DNA from: an uncultured delta proteobacterium
GTDB lineage: Bacteria; Desulfobacterota; Syntrophia; Syntrophales; Smithellaceae
Direction of reading: 5' to 3'
Length of the DNA stretch: 46,170 nucleotides
Assembly (NCBI GenBank): GCA_903907985.1
Contig: CAIVQG010000057.1
Coordinates: 142,614 to 188,783, forward strand
Shown: in pieces, positions 1-46,170 of the stretch
Layout of the letters: each line of letters begins with the position of its first letter
Numbering within the stretch: the first letter of the stretch is position 1
The notes under the pieces: generated by a model
The model's database searches: none
Told to the model about the DNA's origin: nothing
Seen by the model: only the letters and a program-made list of their open reading frames with translations
Position numbers and translations under genes: made by a program

Positions 1-2
1 AA

Positions 3-665
3 GTACGCGACAAGGAACCCGATCTATTCACTCGCATCAAACGTCTGCCCAAGAAAGCACGTTCGACCAGAATTATTACAGCCGATAACGGTGTAGGCGT
101 AAAAGAGTTTCCCGCGCTAGTCACTTATTTCCGGCAGGGGTGGCTGGATAAGTTTTTTCTTGCCACTCCAGGCGAAGCTGAATCTCTTGAACTTGACTTT
201 TTCACCACGGCGAAAACCCTCAAGCCGTCTGATCCAGCAGAAAAGCGAGAAGACATTCCACCGGACTTCTACACGCTGTTGGAAAAGAATAAGCACGCTA
301 TTGAAGAGGCAACCAGCCCGGAACTAGACGATGCCATTCCCAAGCAAAAAGGCACAGCAAATGACGCCTATATACTGAAGCGTCTGAAGGCGAAAGAGAT
401 TCGCAGCTATCAGGGCTTTACCGAAGATGACGAGATTTACATTCAAAATGTCATCCAACTGCTGATCGATGGGGCGCTCCCGAAGCCGACGACGAAAAAG
501 GTAGCCGAAGCGATGAAGAAGGAGATCCAGCCCCTGAAGGTGCTGGGGATTCTGCGGCGCGACATTTCCCAGCTGTTTTTTCAAACCACAAGAGCGCAAA
601 TGACGGCGCATGTTCTCAGCCCACGCGAGGTAATTCTATCATCCTATTTATTGGAGGCCAAATGA
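3..665 (+). CDS. C-terminal part of a helicase-like protein of a restriction/defence module (5' cut by window)
   Basis: The reading frame is open from the window edge to a TGA at 663-665, so only the last 220 or so residues are visible. The fragment is a charged, mostly helical region with no Walker motif. The helicase call rests on the neighbour: a large Eco57I-like methyltransferase starts in a 4-bp ATGA overlap, the usual arrangement of helicase plus modification enzyme in type I-like and DISARM-like defence loci. An internal ATG at 279 gives a 128-residue ORF, but the same frame continues upstream without a stop, so it is probably not the true start. It could also be another helical subunit of such a system. 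The upstream sequence would decide. Confidence 0.5.
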   Translation, partial: VRDKEPDLFTRIKRLPKKARSTRIITADNGVGVKEFPALVTYFRQGWLDKFFLATPGEAESLELDFFTTAKTLKPSDPAEKREDIPPDFYTLLEKNKHAIEEATSPELDDAIPKQKGTANDAYILKRLKAKEIRSYQGFTEDDEIYIQNVIQLLIDGALPKPTTKKVAEAMKKEIQPLKVLGILRRDISQLFFQTTRAQMTAHVLSPREVILSSYLLEAK

Positions 666-3600
666 ACCGCGACCAATCTTATATCCTCATTCAGCAGACC
701 TTCACCCAAGGCTTCGAAAAGACCAGATTCCGCAACTTCGCCGTCAATCTGCTGAACCGGATTGATGAATCAAAGGCCCAGGCGTGGAACAGCACCTATG
801 TCAAAGATGCCTTCAAAAACCATGTCGCCCGTTACGAGAGACTCGGCACCTACACGTCACCCGACAAAGAAAAGCTCGATGTGCTGGTGGTGCATCTAAC
901 GCAAGACTCCAAACTAGAACGAGCCCGCACGGTGATTCGCAACTTTGTGGCCGATCATCTCAAGAATCGTGATGAAAAAGACGCGGCGCTGGTCGCCTTT
1001 GTCTCACCATCCGAAACGTCCTGGCGCTTTTCTTACATCAAGATGGAATATGCCACTGTGGAAAAAGACTCCGGCAAAGTGGATACGGTTACGCGCCTTA
1101 CCTCGGCGCGGCGTTTTTCCTACATTGTCGGCGCAGGCGAAAGCTGCCATACGGCGCAGACCCGCTTCCTTAATCTGCTACAAGACATCACGACCGATCC
1201 GACGCTGGCCGCACTCGAAGAAGCCTTCAGCGTTGAAGCAGTCACTAAGGAATTCTTCAAGCGCTACGTGGGACTTTTCGAGAACATTCACGAGGCGCTG
1301 GAAAAAATCACCAAGAGGAACAAGGATATTCGCGACGAATTCCAGTCAAAAAACGTCAACACGGTGGACTTTGCTAAGAAACTAATGGGCCAGATCGTCT
1401 TTCTCTATTTCCTACAGAAGAAGGGCTGGCTCGGTGTGGCGAAAGGAAAGGGATGGGGAACAGGTCCGCATAATTTTTTACGTCGTCTGGCCGAGGGCAA
1501 ATATGGTGCGTCCGACAATTATTTCAACAATATCCTCGAACCACTTTTTTATGATACCCTCGCCACCGACCGGGGCCATGAAGCATGGTGCAAACATTTC
1601 AACTGCCGCATTCCTTTCCTGAACGGCGGTCTGTTCGAGGCGCTTGGTGGCTACGACTGGCAAAAGAATGACATTCTTTTGCCCAACCGGTTATTTTACA
1701 ACAACGACTCTGTCGAAGAGGGTATCACCGGCACGGGTGTGCTGGATGTTTTTGACCGTTACAACTTCACCGTCAACGAGGCTGAGCCGCTGGAAAAAGA
1801 AGTAGCCATCGATCCAGAGATGCTGGGTAAAGTCTTTGAGAATCTGATCGAGGACAACCGCCGCAAAGGTTTAGGCGCGTTCTACACACCGCGTGAGGGC
1901 GTCCATTACATGTGTCAGCAAAGCCTGATCAATTATCTGGACACTGCTCTTAACGCCGATAAACAACGGGTTCCTCGCACCGACTTGGAAACCTTCATCT
2001 ACCTCGGCGAGCAAATCTCGCACTATGAGTCTGTGGACACAAAGTACCGTGGTCGCGAGATGCCAAACAGCATCAAAAAGTACGCCCAACAAATTGATGC
2101 TGCGTTAGCTGACATCGCTGTCTGCGATCCCGCCGTGGGTTCAGGCGCTTTCCCTGTGGGCATGATGACAGAGATTGTCCGCGCCCGTTTGGCCTTGAAT
2201 CATTACATTGAGGACACGACCGAGCGCATACCCTATCACTTCAAACGCCACGCCATTCAGCACTGCTTATATGGAGTAGATATTGACGCGGGAGCAGTGG
2301 AGATAGCCAAGTTGCGGCTGTGGCTTTCGCTAGTTGTTGATGAGGAGGACGTGGAGCATATCAACCCACTGCCTAATTTGGATTACAAAATTGTGACAGG
2401 AAACTCACTGCTTGGTGTGGAAAAAAACCTTTTCAATAACGAACTTTTCATACAACTTGAAAAATTGAAGCCGCAATACTTCGATGAAACCGACGCAAAA
2501 AAGAAGGCGGCACTCAAGGCCAAGATTGATGATCTGATTCATCATCTGACCACAGGAAAAGAGATATTTGATTTCGAGATATACTTTTCCGAAGTGTTTC
2601 ACAAGAAGGGGGGGTTTGATGTGGTGGTTGCGAATCCTCCTTACATCAGTTACGGCCTACGAGGCGGCCAGAAGATGTCCAAAGAAGACAAAGCATATCT
2701 AAAGAAAAAGTTTGCGGATTCTGCCGAATACAAAATCAGCATGTATTCTATATTCATGGAGATTGGCATAAGATTATCCAGTGCCAACGGTGGTGTTTCA
2801 TGCTTCATCGTACCGGACAGCTTCGTGCTCGGTATGTATTTTTCAAAAATTCGATCGTTTATTCTACGTCAGTGTGACATCAAGCAGATTGTAATGCTAC
2901 CATTCAGTGTTTTCAAAGCTGCCGTCGGCTTTTCTGTCGTGTATCTTTTTGAGAAAAACAATCATAATCACGGTAAAAACACAGTTCGATCAATAACGGC
3001 AAATTCCTGCGATGGTCTTGAAAGGGGGCGTACAAAAGAATTCAGTTACCAACAGGAATATTTTCACAGCCAACGCCGCTTTAAGTTCCGGCTGTTCTTT
3101 GAGAAACAGACATTCGATATAATCGAGAAGTGCCGCGCTGGGGCAACTCCACTCGAAAAAATTGTCGGATTTTCGAGCGGATTAATTGGTCTCGATGGAC
3201 AAGAATCCATTACGTCAGATTCAAAACGAGGATCTAAGTGGCTTCCGGGGATCTTGTCGGGTGGGGACATCCACAAATACATTATCTTAGCGCCCAGATC
3301 ATACATCCTTTTTGACAAGACGCACATTAAGAGCGGTTATGACTGTGTTGATTACTCAGTACCAAAGCTCTTAATGCGCCAAACTGGGGACAGCTTAATA
3401 TGTGCATACGATACAACTGGTATTCTTTGCTTGAATAACGTTCACGTTGGTAATAGCAAGCGTGCCAACACAAATCTTAAGTTTGTGTGCGGATTGCTCA
3501 ATTCCAAACTGATGAATTTTTTCTATCAGGCTATTTCTCTTGAAGTCGGTAGAGTGATGCCTCAAACGGACATAGAAACTTTGGATGACCTGCCAATTAA

Positions 3601-3778
3601 AATAACTCACGAGATCGAAGGAAAGATTGCCCAGCTTACCGACGCAGTTATAGTGAATCTCGAAAAAGGGCAGACCGAAAAAGCGCAAATATTCGCAGAT
3701 AGAATCGACTTGCTGGTATATGAACTCTACTGCCTAACGGAAGACGAAATCGCCATTGTGGAGGGCAAATCCTCTTAA
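662..3778 (+). CDS. Eco57I-like N6-adenine DNA methyltransferase / restriction-modification protein (1038 aa)
   Basis: Large class I N6-adenine methyltransferase. The SAM-binding motif I is DPAVGSGAF near residues 489-497, and the catalytic motif IV is NPPY near residue 657. The C-terminal third (about 760-1000) looks like a TaqI-type target recognition region. The N-terminal 200 residues hold an alpha/beta segment (KLDVLVVHL near residue 70) typical of the large fused PglX/Eco57I type enzymes; whether it is a nuclease is not clear by eye. It overlaps the upstream helicase-like gene by 4 bp, so the two are translationally coupled. The product would methylate adenine in a specific DNA site and may act in restriction together with the upstream protein. 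The gene is intact, and no specificity subunit or separate endonuclease follows it. Confidence 0.85.
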   Translation: MNRDQSYILIQQTFTQGFEKTRFRNFAVNLLNRIDESKAQAWNSTYVKDAFKNHVARYERLGTYTSPDKEKLDVLVVHLTQDSKLERARTVIRNFVADHLKNRDEKDAALVAFVSPSETSWRFSYIKMEYATVEKDSGKVDTVTRLTSARRFSYIVGAGESCHTAQTRFLNLLQDITTDPTLAALEEAFSVEAVTKEFFKRYVGLFENIHEALEKITKRNKDIRDEFQSKNVNTVDFAKKLMGQIVFLYFLQKKGWLGVAKGKGWGTGPHNFLRRLAEGKYGASDNYFNNILEPLFYDTLATDRGHEAWCKHFNCRIPFLNGGLFEALGGYDWQKNDILLPNRLFYNNDSVEEGITGTGVLDVFDRYNFTVNEAEPLEKEVAIDPEMLGKVFENLIEDNRRKGLGAFYTPREGVHYMCQQSLINYLDTALNADKQRVPRTDLETFIYLGEQISHYESVDTKYRGREMPNSIKKYAQQIDAALADIAVCDPAVGSGAFPVGMMTEIVRARLALNHYIEDTTERIPYHFKRHAIQHCLYGVDIDAGAVEIAKLRLWLSLVVDEEDVEHINPLPNLDYKIVTGNSLLGVEKNLFNNELFIQLEKLKPQYFDETDAKKKAALKAKIDDLIHHLTTGKEIFDFEIYFSEVFHKKGGFDVVVANPPYISYGLRGGQKMSKEDKAYLKKKFADSAEYKISMYSIFMEIGIRLSSANGGVSCFIVPDSFVLGMYFSKIRSFILRQCDIKQIVMLPFSVFKAAVGFSVVYLFEKNNHNHGKNTVRSITANSCDGLERGRTKEFSYQQEYFHSQRRFKFRLFFEKQTFDIIEKCRAGATPLEKIVGFSSGLIGLDGQESITSDSKRGSKWLPGILSGGDIHKYIILAPRSYILFDKTHIKSGYDCVDYSVPKLLMRQTGDSLICAYDTTGILCLNNVHVGNSKRANTNLKFVCGLLNSKLMNFFYQAISLEVGRVMPQTDIETLDDLPIKITHEIEGKIAQLTDAVIVNLEKGQTEKAQIFADRIDLLVYELYCLTEDEIAIVEGKSS

Positions 3779-3970
3779 TAAAAAGTGTAATGTGGAGACA
3801 TAGGTATTAGAAGATTGTCGGGCACTTCAAGAGATGCATTCCAAAAGGCAAGAGATTCTGCATTGCTTGCTGACGGCATGGGTTTTTCTTCAATCACATT
3901 TTTTTATTTGGTGTAGTGTGGTTAAGCTAAGCGACTTATATATCCGTAGCATCGGGGTATCTTTGAAGAT

Positions 3971-3994
3971 TTGAAATGGCAATCATCATTTCAA
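3971..3994. repeat. Inverted repeat TTGAAATG-N8-CATTTCAA
   Basis: Perfect 8-bp arms at 3971-3978 and 3987-3994. No T-run follows on either side, so it is more likely a protein-binding site or a remnant than an intrinsic terminator. Confidence 0.5.
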
Positions 3995-4010
3995 TTCCAA
4001 ATCGAAAACT

Positions 4011-4031
4011 CTTGACAAGATGGTTGTCAAG
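4011..4031. repeat. Inverted repeat CTTGACAA-N5-TTGTCAAG
   Basis: Perfect 8-bp arms with a 5-bp centre, followed by another ACAAG. The half-site contains TTGACA, so it may be an operator overlapping a -35 box. No matching -10 box or gene was found nearby. Confidence 0.45.
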
Positions 4032-4087
4032 ACAAGACTTAAGTGGACGTTGTCTGTCAATTCAAAATAGGTCAAGATATTTTACGT

Positions 4088-4270
4088 TTACTTATTCAGC
4101 CACTCTTGTATCCTGTTTTCTGTAATCCAATATTCGCGTCCAACTGCTTTAGCTGGTAGGGCGTCGTCCTTCCGGGTAATTAGCTGTCTAACAAAACCTC
4201 TACCCTTACCCAGCCGCTTTGCTATCTCTGCCAATCCCCGGTATTCAATCTTTATTTCAATATCCGCCAT
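4088..4270 (-). CDS. Small HTH protein, excisionase/AlpA-like (60 aa)
   Basis: Short basic protein with a winged-helix/MerR-like arrangement: a helix-turn-helix around residues 11-30 (AEIAKRLGKGRGFVRQLI), then a wing ending in REYWITENRIQEWL, the hallmark of excisionase and phage-type HTH-17 proteins. A strong ribosome site (GAAAGGGG) lies 6 nt before the ATG. It is transcribed divergently from brnT across a 99-bp region. It could be an excisionase of the element or a local regulator. It is not adjacent to an integrase, so the recombination role is only a guess. Confidence 0.65.
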   Translation of the reverse strand: MADIEIKIEYRGLAEIAKRLGKGRGFVRQLITRKDDALPAKAVGREYWITENRIQEWLNK

Positions 4271-4310
4271 TTAATCCCCTTTCAAAAATTATATATTACT
4301 AAATTGTCAA

Positions 4311-4334
4311 TGATATTTTTCTGTGATATTTTTC
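4311..4334 (+). repeat. Tandem direct repeat TGATATTTTTC x2 upstream of brnT
   Basis: Two perfect 11-bp copies (4311-4321 and 4324-4334) with a 13-bp period end right at the -35 box of the brnT promoter. They could be a BrnA-binding site or an A/T-rich UP-like element. Confidence 0.6.
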
Positions 4335-4363
4335 TTGACAGATTTACAAAATGTACATACAAT
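4335..4363 (+). promoter_or_regulatory. Sigma-70 promoter of brnTA, leaderless geometry
   Basis: TTGACA (4335-4340), 17-bp spacer, TACAAT (4358-4363). The brnT ATG follows after only 6 nt, so transcription should begin at or beside the start codon. There is no room for a ribosome site. Confidence 0.85.
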
Positions 4364-4369
4364 ACCACC

Positions 4370-4660
4370 ATGAAATTTGAATGGGACGACGAAAAGCGAC
4401 TCGACAATGTGGCCAAACACGGTATTGATTTTATCGACGCCGCACGCCTTTTTGAAGGCCCGTTTATAACTATGCGAGACAACCGCCGTGATTACGGAGA
4501 AACGAGAAGCATTGCCTTTGGGCGTGTCGAAGGCCGTTTGATGGCAGTGGCGTTTACTAAGAGACAAGATATTATTCGCATCATCTCTGCGAGAAAGGCA
4601 AATGACCGTGAACAAAAGAGGTTTAAAGACAAAATCGCTGACAAATTGGAAAAAGATTGA
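4370..4660 (+). CDS. brnT: BrnT family ribonuclease toxin (96 aa)
   Basis: Type II toxin of the BrnT family (RelE-like fold), which in characterised members is a ribonuclease that blocks translation. The N-terminal signature FEWDDEKRLDNVAKHGIDF is diagnostic, and the family's conserved arginine-rich C-terminal part (IIRIISARKANDREQKRF) is present. The length matches the family. The ATG at 4370 is chosen because the family begins with MKFEWD; a start further upstream would include sequence inside the promoter. It overlaps brnA by 59 bp and is co-transcribed with it. The toxin-first order, with the antitoxin second and autoregulating, is normal for this family. The gene appears intact. Confidence 0.93.
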   Translation: MKFEWDDEKRLDNVAKHGIDFIDAARLFEGPFITMRDNRRDYGETRSIAFGRVEGRLMAVAFTKRQDIIRIISARKANDREQKRFKDKIADKLEKD

Positions 4661-4874
4661 CGCCATGAGGGATGAAGACATCGACATGTCGGACATCCCT
4701 GAGTTGGATGACAGTTTTTTCAAAAATGCTGAATTGGTTCTTCCGAAACGGAAGGTAGCTGTGACATTGCGTGTAGATGCCGACGTGGTGGAGTGGTTCA
4801 GAACCAAAGGCAAGGGATACCAGACCATCATGAACGCTGTGCTCAAGGGCTGGGTTAACCAACATAGAACATAA
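4602..4874 (+). CDS. brnA: BrnA family antitoxin (90 aa)
   Basis: Antitoxin partner of BrnT. It has the typical acidic DIPELDD segment near residue 32, which binds the toxin, and a C-terminal ribbon-helix-helix region (VTLRVDADVVEWFRTKGKGY) that dimerises and binds the operon promoter. The ATG at 4602 keeps the family's N-terminal segment (LTNWKKIDAMRDED). It lies inside the toxin gene, so translation is coupled. The 13-bp-spaced direct repeats before the promoter are a plausible target for its autorepression. Confidence 0.92.
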   Translation: MTVNKRGLKTKSLTNWKKIDAMRDEDIDMSDIPELDDSFFKNAELVLPKRKVAVTLRVDADVVEWFRTKGKGYQTIMNAVLKGWVNQHRT

Positions 4875-4917
4875 GAAACAGTCCGGGTTATTGGAGAAAG
4901 GGGAAGAAGGCTAGTCG

Positions 4918-5307
4918 TCAAAATGGCACATCCCCGTCCGGTCCCTGGCCGTCGCCCATAGTTTCCGGAGCTGCTTCTTTGCCTTTAGAATCGAGCATCT
5001 TCATATCGTTGGCAACAATCTCCGTGGTGAACCGCTTAACTCCGTCCTTGTCTTCCCAGCTGCGGGTTTGTATCCGGCCTTCTACAAAAACCAGCTTACC
5101 CTTGACCAAATAGTTTCCGCAGATCTCCGCCAGCTTTCCAAATACGACAATCCGGTGCCATTCTGTTTTTTGCTGCTTATCGCCGTTTTTGTCTTTCCAT
5201 GATTCGTCTGTGGCTATACTAAAATTCGTTACCATTGAACCGTCCGTTGTGTAGCGGATCTCCGGATCTTTGCCCAACCTGCCGATTAAAACTGCCTTAT
5301 TAATCAT
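4918..5307 (-). CDS. ssb: Single-stranded DNA-binding protein (129 aa)
   Basis: OB-fold SSB of phage length. It starts MINKAVLIGRLGKDPE and keeps the core aromatic residues (ESW, TEWHRIVVFG). The tail is shorter than in chromosomal SSB but ends DGDVPF, a variant of the DDIPF tip that recruits partner proteins. It is the last gene of the leftward early operon of element A and overlaps the DnaC-like gene at a single base. Its expected role is to coat single-stranded DNA during element replication and recombination, alongside the Bet annealing protein encoded to the right. Confidence 0.95.
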   Translation of the reverse strand: MINKAVLIGRLGKDPEIRYTTDGSMVTNFSIATDESWKDKNGDKQQKTEWHRIVVFGKLAEICGNYLVKGKLVFVEGRIQTRSWEDKDGVKRFTTEIVANDMKMLDSKGKEAAPETMGDGQGPDGDVPF

Positions 5308-6044
5308 TACATCCCCCTTTTCTTCCTATAATCCGGCATAGATATTTTGATATTTTCCATTCCCGATAGGCGCGACGCGATCCGCGCCCCGAAGGTCGTT
5401 TCTATTTCTGATTGTGTTAAATTCGTCGTAATGATCGTCTGCCTGCATTCCCTGATGCGCCGGTCCAGAATTACATAAAGCGTCGTTATGGAATATTCAG
5501 AAGTCTTTTCAGCGCCCAAGTCGTCAATGATCAGCGTTTTTATTTCTGAAAAGTGCTTTATTATTTCTTCCTCTGACTCCATGCCGCCATTGAAAGATGA
5601 TCTTATTTTTAGAAGAAGATCAGGAGCGGTCACAAATATTGAATTGTCGCCTTGTTGTTCTTTGATAATTGAAATAGCCAGGTGAGTTTTGCCGCAGCCA
5701 GTGGACCCACGCAAGACAAGGCTTTGATCTTTTGTGATTTCCTTTAAGCCCGAAACTAATTTATCATTCCCGATATATGAATCAAAACCACAATTTTTAT
5801 ACAACCTGGACACGCCGCTATTTTTACCAAACCACGTTTCTTCCGGGACATTTTCGCTAAAAGTTTTTTCCTCATATTCCGGCATAACGTAAATTCTTCC
5901 CGACTCTCTTGCTTTTTCTATGCACCGTTCCGCGATGTTTTTAAAATCAGAATTCCCGATCTGCCGGGTATGGTTGCCCGTCTGATTGAGCGCCGTCCGT
6001 TTTGTTAAAAGTTTTTCCTGCGCTGCCTGTAGTGATTGATCCAT
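5307..6044 (-). CDS. DnaC/IstB-like helicase loader ATPase (245 aa)
   Basis: AAA+ ATPase with Walker A GSTGCGKTH, Walker B LIIDDLG and a sensor-1 segment ITTNLT, the pattern of DnaC/DnaI helicase loaders in phages. It should load the host replicative helicase onto the element's origin. An ATG at 6050 and one at 6044 are in frame; 6044 has the better spacing (8 nt) from GGGGAG. The start lies about 100 bp inside the upstream replication gene, so the two are read in different frames of the same DNA and are translationally coupled. Confidence 0.88.
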   Translation of the reverse strand: MDQSLQAAQEKLLTKRTALNQTGNHTRQIGNSDFKNIAERCIEKARESGRIYVMPEYEEKTFSENVPEETWFGKNSGVSRLYKNCGFDSYIGNDKLVSGLKEITKDQSLVLRGSTGCGKTHLAISIIKEQQGDNSIFVTAPDLLLKIRSSFNGGMESEEEIIKHFSEIKTLIIDDLGAEKTSEYSITTLYVILDRRIRECRQTIITTNLTQSEIETTFGARIASRLSGMENIKISMPDYRKKRGM

Positions 6045-6702
6045 TTCCATTACTCCCCATTTTCAAATACAACTGATCGAACTTTTCTCTTAATTTGCCC
6101 GCGCTTAAAATATTGTTTTGCCAAAAAGAATCATTTTGACACCAGGTAATGACTTTTTTAATATCATCAGGGGCCCTTGCATCTCGGGTAAGCATTAGGG
6201 ACATGTCTTTTGCCCATGTTTGTATATTTGGCTTTTTAAATTTTGGATTGCGTGAATAGATTTTTTGAAAAAGTAACTCTGCAAGTCCGACTTCTTTAGA
6301 ATCGGACGAAGAGAGGGATTCAGGATTCAGTAATAGGGATTCAGGATTCAGCTGGGCGACTTCCATACCAGCATCAGTTTCGCACGGTGCTGGTATGGTG
6401 CTAGCCGCTTCTTTAATATGGCAGTTCTGGTGTTTCCCGAAATTTAATATTTCTATATATTTCTCATTACTTACGGTATATATATTGATAAACTTTTTAT
6501 CATAAAGTTGATTAAGTAATTTTTCAATATTGCAGTTGTCATAAGGAAGGACCTCAATCTTAATTCTCTTCGGTCTATACTCCATACGTCCTTCACGGTC
6601 TGCCATGCACCAAAGACCGACGAAAAGAAGTCTTGCTTGAAGATCACAGTCCGCCAAAGCTTCGTTTTTAAAGAATCCTGGTTTAATGTTTCTTGCTCTC
6701 AC
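5947..6702 (-). CDS. Phage replication initiation protein (replisome organizer type, 251 aa)
   Basis: The N-terminal 100 residues (MRARNIKPGFFKNEALADCDLQ region) match the winged-helix replication proteins found before DnaC-like loaders in many phages. The C-terminal part (about 160-215) holds a DnaD-like helical segment with W residues. GTG at 6702 is chosen with AGGG 4 nt upstream. The linker contains a short internal duplication (NPESLLLNPESL), also visible as a 16-bp DNA direct repeat. The gene precedes the DnaC-like gene, as expected for origin recognition followed by helicase loading; the origin may lie within or next to this gene. Specific DNA-binding residues were not identified. Confidence 0.75.
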   Translation of the reverse strand: MRARNIKPGFFKNEALADCDLQARLLFVGLWCMADREGRMEYRPKRIKIEVLPYDNCNIEKLLNQLYDKKFINIYTVSNEKYIEILNFGKHQNCHIKEAASTIPAPCETDAGMEVAQLNPESLLLNPESLSSSDSKEVGLAELLFQKIYSRNPKFKKPNIQTWAKDMSLMLTRDARAPDDIKKVITWCQNDSFWQNNILSAGKLREKFDQLYLKMGSNGNGSITTGSAGKTFNKTDGAQSDGQPYPADREF

Positions 6703-6796
6703 GTTTCCCTTAATCCTCCCCCTCAGAATCCCCTTAAAATTAAAGCGGCAGACAGGTAGGGTTCCTGTTTTTCGGTTATAAGCCTAGCCGCTGTTT

Positions 6797-7105
6797 TCAA
6801 AATAACATCCTTTTCTGTAGTCCAAGTTTTTCGATTACATCGTCCATTGACCGGGCACAAAATCCGATCCCGCCGGCGTCGTTAATATTTTGTAAAAATC
6901 TCTCTTGATGAGGACTTAAAATACCTTTGGCCGTTTTTACTTCGATACAGATGATCCTTCCGGTCTTTGGTTCTATGGCGATAATATCGCTTACGCCAGG
7001 CGTGCTGCCCAATGATTGAAAAACTTTCCAGTGCATAATGCCGAATTGTTTTAAAAGTGACCGGATGCTGTGGGTAATTTCTGTCTCGGAAATGTGTTGT
7101 TTCAC
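6797..7105 (-). CDS. VRR-NUC domain nuclease (102 aa)
   Basis: Stand-alone VRR-NUC, a PD-(D/E)XK-type fold common in phages. The catalytic residues are visible: GVSDIIAIEP (D) and IICIEVKTAKG (E-x-K), followed by LSPHQERFLQ, typical of the family. The GTG start overlaps the previous gene's stop (GTGA), with AAGAAGGTG as ribosome site. It is probably a structure-specific or Holliday-junction-type nuclease for element replication or recombination. The exact substrate cannot be told from sequence. Confidence 0.9.
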   Translation of the reverse strand: MKQHISETEITHSIRSLLKQFGIMHWKVFQSLGSTPGVSDIIAIEPKTGRIICIEVKTAKGILSPHQERFLQNINDAGGIGFCARSMDDVIEKLGLQKRMLF

Positions 7106-7311
7106 TTTTTCACCTTCTTAAACGCTTCCCTCTCCGCGACCAGTATCAATCCCCGGTCTTTGGGCGCCGCTTTGTGCAATACTTCCAATTCCGCCGAATA
7201 ATCCACTCCAAAAGGGTCTTTATTAAGACGATCAATTATTTCCGCGATTATTTTGATGTATGCCTCTGTTTTCTTTTGCGCCAATTCATGCGCCGCTGCT
7301 CGTTTACTCAT
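7102..7311 (-). CDS. Small hypothetical phage protein (69 aa)
   Basis: Helical, charged protein beginning MSKRAAAHELAQKK, in the leftward early operon and overlapping the VRR-NUC start. In-frame starts at 7326 and further upstream exist; 7311 is preferred because GGATGG lies just before it. The DNA right upstream carries a doubled TACAATGT. No family is recognised. Confidence 0.6.
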   Translation of the reverse strand: MSKRAAAHELAQKKTEAYIKIIAEIIDRLNKDPFGVDYSAELEVLHKAAPKDRGLILVAEREAFKKVKK

Positions 7312-7339
7312 TTCCCATCCATCCATTCCATACAATGTC

Positions 7340-7549
7340 CTACAATGTATCTTTTGACTTAGTAGATGTGTATTTGTTATAATCAATGCAACTCATGTGG
7401 ATATGCTCAACCATGAGTTTTATGATTTCGTAGTTTAGTTTTACTTTCTGTTCACGCGATAACTCAGATAGGAAGTTTTTTGTTATGGTCGGTAAACGGA
7501 CTTCAATTTTTGCATCTAATTTATCCATTTCGATAGTATCGTTATCCAT
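7340..7549 (-). CDS. Small hypothetical phage protein (69 aa)
   Basis: Starts MDNDTIEMDKLDAKIEVR after a good GAGG site 7 nt upstream of the ATG at 7549; a longer frame to 7585 has no ribosome site. The segment IEVRLPTITKNFLSELSREQK resembles the ribbon-helix-helix style of small DNA-binding proteins (a beta strand followed by two helices), but this is a weak resemblance. It sits second in the leftward early operon, after the Cro-like gene. Confidence 0.6.
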   Translation of the reverse strand: MDNDTIEMDKLDAKIEVRLPTITKNFLSELSREQKVKLNYEIIKLMVEHIHMSCIDYNKYTSTKSKDTL

Positions 7550-7691
7550 ATTAGCCTCTAAAAAACTTATTGATATTAAAAACAAATACGCTTATAAAAA
7601 GGGCGGAACGCAGAACCTTGTGGAGGTGTTTTTCAGTCTTGTGGACTATCTGCACCCCGGTACTTGTCGTTTGGAAACAGTAATTCCCGTG
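7550..7691. other. Short gap in the leftward operon with an inverted repeat
   Basis: No ORF is supported. CAGTAA-N8-TTACTG (7679-7698) overlaps the end of the Cro-like gene and could form a weak RNA hairpin. Confidence 0.35.
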
Positions 7692-7886
7692 TTACTGGAA
7701 TATGTCCGGCCTAATAAGTCTGGCTGGGATACCCCATATTTTTTGAATTTCACGGGCAAGCTGCGGCGATCCCTTACGATATCCACATGTAATTTGTGAT
7801 ATATACTCGGGGCCGCAAGATAGCCTTTTAGCAAACTGCCCTACTTTAATATTTTTTGTTTTACAAAATTCTTTTATGGGGTGCAT
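7692..7886 (-). CDS. Cro-like HTH regulator, first gene of the leftward operon, leaderless (64 aa)
   Basis: Small DNA-binding protein with a helix-turn-helix (VGQFAKRLSCGPEYISQITCG) in the style of Cro/YdaS. It is encoded divergently from the S24 repressor across 49 bp that hold the shared operator. The ATG at 7886 lies 6 nt after the -10 box, so the mRNA should lack a 5' leader. The expected role is to antagonise the repressor and favour the lytic or excisive state; this follows from position and size, not from a specific match. Confidence 0.75.
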   Translation of the reverse strand: MHPIKEFCKTKNIKVGQFAKRLSCGPEYISQITCGYRKGSPQLAREIQKIWGIPARLIRPDIFQ

Positions 7887-7892
7887 GGCGTA

Positions 7893-7921
7893 ATATTAGC
7901 GCATAGCTAAATTTATGTCAA
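7893..7921 (-). promoter_or_regulatory. Leftward early promoter (PL-like)
   Basis: On the minus strand: TTGACA (7921-7916), exactly 17 bp, TAATAT (7898-7893), then 6 nt to the Cro-like ATG. The spacer contains the operator TTAGC-N5-GCTAA, so a bound repressor would block RNA polymerase directly. Confidence 0.88.
7896..7910. promoter_or_regulatory. Operator O1: TTAGC-GCATA-GCTAA
   Basis: Perfect 5-bp inverted repeat with a 5-bp centre. The same half-sites and spacing recur at 10707 and 10741, the other side of the immunity region, which marks it as the element A repressor site. Confidence 0.85.
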
Positions 7922-7935
7922 CAGGAAATTATCTA

Positions 7936-8544
7936 ATGGCTAACTTAACAACAAAAGAGTTGCTTCAAAGGGAATTAGACAAACGTGGTATTTCACAAAG
8001 GGAAATGGCTTCGATTCTTGGAGTTTCAGAACCTTATGTTCACGAAATTCTGCATGATAAAAAGCAGGCAAAAACTAAAATATTTGATTTTGCGGAAAAA
8101 TTAGGCGTAAATCTTTTTGATAAAATAGAAGTTCCCACCCGCCACGACAAACCAATCCCCGTTATCTCCTGGATAAGCGCCGGTCACTTTACAGAATGCG
8201 CCGATCACTGGCCGGCTGGTATATCCGGCGAGGGCGATCCAGTTTTTTCAATTAAGAAAGTTGGTGTCAATTCCTTTGGCCTGCGGATTGTTGGTGACAG
8301 TATGGAGCCGCGATATATGGCCGGAGACGTTATTGTCGTTGATCCTGGTATCCACTGTGATAATAATTGCCCCTGCGTCATTAAATTAAACAACGAAGTT
8401 ACTTTCAAAATATTTTACGAAAACGATACCGAAATAAAATTAGTTTCCATGAATGAAAAATATCCCGATATAATAATCCGCAAAGACTCAAAGGTTGAAT
8501 TCAAGGTAATTGGTAAAATTGTTGATATGATACCAAAATTATAA
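7936..8544 (+). CDS. CI/LexA-like repressor with S24 peptidase domain (202 aa)
   Basis: N-terminal XRE helix-turn-helix (residues 17-45, ISQREMASILGVSEPYVHEI) and a C-terminal S24 peptidase domain with the elements needed for RecA-stimulated self-cleavage: A82-G83 (WISAGHF), catalytic S122 (GDSMEP) and K158 (VTFKIF). It is predicted to keep the element silent by binding TTAGC-N5-GCTAA operators at the leftward and rightward promoters, and to be inactivated by DNA damage. ATG 7936 is preferred over 7915 because AGGAA lies 9 nt upstream and 7915 has no ribosome site. Its own promoter is not obvious. Confidence 0.92.
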   Translation: MANLTTKELLQRELDKRGISQREMASILGVSEPYVHEILHDKKQAKTKIFDFAEKLGVNLFDKIEVPTRHDKPIPVISWISAGHFTECADHWPAGISGEGDPVFSIKKVGVNSFGLRIVGDSMEPRYMAGDVIVVDPGIHCDNNCPCVIKLNNEVTFKIFYENDTEIKLVSMNEKYPDIIIRKDSKVEFKVIGKIVDMIPKL

Positions 8545-8687
8545 ATATCTAAAATGGAAAACATAATTACTTCCTCATATGATGATTAATAAACTTTTCC
8601 CCCGGATCGCCGATAAGCTGGAAAGGGCGGAATAAAGTTTTTCCTGGGATAGACGATAAAGATTTTGGATTAGAGGAAACCTTTTAA

Positions 8688-9842
8688 ATGGCTGAAGATC
8701 CGAGACAACAACAACATTTTGGAAAACAAAAGAAATATCACACACAGATAAAGCACGGTATATTAGAAAAAACTCTTGAAGCTTCTCTATCGATTGCAAA
8801 CTGGCTATGTAAAAATAACGATAGCTACATTTATATGGACTTATATGCTGGGATGGGTATCTTTGGAGATGGGGATACTGGTTCACCTCTAATTGCATTA
8901 AATCTTGTAAATAAATTTCTTCAGAACAACAATGTAAAATTCAAAAACATAAATTTCATATTTATTGATAAAGATCATAAGAATATTAAATCATTAGAAC
9001 ATCAAGTCGCTATCTTTAAATCAAAGAACAATCACCCCAAAATTAATATTGAAACAAAAGCGGGGGAATGGGAAAGTTTTCATGATCATATCCAAAACAA
9101 TATATCCCGGGACAAATGGGGTTTTATATTTGTTGATCCATTCTCTACAGAACTGAAGATTCAAAAACTCCAAAAGCTTAAGATAGGTCTAAAAGATATA
9201 ATTGTGTTTATAAATTATTCTACGCTTGCACGTCAAGATGGTAGAAAATATGAAACTGATGTTAGTAGAATTTGTGCTTTTCTTAATATATCTCCCGAAC
9301 AATATAAAAATTTTGATAATGATAAATTTATAGAATTATTTAAGAATTCTATAATAAAGAATTATTCTTTTTTCAATAAAGATTTCTCAACATTTGCAGC
9401 CATACCAGTAGCTGTTGATGGGAAATTACAATCTGGCGATTATTTTTTCCTTGCACTTTTAACCAGCAGTTTAGGTGTCGCAGATGCCTTTCTTACCGAA
9501 TATGCTAAAATTAGGTCGGTTTCCTACCCGCAGACTTCTCTTCTTGCTGATCTTTCACTTGAAGGGCATATTCTCCAGGTAATATCCGAGCATGAAACAA
9601 TCAGCATATATAGCTTGATTTCTTCTTTATATTTCAATTTTATTTCATGGAAACAAACAGAAGAGAAGGAACTACCGATCAAAAACAACATTAAGAACTG
9701 CCTCGATACCTTGTCTATGCTTGGTAAAATAAAAATGTCAGGGCCAAGAGATTATTTTTTAAAAAAAGAAAATCGCAAATTACTTTCAACAACCTTTAGT
9801 AATAATCAATCAATGCGTGATGTAGTCATTAATAAGATTTAG
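8688..9842 (+). CDS. tcmP: TcmP, three-Cys-motif partner protein (384 aa)
   Basis: Matches the TcmP family, known mainly because it accompanies the three-Cys Gp37/Gp68-type protein encoded just downstream on the other strand. The N-terminal half has a Rossmann-like pattern: MDLYAGMGIF near residue 45 in the place of a SAM-binding motif I, FIFIDKD as the next strand, and FIFVDPF near residue 145 in the place of motif IV. Together with the family's HFGKQKKYHTQIKHGIL opening, this suggests a nucleic-acid methyltransferase-like fold. The C-terminal half resembles a winged helix. The codon use is AT-rich relative to neighbours, as in a moron gene. The ribosome site is GAGGAAA. Biochemical function is not established. 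Confidence 0.85.
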   Translation: MAEDPRQQQHFGKQKKYHTQIKHGILEKTLEASLSIANWLCKNNDSYIYMDLYAGMGIFGDGDTGSPLIALNLVNKFLQNNNVKFKNINFIFIDKDHKNIKSLEHQVAIFKSKNNHPKINIETKAGEWESFHDHIQNNISRDKWGFIFVDPFSTELKIQKLQKLKIGLKDIIVFINYSTLARQDGRKYETDVSRICAFLNISPEQYKNFDNDKFIELFKNSIIKNYSFFNKDFSTFAAIPVAVDGKLQSGDYFFLALLTSSLGVADAFLTEYAKIRSVSYPQTSLLADLSLEGHILQVISEHETISIYSLISSLYFNFISWKQTEEKELPIKNNIKNCLDTLSMLGKIKMSGPRDYFLKKENRKLLSTTFSNNQSMRDVVINKI

Positions 9843-10558
9843 GCATAAACACCTTGAGGCATTTCATTCCAGATTCTGCCTTCGAGCACTTTCCCTGCCG
9901 CTTTTTTATTTACGCCTCCCCATTGTTTAAAAAAGAAAGGTATCTCCTTGCATTCACATTGATTCTTTATATCAGAAACCCATTCCTTTGACATGGGACG
10001 TGCTCCTGTCCCGCTCTCACCTCCAACAATGACCCAATTTATTCCATTTAGTTTTATGTTTGGTAATTCGCTTAACAATGGTTCAAGGGATAAAAATTTT
10101 ATTTTCGCCGGAAGTGTTTTCAAGTCATCAATCCGTTGTTTGTATTTCGATGATTCGACAGTCACGCCAGCCCAAATATTATCGGTCCACCTTAAGGATT
10201 TTGCGATTTTTGAGAGGCGCGATGATCTTTTAGTTAAAACTTGGAAGGTGTGTTGCTTCGCGCGATTCATAACATGAAAAACCCGTGCAATGTAATCATC
10301 TGGAACATCTTCATGAAACAAATCACCCATTGAACAAACAAAAATCATATTCGGTCTTGCCCATTTTAGCGGTTCATTTAGCACGCCAGGATGTAGAGTC
10401 AATTCAAATCCGTTTTCATATTTCTTCTGGCCCATTCCGCGAAGCCTTAGCGCCATTTTTTCCGCATAACAATGCTTGCATCCGTCGCTTATTTTGGTAC
10501 AACCGGTCACTGGATTCCAGCTACTATCTGTCCAATCTATTGATGATTTTTGCGCCAC
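9839..10558 (-). CDS. Gp37/Gp68 family three-Cys-motif protein (DUF5131, 239 aa)
   Basis: Phage Gp37/Gp68 family. The three cysteines occur as C-x6-C-x2-C (CTKISDGCKHCYAEKM, residues 20-30) after the conserved IDWTDSSWNPVTG. The later blocks (VCSMGDLFHEDVP, QVLTKRSSRL, VGGESGTGARPM) are all typical. The pattern recalls radical-SAM enzymes with an Fe-S cluster on three cysteines, but the spacing is not the classic CxxxCxxC. GTG 10558 is chosen because GGGG lies 6 nt upstream; an ATG at 10564 abuts that site. The stop codon overlaps the TcmP stop by 4 bp, tail to tail. It has its own extended -10 promoter. Confidence 0.9.
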   Translation of the reverse strand: MAQKSSIDWTDSSWNPVTGCTKISDGCKHCYAEKMALRLRGMGQKKYENGFELTLHPGVLNEPLKWARPNMIFVCSMGDLFHEDVPDDYIARVFHVMNRAKQHTFQVLTKRSSRLSKIAKSLRWTDNIWAGVTVESSKYKQRIDDLKTLPAKIKFLSLEPLLSELPNIKLNGINWVIVGGESGTGARPMSKEWVSDIKNQCECKEIPFFFKQWGGVNKKAAGKVLEGRIWNEMPQGVYA

Positions 10559-10586
10559 AAGCATCCCCTTTTTCTAATTGTTGCTT

Positions 10587-10595
10587 AGTATAGCA
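10587..10595 (-). promoter_or_regulatory. Extended -10 promoter of the Gp37/Gp68-type gene
   Basis: Minus strand TGC-TATACT about 30 nt before the start codon. No good -35 box is seen, but the TGn extension compensates. It lacks the TTAGC operator, so this gene may be expressed in the repressed state. Confidence 0.55.
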
Positions 10596-10706
10596 TACAT
10601 TACCAAGCCTTTTCACTAATTGAATTCTCACAAAATAATTTCTTTAATTCAAACCACCCTCAATCCCCCCCATTATACCCCTTCCCCGGATTTCTGCAAG
10701 AAAAAA

Positions 10707-10721
10707 TTAGCTATTAGCTAA
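10707..10721. promoter_or_regulatory. Operator O2: TTAGC-TATTA-GCTAA
   Basis: Same half-sites and 5-bp spacing as O1 and O3. It lies just upstream of the rightward -35 box, and its centre is 34 bp from that of O3. Confidence 0.85.
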
Positions 10722-10729
10722 AATATTCC

Positions 10730-10758
10730 TTGACAAATAATTAGCTGTTTGCTAATCT
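10730..10758 (+). promoter_or_regulatory. Rightward early promoter (PR-like)
   Basis: TTGACA (10730-10735), 17-bp spacer, TAATCT (10753-10758). Operator O3 (10741-10755) overlaps the spacer and the first bases of the -10 box. Transcription should start near 10765. Confidence 0.88.
10741..10755. promoter_or_regulatory. Operator O3: TTAGC-TGTTT-GCTAA
   Basis: Third copy of the element A repressor site, placed inside the rightward promoter as O1 is inside the leftward one. Confidence 0.87.
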
Positions 10759-10764
10759 ACTCCC

Positions 10765-11131
10765 GCGACAAAGCAGTTCTGTTTAACAAGGCCCGGAACC
10801 TACCGCCTTTGGGAAAGGGTCCACTTTGAAAATTAGAACCCTCTGCCACGGTCACACGGCTTGGACGCTCAGGGAGCATAACCGTCAAACCGACTATCCT
10901 TTAAGCCCCGACCATAACGGCACTGCCGCCCAAGCGGGCGCAGACTTAGGGCAGGCCCCGGCGAGGCACAGCAACCTTATGTTCTTTTCAGCGAGAGATA
11001 GCAAGCGGTAGCAGAATACAGAGAGGCATTAAACGTGCTGCGCGATGTGGTTGTCCCTGCCTCGCAGCGTTACTTGCGAACTTTTAACCATCAGGCCGTT
11101 TCCGGCTATCGGATAAAGCCGGACTAAATCT
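10765..11131 (+). ncRNA. Long structured leader of the rightward operon (about 367 nt)
   Basis: Between the inferred start site and the first good ORF there are about 367 nt, higher in GC than the flanks. Visible helices are CTGCCGCCC/GGGCGCAG around 10923-10943 (one bulge), a long-range pair GCGAGGCA (10961-10968) with TGCCTCGC (11058-11065), and a last hairpin TCCGGCT (11101-11107) with AGCCGGA (11117-11123) just before the ATG at 11132. A 61-codon frame from a TTG at 10826 to 11011 has a possible GGAAAGGG site but no recognisable product. It may be an antitermination leader, a regulatory RNA or, less likely, a small gene. Confidence 0.5.
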
Positions 11132-11341
11132 ATGATTAGATTTTTGAAGGAAGTTTTCAAGCCAATTCAGGAGGGCGACGACATCAGCACCCATTTTCTA
11201 ATGGGAATTACGTTCGTGGCCGTAATCGTTGCGATCGTCACCATAACCGCCATCATGTACGCTGGCTTCTCAAGCACCACCCAGATCAATCAGGAACGCA
11301 GAACAGCGATGGCAAAACTATATTCGGAGAGGGGGAATTAA
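11132..11341 (+). CDS. Small single-pass membrane protein (69 aa)
   Basis: One clear membrane segment at residues 22-44 (FLMGITFVAVIVAIVTITAI), a charged N-terminus and a polar, basic C-terminus. First good gene of the rightward early operon; its stop overlaps the next ATG (TAATG). It could be an early phage membrane protein such as a superinfection-exclusion or host-takeover factor. No family is recognised. Confidence 0.65.
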   Translation: MIRFLKEVFKPIQEGDDISTHFLMGITFVAVIVAIVTITAIMYAGFSSTTQINQERRTAMAKLYSERGN

Positions 11342-11679
11342 TGCAGGAAATAACACAGACATTTTTACAGGTAGTAGCGGCGGACATCGAAAAACTGCTG
11401 CTGGAAGATCAAGAAAATATCGCTTTTGCTTATAGGAAAATACCGGACGGAATCAAATTGTCAATCGGCATTAATCTTGATCCATCGAGTCAAGGGATTG
11501 TTGTCAACTATGATTTTGGCTTTGACCTAGAACCGAAACCCGAACCGATTGAAAAGCACAAGGTCAAGATGAAACACACCATAAACGAAGATCAGACAAC
11601 CATCATGGATGCTCTCGGCGGAATTGACAATATAACCATTTCCAGCGGCAAACACAGCACAACACTGGAGGTGAGATAA
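11341..11679 (+). CDS. Hypothetical early phage protein (112 aa)
   Basis: Translationally coupled to the upstream membrane protein by a TAATG overlap. It is acidic, with beta-rich segments (IKLSIGINLDPSSQGIVVNYDFGFDL), and resembles small phage proteins that precede recombination genes, but no family is recognised. It is in the same operon as the Bet protein. Confidence 0.6.
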   Translation: MQEITQTFLQVVAADIEKLLLEDQENIAFAYRKIPDGIKLSIGINLDPSSQGIVVNYDFGFDLEPKPEPIEKHKVKMKHTINEDQTTIMDALGGIDNITISSGKHSTTLEVR

Positions 11680-11847
11680 ATGGCAAAACTCTTAAATAAA
11701 CTCGCACCAACAACATCGGCAAAGTTAGCGATCATCAACTGGTTGCTGGCCTCGATGCCGGACAGCACGAAACGACTCGTGATAGGCCGGGTACTGGCAA
11801 AGCATACGCCTACTCTGCATTTACACCTTAATCCAAAGCGCAAATAA
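11680..11847 (+). CDS. Small basic hypothetical protein (55 aa)
   Basis: ATG at 11680 follows the upstream stop directly and has a very strong ribosome site (GGAGGTGA, 5-6 nt spacing). The product begins MAKLLNKLAPTTSAKL and is rich in Lys, Arg and His at its C-terminus (HTPTLHLHLNPKRK). The start signal and tight packing support a real gene; the function is unknown. Confidence 0.6.
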   Translation: MAKLLNKLAPTTSAKLAIINWLLASMPDSTKRLVIGRVLAKHTPTLHLHLNPKRK

Positions 11848-11862
11848 AAAAAGGGAGGAGTT

Positions 11863-12699
11863 ATGGAAAACGCAGTTGAATGTTTACAGGATAGGAAAAT
11901 AATCGTGTCTGCAGAACAAAAGGGGCTTGTTAAAAGTATTGTGTTCCCTGGGTGTACGGACGGAGAATTAGCTCTTTATCTATTTGAATGTGAACGTCGT
12001 GGTGTTCATCCTCTGGACCGGCTGATATTCCCGGTATCGAGAAACGATAAGGATTCAGGAGGCAAGAAAATCACATTCCAATGCTCCATCGATTATTTCC
12101 GGGCCGAGGCTTCCGACACAGGAGAGTATGACGGGCAAGATGAACCTATCTACGGCCCCGCAAACAGCGACGGATATCCTGAATACGCCACGGTTTTGGT
12201 TTATAAAAAAGGAATTGAGAGGCCGATCACAGGGACAGCGCGATGGTCTGAGTTCTACCCCGGAGATAAGATGGGGTTCATGTGGAAAAAGATGCCCTAT
12301 CATATGCTGGCTAAATGCGCCGAAGTATTAGCGCTGCGAAAAGCATTTCCGAAACGCTTGTCTGGTTTGTATATCCCGGAAGAAATGCAATCCCCGGAAA
12401 CCGGAAAACCGCCGGTCCAACCTCCGCAGAAAAAAGCCGCAGCAGCCCCGGCCGGATCTCAAACAATCACCGCGGCGATCAAAGATGTCACCGGCAAAGA
12501 AGGCCAGAAGGCCGACGGCCAGAAGTTTACGAAATACACTATCACAGATGATAAGGGCGTTGCCTATGGAACCTTTGACGCGCAGATCGCGGACATTGCC
12601 AACACGGCCAAAGAGAAGGCTATGCCGGTAAACATTTCTTTCGTCGTCGGGAAGTTTGGAAACGACATTAAATCCTTTGAACTTATCGGGGCGGCATAA
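11863..12699 (+). CDS. bet: Bet/RecT-type single-strand annealing protein with C-terminal OB-like extension (278 aa)
   Basis: Phage recombination protein Bet family. The core (residues 1-175) ends in the signature WKKMPYHMLAKCAEVLALRKAFP, after GCTDGELALYLFECERRGVHPL. It anneals complementary single strands, normally after resection by a partner exonuclease, here the nuclease-like gene that overlaps its stop. After a Pro/Ala-rich linker (176-198), residues 199-278 form a separate beta-rich segment (TAAIKDVTGKEG... KYTITDDKG... MPVNISFVVG) that looks like an OB-fold nucleic-acid-binding domain. The ribosome site is GGGAGGAG. Confidence 0.9.
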   Translation: MENAVECLQDRKIIVSAEQKGLVKSIVFPGCTDGELALYLFECERRGVHPLDRLIFPVSRNDKDSGGKKITFQCSIDYFRAEASDTGEYDGQDEPIYGPANSDGYPEYATVLVYKKGIERPITGTARWSEFYPGDKMGFMWKKMPYHMLAKCAEVLALRKAFPKRLSGLYIPEEMQSPETGKPPVQPPQKKAAAAPAGSQTITAAIKDVTGKEGQKADGQKFTKYTITDDKGVAYGTFDAQIADIANTAKEKAMPVNISFVVGKFGNDIKSFELIGAA

Positions 12700-13265
12700 T
12701 GGGACAGATTATTGATATTAAAAGTGGCAAGGCCCCTTGGTGGGCTGGATACCAACTTGCCGGCCAATCTTTGTTAAATGACTTCAATGTAATATTTGAG
12801 CCGGACGGACATACTTACACTTACAATGGCCAGAAATTGCCGTCGATCACCGAGATATTAAGAGACGAGGGTTTTATTGATACAACCTTTTATGATGAAT
12901 GGTCGAGAGACAAGGGATCTCATGTTCACATGGCCTGTCATTATGATGTTACGAATGAGCTGGACGAAGAAAACCTTGATGATGAAATACGGCCCTACCT
13001 GGCGGCCTTCCGCAAATTCATGGCCGATACTGGTTTTAAGGTCGAACGCTCCGAAGTTCCCGGAGTCAATACTACATATCTTTACGCTGGTACTCCGGAT
13101 CTTGTGGGTTGTTTCCCGCAGCCTACGGCGACCCGGCGCTTTGTCCTAGAGTTAAATAACGAAGCCAAATATAAGTTGATCCCCTACACCGATCCGAAAG
13201 ACGCTGGTATCTTTTTATCAGCAGTAACAGTTCACCAGATCAAGAAAATACACATGAAAGGATAA
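12699..13265 (+). CDS. PD-(D/E)XK nuclease-like protein with displaced DxK motif (188 aa)
   Basis: Probable exonuclease partner of Bet, coupled to it by TAATG. Most of the protein follows a familiar phage PD-(D/E)XK order: HTYTYNGQKLPSITEIL, the GSHVH histidine (H77), PYLAAFRKFM, E119, and AGTPDLVG with D134, then RRFVLELNNEAKYKL. The D-x-K strand plus following helix, which in relatives sits between DLVG and RRFVLEL, is missing there and instead forms the N-terminus (IIDIKSGKAPWWAGYQLAGQ, D6 and K8). All catalytic residues are therefore present but in permuted order. Relatives were compared from memory, so the family placement is firm but the permutation needs a structural check. Confidence 0.75.
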   Translation: MGQIIDIKSGKAPWWAGYQLAGQSLLNDFNVIFEPDGHTYTYNGQKLPSITEILRDEGFIDTTFYDEWSRDKGSHVHMACHYDVTNELDEENLDDEIRPYLAAFRKFMADTGFKVERSEVPGVNTTYLYAGTPDLVGCFPQPTATRRFVLELNNEAKYKLIPYTDPKDAGIFLSAVTVHQIKKIHMKG

Positions 13266-13269
13266 TACC

Positions 13270-14058
13270 ATGACAGCAGAAGCCGCATTGCGATTAATTG
13301 AGACAGAAGAAGTGGAAACCAAATCTTTAACGATCATAGACCAGGCCAAGGCCGTAGCAGTAAGAGACGCAGACACATACACCGCCGCGGGATTTCTCTG
13401 GAAGCAGATCGGGGAAATGATCAAGGAAGTAAAAGGCACTTTCGATCCAATATGTGACGCCGCAAACAAGGCCCATAAGGCCGCCACGGAGAAAAGGGCG
13501 CAGTACCTTGATCCACTTACTGCCGCACAAAAATCAGTCAAGGCTCTTATGTCCGCATACGATGCCGAGCAAGAGAAGATCCGGAAAGCAGAAGAAGAAC
13601 GCCTTGCCACGATCGCCCGAGCCGAAGAAGAAGACCGGCGTCAGAAAGAACAAGCTCTACTCGAAGCCGAAGGGAAGGCTGAAGCAGACCGCCTTTTAGA
13701 AGAAGCCGAAGCTGCCGAAAAACGCGGAGACAATGACGCCGCGGAATCCCTGACCGAAGCAGCTATTCAGACAACGGACCAAACCAACCAGATCATTGCC
13801 TCTATCGCTGCGGCCCCTGTTTATGTTCCTCCGGTGGTCGTACCCAAATCAACACCGAAAATGGCCGGCGGACCGGTATATCAAGAACGCTGGTATGCAG
13901 AAGTAACAGACATTAAAGCATTGTGCCGCGCCGTGGCCGACGGGAAAGCAAGTCCCGAATACGTCATGGCTAATATGCCCCAATTAAACAGAATGGCCAT
14001 TTCAACGCGGGGCGTTCCGGCGATCCCTGGCGTGAAAGTATATAGCAAGAGGGTTTAA
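13270..14058 (+). CDS. Coiled-coil phage protein next to recombination genes (262 aa)
   Basis: The N-terminal third (residues 20-80) is helical with regular heptads, the middle (about 95-165) is a strongly charged E/A/K/R-rich coiled coil, and the C-terminal 70 residues form a compact domain (YQERWYAEVTDIKALCRAVADGKASPEY). This architecture is common beside Bet and exonuclease genes in phages of proteobacteria, where it is annotated as hypothetical. The function is unknown; a scaffold for recombination proteins is only a guess. Ends in TAATG with the next small frame. Confidence 0.7.
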   Translation: MTAEAALRLIETEEVETKSLTIIDQAKAVAVRDADTYTAAGFLWKQIGEMIKEVKGTFDPICDAANKAHKAATEKRAQYLDPLTAAQKSVKALMSAYDAEQEKIRKAEEERLATIARAEEEDRRQKEQALLEAEGKAEADRLLEEAEAAEKRGDNDAAESLTEAAIQTTDQTNQIIASIAAAPVYVPPVVVPKSTPKMAGGPVYQERWYAEVTDIKALCRAVADGKASPEYVMANMPQLNRMAISTRGVPAIPGVKVYSKRV

Positions 14059-14132
14059 TGAATCAAGTTTCGTATAAATATGTTTCGGAATTGCTGCGTA
14101 ATGTAACTGACGCCCGGGCTGGTGGAGTTTAA
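14058..14132 (+). CDS. Possible 24-residue coupled small protein
   Basis: The ATG overlaps the previous stop (TAATG) and the frame ends at a TAA just before the next gene, encoding MNQVSYKYVSELLRNVTDAR plus four residues. It may be a small coupled peptide, a coupling device, or the remnant of a longer gene. No family is recognised. Confidence 0.35.
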   Translation: MNQVSYKYVSELLRNVTDARAGGV

Positions 14133-14136
14133 CAAA

Positions 14137-14442
14137 ATGCAATTAGTAAGAGCAGACATAGAGGCATTGGCCGGCATGGTCGCTAAAGAACTGGCCCCGC
14201 TACTTCAAAAAAAACGCTGGTTATCTTTGCGTGAAGCTGCTGCAGAATACCATATTGGAGAACACCGTCTAATTGCAGCCGCGAAAATAGGAAAAATAAA
14301 AGGATTCCAGGATAAAGATACCAAGCGTAAAGATTGGATATTTGACCGGGAATCATTGGAAGATTACCGCAATTCACAAGTCCCTGTCATTATTACCCAC
14401 CGTCAGAAAGCCCTTGCAATTTTATCCGGAGAGCGTATATGA
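14137..14442 (+). CDS. HTH excisionase-like protein (101 aa)
   Basis: A helix-turn-helix in the middle (LSLREAAAEYHIGEHRLIAAAKIGKIKG) followed by a wing (KRKDWIFDRESLEDYRN) is the standard excisionase/HTH-17 pattern. It lies immediately before the integrase and overlaps it by 4 bp (ATGA), the classic xis-int order. ATG 14137 is chosen because GGTGGAG is 9 nt upstream; a GTG at 14122 overlaps that site. Probably a recombination directionality factor. Confidence 0.75.
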   Translation: MQLVRADIEALAGMVAKELAPLLQKKRWLSLREAAAEYHIGEHRLIAAAKIGKIKGFQDKDTKRKDWIFDRESLEDYRNSQVPVIITHRQKALAILSGERI

Positions 14443-15437
14443 CCTTCAACATGAGACTTTTCCGAAAAAGAGGCTGGTATCATGTAGAGGTAGAACGCAA
14501 TCGTTCTCTGGCTCTTCGCACTAAAGACGAGGAAGAGGCTAATAACCTTTTTCTGGAAATGGAAAAAGAGCATCTCCGGGGCCGCCTGTTCAAGCTCGAT
14601 GAAGTAAAAAGAGTTACCCTGTCTGATTTTAAAAAGAAATATGTTGAATACAGAGAAAACCTTTCCGACCTATCAATAGAAACAATCAAAAAAGATAAAC
14701 TTTCGCTGAAACTTCTGGCCGATATAATCGGTAGTTCAACGCTTATCAGGATAATCAAACTCGATGAATTTAAAAACAAGTGTCTCAGTCGTGGGGCAAA
14801 GAAATTAACCATCAATGGTTATTTAAGACACCTCAAAACAGCCTTTAAATGGGGAGTCAAAGAAGGATACCTGGAAAAGATGCCGGAAATCATCATGTAT
14901 AAAAGGCTCAAAAAACAGGAATCAGAATTACTTGACCGAATACTCGAACCGGACGAAATAAAGAACCTGGAAGCAAAGGCCTATGAGCGCAGTGCTATCT
15001 TTGGAATATATTGCCACGTTGTTTTGTGGACAGGTGGAAGAAGGCGTGAAGGGCTCAACCTTGAATGGCAGAAGATTGATTTTAAAAATAACCGCCTTAC
15101 GCTCCGGGGTAAGACAGGATCGCGGACAATACCTATACTTGCCCAGGTAAAGAAGGTTTTAAAACCAATTAAAAAAGATATTGGCCGGGTGTTTCCTGAT
15201 TGGCACCCCGACACCGTGTCACATTGGTTCCAGACAGCAGCAACGGATGCAGGAATAGAAGGACACCGGTTACATGATCTTCGCCACACCTGCGCCACAT
15301 ACCTATTGAAAAACAATGTTCCTCTTAATATTGTCCAGCAGATCATGGGCCACGCCAACATTTCCACTACTCAGATTTATGCAAAAGTTCTTCAAGATGT
15401 AATGCAATTTGAGATGAAAAAACTGAAGTTTAAATAG
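14439..15437 (+). CDS. int: Tyrosine recombinase/integrase of element A (332 aa)
   Basis: Phage-type tyrosine integrase. An N-terminal arm/core-binding region (about 1-150) precedes a catalytic domain with R (GGRRREGLN), K (LRGKTGSRTIPI), H-x-x-R (HDLRHTCATYL), H (MGHANISTT) and the nucleophile Y (QIYAKV). It points toward the att copy at 15504, only 66 bp beyond its stop, and overlaps the xis-like gene. It should integrate element A at the 3' end of tRNA-Lys. Confidence 0.95.
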   Translation: MTFNMRLFRKRGWYHVEVERNRSLALRTKDEEEANNLFLEMEKEHLRGRLFKLDEVKRVTLSDFKKKYVEYRENLSDLSIETIKKDKLSLKLLADIIGSSTLIRIIKLDEFKNKCLSRGAKKLTINGYLRHLKTAFKWGVKEGYLEKMPEIIMYKRLKKQESELLDRILEPDEIKNLEAKAYERSAIFGIYCHVVLWTGGRRREGLNLEWQKIDFKNNRLTLRGKTGSRTIPILAQVKKVLKPIKKDIGRVFPDWHPDTVSHWFQTAATDAGIEGHRLHDLRHTCATYLLKNNVPLNIVQQIMGHANISTTQIYAKVLQDVMQFEMKKLKFK

Positions 15438-15503
15438 ACCGGCTGCGAGACAAATGCGGTACACACAACATAAGTCCATGTTATTATTAAATCAAACAAA
15501 GTT

Positions 15504-15548
15504 CTTTTAATCCGTTGGCCGGGGGTTCAAATCCCCCACGGCCCACCA
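15504..15548 (+). repeat. att site: 3' half of tRNA-Lys(UUU), first copy
   Basis: A 45-bp identical copy occurs at 29920. It runs from the anticodon loop (CTTTTAA) through the T arm (GGGGGTTCAAATCCCCC) to the acceptor strand and CCA. The 5' flank (AAGTT) cannot pair with TCCGT, so this is not a complete tRNA gene. The two integrases converge on it, making it the junction of elements A and B. Confidence 0.92.
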
Positions 15549-15571
15549 CTAGTACCAATGGTTTGCCAGTG

Positions 15572-16669
15572 TTATTCATTTGCCGCCTTTTCATTTTTGT
15601 GAAGTAATTGTGAAGTTCGTGAATTGGTCAAGGTGTCGTTTAAGATATCAACTGCCTTGACTTTATGTGATGGTGCAAGGTGGGCATATCTGAGGGTCAT
15701 CGTTAAAGTCTTATGGCCTAACAATTCTTTGATAGTCGTTATATCTATCCCTGCCATGATAAGTTGACTAGCGAATGTATGCCGAAGATCATGAAATCGG
15801 AAGTCTCGAATCTTTGCTTTCTTGCAAGCTGTCACAAAAGAATGGTGAACATTTAGATAAGGTTTTTTAGTTGTATAGTCGTAAAAAACAAATGGGACAT
15901 CAATTCGCCGGGGTCGTTTTGCTGTCCCTTTAAATAATTCTTCAAGAGTAGCCTTTAATGTTGCATTGATCGGAATCTCGCGCCGTTCTCCGTTTTTTGT
16001 ATGATCCAACAAAATAAACCCATGCGTCCTATCAACGTTATCCCATTTCAGATTTAATATTTCGCTTTTTCTCATCCCCGTATTTAAAGCCATAACCACT
16101 ATCGGCTTGAGGTGTATCAATTGTTTGTCACATACAGCAATCAAAGTCTGACATTCTTCCTTTGAAAGAAACCGCAACCGCCGGTTGTTTTCTTCAAGCA
16201 TCTTAGCCCTTCTGATCCTCTTCAGTGTGTCTTCCTCTACCATGTCCCATTCAACGGCTTTCGTAAACATATGCTTGATAGTGGCAATATGGCGGTTAAT
16301 GGTTGCCGGTTTATTTCCTGTCTGCAATCTTTCGGATTGATAAGTTTCAAGAAGACGACTGTCAAACCGTCTTAATTGTAATTGACCATATTTATCTTTT
16401 AACTGATTTATAACTAGCTCTTTCTGCTTAAATGCCCGTTGCCGTTCAGCCCATTTCAGGTAATCAGTAACAAGATCATCAAAAGTATGGTTTTCAATTC
16501 TTTTGATTTCTGGCATCTTTCCTTCTCTGATTCCTTGCCGCCTTTTAATGAGAAGAGTTTCCGCATCCCTGAATTTTGTTGACTTTGATGTTTCACGGAT
16601 CACATTCCCATCAAGTCCAGCATAGACAATCCAAAAGACATTTCCACGCTTATAGATTCCTTTTGCCAT
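15572..16669 (-). CDS. int: Tyrosine recombinase/integrase of element B (365 aa)
   Basis: Complete phage-type integrase. The N-terminal AP2-like arm-binding segment opens GIYKRGNVFWIVYAG, a SAM-like core-binding domain spans about 65-165, and the catalytic residues are R (NTGMRKSEIL), K (HTKNGERREIP), H-x-x-R (HDLRHTFASQL), H (LLGHKTLTM) and Y (RYAHL). It ends 24 bp from the att copy and lies downstream of a small XRE gene (2-bp gap). It differs clearly from the element A integrase although both target the same tRNA. Confidence 0.95.
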   Translation of the reverse strand: MAKGIYKRGNVFWIVYAGLDGNVIRETSKSTKFRDAETLLIKRRQGIREGKMPEIKRIENHTFDDLVTDYLKWAERQRAFKQKELVINQLKDKYGQLQLRRFDSRLLETYQSERLQTGNKPATINRHIATIKHMFTKAVEWDMVEEDTLKRIRRAKMLEENNRRLRFLSKEECQTLIAVCDKQLIHLKPIVVMALNTGMRKSEILNLKWDNVDRTHGFILLDHTKNGERREIPINATLKATLEELFKGTAKRPRRIDVPFVFYDYTTKKPYLNVHHSFVTACKKAKIRDFRFHDLRHTFASQLIMAGIDITTIKELLGHKTLTMTLRYAHLAPSHKVKAVDILNDTLTNSRTSQLLHKNEKAANE

Positions 16670-16671
16670 AA

Positions 16672-16872
16672 TTAATGCTCCTTTCCTTTCTCGTTGCCGT
16701 GTTCTTCTAATATTGTTAATAAAATCTTTAACGTCTTGCTTGGTTGCCTCACCCCCTTTTCAAGATAAATAACATATCTCTCTGTGACCCCTATCATCTG
16801 AGCAAAGTCTTTCTGGTAAAGGGTTAAACGATTTCTGAATTCCTTTATTTCTTCTGGTGTCCAATTCTTCAT
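16672..16872 (-). CDS. XRE-family regulator of element B, leaderless (66 aa)
   Basis: Small HTH_3 protein (LTLYQKDFAQMIGVTERYVI, then YLEKGVRQPSKTL). ATG 16872 is chosen over one at 16902 because the latter lies inside the promoter. The promoter is TTGACA-17-TATATT with only 6 nt to the ATG, and its spacer is a 19-bp palindrome, so it is probably an autorepressor that also controls the co-transcribed integrase. It is the likely Stl/Rpr-type master regulator of the element by position. Confidence 0.85.
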   Translation of the reverse strand: MKNWTPEEIKEFRNRLTLYQKDFAQMIGVTERYVIYLEKGVRQPSKTLKILLTILEEHGNEKGKEH

Positions 16873-16878
16873 GGCTTC

Positions 16879-16907
16879 AATATATACATGAACAATGTTC
16901 ATGTCAA
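16879..16907 (-). promoter_or_regulatory. Promoter of the element B xre-int operon, leaderless geometry
   Basis: Minus strand TTGACA (16907-16902), 17 bp, TATATT (16884-16879), then 6 nt to the ATG. Confidence 0.88.
16886..16904. promoter_or_regulatory. 19-bp palindromic operator
   Basis: ACATGAACA-A-TGTTCATGT is a perfect 9-1-9 palindrome filling the promoter spacer and touching the -35 box. No second copy was noticed elsewhere in the window. Confidence 0.85.
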
Positions 16908-17012
16908 GGGGTTTTTATTTACTTCACAATTTAATTCACAATGCTTTATAAGTAATTGATATTTAATGCTGATTGTCGCTATATAACGGATAAGCAATCC
17001 GTTTGCTTGGTT

Positions 17013-17312
17013 TCAATTAGTCGCAATGTAACCAGTCTTTTGAATATTCTTATCAATGTCCCGTTGTCTGAATTTATAATACTTGCCGGTCTTGAAACAT
17101 GGAATTTGACCATTCCTTGCTTTATCTCGAACCCACTCTTCATTGACATTTAAATAAGCAGCAAGTCCCTTAACATCAAAGATTGTATCTTTCTCATATT
17201 TGGGTGCTGATAATAACGGCTTCAATTTCTCAAAAACCTTATCGGCAATACGGTCAATCAGTTCATCGGAAATATCGGTTTGAATGTTCATGCTGATTCC
17301 TTGATGGTTCAT
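17013..17312 (-). CDS. Excisionase-family DNA-binding protein (99 aa)
   Basis: The C-terminal half is a MerR-like HTH-17 domain (FDVKGLAAYLNVNEEWVRDKARNGQIPCFKTGKYYKFRQRDIDK). The N-terminal half is a short helix-rich segment (ISDELIDRIADKVFEKLKPLL) often seen in these proteins. It belongs to element B and is likely its excisionase. A second start eight codons downstream (17291) also has AAGGA before it. Confidence 0.85.
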   Translation of the reverse strand: MNHQGISMNIQTDISDELIDRIADKVFEKLKPLLSAPKYEKDTIFDVKGLAAYLNVNEEWVRDKARNGQIPCFKTGKYYKFRQRDIDKNIQKTGYIATN

Positions 17313-17493
17313 CGTTCATCCTTTATTCAAGAACATCCTCGACTGGTTCGATAAATGGTTAGGTTGTTATTTACCCGTCCTGCCTCGCCACGTTGCCCCG
17401 TGTTCAACAAATGCCCAAAGGGTGGGGTAGAGGTCGACGGCATCGGATTCAATGTATAACATGCTCGCTTCTTTACGAATCACCATTCTGGGC

Positions 17494-18045
17494 TTAATCC
17501 CCGCTGACATCAATTACATCTTCTTTCTTTTCCTGTTGTGGTGTCGTAATGGTTGCAATCAGCATTCTTATCTCATGGTCAGATATAACTTCGATTCTCT
17601 CTGGGGAGTAATCACCGGCCAGCTTGAAACTCATGTCCAGACCCTTGCCGACAACAGACAGATCAGGGCATTCAATCATATCTCTGAGCCTCTCTATTCT
17701 TCGCCTTCTTGGAATTCCTGATTGTGCCATTAAATCTTGGATAGCAACGGCAACGTCCGGGTCTTTCATCAAAACTGTTGCCATGCTCTTTGCTGACTCG
17801 TTTGTGGTTACTTCATAGGCTGACTTAACTGCATCCTGATTTGTTCTGCCTTCCAGTTTGGCAAGAACGAATTTCTGTTCTTTGCCTGTCAGTTTCTTAA
17901 AACTCTCCGGGGCTGCATACGCTTCCAGTTTTTTTATTCTCTGATTTATTGCCGATGGACTAACGCCATAAAATTGTGCTGCCTCTTTTTGTGATTTACC
18001 GACTTTGATCATTTCTTGTAGTTCTGTATCATTAATCTTACGCAT
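17494..18045 (-). CDS. terS: Terminase small-subunit-like protein (183 aa)
   Basis: An N-terminal helix-turn-helix (SQKEAAQFYGVSPSAINQRI) is followed by the Terminase_2-type segment LTGKEQKFVLAKLEGRTNQDAVKSAYE and a helical oligomerisation region. Small terminases bind the pac/cos site and hand DNA to the large subunit. No large subunit or capsid gene lies in element B, so a lone TerS fits a satellite that redirects a helper phage packaging motor. The strong ribosome site is GGAGGT. The alternative is a simple HTH regulator with a similar fold. Confidence 0.7.
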   Translation of the reverse strand: MRKINDTELQEMIKVGKSQKEAAQFYGVSPSAINQRIKKLEAYAAPESFKKLTGKEQKFVLAKLEGRTNQDAVKSAYEVTTNESAKSMATVLMKDPDVAVAIQDLMAQSGIPRRRRIERLRDMIECPDLSVVGKGLDMSFKLAGDYSPERIEVISDHEIRMLIATITTPQQEKKEDVIDVSGD

Positions 18046-18059
18046 AGATTGTTTACCTC

Positions 18060-18419
18060 CTATTGCTTAATTTTCTTAATCTGCTTAATTGTGTTTTCAG
18101 TTATGGAAAATGCTTCCCATTGACCAACTGCATTTTTAAACTCATCCAATGTGCTTTCGCCGCCTAAAACCTTTTTATAAATTACCGTCACATTACCTTC
18201 TGCCTGTATGATTTTATCGCTTGATCTGAATTGCTTGCCATTGCAGGCCGTGACGATCTCATCTAACGCTTGAGCAATGACAGATTCCAAGATTGCCTCT
18301 AAACTTTCTTGCCTCCCTTTTGTAATGGGGGTTGCTTTTTTCTCGACAAGCCGAATATTCGCCGGTCTGTTTATTTTGTTTTGACTTTCAACTTTCAATG
18401 CTGCTTGTAGGTAACTCAT
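18060..18419 (-). CDS. Hypothetical element protein (119 aa)
   Basis: Starts after AAAGGAGA. Mostly helical, with a Lys/Arg-rich N-terminal third (KINRPANIRLVEKKATPITKG). It lies between TerS and the DUF3987 gene in the same leftward operon. No family is recognised. Confidence 0.6.
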   Translation of the reverse strand: MSYLQAALKVESQNKINRPANIRLVEKKATPITKGRQESLEAILESVIAQALDEIVTACNGKQFRSSDKIIQAEGNVTVIYKKVLGGESTLDEFKNAVGQWEAFSITENTIKQIKKIKQ

Positions 18420-18432
18420 TTCTGTCTCCTTT

Positions 18433-18459
18433 GCGAAATAAGCGTAATTAGCGAAATAA
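18433..18459 (+). repeat. Three tandem 9-bp units, consensus GCGAAATAA
   Basis: GCGAAATAA, GCGTAATTA, GCGAAATAA in direct succession. An inverted triple lies 20 bp away at 18480 and a third triple at 23601. Confidence 0.7.
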
Positions 18460-18479
18460 CTATTCCAACTCTGTTGACC

Positions 18480-18506
18480 TTTTTTCGCATAATTCGCTTT
18501 TTACGC
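18480..18506 (-). repeat. Inverted triple of 9-bp GCGAANAAA-like units
   Basis: On the minus strand GCGTAAAAA, GCGAATTAT, GCGAAAAAA. It overlaps the last codons of the DUF3987 gene and faces the triple at 18433. Confidence 0.7.
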
Positions 18507-19796
18507 ATCCCATGTAATGCGTTCAACGGGTCTGCCGCCTGTGTTTTCTTCCCGGACAATATTGACGCGCTTGCATTTTTTTAGCAGTTCAAGTGCTTCG
18601 GCAATACGTTCTTTGCTCTGGTGCCGGTCGAATAGATTGTTGATGTCAGTCCGTGTTAGTCCGTTTTCTGATTCCTGCAAGGTCTCGTAAATCTTATCTG
18701 CAACATCATCGCCGGTCTTGCCCTTGAAGATGTGCCTGACCGAAGCTTCCGCGTAATCCCATAAGGCTAGCGCTGCATATAGGTGATCTTTGCGAATGAC
18801 CCGTGAACAATCCATTAAGGCGTAAATGCAGGCAAGGCGCATGACTTGGGCTTCTGCTCTGGATAGGACCGCGCCGATCAAACCGGGTTGCCCTTCAGAT
18901 AATTCATGGTAAATGCTTATCCAGGTTTCCCTTGCTGCTGCATCGCGTTTGATTTCATCAACTGACTTTGCAAATTCAACGGCATTCCTGATTTTATCTG
19001 TCAGAGTAGTCAAATCTATTTCGTAAATTCGTCCACCTTCCGGTAATATCTTTGACCGCCTAACGCACATCCAAAGGAAACGATTTGCAAGGCCGTTGAA
19101 AACTTCTGTTTGCGAAAGGTATCGTTTCAACTCATCTTGGGTGATATGTCCTATTATGCTGACGTGTGCGCCGGTTGCCTTCACGGGGTTGTTCTTGGTT
19201 AGCGTTGCTAAATTACCGTTATCCCATGCCTGCCTGATTGTAGCTGATAGAATATTTCCATCACGACTTGCGGCCTTTAAGACTGACGCAAATTCGCTTT
19301 CTATAACGAGCAATCTTTTATCTAAGATTCCGGGGTCATCTTGCCCCCTGCCGCCGATAGTGGGGTTGCGGACATGATATACAACGCCCTCACCGGAAGA
19401 CAGGCCGCTTTTGATCCGATCACTTGACCATTCATCGTCAATATTTTCAAAAAGCCGGGTGACAATGCCGCCGCTAGTTCCCTTACGCGCCTTTGATGTC
19501 GCGCCGACAATCACGCTAAATAAACGTAACGCATGTTTATCACCTTCCACTTTCCAATGTGGGGCATCGCCTATGACGTTTCCGAAAACTGTCATGGTTT
19601 GAATCAGTATTGCAACGGGGTCGCTTTCTGTATGTGGCTCAATAGTTCTTACTATTTCTCCCGGCAAACCCTGATAGGCAAGGGCATTGATGGGGGCAGG
19701 CCACGAAGTCGAATCGCCGTTGATGGTGATTGTTTCATCCGTTACCTTTGTGTCTTCATATAGTTTTTCTGATAGATTAAACTTTTCCATTCTCAT
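18501..19796 (-). CDS. DUF3987-type replicative ATPase/helicase-like protein (431 aa)
   Basis: DUF3987/YfjI-type protein of phages and satellites. The core begins PAPINALAYQGLPGEIVRTIEP, then has a P-loop-like GATSKARKGTSG around residue 97, an LLVIESEFASVL segment (Walker-B-like with E) and ISIIGHITQDEL as sensor-like strand. The C-terminal 80 residues resemble a winged helix. It overlaps the CHC2 primase gene by 20 bp, and the pair replaces a single DnaG/helicase-type protein. It should unwind or organise the element's origin. Confidence 0.8.
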   Translation of the reverse strand: MRMEKFNLSEKLYEDTKVTDETITINGDSTSWPAPINALAYQGLPGEIVRTIEPHTESDPVAILIQTMTVFGNVIGDAPHWKVEGDKHALRLFSVIVGATSKARKGTSGGIVTRLFENIDDEWSSDRIKSGLSSGEGVVYHVRNPTIGGRGQDDPGILDKRLLVIESEFASVLKAASRDGNILSATIRQAWDNGNLATLTKNNPVKATGAHVSIIGHITQDELKRYLSQTEVFNGLANRFLWMCVRRSKILPEGGRIYEIDLTTLTDKIRNAVEFAKSVDEIKRDAAARETWISIYHELSEGQPGLIGAVLSRAEAQVMRLACIYALMDCSRVIRKDHLYAALALWDYAEASVRHIFKGKTGDDVADKIYETLQESENGLTRTDINNLFDRHQSKERIAEALELLKKCKRVNIVREENTGGRPVERITWDA

Positions 19797-20322
19797 TTAC
19801 TCCTTGATAAAGTTTGTATTTTTCTTCGTCGGTTCCATTGAATAAGATTTCCATGTGATATTCGACTATGGGCATAAGGTGGAAGTCTTCGGCAAATTCT
19901 TCAATCTCATCCATAGTCTTGCAATCTTTTAAAATGTCCTTTTTTAAAATGTTGTGGAAATCACGATAATAGTCTGTAAGCTCTTGCAAATATTCATGTT
20001 CCCATGATCTGAAGGCTTGCAACAAATCGCGTTTGGTTCTTGCCTTTGGATTAATCTTAACAGGGTGATTACCTTCCAGATTCAGATACTTAAGTGCGTC
20101 TTTAAATGACAATCCATGCAGCTTCTCAATAAAGGTAATTGAATCGCCGCCACTATTGCAGCTAAAGCAATAGAAGGTTTGCTTGTCGGGATTAATCTTG
20201 AATGATGGGGTCTTGTCTGCGTGAAATGGGCAGCTTAGCCACACAGCGCGGCCTTTCCGTTTTGCCGTAAATCCTTCGCGTTCTATGGTTGCGATAATAT
20301 CGGGCTTGTTTTCCATTGTCAT
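19777..20322 (-). CDS. CHC2 zinc-finger primase-like protein (181 aa)
   Basis: DnaG-type zinc-binding domain with the ligands in SCPFHADKTPSF and FYCFSCNSGGDSITFI (C-x2-H...C-x2-C). No TOPRIM catalytic domain follows: the remaining 100 residues are helical. It may act with the downstream DUF3987 protein as a split primase-helicase or origin-recognition unit. The length is half that of a full DnaG, but the gene is not visibly truncated and has a good start after GAAAGGAAA. Confidence 0.88.
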   Translation of the reverse strand: MTMENKPDIIATIEREGFTAKRKGRAVWLSCPFHADKTPSFKINPDKQTFYCFSCNSGGDSITFIEKLHGLSFKDALKYLNLEGNHPVKINPKARTKRDLLQAFRSWEHEYLQELTDYYRDFHNILKKDILKDCKTMDEIEEFAEDFHLMPIVEYHMEILFNGTDEEKYKLYQGVNENGKV

Positions 20323-20340
20323 TTCCTTTCTTACCGGTGA

Positions 20341-20577
20341 TTATCTCGCTGCCAGCATCATTGACCGGGTCTTGCGTAAGTGATGGACATAATCAAGAAT
20401 CCTGACAGAAGGATTTTCATTGTATGCCCTTGTCAGTTTTGTTACTTCCGGGATTGAGGGAAACTCGAAAACTATACGTGTGCCTTGTTTGGTAAGTTCG
20501 GGGGTTATGTTGTTGAGTGAAAGAAATGACGCTAGGTGAATGTCCAAGGTGGGAACTTTAACGTTTTTCATTTTCAT
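20341..20577 (-). CDS. DUF5659-like small protein (78 aa)
   Basis: Short beta/alpha protein with the pattern TLDIHLASFLSLNNITPEL, then FEFPSIPEVTKLTRAYNEN, found in small proteins beside phage and satellite replication genes. It is the first gene after the repeat-rich region at 20590-20744 and is followed by the primase gene. The function is unknown. Confidence 0.6.
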   Translation of the reverse strand: MKMKNVKVPTLDIHLASFLSLNNITPELTKQGTRIVFEFPSIPEVTKLTRAYNENPSVRILDYVHHLRKTRSMMLAAR

Positions 20578-20589
20578 ACCTCGTTTGCA

Positions 20590-20744
20590 TTGGAGTAGAG
20601 ATAATTAATCTCTCTATAGTTATAGTTGGAGTTGTTTGGACATGTTTGGACATGTAGTTGGAGATGTTTGGAGTTTAGTAAGATATACTACTGAATTTAT
20701 TAAATAATATTTATTAGATATTTTTTGCAAATATCCAATTTGGA
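20590..20744. repeat. Phased TTGGA repeats with adjoining AT-rich tract: candidate replication origin
   Basis: TTGGA begins at 20590, 20626, 20636, 20646, 20658, 20668 and 20740. The central five are spaced 10, 10, 12 and 10 bp, so they lie on one face of the helix, and two are extended to TTTGGACATG. An AT-rich stretch (20673-20735) follows, and AGAGAT-N5-ATCTCT lies at 20597-20613. The setting, in front of a primase operon with no gene in 185 bp, suits an iteron-type origin or a multi-site operator. Confidence 0.6.
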
Positions 20745-20762
20745 GGTTGCTAGAAAGAAAGA

Positions 20763-21737
20763 TTATTCTTCGATAGTTCCATTGATGTAATCTTTCACCC
20801 TTCGTTCACCTAGCCATCCCTTTTCTTGTGCAATGCCTGTGGCGGATTTCAATGCGGCAAGGTCAGAACGACTTGTCGATAACTCTTGAATTATCTTTAT
20901 AAGCTCTGGTTGAGAACATTGGTTATATTCAACAATCTGTGTTTTTAAAGTGCTGTTGATAATTTGAAATTTAAATTTATAGATTCCGTGCCGTTCATTT
21001 ACTGGGTGTTCATATATCTTAAATCCTTTCGGCAATTGTTTCCCATAAGATTTGTTTAAGAACAAAACGACTTTATCATTAATACGGCTAAGCCTTTTTT
21101 GGTCTGCGTCATACGTTGAATGACGCTGTCTATCTGCACCATGAGCCTTGCCTGTATAATATGAGTGATGATTTGATTTTATAATCTTTAAAAAGTCCCG
21201 CCATAAGTCTGGTGCCTTTTTAAATCCCAATTCCTCACGTGTATATGTTTTCGGGTTGCCCCCGGTGCTTATTTTAATTTCTGAATCGGTTAAATAGTAA
21301 ACCCTTATAGACCTTACGAAAGTTTCAGCATCATCTTGTTGAATAGGTTGCTGCGTTGGAAATGTTTGTTGTGTATCAGTCTTTTTTACAGATTTTTCAT
21401 AATCGCTTATATCTTCTGCTTTGAAAACTAGCTTGCATAAGAATTCCTGTAATTCAGAGCCATCGTTAAATGCACCTTCATCAAAATGCTCTCCTTGAAA
21501 GTCTTGTGAAATTCGCGCATTAATTGTGTCTGGAATATTTATATCTCTATTGCATATGCTATCGATCAAGAGGCGGATTTCATTATCCGTAAAGGCTTGC
21601 TTTATTTTCTTTTCTTTTTCCGCATTTCTTGCGTATGGGTGTAGTGATTCATTCCTGATTAATGCGATTATTTCAAATGGCTGCATATCCCATTTTGTAA
21701 GCAGTTCATCCGTTGTATACCATCGTTTCATTGCCAT
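20763..21737 (-). CDS. Hypothetical element protein with N-terminal HTH-like segment (324 aa)
   Basis: The N-terminal 70 residues (RWYTTDELLTKWDMQPFEIIALIRNESLHPYA) recall a helix-turn-helix module that reads element DNA. A central Q-rich linker (about 115-140) leads to a C-terminal alpha/beta region (about 145-320). No family is recognised. A start two codons downstream (MKRWYTT) is also possible. Its position next to the TTGGA repeats makes it a candidate initiator, but this is a guess. Confidence 0.65.
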   Translation of the reverse strand: MAMKRWYTTDELLTKWDMQPFEIIALIRNESLHPYARNAEKEKKIKQAFTDNEIRLLIDSICNRDINIPDTINARISQDFQGEHFDEGAFNDGSELQEFLCKLVFKAEDISDYEKSVKKTDTQQTFPTQQPIQQDDAETFVRSIRVYYLTDSEIKISTGGNPKTYTREELGFKKAPDLWRDFLKIIKSNHHSYYTGKAHGADRQRHSTYDADQKRLSRINDKVVLFLNKSYGKQLPKGFKIYEHPVNERHGIYKFKFQIINSTLKTQIVEYNQCSQPELIKIIQELSTSRSDLAALKSATGIAQEKGWLGERRVKDYINGTIEE

Positions 21738-21761
21738 CCCTCACAATCATCCCGTAGTTAA

Positions 21762-21816
21762 TGAGGCCAAGGCCGGTGGGAATTACCGGCTTTTCGGGAG
21801 CTACCCTATGGCCTCA
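21762..21816. other. Structured intergenic element, three-way-junction-like
   Basis: Outer arms TGAGGCCA (21762-21769) and TGGCCTCA (21809-21816) enclose GCCGGT/ACCGGC (21772-21777 with 21785-21790) and GGG/CCC (21796-21798 with 21804-21806). No clear T-run follows on the minus strand. It lies between the lipoprotein gene and the 324-residue gene and could be a terminator without U-tract, an RNA regulator, or a boundary. Confidence 0.45.
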
Positions 21817-21839
21817 ATGTTTGTTACAATAAAATATTA

Positions 21840-22427
21840 TCATTTCTTTTCGGCTAGTCTTCGTTTTAAAATGTCGGCCATATTTGAAGTGAAATTTCTC
21901 CGGGATGACATATTGTTGCTCCACATAGATATAAGCACTTCCCCCGTTACAGTATCGACAAACCTTATACTTGCTGAGCTATAACCAGCCGTTGCATAAT
22001 TATAACGATCCGCAGTTCCCATTACTATCATATCGATGTCCAGCAATTTTCCAACCTTATTAAGATCGTCTTTGCTCAACATACCAGACATAGAAAGTTG
22101 AAGTTCATTAAAAATTCGCTGTATCTGTGTCCGCTCGACTACGGTGTATCCCATTTCCATTAATTTTGCTGCAAACACATCGCTTGCTTGTGACGCAAGA
22201 ACAACACCTCTTCGATCAGCATATGGGTCGTCCTTATGGTCGGCAACAATCGGCATTACTGCCACTTTTCGATGTTTTTTCGTGTCAAAGTTAGGGCTAA
22301 TGACAACAGATACATTGGTTTCGTCCAATGGAATGCTTCTTGCGATAGGCCCACATCCAGTCAATGAAGTGAAAAGGAATATAACTAAAGATGATAGTGT
22401 CAAAATCCATACATATCGGTTTTTCAT
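21840..22427 (-). CDS. CsgG/LpoB-like outer-membrane lipoprotein (195 aa)
   Basis: Lipoprotein signal peptide with hydrophobic core and lipobox LTGC (C25). The mature part follows the CsgG/LpoB fold: KVAVMPI strand, ASDVFAAKLMEMGYTVVERTQIQRI, GKLLDIDMIVMGTADRY and VDTVTGEVLIS. Such proteins sit in the outer membrane and activate peptidoglycan synthases or form export pores. The gene follows the TPR gene with a 69-bp gap and may be co-transcribed. It is unusual as satellite cargo, so it may mark where phage-like DNA ends. Confidence 0.8.
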   Translation of the reverse strand: MKNRYVWILTLSSLVIFLFTSLTGCGPIARSIPLDETNVSVVISPNFDTKKHRKVAVMPIVADHKDDPYADRRGVVLASQASDVFAAKLMEMGYTVVERTQIQRIFNELQLSMSGMLSKDDLNKVGKLLDIDMIVMGTADRYNYATAGYSSASIRFVDTVTGEVLISMWSNNMSSRRNFTSNMADILKRRLAEKK

Positions 22428-22496
22428 AATTCCTCCATTATTTTTTACCTTTCAGAGAATCTTCAGTCGCTGGTGTCCCCTGTTAGTAGAATCTAA

Positions 22497-23642
22497 TCAA
22501 CGGCAATATCCCTTGCCTTTAACAAATTCTAACATTTTGCAATTTCCTAGTTCACAAGCTTTTTGAACATCATGGCATCCAAGATTGTAGTTGCCCTGCA
22601 ATAAATAAGCACCCCCCCTGTTATTCCAGGCGCCGTCATTTTTCGGGTTTAAACGTATGGCCTCATTAAAGTCTTCAATGGCACGCTGATTCTGGCCAAG
22701 TTTAAGGTAAGTTGTTCCCCTGTGTTCGTAGTAATTGTCACTATCAGGCCGGCGGCGGATGGCCTCGTCGAAATCCTTAATGGCGCTCTGAAACTGATCA
22801 AGGTTAGCGTAAGCAATCCCCCGGTTGTTGTATGCCATGGAAAGATTCTTGTTGTGGGGAGCCAGTCGCATAAGCTCACTATAATCATCTATTGCCCGCT
22901 GGTGCTGGTTGAGTTCAAAGTATGCTTGCCCCCGGCCGAAGTATGCCAAGGAATTATTAGGATTGAGACGGATGGACTCGTTCAGGTACTCAATAGCCTT
23001 TATAGGGTCTGTGAATTTGTCGTTCTGCAAGAGTGCCAGAGCTTTATTAAACCAATCTATGGCTTTAAGCCCTTGAGAGACATCCTGAAACTGTTTTTTC
23101 AGTCCCCCTGTGCTTTGCTTTTTCGCCATCAGGCGCTGGTTTGCTGCGCCCAGTCTGGCAACTTCATCCAGCAATTCCTTTTCCTTGTTTCTGGCCTGAT
23201 TGAGTTGATCCAAGTGGGTTCTATCTTGTAGTAGCTTTTTGACGCTGCTTTCCAAGACGGAAGTATCAACAATAATCTTTGCGACTACTTCAATCCCGAA
23301 GGCTTCCCCGGTAATGTAGTTCTTCTGTGATACAATCTCAGATTTCAAGACACCCGCTGATATGGCCAATATTTCATCCTTGTCCACTTTTGCATCTTTC
23401 ACAATAGTCAGGGCTTCCACATAAACCCCGGCCATTTCCAATGCCTCCCGCTTAGCCTTTGCTACAGCTGAAATCAGGGCGTCATCGGCGGATTGACTAC
23501 CTCCGAAAGCTTGCTTGACGGTATGGGTGATGGTCTGTATTTCACAGAATGAAGGTGTTGGGAAAAGGGAAATGATGAGGACTGATATAAAGGCAATGAC
23601 TATTTTCGCTTCTTTCGCATTATTCGCAGGGTATAGTTCCAT
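22497..23642 (-). CDS. Secreted TPR protein (381 aa)
   Basis: N-terminal signal peptide (IVIAFISVLIISLFPTPSFC). Residues 40-150 resemble a surface-protein domain with basic helices (AVAKAKREALEMAGVYVEA), followed by a coiled coil (about 145-175) and at least four TPR units, each ending in ESIRLNPNN, ELMRLAPHN, EAIRRRPDS or EAIRLNPKN. ATG 23642 is chosen because AAGGAG is 7 nt upstream; an ATG at 23648 is too close. Probably a periplasmic interaction protein working with the downstream lipoprotein. The first codons overlap a 3x9-bp repeat array, which encodes NNAKEAKI. Confidence 0.85.
   Translation of the reverse strand: MELYPANNAKEAKIVIAFISVLIISLFPTPSFCEIQTITHTVKQAFGGSQSADDALISAVAKAKREALEMAGVYVEALTIVKDAKVDKDEILAISAGVLKSEIVSQKNYITGEAFGIEVVAKIIVDTSVLESSVKKLLQDRTHLDQLNQARNKEKELLDEVARLGAANQRLMAKKQSTGGLKKQFQDVSQGLKAIDWFNKALALLQNDKFTDPIKAIEYLNESIRLNPNNSLAYFGRGQAYFELNQHQRAIDDYSELMRLAPHNKNLSMAYNNRGIAYANLDQFQSAIKDFDEAIRRRPDSDNYYEHRGTTYLKLGQNQRAIEDFNEAIRLNPKNDGAWNNRGGAYLLQGNYNLGCHDVQKACELGNCKMLEFVKGKGYCR
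23601..23627 (-). repeat. Third triple of 9-bp GCGAANNAA units, inside the TPR gene
   Basis: Minus strand GCGAATAAT, GCGAAAGAA, GCGAAAATA, read in frame as part of the signal-peptide region of the TPR protein. Same unit as 18433 and 18480. Confidence 0.65.
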
Positions 23643-23730
23643 TTGCATTCTCCTTTCCGCTATTTATGGCGTAACTATAAAATTAAATCCAGTGCTTTGT
23701 TTTGTTCATCTACTGAAGCACAATCAGCAA

Positions 23731-23772
23731 TAAAAAAGCCGGAACCAGCGTGATTAAACGCTAATCCCGGCT
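23731..23772 (-). terminator. Intrinsic terminator after the antiporter gene
   Basis: Minus-strand stem AGCCGG...CCGGCT (23772-23737) with an inner AGCG/CGCT pair, followed by TTTTTT. It ends the antiporter transcript before the TPR gene. Confidence 0.8.
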
Positions 23773-23922
23773 CAAGTGTTTTGATACCGTGTCAAATTAA
23801 GTCTTTTCTTGACAGCTATAACATCTACTTATCAAGTATTTTTGGTTCGGCTATAGCGCGACGATTACCACTTCTAATCTTCAAAGATGACCAATATCTA
23901 AGATATACGGCATTCATTAGAA

Positions 23923-25125
23923 TTACAGTTTATTAATAATATCTTTTTGGTCGGGAACCTGATCATCCAAAATAGGTGCTTCGAGCAGATGAATCGGTAG
24001 AAAGAATTTGTTCGCAATGAGCGTCGGTATCACAGCACTGGCAATTACAGCTCCGACAATGTAAGAATACTGTGCCTGCGTAATGATATTATTAGTCAAG
24101 CCATATAATGCGGAGATGGTTCCGAATGTCAAGCCGGTGGACATCAGCAGAGTGTAATACCATTTCTCATTTTTATCCTCCCGAAAACGATGAATGGCCG
24201 GATACAGCCCGAATATCTTAGTAATAACTTTACCGCCAAAAAGCACAAGAAATATAACGGGAGCAGCGGCAAGCGCCGGTATTGAAACAAGAGCTCCAGC
24301 CCTCAAGAAATATAACGGTGTTAAAAAGCCAACAGTCAAAGTTCTTAATCTTCGAACAAAATGACCGTCCTTTTCCATGGTTTTTGCCAAAACCATTCCC
24401 AGCACATAGGCAGGCAACACCGGTTCGCTGCCTGACCATAAAGCAAGCACGCCCATAGCAAGCAGGACGAAAAGTACCCATTTCGCGCGGATTGCGGCGG
24501 TCTTATAGGCGAAACGACGAATGATGAAATCCGTCAAAGGGGCTAAAGTAAAAATCAAAAGAATCGTTGCCGCAATGAATATCAATGTTTTATAAGTGAA
24601 AGGGGCAAATATTAAACCCAATGCGATAACGGTTCCCAGGTCATTGATGAAACAGGCGCCTAAAACACCCTTGCCGAATTCTGTTTTATTAAATCCATAT
24701 TCCAGCATTACCGCATAGACGACGGCCATGGAGGTCGTGGAAAGCGCGATTCCGCACAAAAGACTGGCCTGCATATTCCATCCGATAAGATAATAGGCAA
24801 TCAAAGAGCAGCCAATAAAGGGCGCGGAAAATCCGATCAATCCTATTACGGAGACTTCCGTGATCTTGGATTTCATGGCATCGGGATTTAGCTCCGCTCC
24901 CGCAAGAAACGTCAACAAGATAGCGCCTACGCCGGTTAAAAATTTGAGCCAGTCGGCATGGAGCGACAGCCTGTCAAAGTAACCGAGTTGGAAAGCGGCA
25001 AATCCGATAATCGTGCCAACGATAATCTCCACGAGGGCGATCGATATTTTCAGGCGATTGGCAAGAATGGTTGATAAAACAGCGGCGAAGAACCAAAAAG
25101 CAGCAAGCAAATAAATACTATCCAT
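23923..25125 (-). CDS. CPA-type cation/H+ antiporter under fluoride riboswitch control (400 aa)
   Basis: Integral membrane protein of about 12 segments in the Na+/H+ exchanger domain family (KefB/GerN-like). The ion-binding pair is FINDLGT near residue 160, an N-D pair as in electroneutral exchangers, where CPA2 proteins often have D-D. No C-terminal TrkA-N domain is present. Translation is predicted to be controlled by a fluoride riboswitch ending at its ribosome site (AGGAG, 7 nt before ATG), so it likely helps cells survive fluoride by adjusting pH or ions, or possibly by moving fluoride-linked ions. The terminator at 23731 isolates it from the TPR gene. Confidence 0.9.
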   Translation of the reverse strand: MDSIYLLAAFWFFAAVLSTILANRLKISIALVEIIVGTIIGFAAFQLGYFDRLSLHADWLKFLTGVGAILLTFLAGAELNPDAMKSKITEVSVIGLIGFSAPFIGCSLIAYYLIGWNMQASLLCGIALSTTSMAVVYAVMLEYGFNKTEFGKGVLGACFINDLGTVIALGLIFAPFTYKTLIFIAATILLIFTLAPLTDFIIRRFAYKTAAIRAKWVLFVLLAMGVLALWSGSEPVLPAYVLGMVLAKTMEKDGHFVRRLRTLTVGFLTPLYFLRAGALVSIPALAAAPVIFLVLFGGKVITKIFGLYPAIHRFREDKNEKWYYTLLMSTGLTFGTISALYGLTNNIITQAQYSYIVGAVIASAVIPTLIANKFFLPIHLLEAPILDDQVPDQKDIINKL

Positions 25126-25195
25126 AAAATAACTCCTATAAAAAAATAATAGGAGTCATTAGCAATGTTTGCGATTAAAGGTGAACCCCATCACC
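25126..25195 (-). promoter_or_regulatory. Fluoride (crcB) riboswitch upstream of the antiporter
   Basis: Aptamer on the minus strand from GGTGATGGGGTTCACC (25195-25180) to AATGACTCCTA (25160-25150), matching the crcB consensus GGNGATGGNGTTCNCC...GATNACNCCTA. The 3' strand CTCCTA normally pairs in the pseudoknot; here ACTCCTAT (25156-25149) is also perfectly complementary to ATAGGAGT (25139-25132), which contains the ribosome site. Fluoride binding should therefore free AGGAG and switch translation ON. Confidence 0.9.
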
Positions 25196-25231
25196 CGCGC
25201 GGGAAAGCGATAAGTCTTTACGGCATGAGGC

Positions 25232-25259
25232 AATTAACAAAACGGCATATGATTGTCAA
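25232..25259 (-). promoter_or_regulatory. Promoter of the riboswitch-antiporter unit
   Basis: Minus strand TTGACA (25259-25254), 16 bp, TTAATT (25237-25232), about 35 nt before the aptamer. Confidence 0.6.
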
Positions 25260-25285
25260 CAAAATATTTGGCGGCGTTTTTTAAA

Positions 25286-25918
25286 TTAGAACTTATTTTT
25301 GATCATTTCAACCATACCCAAAGGATAGCCACCGGTAAAGGAAGCCATGCTGTGAATATGAGCATCCTGCCAGTTTAAATGATATTTATCAGAGTGTGAC
25401 CGAATAAAAGAAATAACATCTTCGTGTTTCAAATAATGCAGAGAAATTGTGTACACCGGAATAAGCTGTGCTTTCAATAGCATTAAATCATTTGCTGGCA
25501 GAAAGTTTTCCGCAATGGCGATAAACTGAAAATGTTCTTCCTCAATGAGATACCTTAGAAAAATAATTTTCTGTGGGGTTAATTTCGCGACATTGTCAAA
25601 AACGATGACGCGTTTGTTTATGGTTGACGAGCCAATCGTAGCGATGCGATAGCGCATGGACTTATAACCCATTTTTTTGCCGGTTTTTTTGAGTCGTGAA
25701 AAGATATGGAGTTCTTTCACAAGTATTTTACTCATTTTGCCGGGCGTTTGACCAAAATCTACAAAAACAAATAGTCGCTTGTCGCCTATCTTTTTTGCTA
25801 TTTCCTTTACAAGCGCGGTGCGTCCGATGCCGAATTTTCCACTAAGAACGATATTCTTCCCCTGTTGCAACTCTTTTATGATTTTCTTTTTTTCATTTTC
25901 CCGGCCTACAAAAATCAT
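25286..25918 (-). CDS. ATPase of the AAA/archaeal-ATPase type with altered Walker A (210 aa)
   Basis: Starts FVGRENEKKKIIKELQ, the opening typical of AAA_16/archaeal ATPases, then a P-loop GKFGIGRTAL in which the usual lysine is replaced by arginine (R at about 33), and a Walker B strand RVIVFDNVAKL. The C-terminal part (about 140-205) is helical. With the K-to-R change it may bind but poorly hydrolyse ATP. It lies between the GGGtGRT gene and the antiporter, upstream of the antiporter's own promoter. The function is unknown. Confidence 0.7.
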   Translation of the reverse strand: MIFVGRENEKKKIIKELQQGKNIVLSGKFGIGRTALVKEIAKKIGDKRLFVFVDFGQTPGKMSKILVKELHIFSRLKKTGKKMGYKSMRYRIATIGSSTINKRVIVFDNVAKLTPQKIIFLRYLIEEEHFQFIAIAENFLPANDLMLLKAQLIPVYTISLHYLKHEDVISFIRSHSDKYHLNWQDAHIHSMASFTGGYPLGMVEMIKNKF

Positions 25919-25976
25919 ATAAATACCTCTCTCTTATTTTTCGACAGTAAGGATAGACGGTATTTTGATCATGTGT

Positions 25977-26012
25977 GTGCCACACTGTCCGTAAAATAAG
26001 GCAGTGTGGCAC
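25977..26012. terminator. Strong inverted repeat after the GGGtGRT gene
   Basis: Perfect 11-bp arms GTGCCACACTG (25977-25987) and CAGTGTGGCAC (26002-26012) with a 14-nt loop. No T-run follows, so it may act as an mRNA 3' stabiliser or factor-dependent terminator between GGGtGRT and the ATPase. Confidence 0.55.
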
Positions 26013-26026
26013 TCGATAGATAATGG

Positions 26027-27025
26027 TTATTTCATTGCCTGTTCCACAGCAACAGCAACAGCAACCGATGCGCCCACCATTGGATTATTTCCCATTCCAA
26101 TTAATCCCATCATTTCCACATGGGCGGGAACGGATGATGAACCTGCAAACTGTGCGTCGGAATGCATTCGTCCCATCGTGTCGGTCATACCATAGGATGC
26201 CGGTCCTGCAGCCATGTTGTCGGGATGAAGTGTTCTTCCTGTGCCACCGCCGGAGGCTACGGAGAAAAACTTTTTTCCCGCTAGCAGTCGTTCTTTTTTG
26301 TAAACACCCATAACCGGATGTTGGAAACGTGTCGGATTTGTGGAATTCCCCGTTATGGCAACATCAACGCCTTCCAGATGCATGATGGCCACGCCCTCAC
26401 GCACATCATCTGCTCCAAAACATCTGACCGCCGCGCGATCACCAGTGGAATAAGCTTTTTCCTTCGCCACGGAGACCTTCCCTGTTTTATAGTCGAAAGC
26501 TGTTGCGACGTGGGTGAATCCGTTTATACGGGCTATAATGTAAGCGGCGTCTTTGCCTAATCCATTAAGAATTACCCGCAGAGGAGCTTTTCTTGCCTTG
26601 TTTGCGGATTTGGCAAGGCCGATGGCACCTTCTGCCGCTGCGAATGATTCGTGTCCAGCGCAGAAAGCGAAACAGGTGGTTTCTTCACGCAGAAGCATGG
26701 AAGCAAGATTTCCGTGACCGATGCCCACTTGACGGTCATCGGCGACTGATCCGGGAATGCAGAACGACTGAAGTCCTTCGCCTAGCGTTTTGGCAACATC
26801 AGCGGCATTTTTTTGCCCCTTCTTTATCGCGGCGGCGGCGCCTACAAGATAGGCCCATCCGGCGTTATCAAATGAAATCGGCTGAATATCCTTTACAATT
26901 TTTCGAACATCAATGCTTTTCCCGATGCATACTTTTTCGGCTTCCTCTAAGGAGGAAATTCCATATTTGGCGAGAAAAGGAGTGATTTGTTGAATTCTTC
27001 TTTCGTATCCTTCAAATATAGCCAT
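26027..27025 (-). CDS. GGGtGRT family protein (332 aa)
   Basis: Defined by the motif VASGGGTGRTLHPDN near residue 258, after which the family is named. Typical of strict anaerobes and usually next to a NifU/IscU-like scaffold, as here (11-bp gap). It has several Gly/Ala-rich segments (IGHGNLASMLLREETTCFAFCAGHESFAAAEGA is too long to be one motif but contains conserved C and H). It likely works with the scaffold in metal or Fe-S handling; no reaction is established. The ribosome site is AAGGAG. Complete and unbroken. Confidence 0.9.
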   Translation of the reverse strand: MAIFEGYERRIQQITPFLAKYGISSLEEAEKVCIGKSIDVRKIVKDIQPISFDNAGWAYLVGAAAAIKKGQKNAADVAKTLGEGLQSFCIPGSVADDRQVGIGHGNLASMLLREETTCFAFCAGHESFAAAEGAIGLAKSANKARKAPLRVILNGLGKDAAYIIARINGFTHVATAFDYKTGKVSVAKEKAYSTGDRAAVRCFGADDVREGVAIMHLEGVDVAITGNSTNPTRFQHPVMGVYKKERLLAGKKFFSVASGGGTGRTLHPDNMAAGPASYGMTDTMGRMHSDAQFAGSSSVPAHVEMMGLIGMGNNPMVGASVAVAVAVEQAMK

Positions 27026-27036
27026 TTTTAAACTCC

Positions 27037-27729
27037 TTATCCTTTACGTGGGTTAATTGTTTTTACAGCCTCAGCAAAACGGCCGTAAGTTCCCGTAGCT
27101 TTGGTAAGCGCACTCGCTGCATCAGTACCCTTGGCAATATTATCCATCATGACGCCAAGCTGAACGAATTTGTAGCCGATTATTTCGTTGTCACTGTCGA
27201 GTCCGATTTCAGTAACATAGCCTTCAGCCATTTCCAGATAGCGGGGGCCTTTTTCCCGAGTGCCGTACATGGTGGCAATAACACTGCGCAGTCCCTTGCC
27301 CAGATCTTCCAGACCCGCGCCAATAGGCAGTCCGCCTTCGGAAAACGCGGTTTGCGTGCGGCCATAAACAATCTGGAGAAAGATTTCCCTCATGGCGACA
27401 TTGATCGCATCACAGACGAGATCGGAATTAAGTGCTTCCAGAATGGTTTTGTTCGGCAGAATTTCGGCGGCCATTGCAGCGGAATGGGTCATTCCGGTAC
27501 ATCCGATGGTTTCCACCAGCGCTTCTTCGATGATACCGTTTTTAACATTCAGGGTAAGTTTGCATGCGCCCTGCTGAGGCGCGCACCAACCGACGCCATG
27601 GGTAAGGCCGCTGATATCTTTAATTTCCTTCACCTGTGTCCACTTGCCCTCTTGAGGAATGGGGGCGGGACCGTTTTTAGCGCCCTTGGCGACTACGCAC
27701 ATTTGTTCAATTTCATGAGTGTGTTCCAT
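27037..27729 (-). CDS. NifU/IscU-like iron-sulfur scaffold protein (230 aa)
   Basis: NifU_N-type scaffold. Conserved cysteines occur in GWCAPQQGACKLTL and IGCTGMTHSAAM, with a third Cys region around DLVCDAIN. These ligate Fe-S clusters during assembly and transfer. It is longer than IscU, with an extended C-terminal part (about 130-230) specific to the group paired with GGGtGRT proteins. It follows the dynamin gene by 55 bp without a visible terminator, so read-through from the fluoride riboswitch leader is possible. The ribosome site is AAGGAG, 11 nt before ATG. Confidence 0.85.
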   Translation of the reverse strand: MEHTHEIEQMCVVAKGAKNGPAPIPQEGKWTQVKEIKDISGLTHGVGWCAPQQGACKLTLNVKNGIIEEALVETIGCTGMTHSAAMAAEILPNKTILEALNSDLVCDAINVAMREIFLQIVYGRTQTAFSEGGLPIGAGLEDLGKGLRSVIATMYGTREKGPRYLEMAEGYVTEIGLDSDNEIIGYKFVQLGVMMDNIAKGTDAASALTKATGTYGRFAEAVKTINPRKG

Positions 27730-27784
27730 AAAAAATAAATCTCCTTCCAGTCATATTCTTTCCTTTCTTTAAAAAAAGTTGGTT

Positions 27785-29452
27785 TTATTCTGATAAATTT
27801 TCAGATATTTTTTTTATTTGCATGATCAATTGTTTAATGTCATCCGTCTGGCCTTGTGTCCGGGAAAGCAGTGCTTCGATGGTCGCGAGTTCTTCCTGAA
27901 TGTAAATAATTGCTTGGATGCGCATTGCCTCAATAGCATTATTTACATTCTTTTCCCACTGGTAAGCCAGCCTCGACAAGTTGATCTCCACTTCTTTCGG
28001 AATTCCTTGAAGAAAATGCCGCTCAAAGAGCCGCCGGAACAAGAACATGGGAATGAGAAACCATAGTAGATCCAGATGAATATCAAAAGATTTTGTGAAG
28101 GCAATGTCAGGGTGATCGGGTTCGGCAACGTCTATTTTCCAATTGATCCCAACCAGCTTTACACCCAGCACATTTTCAATATTGTCGTCAAGGAATTTGC
28201 GGAAAGCTCCCAGAGATCTCGAAAAGCTCGCATGTGCTTTTTTCAGTGTTCCCAGAAAATGAACATGCTCGGTTTTGGAAAGGTGGTGCATTTCCTCGGA
28301 GAGAGTTTCTGATACCCATGCTTCATAACGCCGGGAGAGTCTCCAGAGATTGCCCTGCCATAAGGGCATATCTTTTTCCAGCTTTCCTTTTACTTTTCTG
28401 ATCAGTGGCACCAAAAATTGTTCCAAATAGGTTTCAATAATGGGGCGGGTTTGCCGCTGATGCTCACGCGAAATAATACCCAGTTCTTCGCGCATCATGG
28501 TTTCATTGACTTTCTCATTGAGAATTTGCTCACTCAGGTTCTCACGATTCAAATCAGCCTGCAAAGATGAATGCAGCGCGATACTGAGATAACTCAGGCA
28601 GCTCTGTGACAATGAGTTGGTTTTATGCTTTAGAATTCTTAAAAATTCAGAATCACGGTTTGCACAAATCGTCTGAAAAATGCTTTGTTCAATGAGGTGT
28701 TTATATTCATCAGTCTTACTTTTTGTAGAATATAGATATACAGGTAGCGTCCGGTGAAGTTCCCGCTGGAGTGTCTGCTGAAAGAACGTGATAACTTCCT
28801 GTTGCTGATCAGGTGTAAGAAGATCGGCCTTAGTCAGTAAAATAATAATATTCGGTGTATGATTGGTCAGTTCTCGAATCAAATCCAGATCATTCTCCGA
28901 CAGAGGCCGGTCGGAGCTTACGGCCAGAATGGCTGTTCCAACTGCTGGAAGCCAGCTTTCGGATGTGGACTGGTGATATTTGTAGACACTGCCGAGGCCG
29001 GGTGTATCCACTAATCGCAAGCCGGAATATTTTTGCAAAATGGGCAATTCAATATCCACAATCGCGACGTTTTTATCATTGCCGGGATTTTTAGACTCCG
29101 ACGTAAACTCAACAATATCGGACATCGGCGCTTCCGTTGTTCGTCCATTGAAATGGCGCACCAATGCGCGTTCCTTCGCTCCATATTGTAGGCGCGTAAC
29201 TGCGGTGGTAACCGGAATAGCGCCAACAGGCAAAACACTCTGACCAAGCAGGCTATTAAGAAAAGAACTTTTCCCGGCCTTGAACTGTCCTAAAACAGCC
29301 ACATCGATGGGTGGATTTTCCAAAAGTAAATTCTGAGCGGCAGACAGTTGTCGCTTTAGTGTAACCATTTGGAAGCGATTGCAGGCTTCAGAAATTATTT
29401 CTAATAGGTTACGGATATCGGATAGGGGTATTTGGCTTGAAAGATTATCCAT
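27785..29452 (-). CDS. Bacterial dynamin-like GTPase under fluoride riboswitch control (555 aa)
   Basis: Dynamin-family GTPase. G1 GQFKAGKSSF near residue 57, G3 DTPGLG near 152, G4 LTKADLL near 212. The rest is helical with long coiled segments, and a hydrophobic stretch LDLLWFLIPMFLF near residue 468 could insert in or lie on the membrane, as in other bacterial dynamins. These proteins bind, fuse or remodel membranes. ATG 29452 is chosen (MDNLSSQIPL): the longer frame starts with GTG 29461 inside the ribosome-site hairpin. The leader is a fluoride riboswitch. The C-terminal 90 residues may form the middle/paddle region. Confidence 0.85.
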   Translation of the reverse strand: MDNLSSQIPLSDIRNLLEIISEACNRFQMVTLKRQLSAAQNLLLENPPIDVAVLGQFKAGKSSFLNSLLGQSVLPVGAIPVTTAVTRLQYGAKERALVRHFNGRTTEAPMSDIVEFTSESKNPGNDKNVAIVDIELPILQKYSGLRLVDTPGLGSVYKYHQSTSESWLPAVGTAILAVSSDRPLSENDLDLIRELTNHTPNIIILLTKADLLTPDQQQEVITFFQQTLQRELHRTLPVYLYSTKSKTDEYKHLIEQSIFQTICANRDSEFLRILKHKTNSLSQSCLSYLSIALHSSLQADLNRENLSEQILNEKVNETMMREELGIISREHQRQTRPIIETYLEQFLVPLIRKVKGKLEKDMPLWQGNLWRLSRRYEAWVSETLSEEMHHLSKTEHVHFLGTLKKAHASFSRSLGAFRKFLDDNIENVLGVKLVGINWKIDVAEPDHPDIAFTKSFDIHLDLLWFLIPMFLFRRLFERHFLQGIPKEVEINLSRLAYQWEKNVNNAIEAMRIQAIIYIQEELATIEALLSRTQGQTDDIKQLIMQIKKISENLSE

Positions 29453-29528
29453 ATATAACACCTACAGGTCGAATTAACTGTAGGAGTTATCAGCCACATG
29501 GGCGGTTAATAAGGTGAACTCCATCACC
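29453..29528 (-). promoter_or_regulatory. Fluoride (crcB) riboswitch upstream of the dynamin-like gene
   Basis: Aptamer on the minus strand: GGTGATGGAGTTCACC (29528-29513), TTAACCGCCCATGTGGCTGA in the variable stem, then TAACTCCTAC, an almost perfect match to the crcB consensus. AACTCCTACAG (29488-29478) pairs with CTGTAGGTGTT (29467-29457) with one mismatch and a 10-nt loop; the latter carries the AGGTG ribosome site. As at 25126, the aptamer 3' strand doubles as anti-Shine-Dalgarno, so fluoride should turn translation ON. Confidence 0.92.
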
Positions 29529-29560
29529 TATAATTAAAACGACATAAAATTGTGGCACTA

Positions 29561-29589
29561 AATGTATTTAAAAAGGTATATTTAGTCAA
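29561..29589 (-). promoter_or_regulatory. Promoter of the riboswitch-dynamin unit
   Basis: Minus strand TTGACT (29589-29584), 17 bp, TACATT (29566-29561), leading to a leader of about 100 nt that contains the aptamer. Confidence 0.65.
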
Positions 29590-29919
29590 CATGATTATTT
29601 CTAGAGTACCTTTGTGGCTATTTAAGATATTTGTCGTTTATTTCCGATTCTAATCATTCATTTTTGTTGAGGTTGACGTTTTGTGTAGTACAGGAAGCAC
29701 TCTCTGATGCAAGTACTCATCACGCCCCGAAAATCCAAAGGTTATTGGTCAACACATTGCAAAGCTTAACCTGTAGAAATGTGAAGTTACTGTGTAGTAC
29801 GTAAGAAAATATATGGAAGTTTAAGCCGGTAAACAACATTAGTTAAGATTTAAGATTTACTGTTTAAAAACACACAAAAAGGCACACCACCTAAGGTGGC
29901 CTAATCATTGGTGAAATAA
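29590..29919. other. Gene-free right end of element B
   Basis: No coding frame is supported in these 330 bp between the dynamin promoter and the att copy. The sequence is AT-rich, and a small hairpin CCACC-TAA-GGTGG lies near 29886-29900. Integrase arm-binding sites may lie here, but none is obvious. Confidence 0.45.
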
Positions 29920-29964
29920 CTTTTAATCCGTTGGCCGGGGGTTCAAATCCCCCACGGCCCACCA
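29920..29964 (+). repeat. att site: 3' half of tRNA-Lys(UUU), second copy
   Basis: Identical over 45 bp to 15504-15548, in the same orientation. The bases before it (AATAA) do not pair with the anticodon-stem strand TCCGT, so no complete tRNA is present. It marks the right end of element B. Confidence 0.92.
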
Positions 29965-30364
29965 GTTTTTCTTCTCCACAAGATATTTTCCGGTCTATGT
30001 GCCCAGACGGGCACTGTTGGCGCGATCCAGTTGAAGTTGTTGACCGGAGAGACCAGACTAAAGCAGACAAAATCCTTAAAATTCGTTATTTTCTCTGTTC
30101 GGTATTTTGCCGGTCAACACATTTGTATTTGGTGAAACAAACACTTACAACAAAAGTCTTACTGCATTATCTCTTTCACCAACTAAATGAAATTATGACG
30201 ATTGAATTTTGTGGCATAATGCCTAATTCCTATAGTCCACAATTGTACGCAACCTCTTCGTTTTACAATAACATTGACATGTAAGTCCTTTCTTTCTATA
30301 TATTCTTATATAAAAGTAGAATCTGATTAAGAGAGAGCAATCATTCCACATAATGAGAGGTCTT
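29965..30364. other. Gene-free region between att copy and MFS gene
   Basis: About 400 bp without a supported gene. A frame reading out of the att copy (LAGGSNPPRPT...) is the usual false ORF from a tRNA 3' end. A promoter for the MFS gene lies at 30274-30302. Confidence 0.55.
30274..30302 (+). promoter_or_regulatory. Sigma-70 promoter of the MFS gene
   Basis: TTGACA (30274-30279), 17-bp spacer, TATATA (30297-30302), 62 bp before the start codon. Confidence 0.8.
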
Positions 30365-31621
30365 ATGAAAAGTTCGTTCTCTCCTTACTACCGCTGGTGC
30401 ATATTCGCACTTTGTGCCATCATGTATATCATCTCCCAGTTTTGGCGGGTATCTAATGCAGTCATCGCCGGAGACCTGATCCATGATTTGAATCTTTCCT
30501 CGGAAAATCTCGGACTGCTGGGTGGCGCCTTTTTCTATAGCTTCGGTTTGGCCCAACTACCTATGGGACCATTGCTCGACCGCATCGGACCGCGTGTTGT
30601 CATCAGCTTGCTGGCCTGCATTGGAGCGGCAAGTGCAATTGTCTTTGCCCTCTCCAACAATGTTGCCATGGCGGTACTGGCACGTGCAGGAATCGGCATT
30701 GGCATGGCTGCAATGCTTATGGGGTCCTATAAAATATTTACCACATGGTTTTTACCCCATGAGTTTGCCACTCTCTCCGGCATGTTGGTTTCAATTGGTT
30801 ATCTGGGGGCCATTGGCGCCACTACCCCACTGGTCTGGCTGAGTGATACATTTGGTTGGCGCGGCGCCTTCATTTGCATGGCAGCGATCACTCTGTTAAT
30901 GGCTGCCACAATTTATCTGGTAGTCCGAGATCACCCGCCGCAAAAGGCTGGAACTTTACCGCATACCTCAACACCTACAACCGATATTTTCTCCGGACTG
31001 CGCACCGTTTTCAGTAGCGGCCCTTTCTGGAGACTGGTGCCCCTGGCATTCGCCTCCTATGGAGCGCTGATAAGCGTTCAGGGCTTATGGGGCGGTCCTT
31101 ACCTTATGCACACCTACGGCCTCAATAAAGCGGCTGCCAGCACTATCTTGCTGGCGATTCCCATCGGGGTCATTTGCGGCTCACCTTTGTGGGGGCACTG
31201 GTCCGACAAATTGGTACGACGTAAATTGCCAATTCTGCTGGGGCAAGGGGCCATGCTGCTGGTCTTTTCCAGCCTGGCCATGGATATGCAGTTACCTCAC
31301 TGGGGACTTTTGCTGCAATTCTGGTTATTGGGCTTGACTGGCGCCAGCAGTTTTGTTTTGTATGCACAAGTAAAAGAGACCTTTCCCTTATTCATCGTCG
31401 GAACCGCTCTTACTGCCCTGAATTTTTTTGTCGTCATGGGGGCGGCCATGTTCCAGCACATGATGGGGATTATTATAGCTAACTGGCAGCCATCCGTAAC
31501 GGGTACCTTGCCCTTTGCAGCCTACCAGTGGGGTTTCGGTGTCTCTGCCGCCCTGCTGGCCATGGCCTTAACAATATATATCGGCAGTCGTGACACCGGA
31601 CCGGAATTAACTCCATCATGA
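30365..31621 (+). CDS. Major facilitator superfamily transporter (418 aa)
   Basis: Twelve hydrophobic segments in two halves with the inter-helix loop motif PLLDRIGPRVVIS (G-x3-D-R-x-G-x-R) after segment 2 and the equivalent GHWSDKLVRRKLP in the second half. It is closest in style to the NarK/hexuronate (ACS) type; the substrate cannot be told. ATG 30365 has GAGAGG 4 nt upstream and is preferred over 30353. It is monocistronic, converging on the CBS gene with a bidirectional terminator between. Confidence 0.9.
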   Translation: MKSSFSPYYRWCIFALCAIMYIISQFWRVSNAVIAGDLIHDLNLSSENLGLLGGAFFYSFGLAQLPMGPLLDRIGPRVVISLLACIGAASAIVFALSNNVAMAVLARAGIGIGMAAMLMGSYKIFTTWFLPHEFATLSGMLVSIGYLGAIGATTPLVWLSDTFGWRGAFICMAAITLLMAATIYLVVRDHPPQKAGTLPHTSTPTTDIFSGLRTVFSSGPFWRLVPLAFASYGALISVQGLWGGPYLMHTYGLNKAAASTILLAIPIGVICGSPLWGHWSDKLVRRKLPILLGQGAMLLVFSSLAMDMQLPHWGLLLQFWLLGLTGASSFVLYAQVKETFPLFIVGTALTALNFFVVMGAAMFQHMMGIIIANWQPSVTGTLPFAAYQWGFGVSAALLAMALTIYIGSRDTGPELTPS

Positions 31622-31650
31622 TTGCTGTGCAAGGAGAAAAACACTCTTTT

Positions 31651-31684
31651 GCCGTAGGGAATTAGTATCCCCCACGTCCCATTA
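31651..31684 (+). repeat. Possible decayed tRNA-Lys att relic
   Basis: ATCCCCCACG-TCCCA with flanking similarity to the att T-arm and acceptor region, with several mismatches. It could be an older attachment scar or chance. Confidence 0.3.
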
Positions 31685-31689
31685 TAAAA

Positions 31690-31713
31690 AGAGCGTCCGA
31701 TAATGGACGTCCT
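31690..31713. terminator. Bidirectional terminator between MFS and CBS genes
   Basis: Stem AGAGCGTCC-GATAAT-GGACGTCCT with TTTT on the plus side and TTTTT on the minus side; one mismatch in the stem. Confidence 0.7.
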
Positions 31714-31793
31714 TTTCACTGTCTTTCCCGTGAAAACGGGAATCTCTCTGAGATTGTTTCTATAAATTCAATGGTCTCACAATCGTCAACATT

Positions 31794-32243
31794 TCACTTC
31801 AGCAGCGATCTTTTGGGTAGCAGGTGTATATACTTAATCTCGGCCTTGGTCTCTTCATATTGGAAGCCCAGTATATCCCGCATGGAAATAATGCCCACCA
31901 CCATTTTATCCTCAACTATCGGAAGATGTCTAATCATCTTCTTCTTCATTGTGTTGATGGCGTAATCCAAATCGTCATCCATAGTAGCTACGGCCACCTG
32001 TTGGGTCATGATATCCATGATCTTTTTATTTGTGAAAGTACCACCGTTCACGAAGCACTTTCTCACTATGTCCCTTTCAGTAATAATTCCAATCAACTCG
32101 TTCTTGTCATTACAGACTGGAAGTGCGCCCTTGTTGTGATAAGCCAGCTTCTGAATCGCTGCTGAAACAAATTCATCGGGCCCGACAGTGATTAAAGATT
32201 GACTTTTGAATCCCGTGACCTTCAACATATCCCGTATATTCAT
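31794..32243 (-). CDS. Two-CBS-domain protein (149 aa)
   Basis: Two CBS motifs in tandem: ITVGPDEFVSAAIQKLAYH... LIGIITERDIVRK and QQVAVATMDDDLDYAINTM... VGIISMRDILGF. Such pairs bind adenosine nucleotides and regulate partner enzymes or transporters. Starts after GGAGG, 6 nt spacing. It stands alone on the minus strand after a 207-bp gap. The partner is not evident, although the nearby energy-metabolism operon makes ATP/AMP sensing plausible. Confidence 0.9.
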   Translation of the reverse strand: MNIRDMLKVTGFKSQSLITVGPDEFVSAAIQKLAYHNKGALPVCNDKNELIGIITERDIVRKCFVNGGTFTNKKIMDIMTQQVAVATMDDDLDYAINTMKKKMIRHLPIVEDKMVVGIISMRDILGFQYEETKAEIKYIHLLPKRSLLK

Positions 32244-32450
32244 GTGTCGCCTCCTTTATCCAATGAAAAATGATACCTGTTTTGCTACAGGTTAAGATTT
32301 GTTTTCTTCTTAAACAATATTTGATAAATCCAGTATGCTCATTTGATAATCTGTAACAAAACAACTAACGCTTTGTTGGGAAATCATAACGATATTTCCG
32401 ATCTCCAGAAAAGCAGGAAATAGTTTCCGAAGCATCACACGCGCAGGAAG

Positions 32451-32645
32451 CTAGGAAGAATGATCGCTATCATTTCTCACTTTATTTAATAATTCTTCTA
32501 TTCTCCATAGTCGTTCCTGGAACGTGGCAATACCGAGAGCCGACTCTCTCGGGTGCAACTCTTCGATCTCTGCAATTCGGGAACGCAATTGCAGCACCAT
32601 TTCTTCAGTCAAAACCATTAACAATGATCGTTCAAACTTATTCAT
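32451..32645 (-). CDS. Small hypothetical protein (64 aa)
   Basis: Helical protein (LTEEMVLQLRSRIAEIEELHPRESALGIATFQERLWRIEELLN), follows the cytidylate-kinase-like gene by 22 bp, probably the end of the ATPase operon. No family recognised. Start MNKFERS with GGGATAGGG directly before it; internal ATGs at codons 10 and 16 are alternatives. Confidence 0.55.
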   Translation of the reverse strand: MNKFERSLLMVLTEEMVLQLRSRIAEIEELHPRESALGIATFQERLWRIEELLNKVRNDSDHSS

Positions 32646-32667
32646 CCCTATCCCGCCGTGTCATTCT

Positions 32668-33483
32668 TTACGATGCCATTTTCCTTTGTTTGTCCCGAAT
32701 CAATTTCCATTCCAGATAAGCCTTTTTAATCGAATCGGCTGCGGACTCGACGCTTAAATGCTTCATGTTGATCAGCATATCGTAATGTTCCGGTTTGTTA
32801 ATATCTTCATTAAAGTATTTCCGGATGAACGCAATCTGATTAGTGTCATAGTCCATGACATACTTTCTTGCATCCTCAGGCGGGACCCTGCTGTCACGGA
32901 CAACATTCTCAACCCGCAACTCCAGCGGCGCGATGATCCTAACCCGGAAGGCCTCATCACCGAGAATAAAGTTGGCTCCACGGCCAATTAAAATTATATT
33001 ACCATGTATTGCCAATGTATGGATGACCATAGACAGATGCCGCATATATTCATTGGGCCAGATATGCCGCGATTCAAAAAACGAACTGATCATGCTGTCC
33101 ATAAAGGAAATACTTTTTTCATCCAATGATTTGATTACCTTGTCGCTTATATGGGCGCTTTCAGCAACCTGATGGATCAATTCACTGCCGTACATGTTGA
33201 TGTTAAGATCAGTCGCCAGAATCCGGCCGATCCAGCCACCGCCTGCGCCGGCTTCACTCGAAAGCGTAATGACATGACCGGGCTGTCCTTTTTTCTCCTT
33301 TTTCCAGCGCCCAATCTCATCATCTACCAATTTATTAAGATCCTTGTCGCGCAGTTTGATGTCCCTTGTATAGTCCGCACAGTTGACATCAAACAAGGCA
33401 TTCGATTTGACCCGGTAACGCTTCGTGCAGTTCTCGCGCCAGGCACAAATAACACATATTCTTTTGTCCGATCCCGTAGTCAT
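32668..33483 (-). CDS. Cytidylate kinase-like family protein (271 aa)
   Basis: Cytidylate_kin2-type protein. The P-loop-like segment ITLSSEAGAGGGWIGRILA is modified compared with true CMP kinase; then YGSELIHQVAE, NIILIGRGANFIL and FRVRIIAPLELRVENV follow the kinase fold. The N-terminal 45 residues hold four cysteines (CVICAWRENC...NCADY) that could bind zinc or an Fe-S cluster. ATG 33483 has GGGAGG 6 nt upstream. It follows atpG by 30 bp and is likely co-transcribed with the N-ATPase genes; a nucleotide-linked regulatory role is only inferred. Confidence 0.8.
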   Translation of the reverse strand: MTTGSDKRICVICAWRENCTKRYRVKSNALFDVNCADYTRDIKLRDKDLNKLVDDEIGRWKKEKKGQPGHVITLSSEAGAGGGWIGRILATDLNINMYGSELIHQVAESAHISDKVIKSLDEKSISFMDSMISSFFESRHIWPNEYMRHLSMVIHTLAIHGNIILIGRGANFILGDEAFRVRIIAPLELRVENVVRDSRVPPEDARKYVMDYDTNQIAFIRKYFNEDINKPEHYDMLINMKHLSVESAADSIKKAYLEWKLIRDKQRKMAS

Positions 33484-33513
33484 AATCAACCTCCCTTTCT
33501 TTTAAAAAAACAA

Positions 33514-34404
33514 CTACCCTGTCTGCTCCTGCAAAGCCTCAAAACCGGCTACAATATCAAGCAACTCCTCCGTTATCGTCATCTGACGCGTGCGGTGAAA
33601 CTGAACATGAAGATCAACCAGTTGCTCTTCAATATTCTTTTCCGCGTTCTGCATGGAGGCCAGGCGGCTCGCATTTTCACTGGCCAGGGATTCGGCAAAC
33701 GCTCTGTATAGAGAAACAAAAAGATATTCCCGAATCAGTGAAGAAAAGATCTGGTCGCCATCCATCCGGAAAATAGGTAATGACTTGGAATCCCATTTTT
33801 TTTTGGCAATTTCCGTGAGCCAGTCTATGTTGACGGGCAATAGCTGAAGCATGTGGGGATGATAAGTCGCTCCGGTCACATATTCATTATAAAACAACAG
33901 AAAATGATCAATGTTGTTGCGAAAATGCCACTCGTCAATGACCATGATAATTTCCTGCACCAGCGACGTGATGCCCGCCGTGGAACTAGGCGTACTCATC
34001 AACTCGTCTACGGGCTGCCCGGAGTCTTCTACATAGTCCGACACGCGCGCACCAACGGACAGCACTTTGCGGTTTTCTTTTTTAACACCGCTGTTTTTAA
34101 CATAGTCCAGCATAAATACTGATATCTGTTCATTGAGTTGTCCGCACAGCCCCTGATCAGACCCGAAAACAATGACCCCCAGGCGTTTTATCTTCGTATT
34201 TTTCCGGCGCATTGTCGCACCCATACGTTCTTTGAGCACAATCTGCAAGCCCATTTCGACCGTCCGGTTGTAATCGCGCAGTGAATCCACCGCCCGCTGA
34301 TATTGACGAATGCTCACAGCCGCAAGTGCTTTCATCGTCTTGACGACTGATAAAAGGTCACCCGCGCTTTTCATTCTTCTTTTCAGGGACTCAGTTGTTT
34401 GCAT
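33514..34404 (-). CDS. atpG: N-ATPase gamma subunit (296 aa)
   Basis: Central stalk of F1. Conserved N-terminal helix ([36 protein letters not shown]) and C-terminal helix ([17 protein letters not shown]). It is more divergent than the bacterial F-type gamma, as usual in N-ATPases. ATG 34404 is chosen with GAGGA before it; it overlaps the atpA stop by 14 bp. Confidence 0.93.
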
Positions 34405-35959
34405 TTGCTTCCTCAATCTCTTCAAACGGTTGAATGGTAGGTTTGATTTTATTCATAATGCTGTCGCGATCCTCTATATTCATTTTCTTGCCCTCTTCAA
34501 TCCGCGAACACAACTCCGGCAGTTGCTCATTGACTGTTTCCAGAAGGCGATTCTCAACCTCACGAATTTTCTCTATCGGAACAAGATCGAGAGCTCCTCC
34601 AGTTACTGAAAGCAGAGAGGCGATCTGTTCAGAGGCACGTAAAGGCCTGTATTGTCCCTGTTTCAGAATTTCACGAACCCGCCAACCTCTCTCCAGCGTC
34701 CGGCGGGTAGATTCATCAAGCCTTGTGCCGAAACGGGAGAAGGATTCCAACTCCTCAAATTGCGAATATGACAGACGCAGATCACCGGCCACCGAACGGT
34801 AGGCCGGCAACTGTGTTTTGCCGCCCACGCGGGAAACCGATTTGCCGACATCGACGGCCGGCAGGATGCCCTTGCTAAAAAGCACCGGAGAGAGATAAAT
34901 CTGCCCGTCCGTAATGGAAATCAGATTGGTCGGAATGTAAGATGACATGTCCTGAGCTTCCGTTTCGGTAATCGGCAATGACGTCAACGATCCGCCGCCC
35001 AATTCCGGCTTCATATGCGTGGAGCGCTCCAGCAAACGGGAGTGGATATAAAAAATATCACCGGGGAAAGCTTCTCTTCCGGGAGGTCGTCGCAAAAGCA
35101 GTGATACTTCACGATAGGCCCGTGCGTGTGATGTCAGATCATCATAGATAATCAAAACGTCCCTGCCCTGCTCAACGAAATACTCTCCCATGCTCGTTGC
35201 CGCATAAGGCGCGATAAACTGCAGGCCCGGAGTGTCTTCTCCGGTAGCCACCACTACAATGCATGATCCCATAACCCCGTGATCCCGCAAATCGGCAATC
35301 ACCTTGGCTACATCCGCACTTTTCTTGCCAACGGCGCAGTAGATAGAAATGATACCTGTTTCCTTCTGATTGATAATCGTATCCACGGCAATAGCTGTTT
35401 TGCCGGTCATTCTGTCGCCCAAAATCAATTCACGCTGGCCGCGCCCCACAGGAATGAGCGCGTCAATCACTTTGATGCCCGTCTGCAACGGTACAGTAAC
35501 CGGCGCACGGTCCATAACCGCCGGCGCTGGTCTTTCCACAGGCAGACGCATGACGGTATTGACTTCACCCAGACCGTCCAGCGGGCGTCCGAGGGGATCG
35601 ACCACCCTTCCCAAAAGTCCTTCTCCTACTGGCACATCGAGCACGCGCTTGGTGCGCTGCACTTCCGAACCCACCTGCAGGTACTCACTGGGATCCAGAA
35701 GAATAACGCCGATCTCCTTCGGATCGATATTAAAAACCAGCCCCATATAATTTCCTGCAAAGCGAACCAGTTCCTCCGCGCGGATATTCGGCAGGCCGCT
35801 TACCCGGGCAATATCACGACCGACAAATTCCACCTGTCCTACTTCATATTGCCGAAGTTCCGGATTCTGCTCATCCAGGACTTTTTCCATGGTGTCAAAT
35901 GTATCGTCCAGGAAGGTTTTTAATTCCCGATTTTCCACCTTACTAACCTCTGCATTCAT
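34391..35959 (-). CDS. atpA: N-ATPase alpha subunit (522 aa)
   Basis: F1 alpha subunit with Walker [10 protein letters not shown], the conserved [10 protein letters not shown] before it, and the C-terminal helical domain. ATG 35959 after AGGAGG is chosen; the frame extends upstream to 36034 but that part has no family match. It is a non-catalytic nucleotide-binding subunit that forms the hexamer with beta. Confidence 0.95.
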
Positions 35960-36023
35960 TCTACGCCTCCTGACATTATTCCTGCCATGCTTTTCGACAA
36001 TCTCTCCTTCAGCCGATAGTCTT

Positions 36024-36794
36024 TCATGCCGCATGAGCCTCTTTCTGGAGGGTTTCAGTCAAACTTTCCACCAGGAGCTCCAGGTATTCATTAAGACTCC
36101 AGGCGATTTTATGACCGTTCACCCTCAATTCAATGCCCGACACAATATCCGGCTCAAGCAGGTAACGGATCGTAAAACCGTCGGTGATCTGTTTTTTCAA
36201 TACTTCCTCAATCTTAACCTGTCTCGGAACGGGTATGTCGAAAGCGCTCTGGATGGTCACACGATTGCCACCTCCGCTGATTGCTTTGCGGATGGAGACG
36301 CTTTTTTCCTCATCAAGTTCCTGAACACGCCGTAGAAATTCGTCAACAATCCGTTCCTCCAGATCGACATCCGCCAAATCGCTCAAGGCCTTGCGCGCCG
36401 TGGCATACAATTGTTTAGCCGCCCGCTGGCGCAGATCATAGAAAAAGGCATCCTGCTCGCGAATCAGCATATCCTGCCAGCGTGTTTTTACCTGATCTAC
36501 TTCCGCGCGTACTTTTTCCATCAGTTCCTTGCGCTTGGCATCGGCAGCCATCGTTGCCTCGTTGAGCATCTGTTCCTTCTTCTCATTGAGCAACTGGTTG
36601 CGCTTTTCATAATGTTCAGCTGCCTCACCGGCCTTGGCTTTCAACTCTTCGGCTTCGGCAAAACGCGCGGCTATTTTTGCTTCCCGGTCATCCATGGCCT
36701 TGATAATCCGCCCATATAGAAAGCGTTTCAGCAAGTACATGAGCAGGAGGAAATTAAAGATTTGCGCTAAAAAAACAAACCAGTCGATATGCAT
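36024..36794 (-). CDS. atpF: N-ATPase b subunit with delta-like C-terminal extension (256 aa)
   Basis: Membrane anchor at the N-terminus ([21 protein letters not shown]), a long charged stalk (30-150) and a C-terminal part (about 160-256) that resembles the delta subunit, with the segment [25 protein letters not shown]. No separate atpH is present in the operon, so this subunit probably provides both the peripheral stalk and the delta connector, as described for N-ATPases. Confidence 0.88.
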
Positions 36795-36806
36795 GGATCA
36801 TCCCCC

Positions 36807-37073
36807 TCACTTTATAATGAAACTCCAGAAAGGATTGGCGAAAATCAGAATCATGGCAATAACGAAGCAATAGATGGCGATGGATTCAATCATGGCCAAC
36901 CCGACAAACAATGTTCTGGTTAGAGAATTCCTCTCATCCGGCTGCTGGGCAATCGCTGCCAGTGCCTGAGCGATTGCCTGTCCCATACCCAGCCCGGGGC
37001 CAATTGAACCGATCCCCATTACCAAACCTGCACCGATAATCGAGGCCATCGCGACGAGACTTACTTTGTCCAT
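36807..37073 (-). CDS. atpE: N-ATPase c-ring subunit (88 aa)
   Basis: Two-helix proteolipid. Helix 1 has the GAGLVMGIGSIGPGLGMGQ glycine pattern, helix 2 the ion-binding E63-S64 and Y68 (AMIESIAIYCFVIA), as in Na+-binding c subunits. Aligned without gaps to the Ilyobacter c subunit, the position of the Na+ ligand Q32 is a methionine (M30) here, and T67 is I65. It is 12 bp before atpF. Confidence 0.93.
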   Translation of the reverse strand: MDKVSLVAMASIIGAGLVMGIGSIGPGLGMGQAIAQALAAIAQQPDERNSLTRTLFVGLAMIESIAIYCFVIAMILIFANPFWSFIIK

Positions 37074-37100
37074 AAAAACTCCTCCTTTAATTTCATTTTA

Positions 37101-37826
37101 TCAGGCTGTAGAGCCTTCTTTCTTTACTTCTTCATGCACTTCATCCTCAGCGGAAAGCGCGGAGGCTATATAGACCATGGAAAGGATTGAGAAGATATAA
37201 GCCTGAATCACACCGATCAGAAGCCCCAGTATCTGCATGACAACCGGGAATAGAAAGGGTGTAACCGCCAGCAATATTCCGATTACTTTTTCATGACTCA
37301 TAATATTACCAAAAAGTCGAACGGTCAGGGCCAGCGTCCGCGACAATTCACCCATCACATGGAAAGGGAAAAAAATAAACGTCGGTTGAAAATATTCCTT
37401 TACATAATGAAAAATGCCGTTGCGTGATATTCCGTAGTATGGCACGGCAATAAATACACAGGTAGCCAGTGCTGCTGTAGTCGTTATGGATGACGTCGGC
37501 GCAACAAATCCCGGCACAATTACCAGCACATTGGAGACACAGATAAATAGAAAGAGCGTACCGACCAGAGGGACATAATGATCCGCGCCCTTTTTCGTCA
37601 TCTCACTGATTTCACCGCGAATGATGGAAATAATCACTTCCAGAAGATGCTGCCACCGCGACACATTCATCTCCGAAGACAGGTTGCGTGTAATCAGCCA
37701 GGAGCCGACAACCAGAATGGCCATCACCAGCCATGTATACAGAATCGTCACATTAAGCGTGATAAACATCCAACTCCAGATAATCACCTGATCCGGGCTG
37801 ATTTGATTGAGAGATACAACTTCCAT
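37101..37826 (-). CDS. atpB: N-ATPase a subunit (241 aa)
   Basis: Membrane stator that passes ions to the c-ring. Several hydrophobic helices; the essential arginine lies in LSRTLALTVRLFGNIMSHE (R of VRLFGN), and the C-terminal helix (ILGLLIGVIQAYIFSILSMVYIA) is conserved. It is shorter than the bacterial F-type subunit, as expected for N-ATPases. Confidence 0.93.
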   Translation of the reverse strand: MEVVSLNQISPDQVIIWSWMFITLNVTILYTWLVMAILVVGSWLITRNLSSEMNVSRWQHLLEVIISIIRGEISEMTKKGADHYVPLVGTLFLFICVSNVLVIVPGFVAPTSSITTTAALATCVFIAVPYYGISRNGIFHYVKEYFQPTFIFFPFHVMGELSRTLALTVRLFGNIMSHEKVIGILLAVTPFLFPVVMQILGLLIGVIQAYIFSILSMVYIASALSAEDEVHEEVKKEGSTA

Positions 37827-37864
37827 AGAAACTCCTTTAACAGTTGATCAACACCTGCCATCTT

Positions 37865-38158
37865 TCAACGAATGGCCTCCGCCGTCTTTTGCGGCCCGAA
37901 ATGATGCGTCAGGATTTTGCGCATCGCCACAAATCCGATCATGGCTACGGCCAGCCTTTCCCAATGCCCATCCGCAAGCAGAAAGTAAAATGCCGTTAAA
38001 ACAACCGCCAGACGTAATACATAACTAATCATGAGCAGTCGTAAACGGCTTTCCGTCTGCGCCAATCGGCTCACGGTCTGCCACAGGCTCATAAAATAAA
38101 AAGCCCCCAGAACCAGTCCCACGGCCAACATAAGAATTAGGATAACCATCGTATTCAT
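37865..38158 (-). CDS. atpR: N-ATPase accessory membrane protein AtpR (97 aa)
   Basis: Small protein with three hydrophobic helices (ILILMLAVGLVLGAFYFMSL, MISYVLRLAVVLTAFYFLLA, LAVAMIGFVAMRKIL), the pattern of AtpR, a protein specific to N-ATPase operons. Charged residues R and E between the helices are conserved in the group. ATG 38158 is chosen; a TTG at 38179 lies upstream. It sits between atpQ and atpB. Confidence 0.85.
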   Translation of the reverse strand: MNTMVILILMLAVGLVLGAFYFMSLWQTVSRLAQTESRLRLLMISYVLRLAVVLTAFYFLLADGHWERLAVAMIGFVAMRKILTHHFGPQKTAEAIR

Positions 38159-38165
38159 ATTTATT

Positions 38166-38498
38166 TCATTCCTCTTCAATAATCCTGCTGCGTATCTTTC
38201 TCACCCAGTAGGCGGCATTGATGCATCCGACAATAACGCCCAGAACCAGAAACATCAGAGCCCAGGAATACTGGCTGGGCCAGGTACGGTCTATCCAAAG
38301 CCCGAGGGCAACTCCAATCAGCGAGGGAATGGCCACCGCCCATCCGATGATACCGAACATGCCCAGGCCAAACCAGACCGTCTCATTTTTATGTTTGAGG
38401 CCTTTGATTCGCAGAGCCTCCCTCTGGGCGACCTTTTCGGTGAAATGATCCGCTGCCTTCCGGCGCCGTGAATCGGATGTCCGTCTTATTTCAACCAT
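38166..38498 (-). CDS. atpQ: N-ATPase accessory membrane protein AtpQ (110 aa)
   Basis: AtpI/AtpZ-like protein: a basic N-terminus (1-40), then two helices (LGMFGIIGWAVAIPSLIGVALGLW and ALMFLVLGVIVGCINAAYWV) separated by DRTWPS. It occupies the atpQ place after atpC. Ribosome site AGGGAG. Confidence 0.85.
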   Translation of the reverse strand: MVEIRRTSDSRRRKAADHFTEKVAQREALRIKGLKHKNETVWFGLGMFGIIGWAVAIPSLIGVALGLWIDRTWPSQYSWALMFLVLGVIVGCINAAYWVRKIRSRIIEEE

Positions 38499-38552
38499 GC
38501 TTTTATGCTCCCTAATATTTACGCAATCACAGCTGGGCGTTTTAGCGCACAG

Positions 38553-40311
<1,759 letters not shown>

Positions 40312-40315
40312 TCAA

Positions 40316-40780
40316 TCACCTCGTCTTTTTTTTCTTGGAACTATCCTTCATTAGCGTTACGTATTTCTCCGTCAAGGCATAGGAAATATAGTCAAACATA
40401 AGAATTGTGCGCGTCAGAGAATCCATTGCCTGCATTTGCTCAACTACCGTGATAAATAAGGCTTGAAATTCCGCATAAAGCCAAATGTGGCGCCGCATAA
40501 GAACAATTGCGTAAAGAGCTTCATGGAGGGGAATGCCGGCATTAAATAGCGATTCGGCAAATTTACCCATAAAATTGCTGATGGCTGTAAAGGGATCCTT
40601 GGCGGTATATACGCGGCTTAACTGCTGATAAAATTCTACCGCCTGAGGAATGATCTTATCTTCATCCAAGTTGTGATAATAAGGAGTTTTGGGATTGCGG
40701 GCAACATCCTTAACCCATTGCCGGGCAATCGACTCCGCATTATTTGCCATCAGATCTAGCAACTTCAATGATGCCAGCAT
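40316..40780 (-). CDS. RsbRD N-terminal-like sensor protein (154 aa)
   Basis: All-helical protein matching the RsbRD_N sensor domain (LDLMANNAESIARQWVKDVARNPKTPYYHNLDEDKI; FMGKFAESLFNAGIPLHEALYAIVLMRRHIW), without the STAS output domain. ATG 40780 after AAGGAG is chosen over a longer frame to 40813. First gene of the ATPase operon, directly behind the sigma-54 promoter. It might sense a redox or membrane signal for the operon; the mechanism is not known. Confidence 0.8.
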   Translation of the reverse strand: MLASLKLLDLMANNAESIARQWVKDVARNPKTPYYHNLDEDKIIPQAVEFYQQLSRVYTAKDPFTAISNFMGKFAESLFNAGIPLHEALYAIVLMRRHIWLYAEFQALFITVVEQMQAMDSLTRTILMFDYISYALTEKYVTLMKDSSKKKKTR

Positions 40781-41245
40781 GCACGTCTCCTTTCCCCAGA
40801 AAAAGATTTGCAACCGTTATCGCTTTCTCTTCATCAGAGCAACAGGCGTGCCACCGGGCAGAAAAATATTGAAAGGAGTCTTTTGAATGAATCACATTTT
40901 GTTTAGGGGGACGGCATTCCTCCGACGGTAATTCCCGCAAGGAGAACAATCTCCAGATGGTGCTTTGCAGGGTGTGCCCTGGTTAGAAGCGCAGTGAAAA
41001 GTCCAACGATCTGCCGATGAAAGGCATGATTCCTCATCACTTCGTTAGCAAAATGCTATAAATATGATCTATAAAGGATGGAATGTTTTACTGAAATATT
41101 GAAGATATTGGCTTGTGAAAAAATATGCTCTGGTGAACTTCAAGTCATCCCCAATATTTGTTTTCTATCCAGCAATTACAAAATATTGAGGAAATACGGA
41201 GCAATGAAACCGGCGACTCTTTGGTCACCAGCTGCGACCTAAACG
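40781..41245. other. Regulatory intergenic region between response regulator and ATPase operon
   Basis: 465 bp without a supported gene. It holds the sigma-54 promoter (40839-40853) and two small inverted repeats that could be enhancer sites, GGAGA-N4-TCTCC near 40940-40953 and CAGGG-N4-CCCTG near 40968-40981. Confidence 0.55.
40839..40853 (-). promoter_or_regulatory. Sigma-54 promoter of the RsbRD-atpDCQRBEFAG operon
   Basis: Minus strand TGGCACGCCTGTTGC, an exact fit to the -24/-12 consensus TGGCACG-N4-TTGC with correct GG to GC spacing. It lies 59 bp upstream of the first ATG. A sigma-54 response regulator is encoded just upstream. Confidence 0.87.
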
Positions 41246-42601
41246 TCATCCTGATTCCTGTTTACGCTCGGCCAGTTTCCTTTGCAGCTGCCTGACTGTA
41301 ATTCCCAGAATCCGTGCAGCCTCGCGGCGATCTCCTTTAGTGGAATTCAGGACAAAGGACAAATGGCGATCATAATTTTCTTTCAGTGTGCAAAGCCTGC
41401 GGCTGGATAATGAAGATGAAGAGACCGCGGAGGTCATCTCACCGCCCAGATGAACGGGCTCAATTGTGGAACCATCAGCCATAATAACTGCGTTCTCTAC
41501 TATCTGGGACATTTCCCTGATGTTACCCGGATAATCTTTATTGATTAAAATATCCATGGCCTCCGGACTGAAGTTCTGGATTTTTTTCCCGTGCCGCTCA
41601 CAGGACTTTTGCAGGAAATATAAGGCCAGTTCAGGAATATCATCTTTCTTTTCCCGTAGCGGCGGGAGACAAATACAGGCCGATTTCAGCCGGTAGAGCA
41701 GATCTATACGAAATTTTCCTTCCTGACAGGCACGATCAACATTCGCATTTGTGGCCGAGATAAGCCGGATATCAACCAAGATGGGCTTTATCCCTCCCAG
41801 CGGGGTAAAAGTCTTGTCTTCCAGAACACGCAAGAGTTTCGATTGCAACCCAATAGGCAACTCGCCGATTTCATCGAGGAACAGAGTCCCTCCGTCGGCC
41901 TGTTCAAAGAAACCCTGATGAGAGTTGTCGGCTCCGGTAAACGCTCCTCTGGCATGACCAAAGAACTGACTTTCAAACATCGTTGCCGGGATCGCCGAAA
42001 CATTAACCGCCACAAATGGACCATCGGGAGCAGGACCTGCAAGATGGATTCCGCGGGCCATTAATTCCTTGCCTGTTCCTGATTCTCCGGTAATCATTAT
42101 CGGGTTGCCGCTACGAGCCATTACCTGCGCATAGGAAATGAGGGCTTTCATCCGCGGATTCCGAGTAACGATTGCGGAAAATGCCTCAGGAACATTGTTT
42201 GCGCCATAGCTTGCAGTTGCGGAAAGTCCGGCGAGAAGTCCTTTTCGTTCATACGCCCTGTTAATGGACAGGAAAAGCAGTTCATTGTCCACAGGTTTGA
42301 CGAGGTAATCATAAGCTCCCTGGCGAATAGCTTTGACTGTAGTCGGGATATCGTCAACCGCCGTCAGGATGATAAATTCCGTCCGGGAACGGAATGATTT
42401 AGTGGATTCCAAGACCTGCATTCCATCAATATCGGGCATTAACAGGTCCAGCAGGACAATATCGAAATCCTCTTCTTTGATCCTTTTGATTGCATCTTTG
42501 CCGTTGTCACAGACTTCGACATCCCGGATGCCACGCCACTTCAAAATTCTCTGTACCGACGTGAGGGAAATAGTTTCATCATCGACAATCAAAATCCTCA
42601 T
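41246..42601 (-). CDS. Sigma-54-dependent response regulator, NtrC family (451 aa)
   Basis: Receiver domain (1-120; acidic pair in ILIVDDE, phospho-acceptor D in IVLLDLLMPDIDG, K in YLVKPVD), AAA+ domain with Walker A GESGTGKE, sigma-54-contact loop GAFTGAD and Walker B GGTLFLDEIGEL, and a C-terminal Fis-type HTH (EAARILGITVRQLQRKLAE). It overlaps the kinase gene by 4 bp. It is probably the activator of the sigma-54 promoter before the N-ATPase operon. Confidence 0.95.
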   Translation of the reverse strand: MRILIVDDETISLTSVQRILKWRGIRDVEVCDNGKDAIKRIKEEDFDIVLLDLLMPDIDGMQVLESTKSFRSRTEFIILTAVDDIPTTVKAIRQGAYDYLVKPVDNELLFLSINRAYERKGLLAGLSATASYGANNVPEAFSAIVTRNPRMKALISYAQVMARSGNPIMITGESGTGKELMARGIHLAGPAPDGPFVAVNVSAIPATMFESQFFGHARGAFTGADNSHQGFFEQADGGTLFLDEIGELPIGLQSKLLRVLEDKTFTPLGGIKPILVDIRLISATNANVDRACQEGKFRIDLLYRLKSACICLPPLREKKDDIPELALYFLQKSCERHGKKIQNFSPEAMDILINKDYPGNIREMSQIVENAVIMADGSTIEPVHLGGEMTSAVSSSSLSSRRLCTLKENYDRHLSFVLNSTKGDRREAARILGITVRQLQRKLAERKQESG

Positions 42602-44820
42602 AGCCTTTGTCTCCCCAGATCATGGATAATCTTTTGCAACTTATCAATGTTGAATGGTTTCTGAAGCATCAAATCGGGAACAGCAGTAATTTCCGCTGAC
42701 GGTTTAAGCGCTTTTTTATCACTGGCATACAGCACTACCGCCAACAAAGGGAAACGGCTCCGGATGCGCTCGAGAAGATCCCAGGCTTCAAATCCTTTTA
42801 ACCTTATTTCAGAAACTATTATATCCACTTCCGGATGCTCCTCTAAAAAGCTGATGATATCTTCAACCTTGTCCCCCGACTCCGAACGCCAGATTACAGC
42901 ATCGACAAAATTTGCTTTCATCTGTTTGAGGTATTTTACGTTATGATCAATACAGAGAATCGCCGGATACAGAATGATATTCGTTTCTCCATCCACGGGC
43001 AGAAAAATAGAGAAGCGGCTGCCAATCCTCGGACGTGAAAGGACGCCGATAATTCCATGATGTTCCTTGATTAAACCATAAGATATGGAAAGCCCCAGGC
43101 CGGTACCATCTCTGTCGCGTCGCGTGGTAAAGAAGGGATTGAATATATGATCAATGATCTCTTTCCCCATACCTTTGCCGTTGTCTTCAATTTCTACAAT
43201 AACTGCTTTCAAACGCTCACTATAACGCGCCCGAATAATAATATGACCCTTTTGACCGGTTGGAATAGCCTGATGGGCATTAATCATAAGATTAGCGATC
43301 ACCTGTTCGATCTTCTGAAAATTTCCGTTGATCGGTGGAATATCTTCAGCAATCTCCTGGTCGATCCGAGATACGGTCATTCTCACCTGAGCTCCAACAA
43401 TAATGAGGGCGCCCGAAATAACATCGGCAATAGCCACAGGTTTTTTATGGGCAGTTTCATCGGACCGCGAAAACTCCTTTAAACTGGTGATGACCCGATT
43501 GATCCGGTTTCCGCCAATCTTAAAGGCTTGAATAATTTCCCGCATGTGCTGAAAAACATCCTGCTGATTAAGACCCTTCTTCGTCCAGTCCGGATGGCTT
43601 AATCCGCTGCCGGCGAGAATCTCCTCTACCGTATTCCATATCTCTTCGAGAACAGGCACATTATAAGCGATAAAACTAATGGGATTATTGATTTCATGGG
43701 CAACACCGGCTACAACTTCGCCTAACGCGGTTAGTTTGTGTGTCTGCATCATCTGCTGGAGACGCAGTTCCCCTTCCTGCCGGATTCTTTTATCTTCGGT
43801 CACATCCTGCCAGGCACCGACAATATAAGTTGACGAACCTACGGGCAATTGGATGATTCGCCAGTAATCGGAAAACCAGCGGTATGAATCATCCATTACC
43901 AGGAACCGGTAACCGACACGATGAGTGCCTTTCGGCCGGTCAGCCTGAAGTTCTGCAATAACCCTCTGGCAATCATCAGGATGAATGTGATCCTTCCAGA
44001 AATCTTTTTCTTCCAGAAAGCAGTTGGACGGATAACCGGTAATCTCCTCAATTGTACTGCTGACAAAAGTGATGCCGAAATCGCCGCCGGCTTTCCTGGT
44101 GTAAGAGACAATTGGCAGTGATTCCAGAATCAGGGACAGATGATCGGTTGTCTCCTTCAACGCCTGCTGAGTCCGGTGGCGCTCCATAAGTTCCGCCAGC
44201 AGTGCATCGTTGGCCTTGGCCAGTTCCATGGTTCTGGCTTGAACTCTATGCTCCAGATCTTCATGAAGCTGTAACAAGGCCGCTTCGGCCTTTTTTCGTG
44301 CGGTAATATCTTCGAGCGTTTCAATGGCGCCAACCAGTTGCCCCGCCACATCACGAATAATGGCCGCAGTAAAACGGAGCCATTTCCCTCTTTCACCCAG
44401 TTCAGGGAAATAATCCGTTGCTTCATAAGCTTCATCAAGGAGACTGGATTTGACATATTTCCCCTTGTACCATTTGGAAACATCCTCAATCTGATGATCC
44501 ACCAGAAGATCAGCCATGCAGGGACGTTTCTTTTTGTAAAAAGCCCGCCACTGCTGATTGGTTCCAATAACCTCCTTTGCCTTGATTCTGCTTAATTTCT
44601 CCAGAGCTTTGTTCCAATATATAATCCGGTGATCTTTCCCGATCATGAAGGCAGGGATTGGCGATCCGCCAATGATACTGTGGAGGCGTTGCTCGCTTTC
44701 TTTGAGGGCTTTTTCTATTCGGTTTTTCTTAGTTTCTGATTGCCGGAGTTCTTTGAGGCGCTGACGTAAAACTTGAATCTCGTGAGCCACATGTTCATCA
44801 CTATTTTGCCTGTCCGTCAT
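42598..44820 (-). CDS. PAS-domain hybrid histidine kinase with degenerate receiver (740 aa)
   Basis: Domains in order: coiled N-terminus; PAS 1 (about 35-170, IIGGSPIPAFMIGKDHRIIYWNKA), coiled linker, PAS 2 (about 220-340, LESLPIVSYTRKAGGDFGITFV), HisKA with phospho-His in VVAGVAHEINNPIS (near 375), HATPase (N box LMINAHQAI, GTGLGLSISYGL) and a C-terminal receiver-like domain (about 618-735). In the latter the phospho-acceptor Asp is replaced: VDIIVSEIRLKG has E at that place, while K in LQKPF is kept. No transmembrane segment, so cytoplasmic. Partner of the next response regulator. Confidence 0.93.
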   Translation of the reverse strand: MTDRQNSDEHVAHEIQVLRQRLKELRQSETKKNRIEKALKESEQRLHSIIGGSPIPAFMIGKDHRIIYWNKALEKLSRIKAKEVIGTNQQWRAFYKKKRPCMADLLVDHQIEDVSKWYKGKYVKSSLLDEAYEATDYFPELGERGKWLRFTAAIIRDVAGQLVGAIETLEDITARKKAEAALLQLHEDLEHRVQARTMELAKANDALLAELMERHRTQQALKETTDHLSLILESLPIVSYTRKAGGDFGITFVSSTIEEITGYPSNCFLEEKDFWKDHIHPDDCQRVIAELQADRPKGTHRVGYRFLVMDDSYRWFSDYWRIIQLPVGSSTYIVGAWQDVTEDKRIRQEGELRLQQMMQTHKLTALGEVVAGVAHEINNPISFIAYNVPVLEEIWNTVEEILAGSGLSHPDWTKKGLNQQDVFQHMREIIQAFKIGGNRINRVITSLKEFSRSDETAHKKPVAIADVISGALIIVGAQVRMTVSRIDQEIAEDIPPINGNFQKIEQVIANLMINAHQAIPTGQKGHIIIRARYSERLKAVIVEIEDNGKGMGKEIIDHIFNPFFTTRRDRDGTGLGLSISYGLIKEHHGIIGVLSRPRIGSRFSIFLPVDGETNIILYPAILCIDHNVKYLKQMKANFVDAVIWRSESGDKVEDIISFLEEHPEVDIIVSEIRLKGFEAWDLLERIRSRFPLLAVVLYASDKKALKPSAEITAVPDLMLQKPFNIDKLQKIIHDLGRQRL

Positions 44821-45290
44821 GATTCCGTCCTTCAGTTTATGTTGAGAAACGACATGAATCTGTTTTACGAATCCGGCCCGGTGGTAACGATGAATGCATT
44901 GCCAAAATATTTATTGAGAATAATTATCGCATCATAACAGCAGAAGTCAAATAAATCTTTTAAAGATGCCAGATTGGGTGCTTTCAGTGGCGGGGCAATG
45001 AGGAGAAGGCGCGGCAGACTTATAACCTGAGAACCTGATGGTCACGCGAATTCACGCTTTAAATATGTGTTGAAGAAGCCGACAACCCCAGACTACACCG
45101 ACGCAGTCTTTGCCAATGAAGGTAGCGCATGAATTGGAACAAGAGCAGACTAAACGGCTAAACAAAGTATTGTTTCCGCGGAATTTGCCTAAAGACAATC
45201 ATATTAATCGCTCTAGGCCTTAATTTCACTACAAGTCAACACTCTGCCGCGTGAACTGAAGTCGATGATTACCATTTGTAAGGCCGCAGA
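44821..45290. other. Gene-free region between two kinase genes
   Basis: 470 bp without a supported frame. It contains the promoter of the kinase-regulator pair (44923-44950). The remainder (about 45000-45250) has scattered coding-like stretches with stops in all frames and may be a decayed gene. Confidence 0.45.
44923..44950 (-). promoter_or_regulatory. Sigma-70 promoter of the kinase-response regulator pair
   Basis: Minus strand TTGACT (44950-44945), 16 bp, GATAAT (44928-44923), about 100 bp before the kinase start. Confidence 0.6.
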
Positions 45291-46170
45291 TTACCGCATG
45301 AGTTCATCCCGGATGGCCACGCCGATCCTTTCCATTATATAGGGCTTTTTGACATAGGCACCGGCTCCCAGTTGCTGAGCTTTCTTGACTCGATCGGTTT
45401 CCGAAAAACCGCTGACCAGAATAGCCTTCTGCTGCGGGTTGATTTTGAGAACTCTTTGGTAGGTTTCCAGACCATCGATGCCCGGAGACATGATCATGTC
45501 CAAAACAAGAATATCGGCCTTGTTTTCCCGGAGGTATTCTACCGCCGCCTCACCACTGGATACGGCCTGAACCTCATAACCCAGCTTTTTAAGCAATCCG
45601 GAGGCGACTTCGCGCTGCTCGGCAATATCATCAATCACCAGGACTGATTCACCAGTGCCCAGGTATCTTTCAATAGGAACTTTCTGCTGAGGCATAACCA
45701 GTTCCTCCCGTGTTACCGGAAAGTAAAGTGTAAAAGTGGTTCCCTCTCCGACTTCAGTTTGCACATCAATATATCCATTGTGATCTTTTACTGTTCCCCA
45801 GACAATAGCCAATCCCAATCCGGTCCCGCTACGGCCCATGGTCTTCTTCGTATAAAACGGTTCAAATATCTTCTCTCTGTGCTCAACGGGAATACCCATG
45901 CCTGTATCGGATACGGTCAGAATGGTGTAATCACCTTCCTTAATCTCGTCATAGCCTCTGATGGGTTTGTCCAGATAGCGGTTCTGAGTCCGGATTGTCA
46001 CTTCTCCCACTCCGGAAATAGATTCCGCTGCATTGGACACCAGGTTCATCAACGTCTTTTCCAGATGCATCGGAGAGCCTTTAATGTTCAACAGCTCCTC
46101 CTGGCACTCCGTCCGGAATGTCACGCGGGGATGAAAGTCCTTCATCTTCTCAAAAACCGGAGTTGTAAGA
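45291..46170 (-). CDS. C-terminal part of a hybrid histidine kinase (5' cut by window)
   Basis: The frame is open to the window edge, so an ATG at 46145 is probably internal. Visible: the end of a dimerisation region, an HATPase domain (N box LMNLVSNAAESI, G1 VSDTGMGIP, GTGLGLAIVWGTV) and a complete receiver domain (VLVIDDIAEQR, phospho-acceptor D in ILVLDMIMSPGIDG, K in YVKKPY). The Gly-rich lid and the acceptor Asp are intact, unlike in the neighbouring kinase. Signal and partner are outside the window. Confidence 0.9.
   Translation of the reverse strand, partial: LTTPVFEKMKDFHPRVTFRTECQEELLNIKGSPMHLEKTLMNLVSNAAESISGVGEVTIRTQNRYLDKPIRGYDEIKEGDYTILTVSDTGMGIPVEHREKIFEPFYTKKTMGRSGTGLGLAIVWGTVKDHNGYIDVQTEVGEGTTFTLYFPVTREELVMPQQKVPIERYLGTGESVLVIDDIAEQREVASGLLKKLGYEVQAVSSGEAAVEYLRENKADILVLDMIMSPGIDGLETYQRVLKINPQQKAILVSGFSETDRVKKAQQLGAGAYVKKPYIMERIGVAIRDELMR

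Follow-up and report, generated by a model that had tools for sequence, protein, structure and literature searches.

Fluoride riboswitch aptamers precede dynamin-like GTPase genes in a Smithellaceae bacterium and its relatives

The window, by which we mean the whole stretch of 46,170 nucleotides analyzed here, encodes on its minus strand a dynamin-like GTPase (27785-29452) whose 5' leader holds a fluoride riboswitch aptamer. A cmscan search of the whole window placed an RF01734 aptamer at 29474-29537 on the minus strand with 59.3 bits against a gathering score of 34 (E 4.8e-14), and the match covers positions 1-64 of the 64 in the model and is therefore full-length. The preliminary description had proposed, from the letters alone, that the leader of a dynamin gene is a fluoride aptamer, and had named a subthreshold covariance score as grounds for abandoning the idea; the score lies well above threshold, and the gene downstream does encode a PF00350 protein. 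The interval that it had assigned to the riboswitch, 29453-29589, contains both aptamer and leader, although the aptamer itself occupies only 29474-29537. Translation from the ATG at 29452, 21 nt past the aptamer, would give a protein of 555 amino acids; the open reading frame is listed from a GTG at 29461, which is also possible and would give 558. The 29453-29473 segment (minus strand) is a putative expression platform: its 3' arm, CUGUAGG, which includes the Shine-Dalgarno sequence, can pair with CCUACAG of the aptamer according to folding and openness modeling. Scanning the upstream DNA for promoters gave 3, close to the 2.0 expected by chance.

Following the dynamin gene on the same strand are genes for a 230-amino-acid NifU-like protein (27037-27729) with a weak match only (TIGR03419, E 9e-5, far under cut-off; no Pfam match), a 332-amino-acid GGGtGRT protein (26027-27025; PF14057, E 1e-186) and a 210-amino-acid small AAA-type ATPase (25286-25918; AAA_22, E 1e-5, under Pfam cut-offs). 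A second fluoride aptamer (25143-25204, minus strand, 49.7 bits) then precedes the gene for a 400-amino-acid CPA2-type cation:proton antiporter (23923-25125, minus strand; PF00999, E 9e-33; TIGR00932, 104 bits, under cut-off). The genome has three fluoride aptamers in all, the third (57.3 bits) lying outside the window and followed by a 405-amino-acid open reading frame that groups with the CPA2 antiporters. We considered the NifU-like and GGGtGRT proteins as constant partners of the dynamin and rejected the idea because the GGGtGRT cluster occurs in only 6 of 81 loci (the window and 80 public loci). Both proteins are 92-97% identical to their counterparts in three of these loci (L100, L110, L114), and the adjoining dynamins are 69-78% identical. 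GGGtGRT is found in iron-response tables of Bacteroides and Clostridium (PMC10434189, PMC5395762).

Judged by its boundaries and gene content, the operon is the apparent cargo of a 14.4-kb integrative element (15504-29964) at a tRNA-Lys repeat. Perfect 45-bp repeats (plus strand, 15504-15548 and 29920-29964, identical at 45/45 bp) flank it and duplicate the 3' terminus of tRNA-Lys; a search of the window with ARAGORN yielded no complete tRNA, and an intact tRNA-Lys lies farther left on the same contig (L311). Within the element are a tyrosine integrase (15572-16669, minus strand; PF00589, E 2e-34; phrog_1) that lies 24 bp from the left repeat, a CHC2 zinc-finger primase-like protein (19777-20322, minus strand; PF01807, E 9e-24), an int-alpA RNA (21751-21816, minus strand; RF02996, 42.3 bits, cut-off 35.8) and a terminase-small-like gene. 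No relatives of the integrase or primase were present in the best 80 of 143 public loci, and tRNAs lay near four of the 80, so the mobile setting is observed in the window's genome only and the notion that fluoride operons travel on integrative elements in general is unsupported. The repeat occurs a third time at the intact tRNA, which suggests that another element of about 62 kb stands in tandem with the first and takes in contig C57 from roughly 96.0 kb onward together with window positions 1-15548; this candidate contains an integrase (14439-15437) and an int-alpA RNA (6730-6794).

Dynamin-like proteins occur widely among bacteria and, to our knowledge, the inducer or role is known for few of them. 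The window's protein matches PF00350 (Dynamin_N) with 89.1 bits against a cut-off of 27 (E 4.3e-25), and its GTPase motifs G1, G3 and G4 are intact (GQFKAGKS, DTPG and TKAD). The AlphaFold2 model (m6e3876596345; pLDDT 80.9, pTM 0.73) has predicted long helices. Foldseek ranked IniA and BDLP first, with poor whole-length superposition (TM 0.34-0.38), and the top VIA-align matches were mitofusin 1, Fzo1 and IniA (Z 19-21). Residues 456-472, the most hydrophobic stretch, contain residues invariant among 31 sequences and may form a membrane-binding segment. The Nostoc BDLP and the Campylobacter dynamin pair resemble the window's protein in profile (E 4e-15 and 5e-20) and in fold (Foldseek E 8e-16 and 1e-11) but are only about 15% identical to it, and we know of no fluoride link for either. 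Similarity to Bacillus DynA is confined to the GTPase domain (NF052648, 39 bits against a cut-off of 1600), the DynA model spanning 1187 positions as opposed to 555 amino acids; nor are we aware of a fluoride riboswitch for DynA. Mycobacterial IniA is the top Foldseek match (E 1.9e-17) and a profile match (E 1e-16), but it is 17% identical to the window's dynamin, fits poorly over the whole length (TM 0.34, rmsd 16) and is induced by drug, not by fluoride; it is a reported mediator of membrane fission (PMC6715688). DynA has been described as a bacterial dynamin in membrane surveillance (PMC8844932).

In an alignment of the window's aptamer with 40 others, P1 and the pseudoknot are paired in 100% of cells, three of their nine pairs have base changes on both sides, and the positions of the binding core are invariant. 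A chance aptamer match was ruled out by the covariance score and by the recurrence of the aptamer before dynamin genes in relatives. The minimum-free-energy fold of the window's leader (-27 kcal/mol, z -2.3) contains the hairpin between CCUACAG and CUGUAGG, and in many relatives ACUCCU lies opposite AGGAGU followed by a U-run immediately before the start codon. When closure of the pseudoknot was modeled, mean openness of the Shine-Dalgarno sequence rose from 0.09 to 0.38 in the 62 of 67 leaders that were usable. The gain was at least 0.3 in 32 of the 62, versus none of the 62 in a control with a neighboring stretch blocked; in the other 30 it was below 0.3 and in some nil. The switch is probably ON with fluoride, as the pseudoknot strand would otherwise pair with the ribosome-binding site. 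The model predicts this for some half of the leaders or more, and the remainder may use another platform.

The arrangement recurs among the 99 related genomes, the window's own included, which share ancestry and are not independent in the counts that follow. Any dynamin match was found in 54, and 38 contain the 39 high-scoring matches (at least 290 bits; one, in G007, is a fragment). A same-strand aptamer lies 19-196 nt upstream of all 39, above cut-off in 38; the exception, in G010, scores 22.8 bits. Among the weak dynamin matches, one of 23 (a 37-residue fragment in G053) is near an aptamer. Above-cut-off aptamers occur in 37 of the 38 dynamin genomes versus 13 of the 61 genomes without the dynamin (Fisher p 6e-15, kinship ignored). 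Both dynamin and fluoride riboswitch were absent from the three congeners searched. Of the 83 aptamers in these relatives, the next gene was examined for 77, six lying outside the fetched stretches, and assigned for 70; for two of the seven unassigned cases the coordinates point to a dynamin read in the wrong frame (G073) and to the crcB locus of G069. Dynamin is the commonest next gene among the 77 (39 cases), and the CPA2 antiporter follows in 25.

Aptamers before orthologous dynamins extend across genera, families and phyla, as the search of other genomes suggested in the preliminary description has borne out. The best 80 of 143 public loci, which have named records, overlap with the 99 relatives; 74 of the 80 have a same-strand aptamer within 3 kb upstream, at no more than 300 nt in 66 and at 0.9-2.9 kb in eight, one of which (L170) rests on a weak match of 19.7 bits. 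Six of the 80 have no upstream aptamer, two of them (L163, L164) being records that begin inside the gene. The first-family loci L142, L169, L171 and L177 have none upstream, and at L290 the sole aptamer is downstream of the dynamin. In an Rfam scan of ten distant members (36-41% identity), eight loci contained an above-cut-off aptamer, which was upstream and on the same strand in six (L167, L168, L172-L175), and two loci (L171, L177) contained no aptamer. The records of the distant members, mostly metagenome-assembled, carry the names Spirochaetes, Bacillota, Syntrophomonadaceae, Hungateiclostridiaceae, Syntrophomonas palmitatica (L175, from the cultured JCM 14374), Chlorobiota and Bacteroidetes. 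A profile search of 395 genomes of the window's phylum found 27 further first-family dynamins above 300 bits, at least 25 with an aptamer within 3 kb upstream and at least 19 within 200 nt. Two loci have unusual architectures. At L167 (969-1420) three fluoride aptamers lie within 450 bp; an antiporter-enolase-dynamin-HIT operon follows two of them, which are in tandem on the plus strand, and the third faces away. At L074 (2790-3060, a record shared with L107) the aptamer before the dynamin is split in the P3 loop by an insertion of about 180 bp that, read by eye, has inverted-repeat ends, and both aptamer halves look intact.

A second, more distant dynamin family emerged from the same 395 genomes, with 51 matches at 110-185 bits, mostly of about 600 amino acids. 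On rescanning of the loci, 38 of the 51 had a same-strand aptamer at most 600 nt upstream and 13 had no upstream aptamer; ten loci carry another aptamer in the opposite orientation. At four of the loci (L220, L222, L224 and L227) the gene read the other way is crcB, which stands head to head with the second-family dynamin, each with its own fluoride riboswitch, so that exporter and dynamin are read from twin riboswitches. At L230, L231 and L236, dynamins without an upstream aptamer are nonetheless surrounded by genes of the fluoride type, for example enolase, crcB, DUF6062, MFS or MutS-like genes. Twenty further dynamin-type loci from the order served as a control, eight of them checked as PF00350 and 18 falling in two tree clades; none had an aptamer in the stretch read, which upstream of the gene was short in two (L274, about 600 nt; L287, 100 nt). 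These 20 loci rule out a riboswitch link as a trait of any dynamin. On a tree of 98 dynamins, whose deep joins are unsure owing to long outgroup branches, the label "riboswitch" needs 9 changes versus a mean of 29.8 for shuffled labels. For this tree, 30 of the 81 family-1 loci (window included) were chosen and 26 entered, four being without a clustered open reading frame; fragments shorter than 450 amino acids (L251, L262, L263) and also L293 were omitted.

Clustering of the dynamin's neighbors in the window and the 80 loci, with counts that are lower bounds owing to greedy choice of open reading frames, gave enolase in at least 22 loci, a HIT protein in 20, a CPA2 antiporter in 19, a relative of the small AAA protein in 17, DUF6062 in 12, MutS-like proteins in eight and GGGtGRT in six. 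Six relatives (G008, G013, G053, G072, G073 and G076) have an enolase at the riboswitch-dynamin locus that is a second copy, another being encoded elsewhere in the genome, and it is perhaps a reserve isozyme. Antiporters and enolase have been named for fluoride riboswitches (PMC11139923) and mutS for the class (PMC2864571). The window's aptamer is like the RF01734 (crcB motif) class in its full-length match, P1, P3, pseudoknot, position in a 5' leader and such neighbors, but it differs in preceding a dynamin gene, a gene that does not appear in the relevant passages of PMC11139923 and PMC2864571.

Neither CrcB nor CLC was found in the window's genome, which is rated 100% complete in 83 contigs. 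Among the 99 relatives CrcB was above cut-off in three and CLC, a count that takes fluoride-type and other CLC together, in 28; both were missing from 25 of the 38 dynamin-bearing genomes. Above-cut-off fluoride riboswitches are present in 50 of the 99, yet CrcB passes its cut-off in only three. In the phylum draw CrcB was found in five of 35 first-family dynamin genomes versus 170 of 360 others (p 1e-4, phylogeny ignored). It is possible that draft-genome gaps or another, unrecognized exporter explain these absences, and the CPA2 antiporters may be candidate fluoride exporters.

We consider it reasonably likely that, under fluoride stress, the riboswitch induces expression of a bacterial dynamin-like protein dedicated to this response. 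In the RF01734 class, binding of fluoride and Mg2+ is accompanied by closure of the pseudoknot. The elements concerned are conserved in the window's aptamer, where binding is putative; there, closure would make the ACUCC strand unavailable to the Shine-Dalgarno sequence and, as folding predicts, would switch on translation and perhaps transcription. The dynamin would then be made alongside genes that their neighborhood suggests are co-regulated: antiporters in the window, and enolase, MutS-like, DUF6062, HIT or CrcB genes in relatives. From its fold, its conserved hydrophobic patch and its gene company, the GTPase would act on the inner membrane, remodeling it by fission, tethering or fusion, and would keep the membrane tight while the antiporters restore pH. 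In the window's organism this riboswitch-dynamin module would be the cargo of an integrative element. Entry of fluoride as a weak acid makes the cell interior more acidic and reduces the proton-motive force (PMC11139923). Sequence leads us to infer fluoride induction and a protective role for the dynamin at the membrane; repair, sealing or pore removal would be compatible with its fold and neighbors, and a membrane role like that of IniA or DynA under fluoride seems to us the most economical reading.

Complexes of fluoride and Al, Be or Mg resemble phosphate and lock GTPases in a transition state. The dynamin might then be a fluoride target like enolase, the riboswitch boosting the amount of an inhibited housekeeping GTPase that has no protective function. 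Its intact GTPase motifs and its frequent position beside enolase, a classic fluoride target (PMC11139923), are consistent with this. We nevertheless think it unlikely, given that a family so patchy (any match in 54 of 99 relatives, high-scoring in 38) and absent from three congeners is no housekeeping gene, and that the riboswitch is the usual leader of this family but not of the 20 other dynamin-type loci of the order. Still more doubtful is the idea that the dynamin substitutes for a fluoride exporter, with fission into vesicles expelling or isolating damaged membrane or fluoride-laden content. The lack of detected CrcB and CLC in the window's genome and in 25 of the 38 dynamin genomes would suit it, as would the membrane fission reported for the fold neighbor IniA (PMC6715688); but drafts can miss genes, CPA2 antiporters may export fluoride, and the loci in which crcB and a second-family dynamin are arranged head to head (L220, L222, L224, L227) indicate that these dynamins are no simple exporter substitutes.

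That the aptamer is a chance or decayed RF01734-like sequence exerting no control over the dynamin is very improbable. The aptamer of relative G010 is split by an insertion, as decay might have it, but the binding core is invariant in 41 aptamers with helices kept by covariation, the arrangement is common to two dynamin families and several phyla, and the riboswitch label follows the dynamin tree with the few changes given above. Induction of a dedicated dynamin by fluoride is the reading that we prefer, and the recurrence of the pairing in relatives and other phyla suggests that a part played by dynamins in the bacterial fluoride response has been overlooked. A bolder version is conceivable, if somewhat doubtful: that dynamins form one of the main branches of bacterial defense against fluoride, that the window's phylum has at least two families dedicated to it, of which one extends to records named Spirochaetes, Bacillota and Chlorobiota, that they act without detectable CrcB or CLC in 25 of the 38 dynamin genomes of the order, and that the tRNA-targeting integrative element of the window carries the module from host to host. 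Were this so, fluoride tolerance in those 25 genomes would rest on membrane remodeling and proton antiporters.

Searches of the open-access literature found no paper joining a fluoride riboswitch and a dynamin, in agreement with the preliminary description, which knew of no dynamin under fluoride control; papers retrieved for crcB and dynamin together concern other subjects by their titles and the openings of their abstracts. Subscription literature fell mostly outside the scope of the search, and the pairing may therefore already figure in a gene list published there. The riboswitch supplies a chemical trigger for a dynamin family that can be added to a culture, which makes the function of the dynamin directly testable. 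The pairing also suggests that the toxic action of fluoride extends to the membrane and is more than inhibition of enzymes, and that certain anaerobes may cope with fluoride without the known exporters.
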